Made by a program: the position numbers and the translations under genes
Part shown: positions 1-47,125 of the stretch, in pieces
Position numbering within the stretch: position 1 is the stretch's first letter
How the letters are laid out: each line of letters begins with the position of its first letter
NCBI GenBank assembly: GCA_016936075.1
Contig: JAFGPS010000189.1
Location: 1 to 47,125 of the forward strand
Length of the DNA stretch: 47,125 bases
Direction of reading: 5' to 3'
Origin: Sedimentisphaerales bacterium
GTDB taxonomy: Bacteria > Planctomycetota > Phycisphaerae > Sedimentisphaerales > Anaerobacaceae
Notes under the pieces: model-generated
What the model saw: only the letters and a program-made list of their open reading frames with translations
What the model was told of the DNA's origin: nothing
Database searches by the model: none

Positions 1-614
1 CCGTTCGGTTTCATTGAAGAATTATGACTGAACACGTTGAAAGCAATCTGGTATGGGAATGCGTTGCATGTCGGTTTTTTACCATCCAGGATTTCCTGGG
101 ATTGAGTTTCAAGCTCTTTCATAGCGGATTGTCCTGCACCGCTTGCGGCCTGATATGTACTTACAATCATTCTCTTAACTGGATTTGCCTGATGTAACGG
201 CCAGACCGGGACGATTCCGATGATTGTCGAGCAGTTAGGATTTGCGATAATGCCTTTATTGTTGGCTATTTCCTGGGGATTAATTTCAGGAATAACCAGC
301 GGTACATCAGCATCCATTCTGTAAGCTGAAGAATTATCGACTACGACCGCACCTGCTTCTACTGCTGCCGGGCCGAATTCTTTGCTTCGAGATGCGCCTG
401 CGCTGAATAATGCAATATCTACGCCGGAAAAGCTATCTTTCGTTAGTTCTTCTACTGTATATGTTTTACCTTTGAATTCGATTTTCTTGCCTTTTGACCT
501 GCTGCTTGCAAGCATTTTGATTGAATCGAAGGGGAAATTGCGTTCTTCGAGAATACTTAAAAATTCCTGACCAACTGCACCGGTAATACCGGCTATAGCT
601 AAATTACAACCCAT
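1..614 (-). CDS. asd: Aspartate-semialdehyde dehydrogenase, N-terminal part (runs off left edge)
   Basis: Reading the minus strand from an ATG at 614 gives an open frame to the left edge, about 204 residues. Asd reduces aspartyl phosphate to aspartate semialdehyde with NADPH, feeding lysine, diaminopimelate, threonine and methionine synthesis in the cytoplasm. The nucleotide-binding loop GITGAVGQE lies near residues 9-17, and the catalytic cysteine sits in the motif NPNCST near residue 130, followed by a TYQAASGAG segment typical of the family. An AGGAG ribosome site lies about 8 bases before the ATG. The C-terminal part, with the catalytic histidine, is outside the window. The leader between this gene and the upstream transporter holds two hairpins, described separately. 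The identification is firm. Confidence 0.95.
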   Translation of the reverse strand, partial: MGCNLAIAGITGAVGQEFLSILEERNFPFDSIKMLASSRSKGKKIEFKGKTYTVEELTKDSFSGVDIALFSAGASRSKEFGPAAVEAGAVVVDNSSAYRMDADVPLVIPEINPQEIANNKGIIANPNCSTIIGIVPVWPLHQANPVKRMIVSTYQAASGAGQSAMKELETQSQEILDGKKPTCNAFPYQIAFNVFSHNSSMKPN

Positions 615-649
615 TTTATTAGCTCCTGAAAAATTTTACTAAAATTAAA

Positions 650-722
650 GGCAGCCCAATCCAGCTTCTACTATGGCTTCCTTGGTTGCTGCCCATGTTC
701 AAACGATATTTACAAACATGGG
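650..722 (-). promoter_or_regulatory. Two tandem hairpins in the asd leader
   Basis: On the minus strand, upstream of asd, two inverted repeats follow one another. The first pairs 715-722 with 692-699 (arms CCCATGTT/AACATGGG, perfect over 8 bp). The second pairs 688-693 with 650-655 (GGCAGC/GCTGCC), continues after a two-base bulge with 682-685 and 656-659 (CCAA/TTGG), and can close further through AGC/GCT. The GG at 692-693 belongs to both stems, so the two compete at their junction. A U-rich stretch follows the second stem, which could be a terminator of the upstream transporter gene or an attenuator in front of asd. No known riboswitch class was recognised. Confidence 0.45.
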
Positions 723-776
723 ATTATACCAGATAATAAAAAACAATGCAATAGTGGTGATACTTATACTAATTAT

Positions 777-1712
777 TTAGTCTGCTGATTCTGTAATTGT
801 GGTTCTTTGCCAGAAAGCGGCCAAAGCAGAGGCAGTAATTATGCAGATAAAGACAAAAATCGCCGCCGGTATCGCCGCCTGTTCACCGATATGTTTCAGC
901 GCAAGAACTGTACCAAGACCGGCGTTTTGCATACCAATTTCAATGGTAAGAGTGCGTTTTCTTCGGGTATTCATTCTAAATAGTGAACCCACACCGAAGC
1001 CGGCCAGCATGCCGTATAAATTCAAAATTATCCCAGTAAGTAAAACAATACCTGTAACTTTGGCGAGATTTTTCTCATTTAATGCTATTACGAGCGAACA
1101 AATGAAAATTATAAAAGTCGCTGATATTGCCGGGAAAATATAAAGAATTTTTTCAATTTTCTGTTTGAATAAATGTCTGACAGCAAATCCTGCAAACAAT
1201 GGAATGATAACCATTTTAATAACAGTAAGGAGCATGTTACCGAAAGGTATATCAAGTTGCGATTGAGCAAGCAGAAAAGTTAGTCCGGGCGTAAGTAAAG
1301 GACAAAGAAGTGTCGATACTGTCGTAAGTGACACAGAATAAGCTGTATCCGCTTTTGCAATATAACTCATTACATTGCTTGCCATCGCACCGGGAGCGGA
1401 ACCTGTAAGTATTAATCCAACCGCAATTTCAGACGGAAGATTGAAAAGCCTGGCCAGAAAAAAGGCTCCGAGCGGCATAATTGTGAATTGCGCCGCCGAG
1501 CCTATCAAAACAATAATCGGATTTTTCAGAATTCTTTTAAAATCCTCGACCTGTAGTACAATACCTATCCCGAACATAGTAAGGCCAAAAAACCAATCCA
1601 TGCCCGGTTTAAGAAATATAAAAGGTTTCGGACAAAAGTATGCAATTACTCCGAATATAATTACGAATATCGCAAAATATCTTGTGTAAAAATCAAGAAT
1701 TCTTTTAAGCAT
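777..1712 (-). CDS. Bile acid:sodium symporter (BASS) family transporter
   Basis: A 311-residue, strongly hydrophobic inner-membrane protein with about nine or ten predicted transmembrane segments. It matches the BASS/SBF family, which imports organic anions (bile acids, pyruvate, pantothenate and similar) with sodium. The family signature is visible around residues 103-125: a GSAPGAMASNV stretch followed by a YIAKADTAYS-like helix, corresponding to the crossover helix that binds sodium. A second conserved stretch, IEIGMQNAGLG, lies near residues 258-268. The length is normal for the family. Its stop is about 160 bases before asd on the same strand, so it could share a transcript with asd. 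The substrate cannot be told from sequence. Confidence 0.85.
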   Translation of the reverse strand: MLKRILDFYTRYFAIFVIIFGVIAYFCPKPFIFLKPGMDWFFGLTMFGIGIVLQVEDFKRILKNPIIVLIGSAAQFTIMPLGAFFLARLFNLPSEIAVGLILTGSAPGAMASNVMSYIAKADTAYSVSLTTVSTLLCPLLTPGLTFLLAQSQLDIPFGNMLLTVIKMVIIPLFAGFAVRHLFKQKIEKILYIFPAISATFIIFICSLVIALNEKNLAKVTGIVLLTGIILNLYGMLAGFGVGSLFRMNTRRKRTLTIEIGMQNAGLGTVLALKHIGEQAAIPAAIFVFICIITASALAAFWQRTTITESAD

Positions 1713-1742
1713 AACGTACTATATTCGGATAGTGTTTACTTG

Positions 1743-3683
1743 TTAGTAGCTCAATCCGAATCCAAATTCATAAAGAGGGTCATAATCGCTATCGCCAACG
1801 TTAATCGGAATCTGGTCCATTGATTTCGGCCATGTGAAGGAGAGTTTTCCTGTTGGTTTGTAATCTCCGAAGAGTACATCAGCTACGCCCTGACCTTCTG
1901 TTCCGGGATACCATGCTGCTACGATTGCATCTGCTTTATCGAGAATGTCACCAATAATCATTGGACGGCCTGAGATAATAACCGCGACAACCGGGATTCC
2001 TTCGCTTTTGATTGAATTAATCATTTCAACCTGCTGAGCACTTAATGAAAGGTCGCCATTGTCGCCTGAACCTTCGGCATATGGTCTTTCTTCGCCGACA
2101 AAAACGATTGCTACATCAGAACCGGCGGCACCTGAGCCGTCTCTTGAGTAAACAACTTCTGTATCGGAAGAAACAATATCTTTGATTCCCTGGAGAATAG
2201 TTGTTCCTTCTGTAAGGTCGTTGCCGCTCTGTCCCTGCCATTGAATTGTCCAGCCGCCGCACTGATTACCAATATCATTACCATTAATACCGGCCACAAA
2301 GATTTTCTTTGTATTTTTAGCCACTGGAAGAACTTCATTGTTATTTTTAAGCAGAACGAGTGATTCACGTACTGCCTGACGAGCTACTTTGCGATGTTCT
2401 TTTGAGCCGAATATTTCATGGAGTTTTCTATCTGTCAGATGTGAACGACTATCATCGAAAAGGCCCATAGCAATTTTAACTCTCAGGATTCTTGTTACTG
2501 CATCGTCTATACGTGACATTGGAACAGTGCCTTCTTCTACAAGCTCTTTCAGGAAGGTGAAGAATTCTGCATATCTTGTCGGTTCCATCGCCATGTCCAT
2601 ACCGGCGTTTATCGATATTGCAATAGCTTCCTTGAAATTCCGCATATTAATCTGATCAATTGCATTATAATCTGAAATTAAAAATCCTTTAAAGCCCAAT
2701 TCACCTTTAAGCAAATCAGTCAAAAGAAACTTGCTTGCTGAGCATTTTGTACCGTTCCAACTGCTATACGAAGGCATAATTGTTGCAACTCCTGCATCTA
2801 CACAAGCTTTGTAAGGTGGTAAGTGAATTTTGCGAAGTGTATCTTCGTCGAATTCAGAATTACCTGCGTTCAATGTCACTCTTGTTCCGCCGCGTGTTGT
2901 CATTGCGGCTCCGCCGAAATTAAATCCGCCAAAAGCGGGTCCTCCTCTTCCTTGTGATGTAACTGCGGATGTTCCGCCGTCGGCGATGTAGTGTTTTGCG
3001 CAAGCGGCTACAGCGAGAGGATCGCTAAGGTCATTTCCCTGTAAGCCGCGAGTAGAAGCGGCTCCTAAAATGGATGCTATTTCAGGTTCTTCCGAAAATC
3101 CCTCATAAGTTCTTCCCCAACGCTCGTCACGAACTACAGTGACACATGGCGCGAAGGTCCAGTTCATGCCAGTTGCTTGCATTTCAATAGCGGTTATTTT
3201 TCCAATTTTCTCGATTAGTTCAGGATTATTTGTACAGCCAAGAGCAATATTGTGTGGGAAAATGGTTGCTCCTATTACATTGCTATGGCCATGAACCGCG
3301 TCAACTCCGTACATAACAGGAATACCGAGACGTGTTTTCATGGCTATGCTCTGTACTTCATCATAGACATCAGTCCAGGCTTCAAGGCTATTACCAGCAG
3401 CCGGGTCAGAGCCTCCTCCCATCAGGACCGAGCCGAGGAAGTATTTCTGGATATCATTTTTATCCTGCATTCCAACATACTCGGATTGAATCATCTGACC
3501 GATTTTTTCATCAAGGGTCATTGTGGCTAATATTTCTTTGGCTTGTTCGTCATAAGTTAAAAGAGATTTTGGCTTTGATTGAGATAAACCTGCCATTGTA
3601 CCGCAGGAAGCCAACATAACAGCAATGCAAATTACAATCAATAATGTAGTAATTCGAGTGTGTGAAGAGATTTGTTTTGTCAT
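1743..3683 (-). CDS. Glycoside hydrolase family 3 beta-glycosidase, lipoprotein
   Basis: A 646-residue protein with a signal peptide ending in a lipobox (LASC near residue 27), so probably anchored in a membrane. It has the two domains of GH3: an N-terminal TIM barrel with the [10 protein letters not shown] opening, GVDAVHG, the KHYIADGG stretch and the nucleophile motif LISDYNAID (aspartate near residue 337), and a C-terminal alpha/beta sandwich starting around [14 protein letters not shown]. It ends with YEFGFGLSY, where many GH3 enzymes continue into a fibronectin-III domain; that domain is absent. The likely role is removing terminal beta-glucosyl or related units from oligosaccharides. 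An AAGGAG ribosome site precedes the ATG by 7 bases. Only about 30 bases separate its end from the transporter start, suggesting one operon. Confidence 0.93.
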
Positions 3684-3835
3684 TTCATTACTCCTTAAAA
3701 CCTGATAGATTTGTCAAATTCACTTTCCTGTGACGCGAAACAACTTTATAAATAAATTATAACCGGGATTTTATAATAATATAGTTGTGAATGCTACCTT
3801 TTTTCCTTTTAATAATGAATGAGGAAATAGAGAAC

Positions 3836-4378
3836 TTACTTTTTGTAAGGAATATCAGCTTGCATATCCAAAAAGTCGGAGCAATATTTTTTTCTCAGGC
3901 ACTTTTTACAATGATTACCTCTCCATATACTGTCGAATTGTTCCATAATCTTTTCTATCGTATTCTTATTATCAGTGATGAATCCGGACTCGAAATTCCT
4001 TTTATGTTCGCTTTTTGCTCCCATACCGGCGCCTGTAAGATTTGCACTTCCTGCATAGGCAAAGCAGCCGTCTATTATTACTGTTTTGAGATGTACTCTT
4101 GGGCATAGAATTCGTTCCATACCACTTATCAAATTCGGATATCTATCGAAATCATTTCTAAAAGCAGGTCCCGGTTCTTTTGCATGGAGCAATCTTATTT
4201 CGACATGTTCAGTTACCAGGTCGGATAGAATTTCAAGAAATGGGACCATCTTGTTTCTTTTTTTGACATGAAGGTCTTTCAAGTCTGAAGTGGCAATCCA
4301 AAGAAATCTCTTTGCGTTCCCAATTCTGTCGCAAATCACCTTTTCATAAATATTTTTGTCTGTAATAAAATCGAACAT
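3836..4378 (-). CDS. Phospholipase D-like (HKD) domain protein with cysteine-rich tail
   Basis: A 180-residue protein with one PLD-type active-site motif, HLK(x4)D, at H96/K98/D103, followed by AGSANLTGAGMG, the typical turn after an HKD motif. Proteins with a single HKD motif usually dimerise to make one active site; known members act on phosphodiesters in lipids or nucleic acids. There is no signal peptide, so it is expected in the cytoplasm. The C-terminus has HC-x2-C-x5-C at residues 156-166, a possible metal-binding cluster not part of the standard fold. It lies between a GH3 gene and a large secreted protein with no obvious functional link. The exact substrate is unknown. Confidence 0.8.
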   Translation of the reverse strand: MFDFITDKNIYEKVICDRIGNAKRFLWIATSDLKDLHVKKRNKMVPFLEILSDLVTEHVEIRLLHAKEPGPAFRNDFDRYPNLISGMERILCPRVHLKTVIIDGCFAYAGSANLTGAGMGAKSEHKRNFESGFITDNKNTIEKIMEQFDSIWRGNHCKKCLRKKYCSDFLDMQADIPYKK

Positions 4379-4442
4379 TTCCGCATGATTATACAGCTTG
4401 ATTCACATGATTACAATCTTTGTCATATAGCTATTTAAAATA

Positions 4443-4476
4443 ACAAGGCCTGTATGAAATTTCATACAGGCCTTGT
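4443..4476. terminator. 34-bp perfect palindrome, probable terminator
   Basis: Arm 4443-4459 (ACAAGGCCTGTATGAAA) is the exact reverse complement of 4460-4476, with no spacer, so an RNA hairpin would have at least 15 pairs with a tiny loop. It lies about 58 bases after the stop of the large minus-strand gene 4534-7944. Reading on the minus strand it is followed by TTATTTT, which fits a rho-independent terminator for that gene. Confidence 0.7.
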
Positions 4477-4533
4477 GTTTTGTCAACTAATTCTAAAAGA
4501 TTTAGAGATCAGTCCTGATATAATCACAACCTT

Positions 4534-7500
4534 TTATGGTGTTGGATCAGACAGGTACCTTACTTCTGCATCAGATAGAACTCTGTCATATAATCTGACT
4601 TCGTCAAGGCTACCATTGAAGAGACCTTCGAATCCAGTATTATCACTATTGGCTCTTGCGCCAAGTGAAGCGTTCTGCGAAGCAGGACTGAGTCTATCGC
4701 CTACTGTAGCACTTTCCTGGATAAGTTTACTATCGAAGTAAACTCTCTTGACACCTGCATCCTTATCAAATATGCAAGCAATGTGAGTCCATCTTCCAAT
4801 GGCAGGCGGATCAACGATCATATCTTGACTCCAGTTAGAACTTTGACCTTCTAAGCTAATACCTCTTGTTGTGAATGCAAGACCTTCACCGGTTTTACCC
4901 TGCATACCAGCAACGTAGCCGCCAGCTCTACGAATCTGGAAGCCTTCGGAACCTTCACCACGTTTGGCGACCATTACGCTGCCCCATTCACTGCCCCAAT
5001 CTTCAATATTGGCCCAGAATGCGATGGAGAAGCTGCCTGTGAAATCAAATTGTGTAGCAGGACCGAGATCAACAACGTCTTCATTGGCATCGAATGCTAA
5101 TGCTTTGTTATAGCCGGTATATTCATTTGCTACAAACGTTGGGTTACCAATGATTGTACCATTAATGCCGTTACCTGAGCTATCATTGACATTGTTATCC
5201 AGTTTATACCTTGCAACCAGGTTTACATCACCAGGATTTACTGGTTCTATCGGTGTAGGTAGATTTTTGTACAGTCTTATATCATCAACGTTAATCTTGC
5301 CTGTGCCGGTCTTTGATTCGGTTCTGATGAAACCAATCTTGAGACTATTGACATTGTTAAGATTTACTTGATTTCCAAGAAGAGGTACCTGTACCTGTGT
5401 CCACCAAGGTGTGACTAATTCACTGTCTTCAATAAGGTCCTGTTGATACCAATAAGTTGCATCATTCAGTTTGACGTACAGTTTTTCGGTAGTAATATTG
5501 GCTAAATCACCATAAACATAGAATACCAACCATTGTGGTCCACCTGATGTCCAGTTACTTCCGGAAGTAAGTTGACCTGGGTTAGCACTAACTTCTGAAT
5601 AACCATTTGTACTTGTATCATCGAACATGAAAATCATCGATTTACTACCGTCATTGGCTATGTCAGTATCAAGATTTATTGCAGCGCCGTTACCTGAAGA
5701 ACTTGATCCACCGTTCCACTTGTTTATAGAACTGCCATAACCTTCGAAATCATCAACGACTGTATATGTACTTGTGGTGAAGCTCCATGTATCTCCAGAC
5801 CATTCTGAAGGAACGGATGCCATATTGACTTCAACTACACGCCAGAAATATGTTCCACCCAGATCAAGTCCTGAAGGAGCAAAACTTGGGTTAGTGACTA
5901 CAACTGAAGCCGCTGTACCATCTGTAACAGCTTGTTCATCTGTACCAAAGTAAACCATATGTTCGACAGAGCCATCTCCAGGTGCCCATGTAAGTGTTGG
6001 AGTTACAACAACGCCTGTAGCAGCATCAGCCGGACTTGGAGTTGTCGGACGAACAGGAACGTAATAGAATCTAACTTCGCTCAAACCATAATTTTTGAAT
6101 GCTGAAGTCCAGTTGCTGATTGCAGTAATCCTTACGGCATTAATTGCAAGACCATTGGCAACACCACCAAGATCAACCATTTGAGGATCTAAAGCGGAGC
6201 CAGTACCTTTGGCTAATTCGTTTACATCTAATGCTGTCCATGTTTCTCCTGCATCTGCTGAATATTCAATGACAACTTCTTTCATTGCATAACCTGCAGA
6301 AAAACCGGTCTGGTTGTGGTTCCAGATAAGCATTCTCGGCATTTTATATACGTCATCGAAGTCATATCTAATCCATGCCTGATTCGGGTCTGATGTGGAA
6401 TCACTAAGCCACATATTTGTATTGGTTGTATCATGTTTGTCACCAGTAAGACCTGAGCCGTCAATAGTCTTTTCCGGGCCCTGATTTTCATCTTTCTGGC
6501 TTGAAGCAGTTACAGTAATGCTTGACTGAGGAACGATAAGTCCGATAGCCTTTGTTGAGAAGTTCCAGACATTTCCTTTGTATATGGTCATGTCTGCTTC
6601 ATTTACTTCATCTATTCTCCAGTAGTAAGTTGTACCATAATCACCTGCTGTATCATAGAAAGCATCTGTTTGCTGCTGGCTTACGAGTACACCCATTGGC
6701 TCATCAACAGTTGCATCAGTTACAGCCTGCATATCTGTTCCGAAATATACATTGTGTGAATCTGCATAATCACCAGGTGTCCATGAAAGCATATTAAATC
6801 TTGTCAGATCTGATGCATTATTTTCAGGCATTGGTTTTGTAGCTTTTACTACGGCTGGAGGTGGTCCTTCTGGTGGACATGGAGCAACATAATCACCTTC
6901 ATACCATCTGGCATGGTCGATATATACATCACCGGCTTGCATGCCTAACCAGATAGAAACATCATGATCATTTTCCAGTATAGTGCCGAAATCTGGAGTT
7001 GTGACTGAATATTCCGCCCATTCTGTTGTCAGCGTTTTATATTCTGCACCGTACCCAGTCCATGAGCCGCCTCTATCCTGAGGTTTCAAATAGACCTGCA
7101 TTCCATCATATGAACCTTTCAGGAACACCGAGAAGGTATAATGCTTACCAGTTTCAAAAATAAGACCTGGTTGAGCTAATGCTGGTATATATTCGCTTGA
7201 GCCTGGAGCGTCAATAGTAACTTTTAATGCTTTGCCGCCATGTTGTGCTTCACCTTCAACAACTTCGTATGCAGGACTTGCATTATCAAATACCCATGGT
7301 GCTTCAAAACCATCTTCGAAACTGCCATTAACTAAAATATTTTCTTCTACACAAGCTGGACCACCTGGAACTGCATTAGGTAACGTTGCTGGATCTGTTG
7401 CAAGATCATCTGTAATAAGAATGGCATCGAAATACATTCCATCTTCTCTGTATGCAATTTCCAAATCATACTGGCCTGCATCCATAGTGAATTCTACTTG

Positions 7501-7944
7501 TGCATCGCCATCATCATTATTGAAAATTGCTGTCCATTCCCAATCTGTACCGACATATGCAGTATTGTTATTCCACTTAATCCAATCTGCACCTGAACTG
7601 TAGGTTGCACCATCGATACGTGCATAAGATGAATCATCGTCAACTGTATCGGTCGCCAATTTAACTCTTACAAAAACTTTGTAAGTTCCAGTTTCTGGTA
7701 CATCAAAAATAAAATGTGCTGTACCATCTGGAGATGGTGAAGCGGTAGTACTATTATTACCAGCCGCTACACCAATATATTCACCACCTGATGCACATGG
7801 ATCATCGTCATATGTCATCATTGGAGATGTCATAGGGTCGGCTGATTCTGCTTCACGCCATATTTCATTGGCTGCCTGTGTTAGGCTTGAAGCTGAAGCA
7901 AGCACAACAATAAAAGAAATCAAAAATATTAACTTTTTACACAT
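4534..7944 (-). CDS. Large secreted multi-domain carbohydrate-binding protein (CBM, F5/8C, LamG)
   Basis: A 1136-residue protein starting at 7944, where AGGAGG stands 7-8 bases before the ATG and a clear signal peptide begins (MCKKLIFLISF, cleavage near ...LTQAA). An in-frame start at 8067 exists but has neither. Modules in order: CBM6/35-like beta-sandwich (about 25-190), CBM4/9-like domain opening NILVNGSFEDG (200-360), fibronectin-III-like domain with the YYWRIDEVNE strand (365-465), discoidin/F5-8C domain (470-630), a second fibronectin-III-like domain (635-730), another jelly-roll domain opening VVDDFEGYG (730-900), and a C-terminal LamG/concanavalin-like domain from YKLDNNVNDSSGNG to LSDAEVRYL (905-1130). 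No catalytic domain was seen, so it probably binds polysaccharide or the cell surface. It is typical of planctomycete secretomes. Confidence 0.88.
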   Translation of the reverse strand: MCKKLIFLISFIVVLASASSLTQAANEIWREAESADPMTSPMMTYDDDPCASGGEYIGVAAGNNSTTASPSPDGTAHFIFDVPETGTYKVFVRVKLATDTVDDDSSYARIDGATYSSGADWIKWNNNTAYVGTDWEWTAIFNNDDGDAQVEFTMDAGQYDLEIAYREDGMYFDAILITDDLATDPATLPNAVPGGPACVEENILVNGSFEDGFEAPWVFDNASPAYEVVEGEAQHGGKALKVTIDAPGSSEYIPALAQPGLIFETGKHYTFSVFLKGSYDGMQVYLKPQDRGGSWTGYGAEYKTLTTEWAEYSVTTPDFGTILENDHDVSIWLGMQAGDVYIDHARWYEGDYVAPCPPEGPPPAVVKATKPMPENNASDLTRFNMLSWTPGDYADSHNVYFGTDMQAVTDATVDEPMGVLVSQQQTDAFYDTAGDYGTTYYWRIDEVNEADMTIYKGNVWNFSTKAIGLIVPQSSITVTASSQKDENQGPEKTIDGSGLTGDKHDTTNTNMWLSDSTSDPNQAWIRYDFDDVYKMPRMLIWNHNQTGFSAGYAMKEVVIEYSADAGETWTALDVNELAKGTGSALDPQMVDLGGVANGLAINAVRITAISNWTSAFKNYGLSEVRFYYVPVRPTTPSPADAATGVVVTPTLTWAPGDGSVEHMVYFGTDEQAVTDGTAASVVVTNPSFAPSGLDLGGTYFWRVVEVNMASVPSEWSGDTWSFTTSTYTVVDDFEGYGSSINKWNGGSSSSGNGAAINLDTDIANDGSKSMIFMFDDTSTNGYSEVSANPGQLTSGSNWTSGGPQWLVFYVYGDLANITTEKLYVKLNDATYWYQQDLIEDSELVTPWWTQVQVPLLGNQVNLNNVNSLKIGFIRTESKTGTGKINVDDIRLYKNLPTPIEPVNPGDVNLVARYKLDNNVNDSSGNGINGTIIGNPTFVANEYTGYNKALAFDANEDVVDLGPATQFDFTGSFSIAFWANIEDWGSEWGSVMVAKRGEGSEGFQIRRAGGYVAGMQGKTGEGLAFTTRGISLEGQSSNWSQDMIVDPPAIGRWTHIACIFDKDAGVKRVYFDSKLIQESATVGDRLSPASQNASLGARANSDNTGFEGLFNGSLDEVRLYDRVLSDAEVRYLSDPTP

Positions 7945-8304
7945 AATACTCCTCCTATTAAAAAGGAAATGAAAAAATGACCTGTAAAGATTTTTACCTT
8001 TTCTGATATCAAACATGTATCTGCCCAGGATAATGCTGATTTGTTTGTGATTTTGTCTTTCATACACGAACTATCTTCTAAAAGGTAAAAAATCATAATT
8101 CCGAAGCATACGACCTCGGCGGTCCGATTTAACTCTAATTATATTGACTCAAAACTTGTAAAAAGACATTAATTAGGGTAAACACGCCTCCTCCATACGT
8201 AAAAAATCTCCTACACCATAGAATCTTAGGCGTAATACTCTTAAGTTATATTTATACCAAATATTTTACTTAAACGTCAAGAAAAAAATTATCTTTTACC
8301 CTAA
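7945..8304 (-). other. 360-bp leader/intergenic region before the secreted protein
   Basis: No credible gene is seen here. The region holds a promoter (8251-8280), most of a 140-bp inverted-repeat element (8169-8308) and an implied 5' untranslated leader of about 300 bases for the gene starting at 7944. The leader includes a short GACC/GGTC hairpin near 8110-8126. No known riboswitch was recognised. Confidence 0.5.
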
Positions 8305-8308
8305 TTAA
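8169..8308. repeat. 140-bp element with perfect 14-bp terminal inverted repeats (MITE-like)
   Basis: TTAATTAGGGTAAA at 8169-8182 is exactly repeated in reverse complement at 8295-8308, 112 bases apart. The right arm contains the stop codon of purE (8305-8307). The enclosed DNA is AT-rich, non-coding, and carries a promoter-like sequence pointing to the large secreted protein. Short, non-coding elements with perfect terminal repeats are often MITEs, but no target-site duplication is obvious and no related transposase is in the window. Confidence 0.45.
8251..8280 (-). promoter_or_regulatory. Predicted sigma-70 promoter for the secreted protein at 4534-7944
   Basis: On the minus strand TTGACG (8275-8280) is followed after 18 bases by TATAAA (8251-8256). 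Transcription would start near 8243, leaving a leader of about 300 bases. It lies just downstream of the purE stop on the same strand and is the best promoter match in the gap. Confidence 0.5.
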
Positions 8309-8814
8309 CCTTCTTGTAAGGCAGAATCTTTACCTAAAACGACATTTTTCTGGTCAATTTTGAATTTTTCCAGTTTTTCGAGTAAGAAATTATCATTTAA
8401 AGCCATGATTTTTATTGCAAAAACAGCGGCATTTTTCGCTCCTGCTTTTCCAATTCCCATCGTTGCGACAGGCACTCCCGGGGGCATCTGGACTGTACTT
8501 AGCAATGCATCCATTCCGCCAAGTCCTTGTCCGGAATCTAAAGGTACTCCGATTACAGGTAAATTCGAGTGAGCTGCCATTGCTCCGGCAAGATGAGCCG
8601 CCATTCCAGCGGCGGCTATAATTACTTTAATGCCATTTAACGCTGCATTTTGAGCGAATTCACAGGCTGATTCCGGTGTTCTATGGGCTGATAATATTCT
8701 TACAATGGGTTTTATATCGAAAGATTCGAGTTCTTTGATACAACTTTTCATTACTTCCATATCACTATCAGAACCCATGACTATTGCGACTTGTGCTTTT
8801 TTTTCAGATACCAT
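8305..8814 (-). CDS. purE: N5-carboxyaminoimidazole ribonucleotide mutase (PurE)
   Basis: A 169-residue cytoplasmic enzyme of purine synthesis that converts N5-CAIR to CAIR. The glycine-rich phosphate-binding opening VAIVMGSDSDMEVM, the catalytic SAHRTP motif near residues 42-47, and the AAAGMAAHLAG and GVPLDSGQGLGGMDALLSTVQMP-type segments (PVxGVP...LSxxQMPxGxPVAT) are those of class I PurE. Its length is standard. No purK is adjacent in the window. It is divergent from the Memo-family gene across a 177-base gap, and its stop codon lies inside the right arm of the 14-bp inverted repeat. Confidence 0.95.
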   Translation of the reverse strand: MVSEKKAQVAIVMGSDSDMEVMKSCIKELESFDIKPIVRILSAHRTPESACEFAQNAALNGIKVIIAAAGMAAHLAGAMAAHSNLPVIGVPLDSGQGLGGMDALLSTVQMPPGVPVATMGIGKAGAKNAAVFAIKIMALNDNFLLEKLEKFKIDQKNVVLGKDSALQEG

Positions 8815-8991
8815 TTGTTTTCTCTTCTCGACTCGTTAAAATATATTGTTATTTCAAATCCTTCGATAATATAATAGCAATGTTAAAATCGAAAGGCAAG
8901 GATGCAACACAATAAAGAGTAGAAAAAGCTTGAAATATATTGTTTCTGATAAGAGATTTGTAAAAATATAAAAAAAAAGAGGGACCGAAAA

Positions 8992-9867
8992 ATGCAGATA
9001 CGGAAAGCTATAGTAGCAGATCAGTTCTATCCGGGCCAGCATGATTCCTGTATAGAGCAAACCAAAGAGTGTCTCGATAAAATTTCATACGAGAAGCCTT
9101 TACCGGAAACAGTTACCGCCGGTATTGTTCCTCATGCCGGATGGATGTTTAGCGGTGATTTGGCGGGATTGCTTTTTTCCAAAATAAAAGAACGACACGA
9201 TACAATCCATACATTCATTATATTCGGAGCCGCTCATGGCTACTTCGGTAATATTTCTGCAATATGTGACAGCGGTTATTGGGAAACACCACTCGGTCAA
9301 ATCGCAATAAATGAAGAACTTGCCGAATCTGTAATAAATTCTGGCACAGCGATAAGTGACCCCCAGGTGCATAATAGCGAACATAGTATTGAAGTACAGG
9401 TCCCGTTTATTCAATATTTATTCCCCGGCTCGAAAATATTACCGATTCTTGTTCCACCGAGAGAAAATGCAATCGCAATTGGAGAAGCAGTGGGGACAAT
9501 TATAAGTCAGGATAAAGAAAAAAAAATTATTTGCATAGCTTCCACTGATTTAACACACTACGGCCCGCGTTACGGTTTTATTCCCATGGGTATTGGCCAA
9601 AATGCTTTGGAATGGGCTCATAAAGTAAACGATATGAAATTTATCGAACTTGCCTTGAAAATGGAACCAGAGGAATTGTTGAATAATTCAGCCGAAAATG
9701 GAAATGCCTGCGGCCCCGGCGCAGTCGCCGCTGCTATTGCCGCCGCAAAAAAACTCGGCTCACAAAAAGGCCTACTCCTTGGACATACAAATAGTAATGA
9801 AGTTTTACTCAATATCGGTGGACAGGCAGGTAACGATAGCGTCGGTTATGCTTCGATAATTTATTAA
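8992..9867 (+). CDS. amrB: Memo-family protein (AmmeMemoRadiSam system protein B-like)
   Basis: A 291-residue protein of the Memo family, structurally related to extradiol dioxygenases. Conserved residues fit the family metal/putative active site: PHAGW (H48), H82 in GAAHGYFG, HNSEHSIEVQ (127-136), STDLTHYG (184-191) and C240 in NACGPG. These match human MEMO1 H49, H81 and C244 in spacing. In bacteria the gene often sits with an AMMECR1 gene and a radical-SAM gene as the AmmeMemoRadiSam system; neither partner is next to it here. A GAGGG ribosome site stands about 7 bases before the ATG. The biochemical role in bacteria is not settled. Confidence 0.88.
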   Translation: MQIRKAIVADQFYPGQHDSCIEQTKECLDKISYEKPLPETVTAGIVPHAGWMFSGDLAGLLFSKIKERHDTIHTFIIFGAAHGYFGNISAICDSGYWETPLGQIAINEELAESVINSGTAISDPQVHNSEHSIEVQVPFIQYLFPGSKILPILVPPRENAIAIGEAVGTIISQDKEKKIICIASTDLTHYGPRYGFIPMGIGQNALEWAHKVNDMKFIELALKMEPEELLNNSAENGNACGPGAVAAAIAAAKKLGSQKGLLLGHTNSNEVLLNIGGQAGNDSVGYASIIY

Positions 9868-9953
9868 ATTGCGATACAAGAGGAATTTAAAGTGTTAGTT
9901 CCAATTGTTACGCATTTTGTCTATAGAGAAAATCGTTTTTGGGATTACAATAT

Positions 9954-10457
9954 ATGGATTTTACTACGGTATATTTTTTAGAAAGTCGAATTCAGTGGTT
10001 TTTATTTGTTTTAGCTGTTTTAGGTTTTATTATATTAAGAGTTTCTATTTGGTATAATAAACTTGTACGCAAAGGCTTTTCTTTATCACCATTAATTATT
10101 GGCGACCCAATTGTAGGGATTTTAGTTTCGTTCACATTTATTATTGTAGGTTCAACCTTTTTTATTTCCTCTGTTGTTAAATCACAAAAATATGCTTATG
10201 CATATAGGCATAGTAAAGTTACAGAAGGAATAGTTAGTCTTTCACACGAGCAATCATATAATGGTGGGTCAGGAGATGTAGTTCATATTGGCAATAAAGA
10301 ATTTGAAATTAATTATTTTACGGACACTCCAGGTTACAATTTTACAGTTGCTCATGGTGGCTCGCTTAAAAAAGGCGTTTATGCAAAAGTTTATTATTAT
10401 AATGACTGTATTGTTAGAGTTGATGTTAGTAAAGTAGGGGAAATTTCAAGAAATTAA
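9954..10457 (+). CDS. Small two-helix membrane protein of unknown function
   Basis: About 167 residues. It has two hydrophobic segments (roughly residues 8-28 and 50-72) followed by a soluble C-terminal domain of about 90 residues that contains a TEGIVSLSHE strand and a YAKVYYYNDCIVRV strand. The layout is reminiscent of DUF3592-like membrane proteins, but the similarity is too weak to name. The ATG at 9954 was chosen, with GGGA upstream; a TTG at 9939 is an alternative that would add five residues. A short overlapping reading frame at 9892-9981 has a better ribosome site and may couple translation. It is more AT-rich than its neighbours, which may hint at transfer. Confidence 0.65.
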   Translation: MDFTTVYFLESRIQWFLFVLAVLGFIILRVSIWYNKLVRKGFSLSPLIIGDPIVGILVSFTFIIVGSTFFISSVVKSQKYAYAYRHSKVTEGIVSLSHEQSYNGGSGDVVHIGNKEFEINYFTDTPGYNFTVAHGGSLKKGVYAKVYYYNDCIVRVDVSKVGEISRN

Positions 10458-10554
10458 GCGCATTAACATGCGAAGAGCAATAAATAGGGACAATTCTAAA
10501 GGGTGATACAAGTCCAGTATTGATTGGATCAGGATAATAAGATGCGCCCTATAT

Positions 10555-12525
10555 TTACTCAGTTAACGAAAACAAGTCCTCGGATCTTTGCTCTCCACAT
10601 CCGGTACATCTGGTGTCATACCAGCTAAGAGTCTGGCCGCACTGGGAACATTTCCAGCGATTTTCTTCGTATAGAATCCAGTCTTCAACGCCCATATCTT
10701 TCATTTTTGCAAGGTTTGGCAGGTATTCCTGACGATGTGGATAATTATTACCATCATCAATTAAATTCGTAATACGATAGCAGGGTAAATCTCCACAGTT
10801 AGTACAGCGATCGTTATTCTGTGTGCTCGCTGCGTGTGTCCTTATATTGCAGTTCTTGCAATGGTTAGCAAGTGTTCCGCCGCTGAGACAGCCGTCGCAT
10901 TGTAATCCTTCCATCATATTGACGAAAGAATCGATACTGGCATTTACCGATTCGGTTGGAAAATTGTTTTCGCCTTCGCCGTGTTTTTTGAGGTAAGCCG
11001 GGCAGGCTCCGCAATATGTTCCACATGCGGCTGCCAGATGTACCGGGCCTATTATCTTAGGCATTACATAAGGTTCACGATACGTATCGGAAATCAGTGT
11101 ATTGGCAATGTTGACAGGATCATCTTCATCTATATTTTTGTCATTATTGTTTACACGCGAGATGCGATTGTTTTCATTATCAAAGAACAGCCATGGTCCC
11201 ATGTTAAAGGGTGTTACCTCAATATCCACGTCTCTGTCAGCTAAATAGGTCACCATGCTTTCCAATCGTTCTGAGCCGAATGGATAGTCAACCAGAGCAG
11301 TACGAATAGCGTTAATATGCGTCTCAGGTCCCATTCTCAGGCTTGTATTGGCTACCAGGATACCGGTATTAGCGGGTGTAATCAATTCGACAGGTGCAGT
11401 CAAGTCACCTGGATTGCGGGAACGTACCGCATCAAAAAATCCCTGCTGATGCATTGCACCGCCGTCGCCGCTGAAGGATTGGATCTCATGACCGTCGTAA
11501 TCATAGGCCATGCCGCCGCCGCGGAAACCGGCATAGTATCCATTTTCGCAGTAAACCACAACTCCGCTTGACATACCGAAGACCATTTCATCAATCCCCA
11601 GGCTGCGGATTTCCAGGACGATCGGGTATTCAGGGTAATCCAGGATAGTCAATTGTGCGGTTGGTGTTTCACCGGCATCGTCCAATTTAAAGCGGCGTCC
11701 CATAGAAATCACGCGCCTCGGCGGTGCGGTAATGCCGGCAAACATGTGTGCCGTGTCCAGGACATGAATTCCAAGATTCCCGATGTCGCCATTGCCGGTC
11801 TCCCACATCCAATTCCAGTCATAATGCACGCTATTGCGACTAATGGGTTCATATGGTGCTCGTCCCTGGTACATATCGAAGAAATTAGGATTACCCGCAC
11901 AAGTCGGGATATAGGGATCGACTAAACCGATGTTCTCCCGGTTTTCGAACCAGAAACCGTGAATATTTTGAATTTTACCGATGTTGCCTTCCTGGACCCA
12001 CTGCACTGGATCCAGGATTCCAGGATCAGATCGCTGCTGGGTGCCGATTTGCAGAATGCGGTTGTAATACTGGGCGAATTCATACATTAACTTGCTTTCA
12101 GACACATTATGGGCAAGTGGAGTTTCACAATAGACATCTTTGCCTGCTTGCATGGCCAAAGTCGCCATCATTGCGTGCCAGTGGTTAGGCGTTGCGATCA
12201 TGATGGCATCGATATCAGTGCGTGCTATCATATCGCGATAATCCAGATAGCCCATAATACGACCACCGATGCTGCTTCTCGTGTTGGCAAGAATGACTGA
12301 ATCGACATCGCACAAAGCAACGATATCGACATTAGGAGCGGCCTGAGCCCGTGCGATAAGCGTTTGCCCGTAACCGTGTAAGCCAACAATTCCCACACGA
12401 ATTTTGTCATTGGCCTGGAAGGCATTCGCCCAGGCAGATTGATAATGGATTCCGGTAAGTCCGGCAGCCACCCCGACTGTACCTTGGAGAAAACGGCGTC
12501 GATTTATTTTTTTGTTCCCCATCAT
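10555..12525 (-). CDS. Tat-exported Gfo/Idh/MocA oxidoreductase fused to a DUF3795-like cysteine domain
   Basis: A 656-residue two-part protein. The N-terminus has a twin-arginine signal (NRRRFLQG, residues 8-15), then a Rossmann domain with VGIVGLHGYG and ALCDVD, and the Gfo/Idh/MocA C-terminal fold up to about residue 420. In the usual EKP motif the lysine is replaced: here CETPLAHN, so the standard catalytic lysine is missing. From about residue 495 a second domain begins with CGTYCGACPAY, then CDGC, CKNCNIR, CTNCGDLPC, and ends in a zinc-ribbon-like pair CSQCG/CTGCG. This is a DUF3795-like, cysteine-rich domain closely similar to the separate protein at 12796-13428. GGAGG precedes the ATG by 7 bases. 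Periplasmic sugar-related redox is plausible, but the substrate is unknown. Confidence 0.85.
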   Translation of the reverse strand: MMGNKKINRRRFLQGTVGVAAGLTGIHYQSAWANAFQANDKIRVGIVGLHGYGQTLIARAQAAPNVDIVALCDVDSVILANTRSSIGGRIMGYLDYRDMIARTDIDAIMIATPNHWHAMMATLAMQAGKDVYCETPLAHNVSESKLMYEFAQYYNRILQIGTQQRSDPGILDPVQWVQEGNIGKIQNIHGFWFENRENIGLVDPYIPTCAGNPNFFDMYQGRAPYEPISRNSVHYDWNWMWETGNGDIGNLGIHVLDTAHMFAGITAPPRRVISMGRRFKLDDAGETPTAQLTILDYPEYPIVLEIRSLGIDEMVFGMSSGVVVYCENGYYAGFRGGGMAYDYDGHEIQSFSGDGGAMHQQGFFDAVRSRNPGDLTAPVELITPANTGILVANTSLRMGPETHINAIRTALVDYPFGSERLESMVTYLADRDVDIEVTPFNMGPWLFFDNENNRISRVNNNDKNIDEDDPVNIANTLISDTYREPYVMPKIIGPVHLAAACGTYCGACPAYLKKHGEGENNFPTESVNASIDSFVNMMEGLQCDGCLSGGTLANHCKNCNIRTHAASTQNNDRCTNCGDLPCYRITNLIDDGNNYPHRQEYLPNLAKMKDMGVEDWILYEENRWKCSQCGQTLSWYDTRCTGCGEQRSEDLFSLTE

Positions 12526-12680
12526 ATAACATCCTCCAATCTCCGATATAGTTTAGCATTATACTTCACAAAGCAAAATTATTATTCATTAAATTGCCTA
12601 TCAAATCAATTGCTAACAAGCCTGGATTTTAGCATAATTCAGACTATTTGTCGAGTTAATAATGCGGAATTTGGATGCAT

Positions 12681-12743
12681 TGGTTAGTCACGAATACCTA
12701 TTACTTAAAGCATAGGGGGACAAGTTTAACTAATGACTAACCA
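12681..12743. repeat. 10-bp inverted repeat in the gap between the two DUF3795-like genes
   Basis: TGGTTAGTCA (12681-12690) and its exact complement at 12734-12743 enclose 43 bases. It lies after the stop of the minus-strand operon that ends at 12796 and before the Gfo/Idh/MocA gene. There is no U-tract, so a terminator role is doubtful. The rest of the 12526-12795 gap shows only an isolated TATAAT-like box on the minus strand. Confidence 0.3.
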
Positions 12744-12795
12744 CTAAAAACTGATCACTATATTATCAATATGGACGTACCTTATTATTTTCTAT

Positions 12796-13428
12796 TTACA
12801 TAGACAGAGGAAACAGTTGCTCGGATCTTGGCTCTCCACATCCAGCGCATTCGGCGTCATACCAGCTCATAGGCATGCCGCACTTGGGACAACGCCAGCG
12901 CTCTTCTTCGTATTTAACCCATTCCTGAACGCCCATCTCACGCATTTTTTCAAGGTTTGGCAGGTATTCTTTACGGTGCGGATAGCCGCCCATATTTATT
13001 AAATTTGTAATACGATGGCATGGCAACTCTTCACAGTTGCAGCAACGAGAATTTTTCTGTGTATTCAATGCGTGCAGTCTTATATTGCATCTTTGGCAAT
13101 GCCCGGCAAGCGTACCGCCACTGAGACAACCATCACAAACAAGACCATCCATCCAATTCGAAGGCGGAATCCCCTTTAGTGTTTTTTTCGGTGCTGATGA
13201 AGCTCTCTTTTCGCCTTCGCCGTGTTTAGCGAGATAAGCCGGGCATGCTCCGCAATAAGTTCCGCACGCGGCTGCAAGATGTTCTTTACCTTTGCCGTCT
13301 TCGATTTCAAGCTCCGAATTCTCTTTTGAGGGTCCTGCACAATTCAATGAAAAACATGCACAACAAAAAGCCGTACCAGCCGCTCCCTTAACAAACTTTC
13401 TTCGAGTTACTTTCTTATCATTATCCAT
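12796..13428 (-). CDS. Free-standing exported DUF3795-like cysteine-rich protein
   Basis: About 210 residues with an RRKF Tat-type signal (residues 9-12) running into a cysteine-containing hydrophobic stretch (SLNCAG, possibly a lipidation site). The body is one DUF3795-like domain: CGTYCGACPAY, CDGC, CQRCNIR, CCNCEELPC, and a terminal zinc-ribbon-like CPKCG/CAGCG. It shares long identical stretches (HLAAACGTYCGACPAYL, CDGCLSGGTLA) with the C-terminal domain of the adjacent Gfo/Idh/MocA protein. The cysteine number and pairing suggest iron-sulphur or zinc binding. The ATG at 13428 was preferred to a GTG at 13440 because of its GAGAA-like site. It is the last gene of the operon that begins at 17230. 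Confidence 0.8.
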   Translation of the reverse strand: MDNDKKVTRRKFVKGAAGTAFCCACFSLNCAGPSKENSELEIEDGKGKEHLAAACGTYCGACPAYLAKHGEGEKRASSAPKKTLKGIPPSNWMDGLVCDGCLSGGTLAGHCQRCNIRLHALNTQKNSRCCNCEELPCHRITNLINMGGYPHRKEYLPNLEKMREMGVQEWVKYEEERWRCPKCGMPMSWYDAECAGCGEPRSEQLFPLSM

Positions 13429-13453
13429 ATTCGTTCTCACTACTTAAAAATGC

Positions 13454-14077
13454 TTATTTGGTTGCAATGAGTTTCAGGAATTCTTTTGCTATTTTTCGGG
13501 TTTTGGGGCTTTGGCAATTTAGCTGCTCTTCGACGAATGCGAGAATCTTTTTTTTGTTTTTTGCCTGTTCGTAATATTTTTCGAAAGCTTCTATAATCGA
13601 TGCTTTGACTAAATCTATTCGTTCCTGTTCGTGGTGAGTTTTATCGATTGCTAAAAGCTTATTTGTAATTTTTGTTTGCAGGTTTGGTTTTGCAATAGCA
13701 ATTACGCCGCAAGCCTGGGCGATATAAGCGGCTGTGATAAAACTTTTATCATCAAGCAGAGAAAAGTATTTGTTGAATATTTTCTCGAATTTATTGTCTT
13801 TATCTTCTTTTGTAAGATTTCCCAAAAGAAGAACCGCACTTAGTTTGTGATATGTATTGTCACTATCAAGAAATTTTACAAGGTCATCGAATTTAGAATA
13901 TAGAAGTTCCGGCTTTTGCTCAGTTACTGCAAATAATATTTTGCTGCTGTTATATCTGAGAGTTTCATTTTTCGACCATAGATTCTCAAGCAATCCTTCA
14001 CGCAGCTTTTTATCTTTGAGTGCCACTTTCGCAGCGGCTTCAATATCAAGCTTTTTATCGTTAAGGTCGATTGGCAT
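13454..14077 (-). CDS. HEAT-repeat-like alpha-helical protein
   Basis: About 207 residues, all helical in appearance, with tandem helical hairpins such as NETLRYNSSKILFAV, TYHKLSAVLLLGNL and KSFITAAYIAQACGVIA that resemble HEAT/ARM repeats. There is no signal peptide, so it is probably cytoplasmic and mediates protein contacts. The ATG at 14077 was chosen because AGGAG stands 10 bases upstream; a TTG at 14083 is too close to that site. It lies 14 bases after the LarA-like gene and 25 bases before the cysteine-rich protein, so all three are likely co-transcribed. No specific partner can be named. Confidence 0.7.
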   Translation of the reverse strand: MPIDLNDKKLDIEAAAKVALKDKKLREGLLENLWSKNETLRYNSSKILFAVTEQKPELLYSKFDDLVKFLDSDNTYHKLSAVLLLGNLTKEDKDNKFEKIFNKYFSLLDDKSFITAAYIAQACGVIAIAKPNLQTKITNKLLAIDKTHHEQERIDLVKASIIEAFEKYYEQAKNKKKILAFVEEQLNCQSPKTRKIAKEFLKLIATK

Positions 14078-14091
14078 TGTCAATTATCTCC

Positions 14092-15366
14092 TTATTCTTT
14101 AATAGTAGGGATATAACCACTCGATAATCTATGTAACACTTCGCCTGCATGTTGGACTACTAAAATTCCTTCATCTTCCCTGTTCTCATAGTCGGAAACA
14201 TTTATATCGTCGGGATTCATATATCCCAGGTTTATTTTTTCGCATCTTTCTTTTGGTATTCTTGTCGCAAGTATTACATTAACTCGCGGCTTTTCTACGC
14301 CGTCAATAAATGTGCCTATACCTCTTACGTGTGTCGAATGAGCGAGAATACCTCTTGGTACGTCTTTGAACTTATCCATTTGCTTGAGATAATAATCTCG
14401 CGTATGGTAGCCGATTTTGTCTAACCATTTTGCATGCGAATAACAAACTTCATCAATATGCGGTGCGTAAATAATCAGCGTGCCGCCATCGGCGACTATC
14501 GGTTCGAGTTTATACATTACTTTGCCCGCGGTCCATATGTCATCGTACATCTTTGGTGCGATTCCGAGAATTGTATTATACGGCTTTTCCACGTAAGTGA
14601 CATGAGTTTGCGCAGATAAGTCCGCCGCTCTTTCCCATGCTTCGACCGGGTCACCGATGAAGATTCCTTTCAGGTCATTATCCAGCGCGACTACCGCGAA
14701 TAATTTTCTTGGTAGTTTAATTAAGGACGAAGATTTTTCTACGACCTTTCTTGTTTGTGTCCACTTTTCGCCGTTGATATGAGGATTCGTTATAACTGCG
14801 CCGAGCCAGTGGAAGAAATGAATAATTTCATCGCCCGCTATCCCGGGGAAAAGATATTTATGTCCGCCGGAGAATCCGACAACTTCGTGAGGAAATACGG
14901 GGCCGAGAATGAAAAATTCGTCATAGTCGAAAATGAGTTTATTAATTTTGACATCAACTTCCTCACGGAACAAGCCGTTGCTGAGACTTTCAATTTCATC
15001 TGCGGATATTTTACCAACAGAAATAAACGATTCAGGTTTTTCCCATTCATGATTGAAAAATTTAACTGATGCATATTTACTTGTTCGTTCCTGGGAAGTG
15101 ATATCCAATCTTGTGCGAAACTGTTCTTCGCTCATAGGTTGATGAGTTCCCAACGCTACGAGGCAATCGAGGGCTTTTGTTTTGCTTTCTATATTATCGA
15201 AAATAATTTTGAATATGTCACCGATAGGCCCTGAACGGGAATTGTCAGGAATTATCAGGAGAATGCGTTTGCCGGTATAATCATGTTTGGAAAAAAACGT
15301 ACCTATTGCTTTGCGAACCTGCTCGATAGGAACGATACCATCTTTATTTTGTTTTTCTATAACCAT
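14092..15366 (-). CDS. LarA-family nickel-dependent 2-hydroxyacid racemase/epimerase (DUF2088)
   Basis: A 424-residue cytoplasmic protein with LarA-family motifs: DNSRSGP (41-47), ALGTHQP (H75), H160 in PHEVVGFSGG, the SGGHK motif with K170 that in lactate racemase holds the nickel-pincer nucleotide, and PGIAG (174-178). LarA homologues racemise or epimerise 2-hydroxyacids using the NPN nickel cofactor made by LarB, LarC and LarE, none of which is in the window. Its operon partners are a D-mannonate oxidoreductase and a HAD phosphatase, which suggests a sugar-acid substrate such as gluconate/mannonate rather than lactate (inference). The ATG at 15366 has no clear ribosome site, and a palindromic repeat lies directly upstream. 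A TTG at 15384 is an alternative start. Confidence 0.85.
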   Translation of the reverse strand: MVIEKQNKDGIVPIEQVRKAIGTFFSKHDYTGKRILLIIPDNSRSGPIGDIFKIIFDNIESKTKALDCLVALGTHQPMSEEQFRTRLDITSQERTSKYASVKFFNHEWEKPESFISVGKISADEIESLSNGLFREEVDVKINKLIFDYDEFFILGPVFPHEVVGFSGGHKYLFPGIAGDEIIHFFHWLGAVITNPHINGEKWTQTRKVVEKSSSLIKLPRKLFAVVALDNDLKGIFIGDPVEAWERAADLSAQTHVTYVEKPYNTILGIAPKMYDDIWTAGKVMYKLEPIVADGGTLIIYAPHIDEVCYSHAKWLDKIGYHTRDYYLKQMDKFKDVPRGILAHSTHVRGIGTFIDGVEKPRVNVILATRIPKERCEKINLGYMNPDDINVSDYENREDEGILVVQHAGEVLHRLSSGYIPTIKE

Positions 15367-15386
15367 AATTTCGTATTGTGTCAACT

Positions 15387-15438
15387 TGTGGCATGGGCTT
15401 CCAGCCCATGCATACGCGGGCAGGATGCCCGCGCCACA
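15387..15438. repeat. 52-bp cloverleaf-like palindromic repeat (REP-type element)
   Basis: Ends TGTGGC (15387-15392) and GCCACA (15433-15438) are complementary. Inside are two perfect hairpins: 15391-15411 (9-bp stem GCATGGGCT, loop TCC) and 15415-15433 (8-bp stem CGCGGGCA, loop GGA). It is far more GC-rich than its surroundings and lies between the HAD and LarA-like genes, immediately upstream of the LarA start. It looks like a dispersed REP-like element; similar catalogued sequences occur in other bacteria as I recall, but no second copy was seen in this window. Confidence 0.75.
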
Positions 15439-15445
15439 TTAGGTT

Positions 15446-16357
15446 TTATTTTTGCCACGGCGGCAGTTCGGGTAAATATGAATCAAATTCTTCGATAACT
15501 TTCTTTTCATATGCTCCTGCATATGTGCCCTTAATGAATCTGTCGAACGCTTCGTCGTGGAAACGTTTCCATGACTGTATTTCATTGCCGGGATTTATCG
15601 GGTAAAACAAGGCATTGTTTGCTTTAGCGGCTTTCATGTCACCGGGTGCGTCACCTATCATAATGACATGGTCCTTTTCATATTTGCCTTTTGTCGCATA
15701 TTCGAGGTGCTTGATTTTTGTACCCATTTCCTGTCCGGCGATTATAGCAGCATATTGCGCTATATCATGCTCGGCCCATTCACGTTTGAGCGCTTCGTCC
15801 GGCGTAGCGGAAACAACTACAACATCCGCTGAAGATTGAATTTTTTGCAGCGTTTCTCTTACAAACGGAAATGGCGGCATACCTTCTACTATTGCACCAA
15901 CCATCCAGTTGACTTTTTCGCTCCATTCGTAAATGTATTCCAGTTCCTTTTTCTCTTCCGGACTTTTAGCATTTTCTATTGCCTGTGCCAGGCCGTCATT
16001 ACTTAACACACTTTTCGGATCATCGATCCATGCGAAGTAATATGGAAATTTTGGAATTTCGAAGTTCATCGCTTTTGTCATTGGGTGAGTGGGCAGAAGG
16101 TCTGCCATGATACGTTTTAATGTTTTATGACGGTTTGCACCGCGTGTTTTTGAAAATAAATCTGCAAAGTCCTTGCATTCACGAGCTGCTTGTGCGACAG
16201 GTTGTAGTTTGAAATAAGAAATCATCCATGGGCAAAAACATTCTCTCTGTTTGATTCCCATCGTATCGAATGCGCAACCGTCTGAATCGATTCCAACGAA
16301 GAATTTATGTTTAGGTTTAAAGTCTTTTAATACTTGTGCAGGGTCAGTATCAACCAT
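15446..16357 (-). CDS. HAD-superfamily hydrolase
   Basis: A 303-residue cytoplasmic protein with the HAD core: motif I GIDSDGCAFD (D24 nucleophile, D26), motif II VVVSATP, a lysine region around GTKIKHLEYATKGKY, and motif IV IGDAPGD. A large helical cap lies between motifs I and II (residues 35-180). HAD enzymes of this kind usually remove phosphate from small molecules; the substrate is unknown. CAGGAG stands 6 bases before the ATG. It sits between the D-mannonate oxidoreductase and the LarA-like enzyme in the same operon, so a sugar phosphate or phosphorylated sugar acid is plausible. Confidence 0.85.
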   Translation of the reverse strand: MVDTDPAQVLKDFKPKHKFFVGIDSDGCAFDTMGIKQRECFCPWMISYFKLQPVAQAARECKDFADLFSKTRGANRHKTLKRIMADLLPTHPMTKAMNFEIPKFPYYFAWIDDPKSVLSNDGLAQAIENAKSPEEKKELEYIYEWSEKVNWMVGAIVEGMPPFPFVRETLQKIQSSADVVVVSATPDEALKREWAEHDIAQYAAIIAGQEMGTKIKHLEYATKGKYEKDHVIMIGDAPGDMKAAKANNALFYPINPGNEIQSWKRFHDEAFDRFIKGTYAGAYEKKVIEEFDSYLPELPPWQK

Positions 16358-16411
16358 CTTTTACTCCTGTATTGTTACTTTTATATATTATTATGAATAT
16401 TATTCTATAAA

Positions 16412-17230
16412 TTAGACACCGCTAAAGGCAGAAAATCCGCCATCAATAGGGACAACTACTCCAGTTACAAATTTTGCGGCGTCGCTGAGAAGCCAGATTA
16501 CTGTACCGACTAATTCGTCGGCTTGTCCGAATCTTCCCATCGGTGTATGGTCCAGTATTGTTTTGCCTCGCGGCGTGAGTTCGCCTGTTTTCTCATCGGT
16601 CAATAGGAAACGATTTTGCTCAGTCAGGAAAAAACCCGGCGCAATTGCGTTTACTCGAATATCTTTTGAATAATTCTGGCACACATGAACGGCCAGCCAT
16701 TGAGTAAAATTACTTATAGCAGCTTTAGCCGCTGAATATGCCGCAATTTTTGTCAAGGGACGAAATGCGTTCATGCTCGAAACATTCAGTATCTGGCCGG
16801 AACCTTTATCGGCCATTTCTTTTCCGAAAACTTGTGAAGGTAATAGTGTTCCTATAAAATTCAAATCAAAAACAAATCTTATAGCTTCCGCCGATAAATC
16901 GAAGAAGGATAAATCCGGCGATGTAGTTGCTTCTTTCTTATTACCCCCTGCACCGTTTATTAATATATCAATTTGTCCGAATTCAGAAATAACCTTATCT
17001 TTTGCGGCTTCGAGGCTTTGTTTATCGAGTACATTGCATTTTATCGCGATTGCCTTACCTTTGTCTGAGTTAATTTGTTCGGCGACTTTATTAGCAGCGG
17101 CTTCCATTATGTCGAGTACGGCGATTTTCGCTCCTGCCTGAGCCAGGGAAACAGCCATTGTACTGCAAAGAACGCCGCCAGCCCCGGTAATTACGATTAC
17201 TTTATCTTTAATAGAAAACAAATCATCCAT
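16412..17230 (-). CDS. SDR-family D-mannonate oxidoreductase (fructuronate reductase)
   Basis: A 272-residue short-chain dehydrogenase. The NAD(P)-binding TGAGGVLCS (15-23), the NGAGG stretch, the catalytic serine in LNVSSMNAF and the YSAAK motif are present. It matches the D-mannonate oxidoreductase subgroup of SDR enzymes throughout, including FDLNFIGTLLPSQVFGKEM, AISNFTQWLAVH, NAIAPGFFLTEQNR and the GGFSAFSGV terminus. These enzymes interconvert D-fructuronate and D-mannonate in hexuronate catabolism. A GGAAGG ribosome site stands 6 bases before the ATG, and a promoter lies at 17276-17304. It is the first gene of an operon running down to 12796. Confidence 0.9.
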   Translation of the reverse strand: MDDLFSIKDKVIVITGAGGVLCSTMAVSLAQAGAKIAVLDIMEAAANKVAEQINSDKGKAIAIKCNVLDKQSLEAAKDKVISEFGQIDILINGAGGNKKEATTSPDLSFFDLSAEAIRFVFDLNFIGTLLPSQVFGKEMADKGSGQILNVSSMNAFRPLTKIAAYSAAKAAISNFTQWLAVHVCQNYSKDIRVNAIAPGFFLTEQNRFLLTDEKTGELTPRGKTILDHTPMGRFGQADELVGTVIWLLSDAAKFVTGVVVPIDGGFSAFSGV

Positions 17231-17275
17231 TTTAAACCTTCCATATTTTTAATTAAATAAACTGACTTGCCCAAT

Positions 17276-17304
17276 ATAGTAAATGCGCATCACTTCAATT
17301 TCAA
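17276..17304 (-). promoter_or_regulatory. Predicted sigma-70 promoter of the mannonate oxidoreductase operon
   Basis: On the minus strand TTGAAA (17299-17304), a 17-base spacer, then TACTAT (17276-17281). Transcription would begin near 17269 with a leader of about 40 bases ahead of the SDR gene. The same TACTAT box occurs in the divergent hicA promoter. Confidence 0.55.
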
Positions 17305-17393
17305 CTTTTTATTGCTTGTGAGAGTAGATTTGTTGATATTACCATCAGAAAGGGAGAATTTGTTAAAAACCCCTTTTTTGTGAACTTTTTTAT

Positions 17394-17423
17394 TTGACAT
17401 ATAGTATCATTATTGATACTATA
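17394..17423 (+). promoter_or_regulatory. hicAB promoter and operator palindrome
   Basis: TTGACA (17394-17399) and TACTAT (17417-17422) are 17 bases apart. A perfect 10-bp inverted repeat, TATAGTATCA (17400-17409) and TGATACTATA (17414-17423), separated by four bases, fills the spacer and covers the -10 box. HicB antitoxins commonly repress their own promoter through such palindromes. Transcription would start at about the hicA ATG (17429), so the message may have no leader. Confidence 0.8.
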
Positions 17424-17428
17424 TATTT

Positions 17429-17689
17429 ATGACAAGGATTGCTGATATTGTTGATGAAATGGAGAATAATCCAAAAGGGGTACGCTTTAAGGATTTATGC
17501 AGGGTTTGTGATCATTATTTTGATACTGCTCGTCAGAGTGGAAGCAGTCATCGGATTTATAAGATGCCTTGGTCAGGAGACCCACGTGTTAATATTCAAA
17601 ACGACAAGGGTATGGCGAAAGCATATCAGGTTAAACAAGTGCTTAAAGCAATTGAAAGAATAGAAAATGAAAAAAACGATACAGACTAA
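17429..17689 (+). CDS. hicA: HicA-family toxin (mRNA interferase)
   Basis: An 86-residue protein with the HicA dsRBD-like fold, recognised from the conserved core GSSHRIYKMPW (catalytic histidine H41) and DKGMAKAYQVKQVLK. HicA toxins cleave mRNA and tmRNA and are held inactive by HicB. It is somewhat longer than the typical 60-residue HicA, with extra N-terminal helix. No ribosome site precedes the ATG, and the predicted transcription start falls at the start codon. Its last 23 bases overlap hicB. The toxin-first order with HicB second is the classic arrangement. Confidence 0.9.
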   Translation: MTRIADIVDEMENNPKGVRFKDLCRVCDHYFDTARQSGSSHRIYKMPWSGDPRVNIQNDKGMAKAYQVKQVLKAIERIENEKNDTD

Positions 17690-17999
17690 TCAATATATAT
17701 ATAGAATAACATGGTCCGAGGATGATAATGAATTTGTTGGACTATGTGTTGAATTTCCAAGTTTAAGTTATCTGGCTTCTTCTCCACAAAAAGCTCTGAG
17801 TGGAATCATGAATGTTGTCGAGGAAGTCGTTAAGGACATGATAGATAATAATGAAACTATTCCTGAGCCGTTAAATTCTAAGCACTATAGTGGTAAGTTT
17901 ATGGTTCGAGTTCCTCCAGAAGTTCATCGCCAGCTTGCGATTGAAGCTGCAGAAGAAAATATTAGCTTAAACCGATTGATAAGTTCAAAACTATCCTAA
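17667..17999 (+). CDS. hicB: HicB-family antitoxin
   Basis: A 110-residue protein. The N-terminal half has the HicB partial RNase-H fold (YIYRITWSEDDNEFVGLCVEFPSLSYLA is the typical opening, residues 10-37), and the C-terminal part (RVPPEVHRQLAIEAAE, ISLNRLISSKL) is a ribbon-helix-helix DNA-binding segment. It neutralises HicA and is expected to repress the hicAB promoter through the palindrome at 17400-17423. It overlaps the end of hicA by 23 bases, so the two are translated together. Confidence 0.9.
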   Translation: MKKTIQTNQYIYRITWSEDDNEFVGLCVEFPSLSYLASSPQKALSGIMNVVEEVVKDMIDNNETIPEPLNSKHYSGKFMVRVPPEVHRQLAIEAAEENISLNRLISSKLS

Positions 18000-18049
18000 T
18001 TAGACAGGATATTGCACTTTTCTGCTCACAATATATTAACAAATTATTA

Positions 18050-18078
18050 AAGACAATCTCGCAATTTGGCGTTATAAT
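18050..18078 (+). promoter_or_regulatory. Predicted sigma-70 promoter of glmS
   Basis: AAGACA (18050-18055), 17 bases, then a consensus TATAAT (18073-18078). Transcription would begin near 18085, giving a leader of about 100 bases that contains the short frame at 18151-18216. No glmS ribozyme core was found. Confidence 0.5.
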
Positions 18079-18150
18079 CCTTAATGATATTGTTTTATAG
18101 CTGAAATATTAAGCATTAAGTAATACAATAGCTATCCAGAGGAGTCATAA

Positions 18151-18216
18151 GTGAATGGTAACGAATCTAAATTGAAAGAGAGAATGAATGTGTGGAATAG
18201 TCGCTTATCTTGGTAA
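18151..18216 (+). CDS. Possible 21-codon leader peptide overlapping glmS start
   Basis: A GTG at 18151 stands 6 bases after a strong AGAGGAG site, opening a 21-codon frame that ends TAA at 18214-18216, beyond the glmS ATG at 18188 in another frame. The glmS start itself has only a weak GAAAGAGAG site. The layout would allow translation of the leader to open or control glmS initiation. The peptide has no recognisable similarity and may simply be chance. Confidence 0.35.
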   Translation: MNGNESKLKERMNVWNSRLSW

Positions 18217-20056
18217 GAAAATGGCACAACCAATCCTTATAGAAGGATTGAAGCGTCTTGAATATCGCGGTTATGATTCGGCCGGAGTGGCTCTTTTAGG
18301 TTGTGACGGAATAAAAATTACAAAAACAAAGGGCAGAATAAGTGCTCTGGAACAAATTCTGGAAAAACCCGAAGCAAATGCTGTTTTCGGTATCGGTCAT
18401 ACACGCTGGGCTACACATGGTGCTCCAAACACTGTAAATGCACATCCTCATATAGATTGTACAGGAAAAATTGCTATTGCTCATAACGGCATTATTGAAA
18501 ATTACAACACCCTCAAAAAATGGCTTAAAAATGAAGGAATTGAGTTTATAACTGAGACTGATTCAGAAGTCATTGCCCAAATGATAGGCTATTTTTATGC
18601 CAAGGTAATTGCTAATCCGGATGATTTTGGCCTCAATGGCCAGAATAAATTCGAATGGGCGATCCAGCGTACTCTTCGTGAGTTACATGGAACTTTCGGC
18701 CTTGCTATTATATGCTCAGATTACCCCAATATGTTAATTGGTGCCAGAAAGGGAAGTCCTTTAATATTGGGAGTTGGTGATAATGAATATATTCTTGCTT
18801 CAGACGCGGCCGCTATTGTAGAGCATACGACAAGCGCGATTTATCTGGCCGATAATGAAATGGTTACTATTGGTTCGGATGGATTTCGTACGACTACAAT
18901 AAATAATATTGCAGTTACAAAAGATGTCGAACCTATCGAATTCTCACTCGAACAAATAGAACTCGGCGGCTTCAAGCATCACATGCTTAAAGAGATTTTC
19001 GAGCAGCCTGAAGCACTTGGTAACTGTATGGGAGGCAGGATTGACAAACAGGAGCATAGAATAAAACTTGGCGGCATAGAAAAGTATCTCCGAGAGCTTA
19101 CACGCACGAAAAGATTAATATTTACCGCCTGCGGGACAGCTTTCCATGCGGGCCTGGTTGGAGAATATCTTTTTGAGCAGCTTGCTCGAATTCCTGCTGA
19201 AACAGAATATGCAAGCGAATTCAGATACCGCAATCCTATTATCGAGGATGGAACAGTTGTGATTTCTATAAGTCAGTCCGGCGAAACTCTCGATACTCTT
19301 GCGGCGGTGGAAGAAGCAAAGGAACGTGGTGCAACAGTGTTCGGTGTTGTAAATGTTGTCGGTTCGACAATAGCAAGAGCTACAGACGCAGGGATATATC
19401 TGCACGCCGGCCCGGAAATCGGTGTAGCAAGCACAAAAGCATTTACTGCGCAGGTTGCGGTTTTAACTATGCTGGCAATTGAATTGGGAAGAAGAAGGCT
19501 TATCAGTGCTGAAATGGCTGATAAATATTTGTGTGAGCTTTCTTTAATACCTGAAAAAATTAAAAAAGTATTGGAACAGTCAGACCATATCAGAGAAATT
19601 GCCAAAGCCAATATCGAAAAGAATAACTGGCTCTTTTTGGGTAGGGGAGTGAATTATCCTGTCGCTCTTGAAGGTGCTCTTAAACTTAAAGAAATCAGTT
19701 ATATTCATGCCGAGGGTCTTCCCGCCGCGGAAATGAAACACGGGCCAATCGCTTTAATTGCTGATGGTATGCCTGCAGTATTTATCGCAACTTCTGGAGC
19801 TCAATACGATAAGATTATGGGCAATATTTCTGAAGTGAAGGCCAGGGGCGGCAAGGTAATAGTTGTCGCGACAGAAGGTGACCAGCAGATACAGAAATGT
19901 GCTGATCACGTGATTACTATTCCTGATACCCCCGACCTTTTGCAGCCTATGGTTGCGGTTGTACCATTGCAGCTTTTGGCATATCACGCTGCGGTGCTTC
20001 GAGGCCATGACGTTGATAAACCACGAAATCTTGCCAAAAGCGTGACTGTTGAATAA
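18188..20056 (+). CDS. glmS: Glutamine--fructose-6-phosphate aminotransferase (isomerising)
   Basis: A 622-residue cytoplasmic enzyme that makes glucosamine-6-phosphate from fructose-6-phosphate and glutamine, the first step toward UDP-GlcNAc, peptidoglycan and LPS. The N-terminal glutaminase begins MCGIVAYLG, with Cys2 as the nucleophile after Met removal, and contains YRGYDSAG, HTRWATHG and HNGIIEN. Two SIS domains follow (about 300-430 and 470-600), with TACGTAFHAG, SQSGETLDT, EIGVASTKAFTAQ and GRGVNYPVALEGALKLKEI-type motifs, and the C-terminus PRNLAKSVTVE carries the usual conserved end. Length is close to the normal 600-610. It is a single gene with its own predicted promoter. Confidence 0.98.
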   Translation: MCGIVAYLGKKMAQPILIEGLKRLEYRGYDSAGVALLGCDGIKITKTKGRISALEQILEKPEANAVFGIGHTRWATHGAPNTVNAHPHIDCTGKIAIAHNGIIENYNTLKKWLKNEGIEFITETDSEVIAQMIGYFYAKVIANPDDFGLNGQNKFEWAIQRTLRELHGTFGLAIICSDYPNMLIGARKGSPLILGVGDNEYILASDAAAIVEHTTSAIYLADNEMVTIGSDGFRTTTINNIAVTKDVEPIEFSLEQIELGGFKHHMLKEIFEQPEALGNCMGGRIDKQEHRIKLGGIEKYLRELTRTKRLIFTACGTAFHAGLVGEYLFEQLARIPAETEYASEFRYRNPIIEDGTVVISISQSGETLDTLAAVEEAKERGATVFGVVNVVGSTIARATDAGIYLHAGPEIGVASTKAFTAQVAVLTMLAIELGRRRLISAEMADKYLCELSLIPEKIKKVLEQSDHIREIAKANIEKNNWLFLGRGVNYPVALEGALKLKEISYIHAEGLPAAEMKHGPIALIADGMPAVFIATSGAQYDKIMGNISEVKARGGKVIVVATEGDQQIQKCADHVITIPDTPDLLQPMVAVVPLQLLAYHAAVLRGHDVDKPRNLAKSVTVE

Positions 20057-20672
20057 TCATTTTGCTGAACAATTGGTGAGAAAAAGCCAAAAATCTGTTT
20101 TTAACATATATCATAATCACTATAGTTGTCTTCTAACGACAAGCTTTGTTTCAAATTCTACTCGAAAAGCTCAGAATCAGGAAATATCATAATATCCGGG
20201 GTGAATTTCACAAAAATCTAATTTGTTACGCTTTATAATGAATATGATTTCAGGGCTGATAATATGGAAATGTTAAAAGATAGTGGCAATAGTTCGAATA
20301 GAGAATCTTTTTTATATTATTCAATATTTACTAAAATGACCTTAAATTGATAACAACTATATGTAGTATATGATCAAATTATCATTTTCTTAAAAAATAT
20401 TTTTGCATCTTTCATAGAAGTGTTTTTATCGAATGCGGTTTTTGATACTGATAACACACTTTTCCTCAATAATTAATAAAATATTAGGTTTTGGGACTCA
20501 AATTTAGTATTGAACAATTTTAAAGTTTTTTTTGAATTGTTGTCGATATCAACGTTAGTAAATCGTATTAGCCTCAAAAAGGGATTTCGGGGATATACAA
20601 TATATAGTGGTTATAAGCTTGGGAACGAAATAAGGATACTTCTTCTTGGGCGTATGAAAACAAGGTAATTGA
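20057..20672. other. 616-bp AT-rich gap with no clear gene
   Basis: Between glmS and the FlgM-like gene. It has many stops in all frames. One short plus-strand frame, 20264-20350 (28 codons), follows a TATAAT box at 20234-20239 and an AGGG site, but is unsupported otherwise. A long leader or untranslated RNA for the downstream gene is possible. No terminator after glmS, known riboswitch or tRNA was recognised. Confidence 0.5.
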
Positions 20673-20954
20673 ATGCCAAAATATGAAATTAACAGCCGTT
20701 TTAAGCATCAGAATGATCAGGATATGTCAGTCGAAGATTTATCTATTCAGAATGAAGATGCAATGATGGAAACAATTCTTGAAAATCTAAATACTACACC
20801 TATTGGTCAGGTGTTAAAGAAAATCGCATCACTTCCGGAAATCCGTCAAGATAAGGTTTTAAATGTACGCAGACAGCTTACAGATGGCGATTATGATCTG
20901 AATGAACGTCTGAATATTGCTATGGATAAGGTTTTGGAGGACCTTACATCATAA
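20673..20954 (+). CDS. FlgM-like small protein (putative anti-sigma-28 factor)
   Basis: A 93-residue, soluble, charged protein. The C-terminal half (TPIGQVLKKIASLPEIRQ to RLNIAMDKVLEDL) resembles FlgM, which binds and inhibits the flagellar sigma factor FliA: an R-x-x-KV-x-x-(L/V)RxxLxxGxY-like segment followed by an amphipathic helix. FlgM proteins are about 90-100 residues with a disordered N-terminus, and this one fits. AAGG stands about 8 bases before the ATG. No flagellar genes or sigma factor are adjacent. It converges on spoVG with only 10 bases between stops. The assignment rests on weak, short similarity. Confidence 0.55.
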   Translation: MPKYEINSRFKHQNDQDMSVEDLSIQNEDAMMETILENLNTTPIGQVLKKIASLPEIRQDKVLNVRRQLTDGDYDLNERLNIAMDKVLEDLTS

Positions 20955-20964
20955 TCGGTTGTTA

Positions 20965-21402
20965 TTATACTATTTCGGGAACATCATCATCCGGCTCATC
21001 CATATCTACTGGTTTATAGCCCGGTTGCTTTGATTTTTCCAGTTCCTCTACATAGGCATCTGATACTTGTTCCAGAAATTTCTTTCTGCATTCAACATTG
21101 ATCGGATGAGCGATATCTACATGGAGTTTCATTCTGCCCTTGAAATCCTTTTTGGCACGATTGTCTTTTAGAGAAGCTCCGCAATTATTGCAGTATCTTG
21201 CACGAAGATGATTTTTACCTCCGCACTTATCACAATGATCGCTCATCTTTCTTGAAGGCATAGCGACAAAGAAGCCTTTACCTCCCTGTATAATTTTTAT
21301 ATCTCTAATTACAAATTCGCCGTCTAATGTCACAGAACAAAAAGCTTTTAATCTGTCATCTTTGTTGTCCATCAACTTGACTCTGACCTCAGTGATTTCC
21401 AT
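20965..21402 (-). CDS. spoVG: SpoVG-family protein with an inserted zinc ribbon
   Basis: A 145-residue protein. The N-terminal [20 protein letters not shown] and [10 protein letters not shown] and the later DIAHPIN match SpoVG, a nucleic-acid-binding regulator of septation and gene expression. Between the MPSRK strand and DIAHPIN, where ordinary SpoVG has a short loop, there are about 40 extra residues carrying CDKC (57-60) and CNNC (71-74), a zinc-ribbon knuckle pair. An acidic tail ([12 protein letters not shown]) follows. Ordinary SpoVG is 85-100 residues. The insert lies next to the nucleic-acid-binding face, so it may alter target recognition. It directly follows ispE on the same strand (22-base gap), an association also known in Firmicutes. 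Confidence 0.9.
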
Positions 21403-21424
21403 TTCCTTTGCCTCGCTTAAATGT

Positions 21425-22324
21425 TTACCATCTATTGTTGCTTGCTACTAAACAATTGCAACCAATTTTCTCCTTAATCATATTTTGATACTTTATCACT
21501 TCAGATTCATCACCTCGCTCGAATAAACAATAAAGAGTAGAACCGCTACCACTCAGGCAGCAATTACCGATATTTAGTTTTTCGATTTCTTTTTTCAAAT
21601 CGGCAAGTTGTTTATTCAAACTAAAACAACTTAATTCAAGCATATTTGCGCATACTTTTGTTACTAAATCAATCCTGTTTTTTGTGATATTCTCATTTAT
21701 TTGAAGTTTAAGCTTCTCATAAAGCGCCATATCATGTCTATAATTCTCGTAAACCTTTTTGGTAGAGACACTTATGTCGGGTAGTATTAAAAGGGTTGTA
21801 AAGTCAAATATTTTCTCAATTTTATATATTTTTTCCCCTTTTCCCGTGCAATATGCCAAAGGACCATCCAGAAAAAAAGCTACATCGCTTCCTAAGTCTG
21901 ACGCCATTGAATTTAGACTATTATCTATTTCAGTTTTTAAGTATTTATTAAGCCCTATCAGAGTCGCAGCGGCATCACTACTGGCTGAACCCAAACCTGT
22001 TCCTGCCGGTATATTTTTTGTTAAAGTAATATTTAAAGGCTCTTTCAATTGGCAATTATCCATGAATATTTGTGCCGCTTTGTACACGAGATTTTCTTCG
22101 CCTTGCGGTGCCCAGTATTGCCCTTTGCATATAAGATTAATTCCTGGTTCAGGTCCTCTTTCGATTAAAATCTCATCGTACCAGTTGATTTTGGCCATTA
22201 TTGTTTCGATTTCATGAAAACCGTCCGGGCGTTTCCCTGCGATTAACAAGGAAAGATTGATTTTAGCCGGGGCATTTATTAATAAGCCATTTCCAATATA
22301 TGTAATTTGTTCTTTATTTTCCAT
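21425..22324 (-). CDS. ispE: 4-diphosphocytidyl-2-C-methyl-D-erythritol kinase
   Basis: A 299-residue GHMP kinase of the MEP isoprenoid pathway, phosphorylating CDP-methylerythritol. The opening [26 protein letters not shown] start (APAKINLSL, residues 14-22), the ATP loop [17 protein letters not shown], the [15 protein letters not shown] segment and the late [16 protein letters not shown] motif are all present. Its length is normal. It shares an operon with spoVG, transcribed from a predicted promoter at 22389-22416. The ribosome site is weak (AGAG). Confidence 0.96.
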
Positions 22325-22388
22325 TTATACTCTAAAAAAAGTAAGGTTTTACAATTCAATTTATCGAACATTAATGATACAAGATAGT

Positions 22389-22416
22389 ATTATAAACGAG
22401 GCGCATATTTTGTAAA
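22389..22416 (-). promoter_or_regulatory. Predicted sigma-70 promoter of ispE-spoVG
   Basis: On the minus strand TTTACA (22411-22416), 16 bases, then TATAAT (22389-22394). Transcription would begin near 22381, giving a leader of about 57 bases to the ispE ATG at 22324. Confidence 0.55.
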
Positions 22417-22511
22417 ATTTTCTGTTTTACACGAAAATATTCTGTATAAATATATCATAGTAGATTTTTGTCTGTATTTGAAGGACATATATTTATTTGG
22501 AGATTAGTCTT

Positions 22512-23909
22512 ATGTTAAAAATCAGGTTATTTTTTGTAGTTGTTTCGTTGTCTATTGTTTCTGCAATCTTTTCTGAACAGGCAATATGTAATGAATCGCC
22601 CAGGGTTCAAAGACGAACCCCCATAGTTGAAGTGTACGAGAAAACTCATAACACGGTTATAAATATTTCCGGAACTCGCTTAATAAATTCTTCTTATTCT
22701 TCAGGTTATAATCCGCCCGACATTTTCGAACTATGGGGACCAAGATTAAAAAGAGAAGTCTCCGTTCTTGGTTCTGGAGTTGTCGTTCATGAAGACGGCT
22801 ATGTGATGACAAATGCACATGTTATCGAGCAGGCTAATAATATCAAAGTCATTTTCAGCAATGGAGATGAATTTCCTGCAACTATAATAGCTCATGATGA
22901 AGACAAGGATATTGCCCTTGTGAAAATAGAAGCCGATAAAAAATTACCCTTTGTCCATCTTGGCCGCAGCGACGATTTAATGATTGGAGAAACCGTTATC
23001 GCAATTGGAAATCCTTTAGGTTATTCGAACACTCTTACAAGCGGGATTTTAAGCGCAGTCGATAGAGACATCCAGGTTTCGGAAGGAACATGGCTCAGGG
23101 GGCTTATTCAAACTGATGCGCCTATTAATCCGGGAAACAGCGGCGGACCATTGTTCAATATTAATGGTGACCTGATTGGAATTAATACCGCGATTGCAGC
23201 CGGAGCGGATAATATCGGTTTTGCGATATCTGTTGATACTATTGCCGATAACCTGCGCCAGATGCTTATGCCTGAAAAATTACGAAGAGTTCGCCTGGGA
23301 CTGAATGTTGGCAGGGTAAAAGCTTTGGGAAAATATACAGGCCTTACAGTAGACTCAGTTGTTAAATCAAGCCCGGCTGATGACAAAGGGGTAAAAAATG
23401 GTGACATCATTCTTGAAGTGGATGGCCATGAACTCTCTAATATCATTGATTTTTATATAACAATGATGAGTAAAAATATCGGCGAACCCATTAAAATTAA
23501 ATACGCCAGAGGTTCAGGAAACTCAGTTAAAACCAATATAGTGACACTAACAATACAGGATAGACCTTTGCCTGATGGTAAAAAGCTGGTGCAGGATTTC
23601 TTCCAGATGGATGTTTCGGTACTTACCGACCAGGTTGCGCGAAAATTCGGATTCGAGAGCGCTTATCCGGTACTGATAATCACCGAAACGCAAAATAATG
23701 GCGTTGCAGATACAACAGGACTTGAACCGGGAGACTTAATTCTGGCTGTTAACGGAACAACTGTACAGAATATTGAAGGACTCAGTACTGAGATGGAAAC
23801 AGTCAACAGTGGCGATATTGTAAATTTATTGATTATGCGAATTGGAATAGGACCTTTCGGTCAGGTACAGCGCAGATATAATGCAAGACTAAAAGCACAG
23901 GGGAACTGA
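22512..23909 (+). CDS. HtrA/DegP-like periplasmic serine protease
   Basis: About 465 residues. It has a signal peptide (MLKIRLFFVVVSLSIVSA, cleavage near AICNE), a trypsin-like domain with the catalytic histidine in TNAHVIE, aspartate in DKDIALVKIE and serine in GNSGGPLF, then two PDZ domains (about 270-365 and 375-460). This is the DegP/DegQ/DegS plan of proteases that remove or refold damaged envelope proteins. Start: the ATG at 22512, with GGAG 9 bases upstream, was preferred to a TTG at 22497. It is divergent from ispE. After the stop, a 7-bp hairpin (23948-23966) could be a weak terminator. Confidence 0.92.
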   Translation: MLKIRLFFVVVSLSIVSAIFSEQAICNESPRVQRRTPIVEVYEKTHNTVINISGTRLINSSYSSGYNPPDIFELWGPRLKREVSVLGSGVVVHEDGYVMTNAHVIEQANNIKVIFSNGDEFPATIIAHDEDKDIALVKIEADKKLPFVHLGRSDDLMIGETVIAIGNPLGYSNTLTSGILSAVDRDIQVSEGTWLRGLIQTDAPINPGNSGGPLFNINGDLIGINTAIAAGADNIGFAISVDTIADNLRQMLMPEKLRRVRLGLNVGRVKALGKYTGLTVDSVVKSSPADDKGVKNGDIILEVDGHELSNIIDFYITMMSKNIGEPIKIKYARGSGNSVKTNIVTLTIQDRPLPDGKKLVQDFFQMDVSVLTDQVARKFGFESAYPVLIITETQNNGVADTTGLEPGDLILAVNGTTVQNIEGLSTEMETVNSGDIVNLLIMRIGIGPFGQVQRRYNARLKAQGN

Positions 23910-24558
23910 TAAATACCTCTTACATGTTCATAAACCTTTGTGTTCTGACATCATCTATTATGATGTTATTGAGATTCTATATGTTTACATATATGCTTTT
24001 AAACGAGCATTTTGGATTAGGCAAGGTACAAAAAAAAGATTAAACATTCTTTACGAATAAAATTTCCAATTTCAACAATTATTCAACAAAAAATAGCGAT
24101 TTTTCATATAAAAATACGTAGTTACCACAATTGACAATTCTCGTAAATATATTACAATTGAGAATCGCAGGAATATTGAGATTTTCCAAAATAAGGAGTG
24201 TTATTAGTTGTTTGTTGTACACGCATAGGGATTTGTGTGATGAATATAGAGGGATTACCAATTTAAGGCATTGATTTTGTGTTTATTTTAAGAAAGGGAG
24301 ATATTCAAACTATAACAAAGGGATCGATTATCAATTAGGTTTCTCCATTAAGAAAGTAAATAACCATCAATGCTCAATAGTGGTTGTTGATAAAAATCAA
24401 CATTTATTCACATAAAACAGCTTTAAGATATTTTTTTTGTGAAATATATACTTTTTTAAAAAAAATCTGAGAAATTATGTAACGAAATACATACTTTTGC
24501 GTCTTATGTTATGGAATGGTAGGTATTTTATCGAGTTTTTTACATAAGGAAAGAAGAA
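23910..24558. other. 649-bp AT-rich gap without a clear gene
   Basis: Between HtrA and the 1984-residue secreted protein. It contains a 7-bp hairpin (23948-23966, ACATCAT/ATGATGT), a GTTGAT/ATCAAC hairpin with a four-base loop (24386-24401), and a repeated ACAATTGA motif near 24127-24165. No coding frame with a credible ribosome site was seen on either strand. It probably holds the upstream control region of the large gene. Confidence 0.45.
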
Positions 24559-27500
24559 ATGAGAAAATCACTAATTTTAAGCATGATAGTACTGTTTTTT
24601 GCAGTAACACCCCTTTTGGCCGCTGTTCGCTTGGTTCCGAGCGAATACAATACAATTCAGGAGGCAATCGATGACTGTAATGATGGTGATATGGTAATCG
24701 CAAGTCCCGGTACATATGTGGAAAATATCAATTTCTTAGGCAAAAAAATAACCGTCTCAGGCACAAATCCGGAAGATTGGGATACTGTAGAATCCACGAT
24801 TATTAACGGCAATAATACCGGAAGTGTAGTAACATTTGTTAACGGAGAGACAAACGACTCTGTTCTGAAGGGTTTTACCATTACAGGCGGATATGGTAGC
24901 TTATATGAGGAGTTCAGTGGTGACCTTCTCTGGGGTGCCGGAATCTTCTGTATTAATTCTTCTCCTTTCATTTCTAACAACATAATTACTGAGAATCATA
25001 GTCTTGCTGATATAGAAAATGACCTTGCAAGTTATGGAGGTGGAATAGGTTGTTATAATTGTAATGCAATTATAAGTAATAACATAATTAAGGATAACTC
25101 CGCCGCTGCTGGTGGTGGAGTCTTTAATTATTATGGTGGTACCGTTATTGCCAATAATATAATTTCTGATAATTCCGCCTATATCGGAGGTGGTGTGATT
25201 TTATTGGGTGGAAATCTGATTAATAATACTATTACTAATAACGATGCGGACATTGCTGGAGGTGGTGAGGCAGGAAATGTTTATGCTCTTTTCGAAGAGG
25301 GTTATTATGATAGTCTGATAATGAATAATATAATCTGCAATGCCAAATCCGGGGGTGGAATATATTATCTTTTGTATAACGGAATGTCCTATGTAAATTC
25401 CGCAGATTTGTGTAGATATAACAATGTATGGGGCAATCAACCACAGAATTATATAAATTTGTATGACGGCTCTTCAGCAGGAATGGCAGGAAAATTCGGA
25501 AATATTTCCCAGAATCCGCAATTTATCGATGATTATCATATTGGAAAAAGTTCTCCTTGTTATGATAAGGGTGATCCGGATTATGCACCATACTTTTGGC
25601 AGAGGGACATAGATGGAGAGTATCTGGTGATGGATAATTTTATAGATATCGGCGCCGACGAGGTTACCGGCAATGCCAGACCAATAGCGGATGCCGGAGA
25701 TACCCAGCATTTTTATACTTACGTATCTAATGTAATGCTTGACGGAAGCGGTTCTTTTGACCCTGATGGTTCCGGAACTCTTTCTTATCATTGGGAGCAG
25801 ATAAGCGGCTTGAATGTAGTACTATCTGATCCGAATATTGCAGAGCCTAATTTTACTCCCCCCGTTGAAGGAGCTTATGAATTCGAACTAACAGTATACG
25901 ATGGAGTTTATTATAGTCACCCGGATACTGTAATGATAATAGTAGGTAATCGTGCTCCCGTCGCAAACGCTGGTATAGATCAATTTTGTCAGGCTGGAGA
26001 CCAGGTACGTCTCGATGGTTCAGGCTCTTATGATCTCGATGAAGGTGATGTTTTGAGTTATAGCTGGACACAGATTTCCGGCCCAACGATAGAATTTTCG
26101 GATTCTAATTCAGCTTATCTTTATATTACTCCTGTTGTAATAGGCGAATATGTTTTCCAGCTTGTTGTTAATGATGGAGGAGTATCGAGCCTGCCTGATA
26201 CAGTTAAAGTTACGTGCAAAATCGGAAGTGCACCTGATGCTTATGGTTATAGCTGGATAGATAGCGACAATCCTTATGGACCTGCATATCACTGGCAGGA
26301 TATTCAAGGTTCAAGGAACTATTTTAGAAATATTCAGGGTGGATATGGTAGAGTTTTAGGGAGTATTACTCTGGAATTCGATTTTGATTTTTATGGAACC
26401 ACTTATAGAAAACTCTATCTTCAATCGAGCGGTTTAATTAGCTTTGGTCCAGATCCGATATACAATTATCAACCAATCCCATACCCTGAAGGTTATGATA
26501 ATATGATTGCATGGATGTGGTCCAATGTGGAATTAACAACCAATTCGAAAATATATTACAAAAGTTATTCTGACCGCATGATTATTCAATTTGTTAATTG
26601 GAGTTTGTCTTCAGGAAATGGAATGTTGAATGCCCAGGTAATACTGTATAAATCCGGAAAGATACTCATTCAATACAAAGATATTTCGATTAATGATAGC
26701 TTTTCCAGCTATTCTATAGGTATAGAAAATTCAAACGGTACTATCGGAACAGAGGTAGTTTTTGGCGAATCTGGATATCTTCATGATGAGCTTGCAATCG
26801 AATTTTCCACTGGAAGCGGTCCTTATGAGCCTGTAGCTCATGCCGGTCCTGATCAGCAGCACAAGGTTGCCGAATTGATTACCCTTGACGGCTCAGCCAG
26901 CAATGACCGTGACCCGAATTATGTATTGACTTACCAGTGGTCGCAAGTTTCAGGACCTTCAGTCACACTGAGTGCTCCTACGTCTGCTATAACTACTTTT
27001 ATGCCGTCTTCGGAAGGTGAATATATTTTCCAGTTAGTAGTTAACGATGGCACGTATTCGAGCTATCCTGATGAAGTTGAAGTTTTTATCGGTAATCAGA
27101 CACCGATAGCGGATGCCGGAGATGATAAAGCCGCGGAGCCGGGACAACAGGTAACTTTAAGCGGCTCAGCTTCTTATGATCCGGATTCAAGTGACACTAT
27201 AGCAAGTTATTCCTGGACCCAGATTTCCGGTCCATTGGGAATACTTTCGAATGCTAACTCTCAGAATGCATCTTTTACACCTTCAATTATAGGCCAATAC
27301 GTATTCCAGTTGGTTGTCAGTGATGGAATAGCAACCAGTCAGCCTGATACAGTTACAGTATTCTGTACTTACGCTTCTCTCCCTGACGATTACGGCTATA
27401 GCTGGATAGATAGTGACTCTGCCGCTGGTCCAATTTATAACTGGATAGATATTCAAGATACCGGCACTCAGCTCACAGGGATATTAAATAGTTATGAAGA

Positions 27501-30500
27501 AGCTTTCGGTCCGTTTTCTTTAGGATTCAATTTTAATTTCTACGGCAATGTTTATAACAGATTCTATATCCAGCCATGTGGAGTTATTACTTTTGACTCT
27601 GAAGTTCTTGATTATAGCAACAGGACTATTCCAAATCCTGATATATACAACAATATGATAGCATGGTTCTGGACACTTCATTATTTGGATGCGGATTCAA
27701 AAATATATTATAAAAACTTCAATGGCTATACGGTTGTTCAATTTGTTGATTACGATGTTCAGTATAGTGATGGAATGGTTAATGCCGAAGTGATTATATA
27801 CGAATCCGGAAAAATCATTATTCAGTACAAGGATTTCTCCGATGATGCTTCTATATACCAACATACGATAGGTATAGAAAACGCGGACGGCACGGATGGT
27901 TTACAAGTATCTTATAACAGATATTATCTTCATGAAGAACTTGCTATAGAAATTTCATTTGGTCCGCCATATGAGCCTTTTGCGGAAGCCGGAGCTAATC
28001 AGTACATAAGAACGTTAGAACAGGTCACGCTTGATGGCTCAGCAAGTTTTGACCGTGACCCATTAGAAGTATTAACATATCAATGGACGCAAATCGAAGG
28101 TCCTGTTGTTGCGTTAAGTGATTCAACCGCGATTCATCCGACCTTCTTACCTAATGCTGACGGTGCATACAAGTTCCAACTGGTAGTAAGTAATTCTGGC
28201 AAGACAAGTTCTCCGGATTATGTAACAGTATTTGTCGGTAATGAAACTCCTATAGCCGATGCCGGTCCGGACATGGTCGTCAATATTCCGTGCACAGTCA
28301 CTCTTGACGGCACATTTTCTTATGACTATGACCTTAACGATGTTTTAACCTACACCTGGTTCCAGACCGAAGGACCTACAGTTTCTCTCCAATATCCCGG
28401 TACTGCTAATCCTTCATTTTATTGTGACCAGGAAGGTATTTATAAGTTTACGCTAATTGTCAACGACGGTCTCGATACCAGCGAACAGGATACGATGGAA
28501 ATAAAAACCGCATCAGTTTCAGCAAATCAGCAGATTATAGACTTTGGTTACGAAATAAGCGATTATTTCTATTATCCGGCACTCAGCGGCGACAAGTTGG
28601 TATATTGCTACGGCACAGAGAGCGATTATACATGGGATATATATTATGACAACCTGACAACAGGTACTCTGTATTCGTTTGCGGCAGGTGGAGTTGATAC
28701 CCAGCCGAAGATAGATGGTGACATAGTAGTCTGGTTCGGCGGCATGAACTGGAACGAACCGTGGTCTAACGAGCCTCGTAATTCGAGTGTAATCGCCAGG
28801 AACCTTGTCACAGGTGTACAAAAAACAATAAAAGGTTACAGTATGTCCTCGTCTTGCAGTCACCCGGCCATTTCCGATAAGAAGGTTGTCTGGATCGAAC
28901 ACCATAATCTTGATACTGCACCTATCGGCAGCAATAGCGCTGAAAACTGGTGGAACACTACATATAGTATCTGCGGCGCCGATGTCGGCAATCTGAATAG
29001 TCCGAGCTATTTCACAATCGCTCCAAATGTCGGTACAAGGGACCCGTATTCAGTCCAGAACTTTGCCGGCGATTTCGATGACGTTATAGATATTGACGGG
29101 GATATAGTTGTCTATGAAGCCAACGGCGATATTTACGGCGCCGATATTTCCGATATTGACAATATCAAAGTCTTTACAATCTTCTCAGGTCCATCGCGGC
29201 AATACGATCCTGCTATATCTGGTAATATAGTAGTCTGGACCGACCAGCTTCAAGACCTTGGCGACATTTGCGGTGCGGACATATCAGATATGAATAATAT
29301 TCGCTGCTTCTCTCTTGTCCGAGCAGCTGGTATTCAGCAGCAGCCGGACATTGATGGCCGCTTTATGGTTTATGTCGACGGTGATACTGAATGCGGCGAT
29401 ATCAAAGCCAGCTTCATATCAGGTCAATGTGCAATAGATATTCCATTGACTGGCTCACTATATGGTTCCGGCCCGGTCATAGACGGCACAGTGATTGTAT
29501 GGCAGACAAGCACACATGAACAGCTCGAATCGCTTTCACTTGAGTTCTTATATTCGACAATCGATGGCCCGATAGAAAATACAACTACAGGCAAAAAATA
29601 CGATTATATCCAGCATGCAATCGATGACAGCAACGATGGTGATACTATAATTGTCGCTCCCGGCCTGTATTGCGAAAACATAGATACGCATGGCAAGAAT
29701 CTGATAATCAGTTCAACAGATCCAAACGATCCTGCAATCGTCGAAAGTACAGTTCTTACCGCAATGAATAATGATTATGCGGCGGTGACTTATTCCGATG
29801 GTCAGGATGTGAATTGTGTTCTTGAAGGCTTTACAATCACAGGTTCTGAAATAGGAATATATTGCGAGGAATTTTCATCACCGACAATCTCCATGTGCGA
29901 TATTTCCGGCAACTCTCAGTACGGCATATATCTGTATCGAGGCTGTGAGCCGCTTATTTCCGAGTGTACTATAATGAACAACAGCGATAGCGGCATCAAG
30001 ATGAGAACGCCCAATGAAACTATCATGTATTACAATATGCCTGTAATAACTAACTGTGTCATCTCCGGCAACGGCATGTTCGGCATCTCAGGAGGCAAGC
30101 CGACAATTATCAATTGTACAATCGCAGACAATACGATTTGCGGCTTATACAATTTAGAAGCTGCTGTAACTAATTCGATAATCTACTTTAACGGTGACGG
30201 CTCTTTATTTGGTCAGATAATGGGTGATCAGAGTACAATTACTTATTGTGATATCCAGGGCACATGGCTTGGAGCGGGCAATATTGATTCAGACCCATTG
30301 TTTGCCGATAGCTTAAATGGCGATTACCATTTGAAGTCAGAAGCAGGGCGATGGGACGCAATTAGTATGACCTGGGTTCAGGATAGTTCGAGTAGTCCAT
30401 GTATTGACGCAGGCGATCCGGGTAGTTTCATAGGACTGGAGCCGTCTCCGAACGGCTTTGTAATAAACATGGGAGCCTACGGCGGCACAGATGTTGCCAG

Positions 30501-30513
30501 TATGTCGCAATAG
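24559..30513 (+). CDS. Giant secreted protein with beta-helix, PKD and beta-propeller modules
   Basis: A 1984-residue protein with a signal peptide (MRKSLILSMIVLFFAV...LLAAV). Modules in order: a right-handed parallel beta-helix (about 25-370) opening YNTIQEAIDDCNDGD; PKD domains 1 and 2 (373-555) marked by (I/V)ADAG, LDGSGS and WTQISGP; a 195-residue beta-rich domain opening YGYSWIDSD (555-750); PKD 3 and 4 (753-935); a second YGYSWIDSD domain (938-1133); PKD 5 and 6 (1135-1318); a TolB/WD-like propeller with repeats such as PKIDGDIVVW, PAISGNIVVW and VIDGTVIVW (1320-1670); and a second beta-helix (1675-1970) opening YDYIQHAIDDSNDGD. A large surface or extracellular adhesin or polysaccharide-binding protein is likely. 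No catalytic residues are clear. AAGGAAAG precedes the ATG. Confidence 0.88.
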   Translation: MRKSLILSMIVLFFAVTPLLAAVRLVPSEYNTIQEAIDDCNDGDMVIASPGTYVENINFLGKKITVSGTNPEDWDTVESTIINGNNTGSVVTFVNGETNDSVLKGFTITGGYGSLYEEFSGDLLWGAGIFCINSSPFISNNIITENHSLADIENDLASYGGGIGCYNCNAIISNNIIKDNSAAAGGGVFNYYGGTVIANNIISDNSAYIGGGVILLGGNLINNTITNNDADIAGGGEAGNVYALFEEGYYDSLIMNNIICNAKSGGGIYYLLYNGMSYVNSADLCRYNNVWGNQPQNYINLYDGSSAGMAGKFGNISQNPQFIDDYHIGKSSPCYDKGDPDYAPYFWQRDIDGEYLVMDNFIDIGADEVTGNARPIADAGDTQHFYTYVSNVMLDGSGSFDPDGSGTLSYHWEQISGLNVVLSDPNIAEPNFTPPVEGAYEFELTVYDGVYYSHPDTVMIIVGNRAPVANAGIDQFCQAGDQVRLDGSGSYDLDEGDVLSYSWTQISGPTIEFSDSNSAYLYITPVVIGEYVFQLVVNDGGVSSLPDTVKVTCKIGSAPDAYGYSWIDSDNPYGPAYHWQDIQGSRNYFRNIQGGYGRVLGSITLEFDFDFYGTTYRKLYLQSSGLISFGPDPIYNYQPIPYPEGYDNMIAWMWSNVELTTNSKIYYKSYSDRMIIQFVNWSLSSGNGMLNAQVILYKSGKILIQYKDISINDSFSSYSIGIENSNGTIGTEVVFGESGYLHDELAIEFSTGSGPYEPVAHAGPDQQHKVAELITLDGSASNDRDPNYVLTYQWSQVSGPSVTLSAPTSAITTFMPSSEGEYIFQLVVNDGTYSSYPDEVEVFIGNQTPIADAGDDKAAEPGQQVTLSGSASYDPDSSDTIASYSWTQISGPLGILSNANSQNASFTPSIIGQYVFQLVVSDGIATSQPDTVTVFCTYASLPDDYGYSWIDSDSAAGPIYNWIDIQDTGTQLTGILNSYEEAFGPFSLGFNFNFYGNVYNRFYIQPCGVITFDSEVLDYSNRTIPNPDIYNNMIAWFWTLHYLDADSKIYYKNFNGYTVVQFVDYDVQYSDGMVNAEVIIYESGKIIIQYKDFSDDASIYQHTIGIENADGTDGLQVSYNRYYLHEELAIEISFGPPYEPFAEAGANQYIRTLEQVTLDGSASFDRDPLEVLTYQWTQIEGPVVALSDSTAIHPTFLPNADGAYKFQLVVSNSGKTSSPDYVTVFVGNETPIADAGPDMVVNIPCTVTLDGTFSYDYDLNDVLTYTWFQTEGPTVSLQYPGTANPSFYCDQEGIYKFTLIVNDGLDTSEQDTMEIKTASVSANQQIIDFGYEISDYFYYPALSGDKLVYCYGTESDYTWDIYYDNLTTGTLYSFAAGGVDTQPKIDGDIVVWFGGMNWNEPWSNEPRNSSVIARNLVTGVQKTIKGYSMSSSCSHPAISDKKVVWIEHHNLDTAPIGSNSAENWWNTTYSICGADVGNLNSPSYFTIAPNVGTRDPYSVQNFAGDFDDVIDIDGDIVVYEANGDIYGADISDIDNIKVFTIFSGPSRQYDPAISGNIVVWTDQLQDLGDICGADISDMNNIRCFSLVRAAGIQQQPDIDGRFMVYVDGDTECGDIKASFISGQCAIDIPLTGSLYGSGPVIDGTVIVWQTSTHEQLESLSLEFLYSTIDGPIENTTTGKKYDYIQHAIDDSNDGDTIIVAPGLYCENIDTHGKNLIISSTDPNDPAIVESTVLTAMNNDYAAVTYSDGQDVNCVLEGFTITGSEIGIYCEEFSSPTISMCDISGNSQYGIYLYRGCEPLISECTIMNNSDSGIKMRTPNETIMYYNMPVITNCVISGNGMFGISGGKPTIINCTIADNTICGLYNLEAAVTNSIIYFNGDGSLFGQIMGDQSTITYCDIQGTWLGAGNIDSDPLFADSLNGDYHLKSEAGRWDAISMTWVQDSSSSPCIDAGDPGSFIGLEPSPNGFVINMGAYGGTDVASMSQ

Positions 30514-30533
30514 AAAACCGATAACAAGTTATG

Positions 30534-30600
30534 AAAAAAAGAGCTTCCTGCATATGGTAACGCTTTTTTAAGCGAATCTATATAGCAGGAAGCTTTTTTA
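30534..30600. terminator. Bidirectional terminator
   Basis: AGCTTCCTGC (30542-30551) pairs perfectly with GCAGGAAGCT (30585-30594). It is flanked by an A-run on the left and a T-run on the right, so it can end transcription in both directions, between the converging 24559-30513 gene and the mazG-like gene. A small CGCTT/AAGCG stem lies in the loop. Confidence 0.85.
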
Positions 30601-30644
30601 TTATTCTAAAAAAATAATCTGTTAAAAATTAATAAAGCACCAGA

Positions 30645-30914
30645 TTATTTGGGTTTGAAACCTTCCAGTTTGCCGCTTGTATATTTCTCACATGCCTTTT
30701 CAAGATCTATATCATTGATATTTGCAAGAGTACAGAGCCATGCAAGCACATCTGCAAACTCTTCCTCTGCATTTTCCATATCATTAGATACAAGCGCAGT
30801 AGATAGTTCACCAACTTCTTCAATAAACCACATAAAGGTTCGCGATGTACCTCTTTCACGGTCCCTTTGCTCGTATTTTTCAGAAATAAAACGCTGGAAT
30901 TCTTTTATATGCAT
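30645..30914 (-). CDS. MazG-like nucleotide pyrophosphohydrolase
   Basis: An 89-residue all-helical protein of the MazG/dUTPase-like superfamily. The first metal-binding motif is FIEEVGELSTAL (ExxE with the two glutamates near residues 31-35), and the second is EEEFADVLAWL (ExxD), which together hold magnesium. It hydrolyses non-canonical or excess nucleoside triphosphates to monophosphates. Its ATG is 6 bases after the stop of the Rrf2 gene and has no ribosome site, suggesting translational coupling. The short single-domain form is normal for this subgroup. Confidence 0.88.
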   Translation of the reverse strand: MHIKEFQRFISEKYEQRDRERGTSRTFMWFIEEVGELSTALVSNDMENAEEEFADVLAWLCTLANINDIDLEKACEKYTSGKLEGFKPK

Positions 30915-30920
30915 GTTGTA

Positions 30921-31316
30921 TTATTTAATTAATGTAGAAAGCTTTGCTTTTTGAAAAACGGCTTTTGCCTGGTCAATTGCTTTACCATAAATTTTATCTA
31001 CTTGTGCACCGATTTTTTCTCCGGCTGCCTGGTCGAATAAGTTTGAGTGGCTTACGAATGGGCCCTCAATAGCTTCGATAATCTGGAGAATTGTTACATT
31101 CTGAGGCGATTTAGCTAATGAAAAACCACCGTGAGGACCTCTCTTACTATGCAATATGTTGGCTTTAACCAATTGCTGTAGTAATTTTAAAAGGTACTCC
31201 AGAGGTATATCATATTTCCTGGCGATATCCTGAGATAATACAATTTTCTTTTCTTTGTGTTCGGCAATATAACCGAGTGCAAGTATAGCATAACTTGTTG
31301 ATCTGCTGATTCTCAT
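30921..31316 (-). CDS. Rrf2-family transcriptional regulator without cysteines
   Basis: A 131-residue winged-helix protein. The opening RISRSTSYAILALGYIA, the recognition region IPLEYLLKLLQQLVKANIL and the wing SKRGPHGGFSLAKSP are diagnostic of Rrf2. Iron-sulphur Rrf2 proteins such as IscR carry three cysteines after the wing; here there is no cysteine at all, so it should not bind a cluster in that way. AAGGAG lies about 9 bases before the ATG. It is the first gene of a two-gene unit with mazG and is divergent from the STAS gene. Confidence 0.92.
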   Translation of the reverse strand: MRISRSTSYAILALGYIAEHKEKKIVLSQDIARKYDIPLEYLLKLLQQLVKANILHSKRGPHGGFSLAKSPQNVTILQIIEAIEGPFVSHSNLFDQAAGEKIGAQVDKIYGKAIDQAKAVFQKAKLSTLIK

Positions 31317-31375
31317 TTTTTTTTAACTCCTTCTGAAAAATAAGCAATAATGAAATATTCACATAGTTTCGTATA

Positions 31376-31404
31376 ATTATCGCTGATTTATGTTTATAAT
31401 TCAA
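31376..31404 (-). promoter_or_regulatory. Predicted sigma-70 promoter of rrf2-mazG
   Basis: On the minus strand TTGAAT (31399-31404), 17 bases, then GATAAT (31376-31381). It would start transcription near 31369, about 50 bases before the Rrf2 ATG. Confidence 0.5.
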
Positions 31405-31519
31405 AGAATAAATCGTCAAGAAATATACAAAATTTACAAATAATAATAATTTTCGTATTAATTAAAGACTTTTTAAGGTTAATTTAAGTAAAGTATAATA
31501 ATTCAAAATAGTAAAAACC

Positions 31520-31548
31520 TTGACATTATACACATTGTGATATAGGAT
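31520..31548 (+). promoter_or_regulatory. Predicted sigma-70 promoter of the STAS-RsbW-amidase genes
   Basis: TTGACA (31520-31525), 17 bases, then TAGGAT (31543-31548). A small CACA-T-TGTG palindrome lies in the spacer and could be an operator. The start would be near 31555, 30 bases before the STAS ATG, with GGGAG as ribosome site. Confidence 0.5.
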
Positions 31549-31585
31549 TTTGCTGAAGTTTTATTTTTTTTAATGGGAGATAACT

Positions 31586-31945
31586 ATGGCTGATATTAAG
31601 CCAAGAATAAGTGTTGAATATGCATCGAAAGCAGTAATTATAAGCTTTACAGATGAAAAAATTCTTGAAGATAAGGATATTATTGCTCTTCAGGAATCTA
31701 TTATGTCTGTTATTGAACAATCAGAGAAAATCAATCTAATTTTGGATTTTGGAAACGTAAAGTTTTTGTCTTCTGCTGTTTTAGGACTTTTAATCAGGAT
31801 CAGTAAAAGGATTTATGAAATTGAAGGGCATCTTAGACTATGTAACATAAATCCGAAAATATACGAAATATTTAAAATTACCCGTTTAACCAAAACATTC
31901 GATATTTATAAAGACATAGAAAGCGCAACGGAAGAATTACCTTAG
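31586..31945 (+). CDS. STAS-domain anti-sigma factor antagonist
   Basis: A 119-residue single STAS domain of the SpoIIAA/RsbV type. The loop DFGNVKFLSSAVLG (54-67) contains the serine(s) S62/S63 that a partner kinase phosphorylates. Unphosphorylated antagonist would bind the anti-sigma kinase and release the sigma factor. It sits 46 bases before the RsbW-like kinase gene, so the pair probably form a partner switch. No sigma factor gene is in the window. Confidence 0.88.
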   Translation: MADIKPRISVEYASKAVIISFTDEKILEDKDIIALQESIMSVIEQSEKINLILDFGNVKFLSSAVLGLLIRISKRIYEIEGHLRLCNINPKIYEIFKITRLTKTFDIYKDIESATEELP

Positions 31946-31991
31946 CTAATATCTTAATCTTGTTAAAGTTTTCACCGGTAATTTCCGTTAT

Positions 31992-32465
31992 ATGTTTATT
32001 ATGACGTCAGAAATACCAACGAATTACTCGATGATTGTAGAGAGTAAGCCGTCAGAGGTTGTTAGAGTGTGCGACGAAGTTGCAGCTAAACTCAAAGAAA
32101 ATGGGTTTGGCAAGGATGATTTATTTGCCGTGCATTTAACGCTTGAGGAGGCTTTTCTTAATGCTGTTAAACATGGCAATAAATGCGATCCCGCTAAAAA
32201 AGTCATAGTAGAATACTCTATCAGCAGGGAAAAGCTTGAGATTACTATTACTGATCAGGGCCCGGGTTTTAAGCCTGATAATGTAGAGGATCCGAGGTTT
32301 GGTGAGGCTCTTTTCAAGCCCGGCGGCAGGGGACTGCTCCTTATGAATTCCTATATGGATATGGTGAAATATAATGAGCAGGGAAATAGTGTTTATATGG
32401 TCAGGTATAAGGAGAAACCGCTGCAGCACAGGGAATCTTTGGACCTGACAAAGGACAAGGATTAA
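31992..32465 (+). CDS. RsbW/SpoIIAB-like serine-protein kinase (anti-sigma factor)
   Basis: A 157-residue HATPase_c (GHKL) protein. The N-box LEEAFLNAVKHGN, the G1 box DQGPGF and the G2 box GRGLLLM make the ATP site. It is expected to phosphorylate the STAS protein encoded just upstream and to inhibit a sigma factor. No ribosome site is clear before the ATG at 31992; an alternative start at 32001 would lose three residues. It ends one base before the amidase ATG, so the two are translated together. Confidence 0.9.
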   Translation: MFIMTSEIPTNYSMIVESKPSEVVRVCDEVAAKLKENGFGKDDLFAVHLTLEEAFLNAVKHGNKCDPAKKVIVEYSISREKLEITITDQGPGFKPDNVEDPRFGEALFKPGGRGLLLMNSYMDMVKYNEQGNSVYMVRYKEKPLQHRESLDLTKDKD

Positions 32466-32466
32466 T

Positions 32467-33186
32467 ATGGTTATAAATAAGCTTTTATCATTTAAAACAC
32501 CGAAGCCGCAAAAAAATATTTCTAATTTAGATTTTGATATTTCGAGACGTTTTTTTCTTAAATCGCTTTCTGCCTGTGGTGTTATTCTTATAAGCGGTTG
32601 CCAAACACAGCCTACACGTGATCCATATATTCCAAAAAACTATGGTGGGTCAGATCTTATTATTCCGCCTCCCGTTGATCCAATACCACAAGTAGAACCA
32701 GTTTCTGATATACCCTGGAACTGGTATCCACCAAGAGGGGTCGAGAAGAACTGGACCGCGATTATAGTACACCATTCCGCGACAGAAACCGGGAATATGG
32801 CTTTGTTTGACAGGGAACATAAAAACAAGGGTTGGGACGGAGTCGGCTACGATTTTGTTATTGGAAACGGCTCAGACAGCGGTGATGGCGAAGTTGAGGT
32901 AACATTCCGCTGGCGACAACAGATTACAGGCGCACATTGTAAAACACCTGATAACTGGGCAAATATTGACGGAATAGGAATTTGTCTGGTAGGTAATTTT
33001 AATAATAGACGGCCAACACAACGCCAGATGGATGCGCTTGTAAAATTGACGGATTTTTTACAGAAAAGATACAGAATACCACAAAGCCGGATTACCGGTC
33101 ATGGAGAAACACGCGGAGCTCATGTTACCGACTGTCCTGGAGATTTATTTCCAATGGTAGCATTTAAATCCTCACTGAACTTCTAA
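32467..33186 (+). CDS. Tat/lipoprotein N-acetylmuramoyl-L-alanine amidase (Amidase_2)
   Basis: A 239-residue protein with a Tat-like RRFFLKS (27-33) followed by a lipobox-like ISGC (about 42-45), so it is probably exported and lipid-anchored. The catalytic domain is of the peptidoglycan recognition/amidase_2 type: VHHSATETG (first zinc histidine and neighbours), GIGICLVGNF, and the GHGETRGAHVTDCPGDLFP stretch (later zinc ligands H and C). It cleaves the bond between muramic acid and L-alanine in peptidoglycan. It starts one base after the kinase stop, in the same probable operon as the partner switch. Confidence 0.9.
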   Translation: MVINKLLSFKTPKPQKNISNLDFDISRRFFLKSLSACGVILISGCQTQPTRDPYIPKNYGGSDLIIPPPVDPIPQVEPVSDIPWNWYPPRGVEKNWTAIIVHHSATETGNMALFDREHKNKGWDGVGYDFVIGNGSDSGDGEVEVTFRWRQQITGAHCKTPDNWANIDGIGICLVGNFNNRRPTQRQMDALVKLTDFLQKRYRIPQSRITGHGETRGAHVTDCPGDLFPMVAFKSSLNF

Positions 33187-33267
33187 AAACCTGTGTTTGT
33201 TAAAATAGATAATATAAAAGAAATACTCTTGAGGTTCCGGGTAAAGATTATTTTTCACAAAAGTTGG

Positions 33268-33296
33268 TTGCAATTGCTAAAAACCTATTGTATAAT
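33268..33296 (+). promoter_or_regulatory. Near-consensus promoter of the 44-residue basic protein
   Basis: TTGCAA (33268-33273), exactly 17 bases, then TATAAT (33291-33296). Transcription would start near 33303, about 86 bases before the ATG at 33389. It supports the short gene being real. Confidence 0.65.
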
Positions 33297-33388
33297 ACAC
33301 GGCTATTTATTTTGGTGAAAGTTTTGTGAAATATTCAGAGCTTGCTTTATATAAGATTAATTCACAATAGTAGTGAAAGGAAATATTC

Positions 33389-33523
33389 ATGGGAAGACGC
33401 AGAGACAGACTTGACGGCAGAATAGCAAAACAGATTGCAACACGTAAAAAAAACAGTCCGCGCAAAATTAAAGAACGTGCCAGAAAAGCCGCCAGAGCCG
33501 CTGCTATTGCAGAAAAGAGTTGA
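33389..33523 (+). CDS. 44-residue highly basic small protein
   Basis: An ATG at 33389 with AAGG 9 bases upstream opens a 44-codon frame with stop TGA at 33521-33523. The peptide starts MGRRRDRLDGRIAKQ, is very rich in Arg, Lys and Ala, and has the pattern KKNSPRKIKERARKAARAA. Such composition fits nucleic-acid or ribosome binding. It stands alone with its own near-consensus promoter (33268-33296). I do not recognise a named family; ribosome-associated or nucleoid-binding roles are guesses. It is easily missed because it is so short. Confidence 0.7.
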   Translation: MGRRRDRLDGRIAKQIATRKKNSPRKIKERARKAARAAAIAEKS

Positions 33524-33851
33524 TTTTCATAAGAATATTATTATTTTCCATGTTGCGGGATACTGCAATATTAATTGATTGAATGGAATAGATTTATATT
33601 CTATTTTGGCAATATTGACTATTAAATCTGTTTAAGAGCAACTTTTTATGTTTTGATTAATAGGCATATTTAGCCCCGATAACATAATTTGCAGCATATC
33701 ACAAATCTCTCCTGAATAATTATATTTTTCCTTTTTCCTGTTCGTTGTACAGGTACGATGGGCTATATAGTTATAGTCATATGTAATCAAGCCTCAAAAT
33801 ATTGCCGAAAATATTATAGATGAAATATTCATCGATTTTGGGGATATAGTT
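33524..33851. other. 328-bp AT-rich gap
   Basis: Between the basic protein and the receptor-like fragment. It has stops in all frames and no recognised RNA. Just before 33852 is a GGGGAT ribosome-site-like sequence serving the next frame. Confidence 0.4.
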
Positions 33852-34043
33852 ATGCTTAATAAATTTCGTTTAATATTAGGATTTGGATTAGTAACTTGTA
33901 TTGTTTTCCTTCTGTGTGTGTCTGTTCTATTTACGGATTCAAAACAAATAAATAAATCAGAAAATCTCTTTGATATGTCAATTGAAGAACTTATGCAAAT
34001 CAAAGTAACTTCTGCTGTATCTAAAAAAGAGAGCAATGCTTAA
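33852..34043 (+). pseudogene. Truncated N-terminus resembling a TonB-dependent receptor
   Basis: A 63-codon frame with a strong ribosome site (GGGGAT about 8 bases upstream), a signal-like hydrophobic start (MLNKFRLILGFGLVTC) and then FDMSIEELMQIKVTSAVSKKESNA split over its end. The pattern SIEEL(M)xIxVTSxxSKKE is the typical stretch just before the plug domain of TonB-dependent outer membrane receptors, which are normally 600-1000 residues. Here the frame stops right after it and the DNA runs into the converging 34088-38923 gene. So it is probably a receptor cut off by a rearrangement, although a short secreted peptide is not excluded. Confidence 0.55.
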
Positions 34044-34087
34044 GGTTATATATCAATTATAAGGAAATATTTTATAGCCGAAGTAAT

Positions 34088-37000
34088 TTAGCTGTTGTTT
34101 TCGGATTCCCAGATGATTTGGCAGCCGGGAAATGTCTCATTAAGATTCATGTAACCTTCTAAAGTAATATCAGAATTATTAAGGAAAATCTCATTTAAGT
34201 TTTTTAAAGGTTTCAGATATTCTAATCCTTTGTCTGTAATTCCAGTAGATTCGAGGCTTATCGATTCTAAATTCTCTAATCCCTGGATATGTTCAAGGCC
34301 TGCGTCTGTGATTTTTGTACCACCAATCCATAATTGCACCAGGTTTGTTAATTCCTTAAGATGTTCGAGGCCTTTATCAGAAATCTGAGTATTTGACAGA
34401 TAAAGCATATTAATTTTTTTCAATCCTTTCAAATATTCCATACTTTTATCTGTTATATTCGTTTTGTTAAGAATTAATACCTCCATGTTTGAGAGTCCTG
34501 CCAGATATTTCAAACCATCGTCACTGATTTGAGTATTTCCGAGATAGAGCCTTTTCACTTTGTCCATTCCCTGCAAATGTGCAAGACCATCATCGGTTAT
34601 CTGGGTGCCGCTAAGAACGAAAAATTCAAGCTCTTTCAATATCCCGTATTGTTTAAGTTTCATAACTCCATTGTCAGTAATTTGTGCATCATCGAGCCGA
34701 AGAGATTTTAATTTGGTCAAGCCCTTCATATGGTCCAACGACTTATCAGTAAATTGATTATTGATCCATAACCCAAGGAATTCCAGATTTGTCAGGTCTT
34801 TCAGATATACAAGGCCCTCATCACTAACATCGCTACGTACAAGAATAAGTGATTCAAGGCTTTTGATATCTTTCAATTGTTCCATTGACTCATCAGTAAA
34901 ATTCTCGACTTCCTGAATTCTTAGACTCTTGAGATTAGGTAACCATTTCAGGTGCTTTATCCCTTCTTCGCCACCTGTCCATTCAGTCTGATACTTTGGA
35001 CCATGAAGTGTAACTTCAGTGTACTTTTGGCCATTTTCTGAAGTTTTCACAACTACCTCTCCGCCTAATCTTTTTATTTCCGTTTCAGCTATATTTTGTT
35101 GACGTTTGTCTATTTCCTCTTGTGTTACAGGCTTGTCTGTATTCTCAATTTTTTCGTTTAGTTCTCCCATGCCAAATCCTTCTGCCCGGACAATATGCTC
35201 GCTGTCAAAGAGAATCATCCATGGCTGTGCCCGCACACTCCAGTTATTCAAAACTTTTTGAGATTCACCTGTGATACAACCGGATGTAAATGGTATATCA
35301 TATTCTCCAATCCAATCGTTAAGCTCTTTATCCGTGACATCAGAACTTTGAACCAGAAGAACCAGTACATTCTTTTCGGTCAGCTCTTTCTGCCGTTTGG
35401 CAAGTTCGGTGACTAAATTTCTTGACGGCCTCTGTTCCATGTCCCAGAAACATATCAATATTCGTTTGCCTTTAGCTTGCTCCGGAGAAAAATCAATCTC
35501 GATATTTTCAAAATTCGGAAAAGATTTGGTCACCAAAGGAGCTGGCGGTATTGGAACAAGTCTGCCCTGAGAGATTATTTTTGAAAGAGCTATTTTAATA
35601 TTCTTGTCTCCTGCATTAGCACCCGAAAAGCCAACAAGAGGTTCTGTCCCTTCTTTTTCTACCTGGACCTGGAGATTAATCCATCCTGGAGATAAACCTC
35701 CAAGTACAAACTCTCCTTTAGTATTTGTATATGTTTCCAGCATAGAAGGTTGGCCACTCCCATAAGCATAAATCCTGATATTGGATATCGGCTGATCAAA
35801 TTGGTCAACTACAATACCTGAAACGGAAAGATTCGCAACTTCTAAAACCAAAGGCTCCAAATCTAAACGGTCATTCACCGCTTCACCTGTATTTGCCATG
35901 ATGATTCGATCTCCAAATCCATCCGCTTTTGCCTGAACAGAATATCTAAATCCATTAGGCAAAGCTCTAATTTCAAAACTACCGTCTGAATTAATTTTCG
36001 TTGACTCTCTTTTGCTAATACCACTCTCAGATGCCCAGAATATAAGGGTCATATCCGCATTCTGAATTCCAATACCATTAATATCAACCACCTTACTCGA
36101 AATAATAACTCCAGGTATCAATGTAATTTCATAATTATCGGTTTTATCATCAAATTCAACCGCAGCGGCGAGATTCCTGTCCTTCTGCCTGGCAAAGATA
36201 TATATGTTTTCTGGAAATATAGGAAAAGTCATCGTTCTTGTCCCTGAGCTTACAACTCTTCTAAACTGAAATTTTCCTTCATTGTCTGTAATAAACTCTT
36301 CTCCGGGAAATGGCATAGTTGAGATAACAGTATCTTTGACAGGCAGGCCATTTACATCCTTTACTATACCTTTAATAATACGTACTGAAGGTTCACTGGT
36401 TGTCTGTAATACTTGTCCGACCGTTTTATCATCATAATAAGAACTATTTATCACTTTCATACCTTCTTCAAGATCAATTCCTTCAGCCTGAATTTTTCCG
36501 TTTTTATCTGTCAGTATAAGCCATGGCAGACCACGAACTCCCCAATTAAACTTAACTTTATCGAAATCACTTGTAATCCGGCCTGAAATAAATGGTATCT
36601 TATATTCATCGAGCCAATTTTTCAGTTCATCAACTGTAACTTCCGAACTGTGAATCAATAAAACCTCGATATTCTTTTCGTTTAGCTCATCTGTTCGTTT
36701 GGCAAGTTCGGTAACTGAATTTCTCGACGGCTTCTGTTCCATGTCCCAGAAACATATAAATATTCGTTTGCCTTTAGCTTGCTCCGGAGAAAAATCAATC
36801 TCGATATTTTCAAATTTCGGAATGGACTTATTAATTAAAGATTTGCTTACTAAAGGAGAAGGTTGTTTTGGTATGGTACGACTTGCAATTGGATCACCTC
36901 CAAGAACAATCGTGACGTTTTTTGCTCCTCCTTCTGTATTGACATAACCATATAATCGCTCCTGCCCAGTTTTAGTTGCCTGCAGCTGTAACTTTCCTTT

Positions 37001-38923
37001 TGCGGCTATAAGCTCGAACTTGCCCTCTTTATCAGAATAAACTTGTGCAAAATCAGGTTGATTGTCACCTGAGCTGACTATTCTCGCATTAACAACCGGC
37101 TTGCCGTCAATATCCACTACAATGCCGGAGACGGTTAGATTTGCCGAAAACAAAGTCACTTGCCCTGCATCAAGATGATTGTTGACGGTATCCTGAAAAT
37201 CAAGGCGTTTATTCGTTACGGTATATCCCTCAGCTCTTGCGCGAATAGTATAATCATGTCCGGCGGGAATCGCCCCGAACTCGAAATTTCCATTTTCATC
37301 CGCTTCTTCTTTTTCATATTTTGTTACTGAATAGCTCCAGTCAGATGTTCTTAAATTTGGACTTACACTTGCATGAGGAATACCCTTACCTTCTGAATCT
37401 GCTACTTTTCCTGTTATGGTCACTCCGGGCTGAAGTTTCAAATCGAGAGTTTGGCTTTTTTCTGTAACATCAACAATAACAGCCAGATTACGCTCATTAT
37501 GACGTGCGACAAGCCAGAAATCCGCACCTCCTCCGGGCCAGAGACGTTCATCCTGAATAATCTCATACCTGCCTTCTGAATCCGTAGTTATTTCTTCTTC
37601 AGCGGTTGGAAGCATTATAAGTTTCGCTCCCTCGACAGGCTTACCATCCGGATCATATACAATACCTTTGACCTTTGGAGGCTTTTTTAATAACCAGTCT
37701 ATTTTTTTGGTAGAACCATCTTCAATAAAAAGAGCATTGAAAGTATAACGCACTTCAGATGTATAATCTTTATTGACCGTTACATTTTGATACCCTTTCG
37801 GCATCAGACGAATACAACTTATCCCTTTGCTGTCACTGAGACCTGAAAACCATAATTCATGCTGCACATCAAGTACCGAGACACTGGCTCCTTCGATTGG
37901 TTCACCTGTCTCTGAATCTTTAACAAGTACTTCCAACAATCCCCCTTTTTGTAGTTCCAGTTTGATATCCTTTTCAGTTTGACCGTCTTTGAGGTCAACA
38001 TAAACTGGTTCTGCTACCCAATCCGCGAGTTTTTCTCTCGATGTATTCAGCGCAAGAAAATAACTGCCGGCAGAAAGTTCCCTGATACTGAATGTTCCAT
38101 CTTCTCCGGAAATTATTGTATCCTGACCAAAAACCAATTGATTGCGGCCATGTTTAATTTTGAATTTTATTCCGGATACCGGTTTGCCTGTGCTTTTATC
38201 GACTACGATGCCATCTATCACTGATTCCGGAGGTTGAACTAATCGAATATTTTCCTGTCCCGGCGAAAATTGGAGCTTATCACTGTATAACTCTAATTTA
38301 TTAATATTATTAGTATTAACCATAGCTCTCGCTGTTTTTTGGACAACAAATTCTACTGTAGCGTTTGCGGGTAAGTTATTAAAAGAAAATCTTCCTATTT
38401 CATCAGTTTTTGTATTTAGTATATTGGGTGTTATATAAGTACCCAAAGTGTGAATATTTTCTTTTGTATTTTCGATTTTCAATCGTATAATACCGACATT
38501 AGCATTAGAAACAGGCTGTCCTTTTTCATCAGTGACAATGCCCGACAATTTTTTAACTGGATTAAGCCTGAACTCAACTTCTTTATCACTTCCCATATAC
38601 CAATCTGAACAATCCAGTGCCAGACCTTCTTTTTCGACTACTATATATCCGTATGAACTATTCTCATCTCCTGTTTTCCTGACAAAAGAAAATTCACCAG
38701 CCTCGTTTGTTTTTGTTTCCCCGATAACTGATAAATCATCGGGAAACCTGGTTCGTGTTTCTTTTTCACTATACAATATTGCTTGTGCGTGAGCGGCTGG
38801 CTTTCCCAGGGCGTCAACTACTTTTCCTTTAAATGTAAACTTATCCTCATGTTGAGCAATTGAAAGATTATTAAAAGAGGCGATAAAAATTGCATATACT
38901 AAAATTATTTTTTTAATATTCAT
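34088..38923 (-). CDS. Secreted protein: Ig-like repeats, two redox-dead thioredoxin domains, LRR tail
   Basis: A 1611-residue protein. Start 38923 has GGGAG 8 bases upstream and a signal peptide (MNIKKIILVYAIFIASF). It has two halves of carboxypeptidase-regulatory/CnaB-like repeats (GxVVDxxGKPVxxA pattern), each followed by a TlpA/thioredoxin-like domain, about 700-830 and 1130-1270. At the position of CxxC they read EQKPSRN (near 729) and EQRPSRN (near 1164), while the cis-proline strand GLPWLILTDK is kept. From about 1328 to 1608 come leucine-rich repeats of the planctomycete type (TQITDDGLAHLQ). It is likely a periplasmic or surface protein for binding. It is the last gene of the array; the stop codon is at 34088-34090. 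Confidence 0.87.
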   Translation of the reverse strand: MNIKKIILVYAIFIASFNNLSIAQHEDKFTFKGKVVDALGKPAAHAQAILYSEKETRTRFPDDLSVIGETKTNEAGEFSFVRKTGDENSSYGYIVVEKEGLALDCSDWYMGSDKEVEFRLNPVKKLSGIVTDEKGQPVSNANVGIIRLKIENTKENIHTLGTYITPNILNTKTDEIGRFSFNNLPANATVEFVVQKTARAMVNTNNINKLELYSDKLQFSPGQENIRLVQPPESVIDGIVVDKSTGKPVSGIKFKIKHGRNQLVFGQDTIISGEDGTFSIRELSAGSYFLALNTSREKLADWVAEPVYVDLKDGQTEKDIKLELQKGGLLEVLVKDSETGEPIEGASVSVLDVQHELWFSGLSDSKGISCIRLMPKGYQNVTVNKDYTSEVRYTFNALFIEDGSTKKIDWLLKKPPKVKGIVYDPDGKPVEGAKLIMLPTAEEEITTDSEGRYEIIQDERLWPGGGADFWLVARHNERNLAVIVDVTEKSQTLDLKLQPGVTITGKVADSEGKGIPHASVSPNLRTSDWSYSVTKYEKEEADENGNFEFGAIPAGHDYTIRARAEGYTVTNKRLDFQDTVNNHLDAGQVTLFSANLTVSGIVVDIDGKPVVNARIVSSGDNQPDFAQVYSDKEGKFELIAAKGKLQLQATKTGQERLYGYVNTEGGAKNVTIVLGGDPIASRTIPKQPSPLVSKSLINKSIPKFENIEIDFSPEQAKGKRIFICFWDMEQKPSRNSVTELAKRTDELNEKNIEVLLIHSSEVTVDELKNWLDEYKIPFISGRITSDFDKVKFNWGVRGLPWLILTDKNGKIQAEGIDLEEGMKVINSSYYDDKTVGQVLQTTSEPSVRIIKGIVKDVNGLPVKDTVISTMPFPGEEFITDNEGKFQFRRVVSSGTRTMTFPIFPENIYIFARQKDRNLAAAVEFDDKTDNYEITLIPGVIISSKVVDINGIGIQNADMTLIFWASESGISKRESTKINSDGSFEIRALPNGFRYSVQAKADGFGDRIIMANTGEAVNDRLDLEPLVLEVANLSVSGIVVDQFDQPISNIRIYAYGSGQPSMLETYTNTKGEFVLGGLSPGWINLQVQVEKEGTEPLVGFSGANAGDKNIKIALSKIISQGRLVPIPPAPLVTKSFPNFENIEIDFSPEQAKGKRILICFWDMEQRPSRNLVTELAKRQKELTEKNVLVLLVQSSDVTDKELNDWIGEYDIPFTSGCITGESQKVLNNWSVRAQPWMILFDSEHIVRAEGFGMGELNEKIENTDKPVTQEEIDKRQQNIAETEIKRLGGEVVVKTSENGQKYTEVTLHGPKYQTEWTGGEEGIKHLKWLPNLKSLRIQEVENFTDESMEQLKDIKSLESLILVRSDVSDEGLVYLKDLTNLEFLGLWINNQFTDKSLDHMKGLTKLKSLRLDDAQITDNGVMKLKQYGILKELEFFVLSGTQITDDGLAHLQGMDKVKRLYLGNTQISDDGLKYLAGLSNMEVLILNKTNITDKSMEYLKGLKKINMLYLSNTQISDKGLEHLKELTNLVQLWIGGTKITDAGLEHIQGLENLESISLESTGITDKGLEYLKPLKNLNEIFLNNSDITLEGYMNLNETFPGCQIIWESENNS
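35399..36821. repeat. Two 121-bp near-identical segments inside one gene
   Basis: Bases 35399-35519 and 36701-36821, both coding for the Q-[RK]-P-S-R-N part of the two thioredoxin-like domains, are of equal length and differ at only about six positions by eye, while the flanking parts of the two domains are much more diverged. This suggests recent gene conversion between the two domain copies. Confidence 0.75.
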
Positions 38924-38942
38924 AATTGTTCTCCCGAAATCA

Positions 38943-40181
38943 TTATTTCTCAATTTTATTATCCAGCTCGTTTATTGAAAATCCTTCAGTTTGGACAATA
39001 TGTTCTTTATCAGTCAAAATCAACCACGGCAAAGCCTTTACGTCCCAGTTGAAGAGTGTTTGTTCTTGATTCTCTTTAATTATGCCGATTGGAAAATCCA
39101 TATTATTTTCCTTAGCCCAGTTATCAAGATATTCCTGTTCAATCTTTGAAGCTTGAACTGCGATAATCTCAATATCTTTTGACTTAAGCTCTTGTGCCTT
39201 TTGACTTAGTTCCAAGATGCAATTCCTTGACGGCCGTTGTTCCATATCGAAAAAGCAGACAAGGAGCGACTTGTCCTGGATTGAAGTACGAGCAGGATCA
39301 ATATTGATACCATCGAAGTTCGGCAACGGTTCGCCCGGAAGCAAATACCCAGGCTTTTTGATTTTTACCTGTACCTGTGTCTTTTGTCCAATTTGCAGTG
39401 ACACATTTTTGAATGTTATCCGGTAATCATAAGGCCTTGACTGGAATTCAAGATGATCGATATTTTGTATATTGAGATTCTTGAATCGGTGGATATATCT
39501 GCTTATACCTGCTCCCGTACCTCCGCCGCTTTTTTGTGATTTATGCAGAATGTCTTTTTTGTCGTAAGCTACGAGTCTTGTAGCATCGTCTAAAATAGTT
39601 TGTGTAATTTCCGCCACTACGTCCGAACCTTTTTGCTCCGGACACCGCATTATTACTCCATCGTTACTGCTAAAAAAACTGTCATCAGGAGCTGCAGGAT
39701 ACCAGAACGACCAGTTTTCAACAACATTCCACTGGCCGATTGCCAATCCTAATTCTATATCCGCCTGTTTCTGACCCTTAGCGAAAATTAAAGTAAAAAA
39801 TCTCAATTCATCGTTTTCAAAACCTTTCCCTTTGTTATTGACCGGGTGTACTGTAAGATTATTACTCAATTGTGCAACTGCTTTACAGGTATAATCATTA
39901 CTTTTATTGAAGCGAATAACAAACCAATATGAATCTGAGACTGATGTACGCCCTTGAGACATATCGGGAGACTCGTCCATAGCCGTACCATCGGGTCTCC
40001 ACCATTGATAATTTCCGTCCTTGAACTGTTCCAAATCCCGAATACTATAGTTCCTTAGTCCAACTAACTCTACGGTAATTCCTTCTGGTAATGTCGCAAT
40101 AACTTTTTCCTCGGGTTCTTCTATAGCTCCGTAAGTTGAAATACATAAAAAGGAAATCATAATCAAAATGCAGTTTTTCAT
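38943..40181 (-). CDS. Secreted protein: unique N-terminal domain plus redox-dead thioredoxin-like domain
   Basis: A 412-residue protein with a signal peptide (MKNCILIMISFLCISTYG) and GGAGG 9 bases before the ATG. The first 280 residues are a domain I do not recognise: it opens EKVIATLPEGITVELVGL and contains WWRPDGTAMD and FWYPAAPDDSFF stretches, possibly beta-rich. Residues about 285-412 are the array's thioredoxin-like module: CFFDMEQRPSRNC (QRPS in place of CxxC, near 311-316), IAVQASKIEQEYLDNW, FNWDVKALPWLILTD and EGFSINEL. It lies 19 bases before the next array gene and 19 bases after the previous one. Confidence 0.8.
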   Translation of the reverse strand: MKNCILIMISFLCISTYGAIEEPEEKVIATLPEGITVELVGLRNYSIRDLEQFKDGNYQWWRPDGTAMDESPDMSQGRTSVSDSYWFVIRFNKSNDYTCKAVAQLSNNLTVHPVNNKGKGFENDELRFFTLIFAKGQKQADIELGLAIGQWNVVENWSFWYPAAPDDSFFSSNDGVIMRCPEQKGSDVVAEITQTILDDATRLVAYDKKDILHKSQKSGGGTGAGISRYIHRFKNLNIQNIDHLEFQSRPYDYRITFKNVSLQIGQKTQVQVKIKKPGYLLPGEPLPNFDGINIDPARTSIQDKSLLVCFFDMEQRPSRNCILELSQKAQELKSKDIEIIAVQASKIEQEYLDNWAKENNMDFPIGIIKENQEQTLFNWDVKALPWLILTDKEHIVQTEGFSINELDNKIEK

Positions 40182-40200
40182 TTGTATTAACCTCCATTAT

Positions 40201-41781
40201 TTAATTCAGTTTTTTGTCAAGTTCGAGCAGGCTGAATCCTTCGTTAGTTACAATGTGTTTTTTATCAGTTAGAATCAGCCACGGCAAAGCCTTGACGCCC
40301 CAGTTGAATTTTGTTTGCTCTTCATTCTCCTTAATAATTCCCACTTGAAAGTCTATACTATTTTCTTTGAGCCACTTGTCGAGATATTCCTGCTCAATCT
40401 TTGATGCTTGGATTGCAACTATAACTAAATCTTTTTCCTTGAGTTCTTTTGCTTTTTTACTTAATTCTAAAATACAGTTTCTTGACGGTCGTTGCTCGTA
40501 ATCAAAAAAACAAATCAAAACACTTTTGTCTTGAATAGTTTCTGGTTTAAATTCAGCAAGGAAATTTTTTATGTCAGGCAAAGGCTTACCTGATAATGAA
40601 ACAAACTGCGGCTGAATTGGTTGGTTGGAACCTGGTTCCGAGAGTATAATTTTTACATCTTTTGCCCCGCCTTCGGTTTGAATAACACCATTTAGCGTTC
40701 TCGTATCAAATAGATCGGCTCCAATTGTTATTGTTCCTGCACATAAGTTTTCAAGGGTGAATTTGCCTTCCTTATTTGTTGTAGTTGATAGATTTGGCTG
40801 ACCTTTACCTGAAGTGTGAATAAAAGCATTTGCTATTGGTTTACCGTAATAATCAACGACAAGACCGGAAACAGACATATTTGCAGGCTTAAGAACTATT
40901 GGATCAAAATCAAAAATCTCGCCAGGATTCTGACTTGTTTGTATATCGACCGAGTCACTTCCGAAACGTTCAGCTTTTCCGTAAACTGAATACTTGAAAC
41001 CGCCAGGTAAAGCTTTGATTTGAAAATGTCCATGTTTATCGACTTCCACAGTTTCGTTATTCTTGAAACCTAAATCACAAGTCCAGATAATCAGTTCAAT
41101 TTTTAAATCTGGAATTCTATTATCGTTTGAATCAACAACTTTACCTGAAAGAATGATACCTTTTGACAGTTTAATATCGAGATTCTCTTTTTTGCCAAGA
41201 AGTTCAACTGCAGCGGCGAGATTATGCTCTCTGTCTCTTGCAATAATATAGGGAGTATCTTTAAAAGTAAATCCCAGTGAATGCTCCATCATCGTAAATA
41301 TGCCGTTACTGTCTGTTGCAGTCTGGTCTGCAGAAGGCGGATTTACAATAATCAATGCTCCCGAGACAGGTTCGCCATTTTCATTGCGTATTACCCCTGA
41401 AATTGTTCCATAAGCTTCGAGAGAAAATTCTATAAGTTTTGTTTTTCCTTCCTCAACTGTCACCTCTTTTTTAAGCATGACTTGTTTATAATAATTATTT
41501 TTGTAAACTTTGATTATTGTGTATTTTCCCGGTTCCAGATGGGCCTGAGCTATTCCATCGTTATTAGTGATAATCTTTTTAATAGCCCCAAGTTTGTTTG
41601 TTGAATAAAATTCGATATTTACATTATCAAGGGATTCTTTAGTTTTAGGATCAATTACGAGTACTTCTAAAGTTCCACCTTTGCTTAAATCGGTATTTGC
41701 ATTCTCTTTTGTTTCCTGTGCAGAGACAAAATTGAGCAAGCACATTGTAAAGATCACAAATAATATAAATATTTTATTCAT
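40201..41781 (-). CDS. Secreted protein: Ig-like repeats plus redox-dead thioredoxin-like domain
   Basis: A 526-residue protein with a signal peptide (MNKIFILFVIFTMCLLNF) and an AGGAAA-like ribosome site. Residues about 35-395 hold four carboxypeptidase-regulatory/CnaB-like repeats (for example GTISGVIRNENGEPVSGA and GKVVDSNDNRIPDL). The thioredoxin-like module occupies about 400-525: CFFDYEQRPSRNC near 423-435 instead of CxxC, then the KALPWLILTDKKHIV strand. It starts 15 bases after the previous array gene stop. A role in binding or signalling in the envelope is inferred; redox catalysis through CxxC looks impossible. Confidence 0.83.
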   Translation of the reverse strand: MNKIFILFVIFTMCLLNFVSAQETKENANTDLSKGGTLEVLVIDPKTKESLDNVNIEFYSTNKLGAIKKIITNNDGIAQAHLEPGKYTIIKVYKNNYYKQVMLKKEVTVEEGKTKLIEFSLEAYGTISGVIRNENGEPVSGALIIVNPPSADQTATDSNGIFTMMEHSLGFTFKDTPYIIARDREHNLAAAVELLGKKENLDIKLSKGIILSGKVVDSNDNRIPDLKIELIIWTCDLGFKNNETVEVDKHGHFQIKALPGGFKYSVYGKAERFGSDSVDIQTSQNPGEIFDFDPIVLKPANMSVSGLVVDYYGKPIANAFIHTSGKGQPNLSTTTNKEGKFTLENLCAGTITIGADLFDTRTLNGVIQTEGGAKDVKIILSEPGSNQPIQPQFVSLSGKPLPDIKNFLAEFKPETIQDKSVLICFFDYEQRPSRNCILELSKKAKELKEKDLVIVAIQASKIEQEYLDKWLKENSIDFQVGIIKENEEQTKFNWGVKALPWLILTDKKHIVTNEGFSLLELDKKLN

Positions 41782-41796
41782 TTGAATTTTCCTATT

Positions 41797-43185
41797 TTAT
41801 TGTTTCACTTTCTCTTCCAATTCATTGACCGAAAATCCTTCGGCCTGAACGACATGTTCTTTATCAGTCAAAATCAACCACGGCAAAGCTTTTACGCCCC
41901 AGTTGAATTTTATTTGCTCTGGATTGTCTTTAATCATACCAAGGGGAAAGTCGATGCTATTTTCTTTGAGCCATTTATCGAGATATTCCTGCTCAATTGT
42001 TGAAGCTTGAATCGCAATAACTTCAATATCTTTTTTCTTTAGCTCTTTTGCCTTTTTACTTAGTTCAATAATTCCATTCCTTGACGGCCGTTGTTCTATA
42101 TCGAAAAAACAAACCAATACAATTTTATTAGTGGAATCCGGCATTGACTCTATTTTGAAATTTTGGAGTTCCGGAAGGGTTTTACCAACAAGAGATGCAG
42201 GTTGTTCAGTTTTATTGGTTGATAAATTATCTTCAACATTGTAAATCTCGTCTCCTTCTTGTACATCATGTACAAAAGCTCCAATTTTTTCGAAGTCCGG
42301 ATTCAAAACTACTTTTGTTCGTTTATTATGTGTTTTCAGATAAGTATAATCAAAAGCTGCATTTTGGTAATCTCTCTTGTAATTGTGTTTAGCTTCCATT
42401 GGAACCCATACATCATTTATTTTTTCAAACCTATCGACTTCATAAGAAAAGGATATCGCGGTCATTACGCCAGCTCTGTTTTCTCTTAAAAGAGTTTCGC
42501 CATTCCAGACCAGATCTTTTCCACCTTTTGTAACTTCCGCTTTAGCTATATTATATCCGTGCGCAGGATCTATCCAGATTGCATATTTACCATATGGCGA
42601 TAGAGCATCAATCGCATAACATTTAAAGTTTCCGACCTGTTCCATATTTTTTCGCAATTCAAGCTTAGTAGCCTTCTGTAAAACAGTACCGACAGGCAGG
42701 TCATCACCCTGATATATACCCAAAAGAGGTGCGTCATCATATGAAACTGCGAGTTGCGGCCCTTTCATATCGTCATTTTTTGTAACAAATAGCTTTCCCT
42801 TTTCAGTAGTTTTGCCCCTTCTGTATTCATAAGAGGTATTACCATCCCAAATATAATATTTATAATACGTGGCTTCTTTTGAATCTATATTGACATCAAG
42901 ATTGTCTAAATCTGACCACGTTGAAAATCTAAAATCAACTCTATCGCCATCATATCGCAATTCACTCTTTGCCTTGAAAAACCTTTTATCTCCGTTATTA
43001 GATGAACCGGTTTCTTCTGACGATTCACTAAAGACAAGTATTTTTGTCATTTTAGATTGATTCTCACGATACTTATCAAGTAATCCAGATGCGCTGGGAT
43101 TTTTTAATATAAAATCTTCTGCTCCCAAAACAGGGAAACAAAAAATCAATAACATAGAAACAATTATTATTCTATTGTTTGACAT
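41797..43185 (-). CDS. Secreted protein: LolA-like N-terminal domain plus redox-dead thioredoxin-like domain
   Basis: A 462-residue protein. The start at 43185 has AGGAG 8 bases upstream, lies inside the end of the previous array gene (overlap of 14 bases), and opens a signal peptide (MSNNRIIIVSMLLIFCFPVLG). The N-terminal 290 residues look like a LolA-type lipoprotein-carrier fold: repeated beta strands such as KSELRYDGDRVDFRF, YYIWDGNTSYEYRRG and AIWIDPAHGYNIAKAEV; this is a resemblance, not proven. Residues 335-460 are the array module with CFFDIEQRPSRNG and VKALPWLILTDKEHVV. Unlike most copies the residue after RN is Gly, not Cys. Confidence 0.8.
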   Translation of the reverse strand: MSNNRIIIVSMLLIFCFPVLGAEDFILKNPSASGLLDKYRENQSKMTKILVFSESSEETGSSNNGDKRFFKAKSELRYDGDRVDFRFSTWSDLDNLDVNIDSKEATYYKYYIWDGNTSYEYRRGKTTEKGKLFVTKNDDMKGPQLAVSYDDAPLLGIYQGDDLPVGTVLQKATKLELRKNMEQVGNFKCYAIDALSPYGKYAIWIDPAHGYNIAKAEVTKGGKDLVWNGETLLRENRAGVMTAISFSYEVDRFEKINDVWVPMEAKHNYKRDYQNAAFDYTYLKTHNKRTKVVLNPDFEKIGAFVHDVQEGDEIYNVEDNLSTNKTEQPASLVGKTLPELQNFKIESMPDSTNKIVLVCFFDIEQRPSRNGIIELSKKAKELKKKDIEVIAIQASTIEQEYLDKWLKENSIDFPLGMIKDNPEQIKFNWGVKALPWLILTDKEHVVQAEGFSVNELEEKVKQ

Positions 43186-45640
43186 TTTTAAACTCCTTGA
43201 TTTTGCCTTCCAGCTCATTTATTGAAAATCCTTCAGCTTTTACGATATGTTCCTTATCGGTTAAAATCAACCATGGCAAAGCCTTTACGCCCCAGTTGAA
43301 TTTTGTTTGCTTTTCGTTGTCCTTAATCATCCCTACTGGGAAAGAAATATTATTTTCTTGAAGCCAACTATCGAGATATTCCTGCTCAATCATCGAAGCC
43401 TGAACCGCGATAATCTCAATATCTTTTGCCTTAAGCTCTTGTGCCTTTTTAGTGAGTTCTAAAATGCAATTCCTTGATGGCCGCTGTTCAATATCAAAGA
43501 AACATACAAGGATATTCTTGCCTTCACTATCGTTGGGTGCTATTCCAAAATCGGAAATATCCGGAACTATTTCGTCTTTCAACGATTTATACGGAAGAAC
43601 GTGTTCATGTACAAGGCCTTTGCCCAATACTATTTTGATACCTTTGTCACCTGCATATGCTTTAGTCGTACCTCTGCCCTTCGGATCGCTTGAGAAATTT
43701 GCAGCAACAAGCAGGGGACCTTCTCGGACACCTCTTATTTCAAATCTTCCTTGCTCGTCTGTTGCCGTGTTTTTATTAGGCTGCACAACACCTTCACGTC
43801 CGCTTAAAAATATCATAGAATGCGGCTGAGGTACACCATTAGCATCTTCTACTGTTCCGGATATAGACATATTTAGCGGTTGCAGTTCTATAACTCCCAA
43901 GTCTAATATTCTGTCCGGCTCTTCCTCAATTTTATGGATTTGGTATGTTCTTGATGCAAATCCGGTTGACTGTATATTTATCCTGTATTCAAGTTTATCA
44001 GGAAGAGGTGGAATTGCTTTTAATTCGAATATTCCTTCGACATCAGTTAGTACTTCTTCACCAAAATCGGATGTTGCATTTAAATTATCGAAATAGAAAC
44101 TTAAATCTACACGGGCAGCAGGTATGCCGGAGCCATTTGGATCAGCTATTTTCCCCTTTATTGTCAGAGCGGGACTTAATGACAATTGAACAGGTTTATT
44201 AAAATTATATGTATGAACAATAGTTGCAAGAGAATGTGGGATATCCCTTGCCATCATATACAGGCCTTCACTTGCCCATCTTTGTTCATACCATGCAGTA
44301 TAATTCCCTTTTTTGTTTGTGTATATTTGATCACCGGCAGGTTGCATTACGACCAGAATATCTTCTGCCGGTTTGCCATCAGTATTAGAAACTGTGCCAG
44401 TTATAGGAGGTATTTTATCCAATTTAATATCTACATGTGCTACTTCACCTTCCTTTATTGTAAAAGGTTCTTTTATTTGCGAGTATTCGTAGTGTTCTCC
44501 ACTGGCGTATGGCTGGTATTCTCCCGGTAATAATCGTTGCCTGCTGATACCTTGTTGGTTCGTTACAGAACTTATATAGAGGTTTTCTGTAGATGATGTA
44601 ACATTCATACCGGATAAAGTCTGTTTGGTTTCATATTCTGTGATGGAATATTCGACAATCCCTCCCTTTTTTACTTTTATCTCTATATTATCATTGGCTT
44701 TATTTTTTGAAACTTCTACCTTTACAGGTTCAGCAATCCAATCGGCTGTTTCTGTTTTATTTGTAAATAACTCTATTATATGATTGCCTTCGGGCAAACC
44801 TTCGCATGAAAATGATCCATCCGAATTTGAAACAACCGTCACCGGAAGGTAGCGATTTAAAATATCTTCATGATCCCTGCCAGTTTTTATTAATAGCTTT
44901 ACGCCGCCTGCAGGTGTGTTGGTTCCTTCTTCAACAACACGACCATTTATTTTTCCTTCCTGCGGCAAGGCAAGTTTTATATCAGAACGCCATACTTCGA
45001 AACCACATGCGTTTTGAATGTGGGTTGTAAATTTATAAGTGCAATTGAAGTATGGCGCCTTGATATGAAAATCAGAACTTACATCTTGTGAAAAATAATC
45101 AAAGGAGAAAATCCCGTTTTCATCTGTTTTGGTGATAAACCATTCCTTAGGACCAAAAATCGGCCTTTGATGCAAACGAGACATATAACTCGTTTTAGGT
45201 ATAGCATGAACGGCTGCTCCGGGTACTGCGTTACCTTTATAATCTACAACTTTGCCTGTAAGGGTATTGGCTTTTTCCAGAACAAGAAGAAACTTGCCTT
45301 TACCTTTTGTGTTACCGCCATAGTTCAAGCCGTCCCAGGCATAAGCAAGCCCTTTTTTTCTGGCTACTATATAAGTATCATATTGAGAAGTTACATTTGC
45401 CTGCACCTCAAATATACCATCTCCGTCAGTTTTTACAAAAGGAGCAATCACTTTAGACATATATTCATCATTAATACGTTCTACTTCAATAATGGCGATT
45501 TCGGCATCTTCTACCGGCTTGGCCATATAGTCAACAACCTGTCCGGTAATTGGTAATTTTTGAATTTCCTGAGCACCTATGATGTCGTGAATATTAAAAA
45601 ATGATAAGATTAACAATAGTTTAATTATATTTGATTTCAT
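43172..45640 (-). CDS. Secreted protein: Ig-like repeats plus redox-dead thioredoxin-like domain
   Basis: An 822-residue protein. The ATG at 45640 comes one base after the stop of the previous array gene, and its GGAG site overlaps that gene's last codons, so translation is probably coupled. The signal peptide is MKSNIIKLLLILSFFNI. Residues about 30-680 hold around six carboxypeptidase-regulatory/CnaB-like repeats (GQVVDYMAKPVEDAEI, GKVVDYKGNAVPGAAV). The module with CFFDIEQRPSRNC (near 713-725) and GVKALPWLILTDKEHIV ends the protein. It is closely similar to the gene at the right edge, so the two probably arose by tandem duplication. Confidence 0.85.
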   Translation of the reverse strand: MKSNIIKLLLILSFFNIHDIIGAQEIQKLPITGQVVDYMAKPVEDAEIAIIEVERINDEYMSKVIAPFVKTDGDGIFEVQANVTSQYDTYIVARKKGLAYAWDGLNYGGNTKGKGKFLLVLEKANTLTGKVVDYKGNAVPGAAVHAIPKTSYMSRLHQRPIFGPKEWFITKTDENGIFSFDYFSQDVSSDFHIKAPYFNCTYKFTTHIQNACGFEVWRSDIKLALPQEGKINGRVVEEGTNTPAGGVKLLIKTGRDHEDILNRYLPVTVVSNSDGSFSCEGLPEGNHIIELFTNKTETADWIAEPVKVEVSKNKANDNIEIKVKKGGIVEYSITEYETKQTLSGMNVTSSTENLYISSVTNQQGISRQRLLPGEYQPYASGEHYEYSQIKEPFTIKEGEVAHVDIKLDKIPPITGTVSNTDGKPAEDILVVMQPAGDQIYTNKKGNYTAWYEQRWASEGLYMMARDIPHSLATIVHTYNFNKPVQLSLSPALTIKGKIADPNGSGIPAARVDLSFYFDNLNATSDFGEEVLTDVEGIFELKAIPPLPDKLEYRINIQSTGFASRTYQIHKIEEEPDRILDLGVIELQPLNMSISGTVEDANGVPQPHSMIFLSGREGVVQPNKNTATDEQGRFEIRGVREGPLLVAANFSSDPKGRGTTKAYAGDKGIKIVLGKGLVHEHVLPYKSLKDEIVPDISDFGIAPNDSEGKNILVCFFDIEQRPSRNCILELTKKAQELKAKDIEIIAVQASMIEQEYLDSWLQENNISFPVGMIKDNEKQTKFNWGVKALPWLILTDKEHIVKAEGFSINELEGKIKEFKNVKQ

Positions 45641-45641
45641 A

Positions 45642-47125
45642 TTAATCTCCGAGTTTAACGATTTGGTTATCAAGTTTGTTGATAGAAAATCCTTCCGCTT
45701 TTACGATATGTTTCTCATCAGTTAAAATAAGCCACGGCAGAGCTTTTACTCCCCAGTTGAATTTTGTTTGTTCTTTGCCTGTCCCGAGCGAAGTCGAGGG
45801 ATCGCTTTCAATCATTCCAACAGGGATAGAAATGTTATTTTTTTCAATCCATTCATCAAGCGTTTCCTGTTCGATTTTCGAGGTTTGAACAGCAATTATA
45901 GCTACATCTTTTTCCTTTAGTTCTTTTGCCTTTTTACTTAATTCTAAAATGCAATTCCTCGACGGCCGCTGTTCGTAATCAAAAAAGCAAATAAGTAAGA
46001 CTTTATCTTTTGTATCTTCAAGTTTTATACCAAGTTCAGAAATATCAGGCAGACATTGACCAAGTAGCGATTTCTGCGGCGCATGTACCAACCTTTGGCC
46101 TAATACAATTTTAATATCTTTATCGCCGCCATTAGCCGTAGTAAAACCCGCGCTGCTGGATTCGCTGTCGAAATTTGCCTGAAGCTGGATTTTATCTGCT
46201 GATACACCTTTAATAATAAATTTACCTTCTTTATCCGTTGCCGTACGTTTTTCAGGTTGTTCTGCTCCAACAAGGCCGTTAACAAATATAATAGCATGAG
46301 GCTCTGGTGTACCATCGGCGTTCACTACAAATCCGGATACAGATAAATCCGCAGGTTTAAGTTTAATTGTATCAACATCTACGGTTGTACCCGGCTCTCC
46401 ATCTATAGCGATTTCTTTATAATTTTTGGAAGCAAATCCAGTTGCATTCGTGGATTGCCAGAAGGAAAAATCTGCCTGTTTTAGTGGAATTGCATTGAAT
46501 TCAAATAAGCCCTTGGAATTTGTAAGTATCTCTGTACCTAATTTAGATAAACAGTATGAGAAAGAGATACCAACAGACATTCTTGCCGCGGGGATACCGT
46601 TTCCATTTGGATCAGTGATTTTACCTTTAACGGTAAGAGCGGGACTGAGTGACAATTTTACAGGTTCTTCTAATTTCATCGTGTGTAAAATTGCCGCCGT
46701 GGAATGTTGAGTATCTCTTGCAATGATATATACTCCATCATCAATGCTCCTTTCATCATAACATGCGGTAAATCGTCCTTCTTTATCAGTATATACATGG
46801 TCACCGAATGGATGAATCGTAATAAAAACATCTACTGCAGGATTGCCTGATTCATCAACTACTATGCCGCTGATTGTGGGGGACTTTGTTAATTCTATAT
46901 TGACTTTTGTAACTTCGCCGTCTTTAACTATCACAGGCTCATTGACCTGCCATGAAGTATAATCCTTTGTTCCTGCTGAAGCTCTATATTCCCCATGCAA
47001 AACACGCTGTCTTGCAATACCTTGCTTATTCGTAGTAGTAGTTGTAAAGCCGTTATCATTATATGTTGTGACAGACGCCTCTGATAGCAACTTTTTGGTA
47101 TTATAATCACGAACAGTATATTCAA
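45642..47125 (-). CDS. Secreted array protein, C-terminal part (runs off right edge)
   Basis: The frame is open from the right edge to a stop at 45642-45644, giving the last 493 residues or so. The visible part has carboxypeptidase-regulatory/CnaB-like repeats (GIVVDESGNPAVDVFI, GKITDPNGNGIPAARM) and ends in the thioredoxin-like module CFFDYEQRPSRNC, FNWGVKALPWLILTD, EGFSINKL. It aligns along its whole length with the 43172-45640 protein. Compared with the other copies it has eight extra residues around SDPSTSLGTG, encoded by a GC-rich repeat-like insert (45777-45803). The N-terminus and signal peptide lie beyond the window. Confidence 0.85.
   Translation of the reverse strand, partial: EYTVRDYNTKKLLSEASVTTYNDNGFTTTTTNKQGIARQRVLHGEYRASAGTKDYTSWQVNEPVIVKDGEVTKVNIELTKSPTISGIVVDESGNPAVDVFITIHPFGDHVYTDKEGRFTACYDERSIDDGVYIIARDTQHSTAAILHTMKLEEPVKLSLSPALTVKGKITDPNGNGIPAARMSVGISFSYCLSKLGTEILTNSKGLFEFNAIPLKQADFSFWQSTNATGFASKNYKEIAIDGEPGTTVDVDTIKLKPADLSVSGFVVNADGTPEPHAIIFVNGLVGAEQPEKRTATDKEGKFIIKGVSADKIQLQANFDSESSSAGFTTANGGDKDIKIVLGQRLVHAPQKSLLGQCLPDISELGIKLEDTKDKVLLICFFDYEQRPSRNCILELSKKAKELKEKDVAIIAVQTSKIEQETLDEWIEKNNISIPVGMIESDPSTSLGTGKEQTKFNWGVKALPWLILTDEKHIVKAEGFSINKLDNQIVKLGD
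45777..45803. repeat. Dispersed-repeat-like insert inside a coding gene
   Basis: A GC-rich 27-base segment containing the imperfect palindrome TCCCGAGCGAAGTCGAGGGA. On the minus strand it encodes DPSTSLGTG in frame, adding eight residues net relative to paralogues. The core resembles dispersed short repeats found in many bacterial genomes, as I recall. Only one copy is seen here. Confidence 0.6.

Follow-up and report, generated by a model that had tools for sequence, protein, structure and literature searches.

We found that an array of planctomycete genes encodes apparently exported proteins sharing a predicted thioredoxin-fold module in which CxxC is replaced by a conserved QRPSR motif, and that the same module ends several ECF sigma factors. 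We propose that this module is a non-catalytic docking plug, by which apparently exported proteins, and some ECF sigma factors through their predicted outer ends, attach to a common partner in the envelope; we give this reading a probability of about one in two. That PA, a protein usually encoded next to the module genes, is itself the dock is a more tentative idea, with the odds leaning against it. The proposal draws in part on what the sequence shows: glutamine and serine at the cysteine sites, a constant motif, a C-terminal place behind unrelated heads, gene arrays, fusions to sigma factors, and a PA gene that co-occurs with the module and usually lies near it. It draws also on predictions, namely the thioredoxin fold, the export of the proteins, and a membrane helix in the sigma-fused proteins.

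The window, by which we mean the whole 47,125-nucleotide stretch of DNA that was analyzed, is an entire contig (C26) of a draft genome of a Sedimentisphaerales bacterium (4.36 Mb, 217 contigs, 89% complete). From position 34088 to the contig end lie six minus-strand open reading frames (34088-47123) with seven modules of about 132 residues each, six reading EQRPSRN and one EQKPSRN, which confirms the array that the earlier note had described. The note had also reported that these genes abut or overlap, which agrees with the listed gaps of -11, +19, +15, -47, and -32 bases. Because the window is the whole contig, sequence past 47125 is not readable, and the gene at 45642..47123 runs off the end. 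The features of the array are as follows:

34088..38953, minus strand: 1621-aa protein with eight CarboxypepD_reg stretches, two modules, and an LRR tail; last gene of the array
36446..36841, minus strand: module 1, in the 1621-aa protein; EQKPSRN at 36719-36739, GLPWLILTD at 36506-36532
35144..35539, minus strand: module 2, in the 1621-aa protein; EQRPSRN at 35417-35437, AQPWMILFD at 35204-35230
38943..40181, minus strand: 412-aa protein, head without a Pfam family and C-terminal module
38949..39344, minus strand: module 3; EQRPSRN at 39222-39242
40201..41781, minus strand: 526-aa protein, CarboxypepD_reg repeats and C-terminal module
40204..40599, minus strand: module 4; EQRPSRN at 40477-40497
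41797..43218, minus strand: 473-aa protein, LolA/LolB-like head and C-terminal module; predicted structure with mean pLDDT 87.8
41803..42195, minus strand: module 5; EQRPSRN at 42076-42096
43172..45673, minus strand: 833-aa protein, CarboxypepD_reg repeats and C-terminal module
43196..43585, minus strand: module 6; EQRPSRN at 43469-43489
45642..47123, minus strand: protein of at least 493 aa, cut by the end of the contig, with CarboxypepD_reg repeats and C-terminal module
45657..46070, minus strand: module 7; EQRPSRN at 45954-45974, in-frame repeat insert near 45783

No CxxC was found in any of the six window module proteins. The cis-Pro strand is present in all seven modules, although the exact string ALPWLILTD, given in the earlier note as a retained fold mark, occurs in only five; the two modules of the 1621-aa protein read GLPWLILTD and AQPWMILFD. 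Of the varied N-terminal parts claimed there, the LolA-like head is backed by the predicted structure of the protein at 41797-43218, whose head has a LolA/LolB fold, whereas most of the supposed Ig-like repeats turned out to be CarboxypepD_reg domains. We also observed a short repeat, CCCTCGACTTCGCTCGGG, that stands in frame at the same place in three modules and adds PSTSLG[TA]G. Four sites with at most two mismatches occur in the 424,625 bases scanned (in the window near 45783, within the module at 45657-46070; L002 15900; L006 4222; L223 11733), and the same peptide is present in a same-genus module at L059. Elsewhere in the window (24559-30513), we noted a 1984-aa protein that combines PKD repeats with a right-handed beta helix.

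The module is predicted to adopt a ResA/TlpA-type thioredoxin fold, and in an alignment with ResA its glutamine and serine occupy the sites of the CxxC cysteines. CxxC was found in none of the 158 modules, so that the co-occurrence of QxPSRN with CxxC, which would have lessened the novelty of the motif, is not seen in any module aligned. Across 153 modules, Q, R, P, S, and R of the motif are each 93-96% conserved and rank with the best-conserved columns of the domain, whereas mean residue sharing is just 47-53% (62 modules, three same-genus genomes). This contrast supports the idea that the motif is a new signature that has been kept, and not the product of decay. Its conservation extends well beyond the window: QRPSR is present in 174 of 206 unique rows, four of which are non-module relatives, and this, together with the 43 copies in the genome, argues that the module array is not due to chance. 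Within the window's genome, 39 full-length copies on 16 contigs share invariant Cys30, Leu46, Pro106, Leu110, and Gly121, again with no CxxC. Proline occupies the cis-Pro site in 39 of these 39 rows and, at rounding, in 153 of 153; that it is cis is presumed from the fold. In a tree, 41 modules form one clade on a long stem, separate from five CxxC relatives (four of them from the window's genome). No placement in a known redoxin subfamily emerged: a scan of three window proteins matched a single curated redoxin model, ResA, which scored 24-28 bits where its cut-off is 170. AhpC-TSA, a general Pfam model, matches the window proteins, above its cut-off in four of six. No constant peroxidatic cysteine of the AhpC/TSA type was found in or just after the loop (best column 120/206). 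We further observed TlpA-like domains in the window's genome that have neither CxxC nor QRPSR (L110, L111, L114, and the second domain of L003), and loss of CxxC therefore looks recurrent.

Of the 43 modules in the genome (E <= 1e-10; 47 of 68 first-look candidates scored), the window holds seven. When that genome was searched with a single protein, 45 matches came back, two covering the head only. We found the module in 39 of 89 genomes of the family (E <= 1e-10, with up to 47 candidates scored in each genome), in 57 of 161 genomes of the order (E <= 1e-10; at most 26), and in 5 of 392 genomes drawn evenly over the phylum (E <= 1e-15; at most 10), with 1 to 43 copies per genome. A simple gene caller placed consecutive module genes within single loci in runs of 8, 7, and 6, and in genome G429 about 20 stand in series along roughly 52 kb, a series that the gene calls break twice. 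In 131 of 153 copies, no more than 15 residues separate the end of the module from the C terminus; the remaining 22 copies lie inside their proteins, for example before LRR parts or further modules. The heads joined to it include CarboxypepD_reg repeats, LRR, LolA-like, and FG-GAP parts (the last in one database protein), while others have no family. Export of these proteins is predicted: by a crude hydropathy test, 113 of 132 module proteins with their 5' end present have a hydrophobic N terminus, compared to 45% of 676 other genes, and 7 of the 132 have a helix-like segment beyond the first 70 residues. The modules do not have the form of a C-terminal sorting signal (short motif, transmembrane helix, and basic tail) and present a predicted fold of about 130 residues at the C terminus instead. 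At one locus (L007 868-13167, contig C159), a single open frame spans about 4,100 residues and contains four modules, along with stretches that look by eye like LRR parts.

PA, a conserved protein, is about 395 residues long; it has an apparent signal peptide, ends in EYG or SYG, and shows, by eye, two DxNxNGxxxDE-like loops. A Pfam scan gave no family (GEVED fell just under its cut-off), a search found 932 relatives, of which none among the 120 listed had a Pfam family, and the predicted model (pLDDT 90.5, mostly beta) had no close match in the PDB. PA usually lies close by on the 5' side of the module genes, both in arrays and at single copies. At E <= 1e-20 it occurs in 42 of 161 genomes of the order, 38 of which have the module, and near-full PA (E <= 1e-100) occurs in 32 of 161, with the module in all 32. 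The Fisher p-value for this co-occurrence, which ignores genome relatedness, is 2e-18 to 3e-18. PA is absent (E <= 1e-20) from 19 of the 57 module genomes, which counts against docking. Adjacency means little in many loci because these were chosen for their module. We examined loci from the PA list that had not previously been taken up: of their 22 near-full PA genes, 12 had a module gene within four genes (among them three contigs already known to carry a module), 3 had none, and 7 lay at a contig end. At L122, L127, and L207, near-full PA with readable 3' DNA has no module nearby, which counts against the docking reading. No PA is visible at the window array because the array is cut at its 5' side; the single full PA of this genome heads an array on contig C184. 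Ahead of that PA, L002 2496-5910 encodes three proteins that may form an export or processing set: one of 158 aa that is rich in cysteine, one of 441 aa that may have a membrane helix, and a peptidase C39-DUF1573 protein.

A lectin-like gene often occupies the interval between PA and the module gene. Nine of the 12 genes tested from this position encode LamG, and the other three F5/8C (L202), F5/8C below the cut-off (L126), and CarboxypepD_reg (L216). In the cultured species Anaerohalosphaera lusitana (G287, recognized through a named protein of 100% identity), the unit consists of a 7-TM protein, PA, a LamG protein that also has an F5/8C-like part, and a module protein. Each occurs once at the cut-offs applied, and a second PA relative, a weak one, lies some kilobases further on. 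A polytopic protein of about seven transmembrane segments directly 5' of PA was observed at L061 (5538-6302), L064, L073, L077, L082, L097, L119, L122, L127, L129, L209, and L211; the two scanned had no Pfam family, and at several loci a small protein resembling the PA C terminus precedes the 7-TM gene. This neighbor has no match in the window's own draft genome, which again counts against docking. One protein of G429 fuses a PA-like part to a module.

In addition, five module proteins of the window's genome, none of them encoded in the window, start as ECF sigma factors. Three have regions 2 and 4, and two, cut by contig ends, show region 4 only; the order is sigma, predicted membrane helix, a CarboxypepD_reg or LolA-like part, and the module at the end. 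QRPSR is exact in one of these modules, reads QRLSR in another, and is lost in three, indicating that the motif is not needed in the sigma fusions. The genome gave 12 matches to this sigma family (30 of 76 first-look candidates scored), and 11 of them, all except one on contig C67, are fused to a module gene or neighbor one. A sigma gene sits between two module genes in G433 and two genes ahead of one in G427, and in G429 one strand carries a sigma gene, then a gene that looks LRR-like by eye, then PA, and finally the long module array. In other genera, members of the same sigma family end in a PA-like part, which is clear in G463 and G466 and weak in G464 and G471, or in parts judged by eye to be LRR-like or LolA-like. 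Many genomes have sigma-family loci with no visible link to the module, and co-occurrence within the family is weak (module in 16 of 27 genomes with sigma vs 23 of 62 without, p-value=0.065). The sigma family is broader than the module, which counts against the docking reading. On the tree, the sigma linkage requires at least two changes, most simply two gains. Two further loci were observed: L116 130-8674 (contig C175) has four gene pairs, each made up of an ECF sigma-like gene and a second gene of about 320-370 aa, and after them a PA-like protein of 494 aa, and L082 15775-18852 encodes a 1025-aa protein with a LolA-like head and no module, which adjoins an ECF sigma gene of the same family and lies upstream of, and on the same strand as, the 7-TM, PA, and module genes.

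The binding, sensing, or scaffold role suggested in the earlier note fits three observations: the module sits at the C terminus behind unrelated heads, it co-occurs with PA, and it is fused to ECF sigma factors. We take docking as the plainest account because the module keeps a fold with a protein-binding groove, save for its chemistry, ends many unrelated and apparently exported proteins, co-occurs with an apparently secreted PA, and is reused on sigma factors. We propose that replacement of CxxC by QRPS would have turned a thioredoxin fold from an enzyme into a connector, whose retained groove (the QRPSR loop, the cis-Pro loop LPW, and an EGF loop near the end) may bind a protein without a mixed disulphide. 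The binding partner would be PA, or something assembled with PA, and binding at the outer end might control the membrane-tethered sigma factor. In single-copy genomes such as that of A. lusitana, the unit would comprise PA, the lectin-like protein, and one module protein, whereas in the window's lineage the module gene would have multiplied into arrays. The 22 internal modules and the departure of four out of five sigma-fused modules from QRPSR speak against docking. As an improbable extension, surface proteins and sigma factors could compete for the same docks in an assembly-feedback switch, where empty docks capture and release sigma and full docks leave it idle, so that new surface proteins are made only when there is room.

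Among the rival explanations, we rank small-ligand sensing first, followed by a targeting signal, new chemistry, and a mere spacer. The module could be a sensor domain that binds a small ligand, such as a polysaccharide fragment, at the QRPSR loop and acts mainly as the input of ECF sigma factors, with the exported proteins as binding proteins of the same system. We consider this unlikely, even though the five sigma fusions and adjacent sigma genes, the linkage of 11 out of 12 sigma-family matches, the lectin-like neighbors, and the wealth of polysaccharide enzymes described for the order in the available part of PMC11131199 are consistent with it: QRPSR is altered in four of five sigma-fused modules and kept in most others, and most module genes of the window's genome have no adjoining gene of this sigma family. 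Less probable again is a C-terminal targeting or export signal that a secretion or surface-attachment machine recognises and may remove. The predominance of C-terminal modules (131/153) on unrelated heads would suit such a signal, as would the imbalance between module copies (up to 43) and PA matches (one to four in each PA genome), a many-to-one logic resembling that described in the available part of PMC3237569. It is at odds with a full globular fold of 130 residues, as predicted, that has no C-terminal helix and basic tail, with the 22 internal modules, and with the sigma factors that end in the module, which are not expected to be exported whole.

We regard the two remaining alternatives as long shots, the second slightly more so. 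The module might still be an enzyme that works through the near-constant cysteine of the LxCFF strand or a Ser/Arg loop in place of CxxC. A cysteine six residues before the glutamine occurs in 190 of 206 rows and another six residues after it in 120, which gives this idea some footing, but the first lies in the strand preceding the loop in the ResA alignment, and there is no constant cysteine pair because the second is absent in 86 of 206 rows. Alternatively, the module might be an ordinary spacer: a dead redoxin that does nothing itself and has multiplied with the genes that carry it. The other CxxC-less TlpA-like domains of the genome agree with such recurrent loss, whereas free decay would not leave the motif positions among the most conserved columns of the domain.

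If the docking reading is true, this lineage has a multi-part envelope system of its own, made up of module arrays, PA, a lectin-like protein, and ECF sigma factors. The analysis provides a domain and a partner family that sources now label redoxin, peroxiredoxin, or hypothetical protein; the first two labels mislead because CxxC is gone. The system is testable because the single-copy unit occurs in the cultured A. lusitana. CxxC-less thioredoxin folds, shared C-terminal domains, and extended ECF sigma factors are each a known kind, and we did not find the union of the three in the literature searched. The module resembles the ResA/TlpA thiol-disulphide oxidoreductases (4nmu, 1st9) in its predicted fold, its cis-Pro site, and the proline of the active-site loop, which is followed by a basic residue as in the CxxC relatives of the window's genome. 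Unlike those enzymes, which have both catalytic cysteines, it has glutamine and serine and falls far under the curated ResA cut-off. LPXTG, PEP-CTERM, and GlyGly-CTERM are C-terminal sorting domains with many-to-one partners, as the available part of PMC3237569 describes them, and the module is similarly common to otherwise unrelated proteins, with many per genome and a co-occurring factor. In contrast to the sorting domains described there, it is a full folded domain without a membrane helix and basic tail, and in contrast to their factors, PA is apparently secreted and mostly beta, had no match found to a protease or sortase, and is missing from 19 module genomes. Of extended sigma factors, the parts available to us describe IutY, an ECF sigma fused to an anti-sigma as a C-terminal extension (PMC8999054), and planctomycete ECF sigma factors carrying WD40 repeats (PMC8567305). 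The fusions found here likewise have regions 2 and 4 and then a long extension, here with a predicted membrane helix, and they differ from the proteins described in those parts in that the outer end is a redox-dead module common to exported proteins, or a PA-like, LRR-like, or LolA-like part. In the Pfam list, P0312 and P0331 have the same domain order as our sigma fusions, ECF sigma-CarboxypepD-redoxin, but the redoxin of these two proteins retains CAPC / CGPC.
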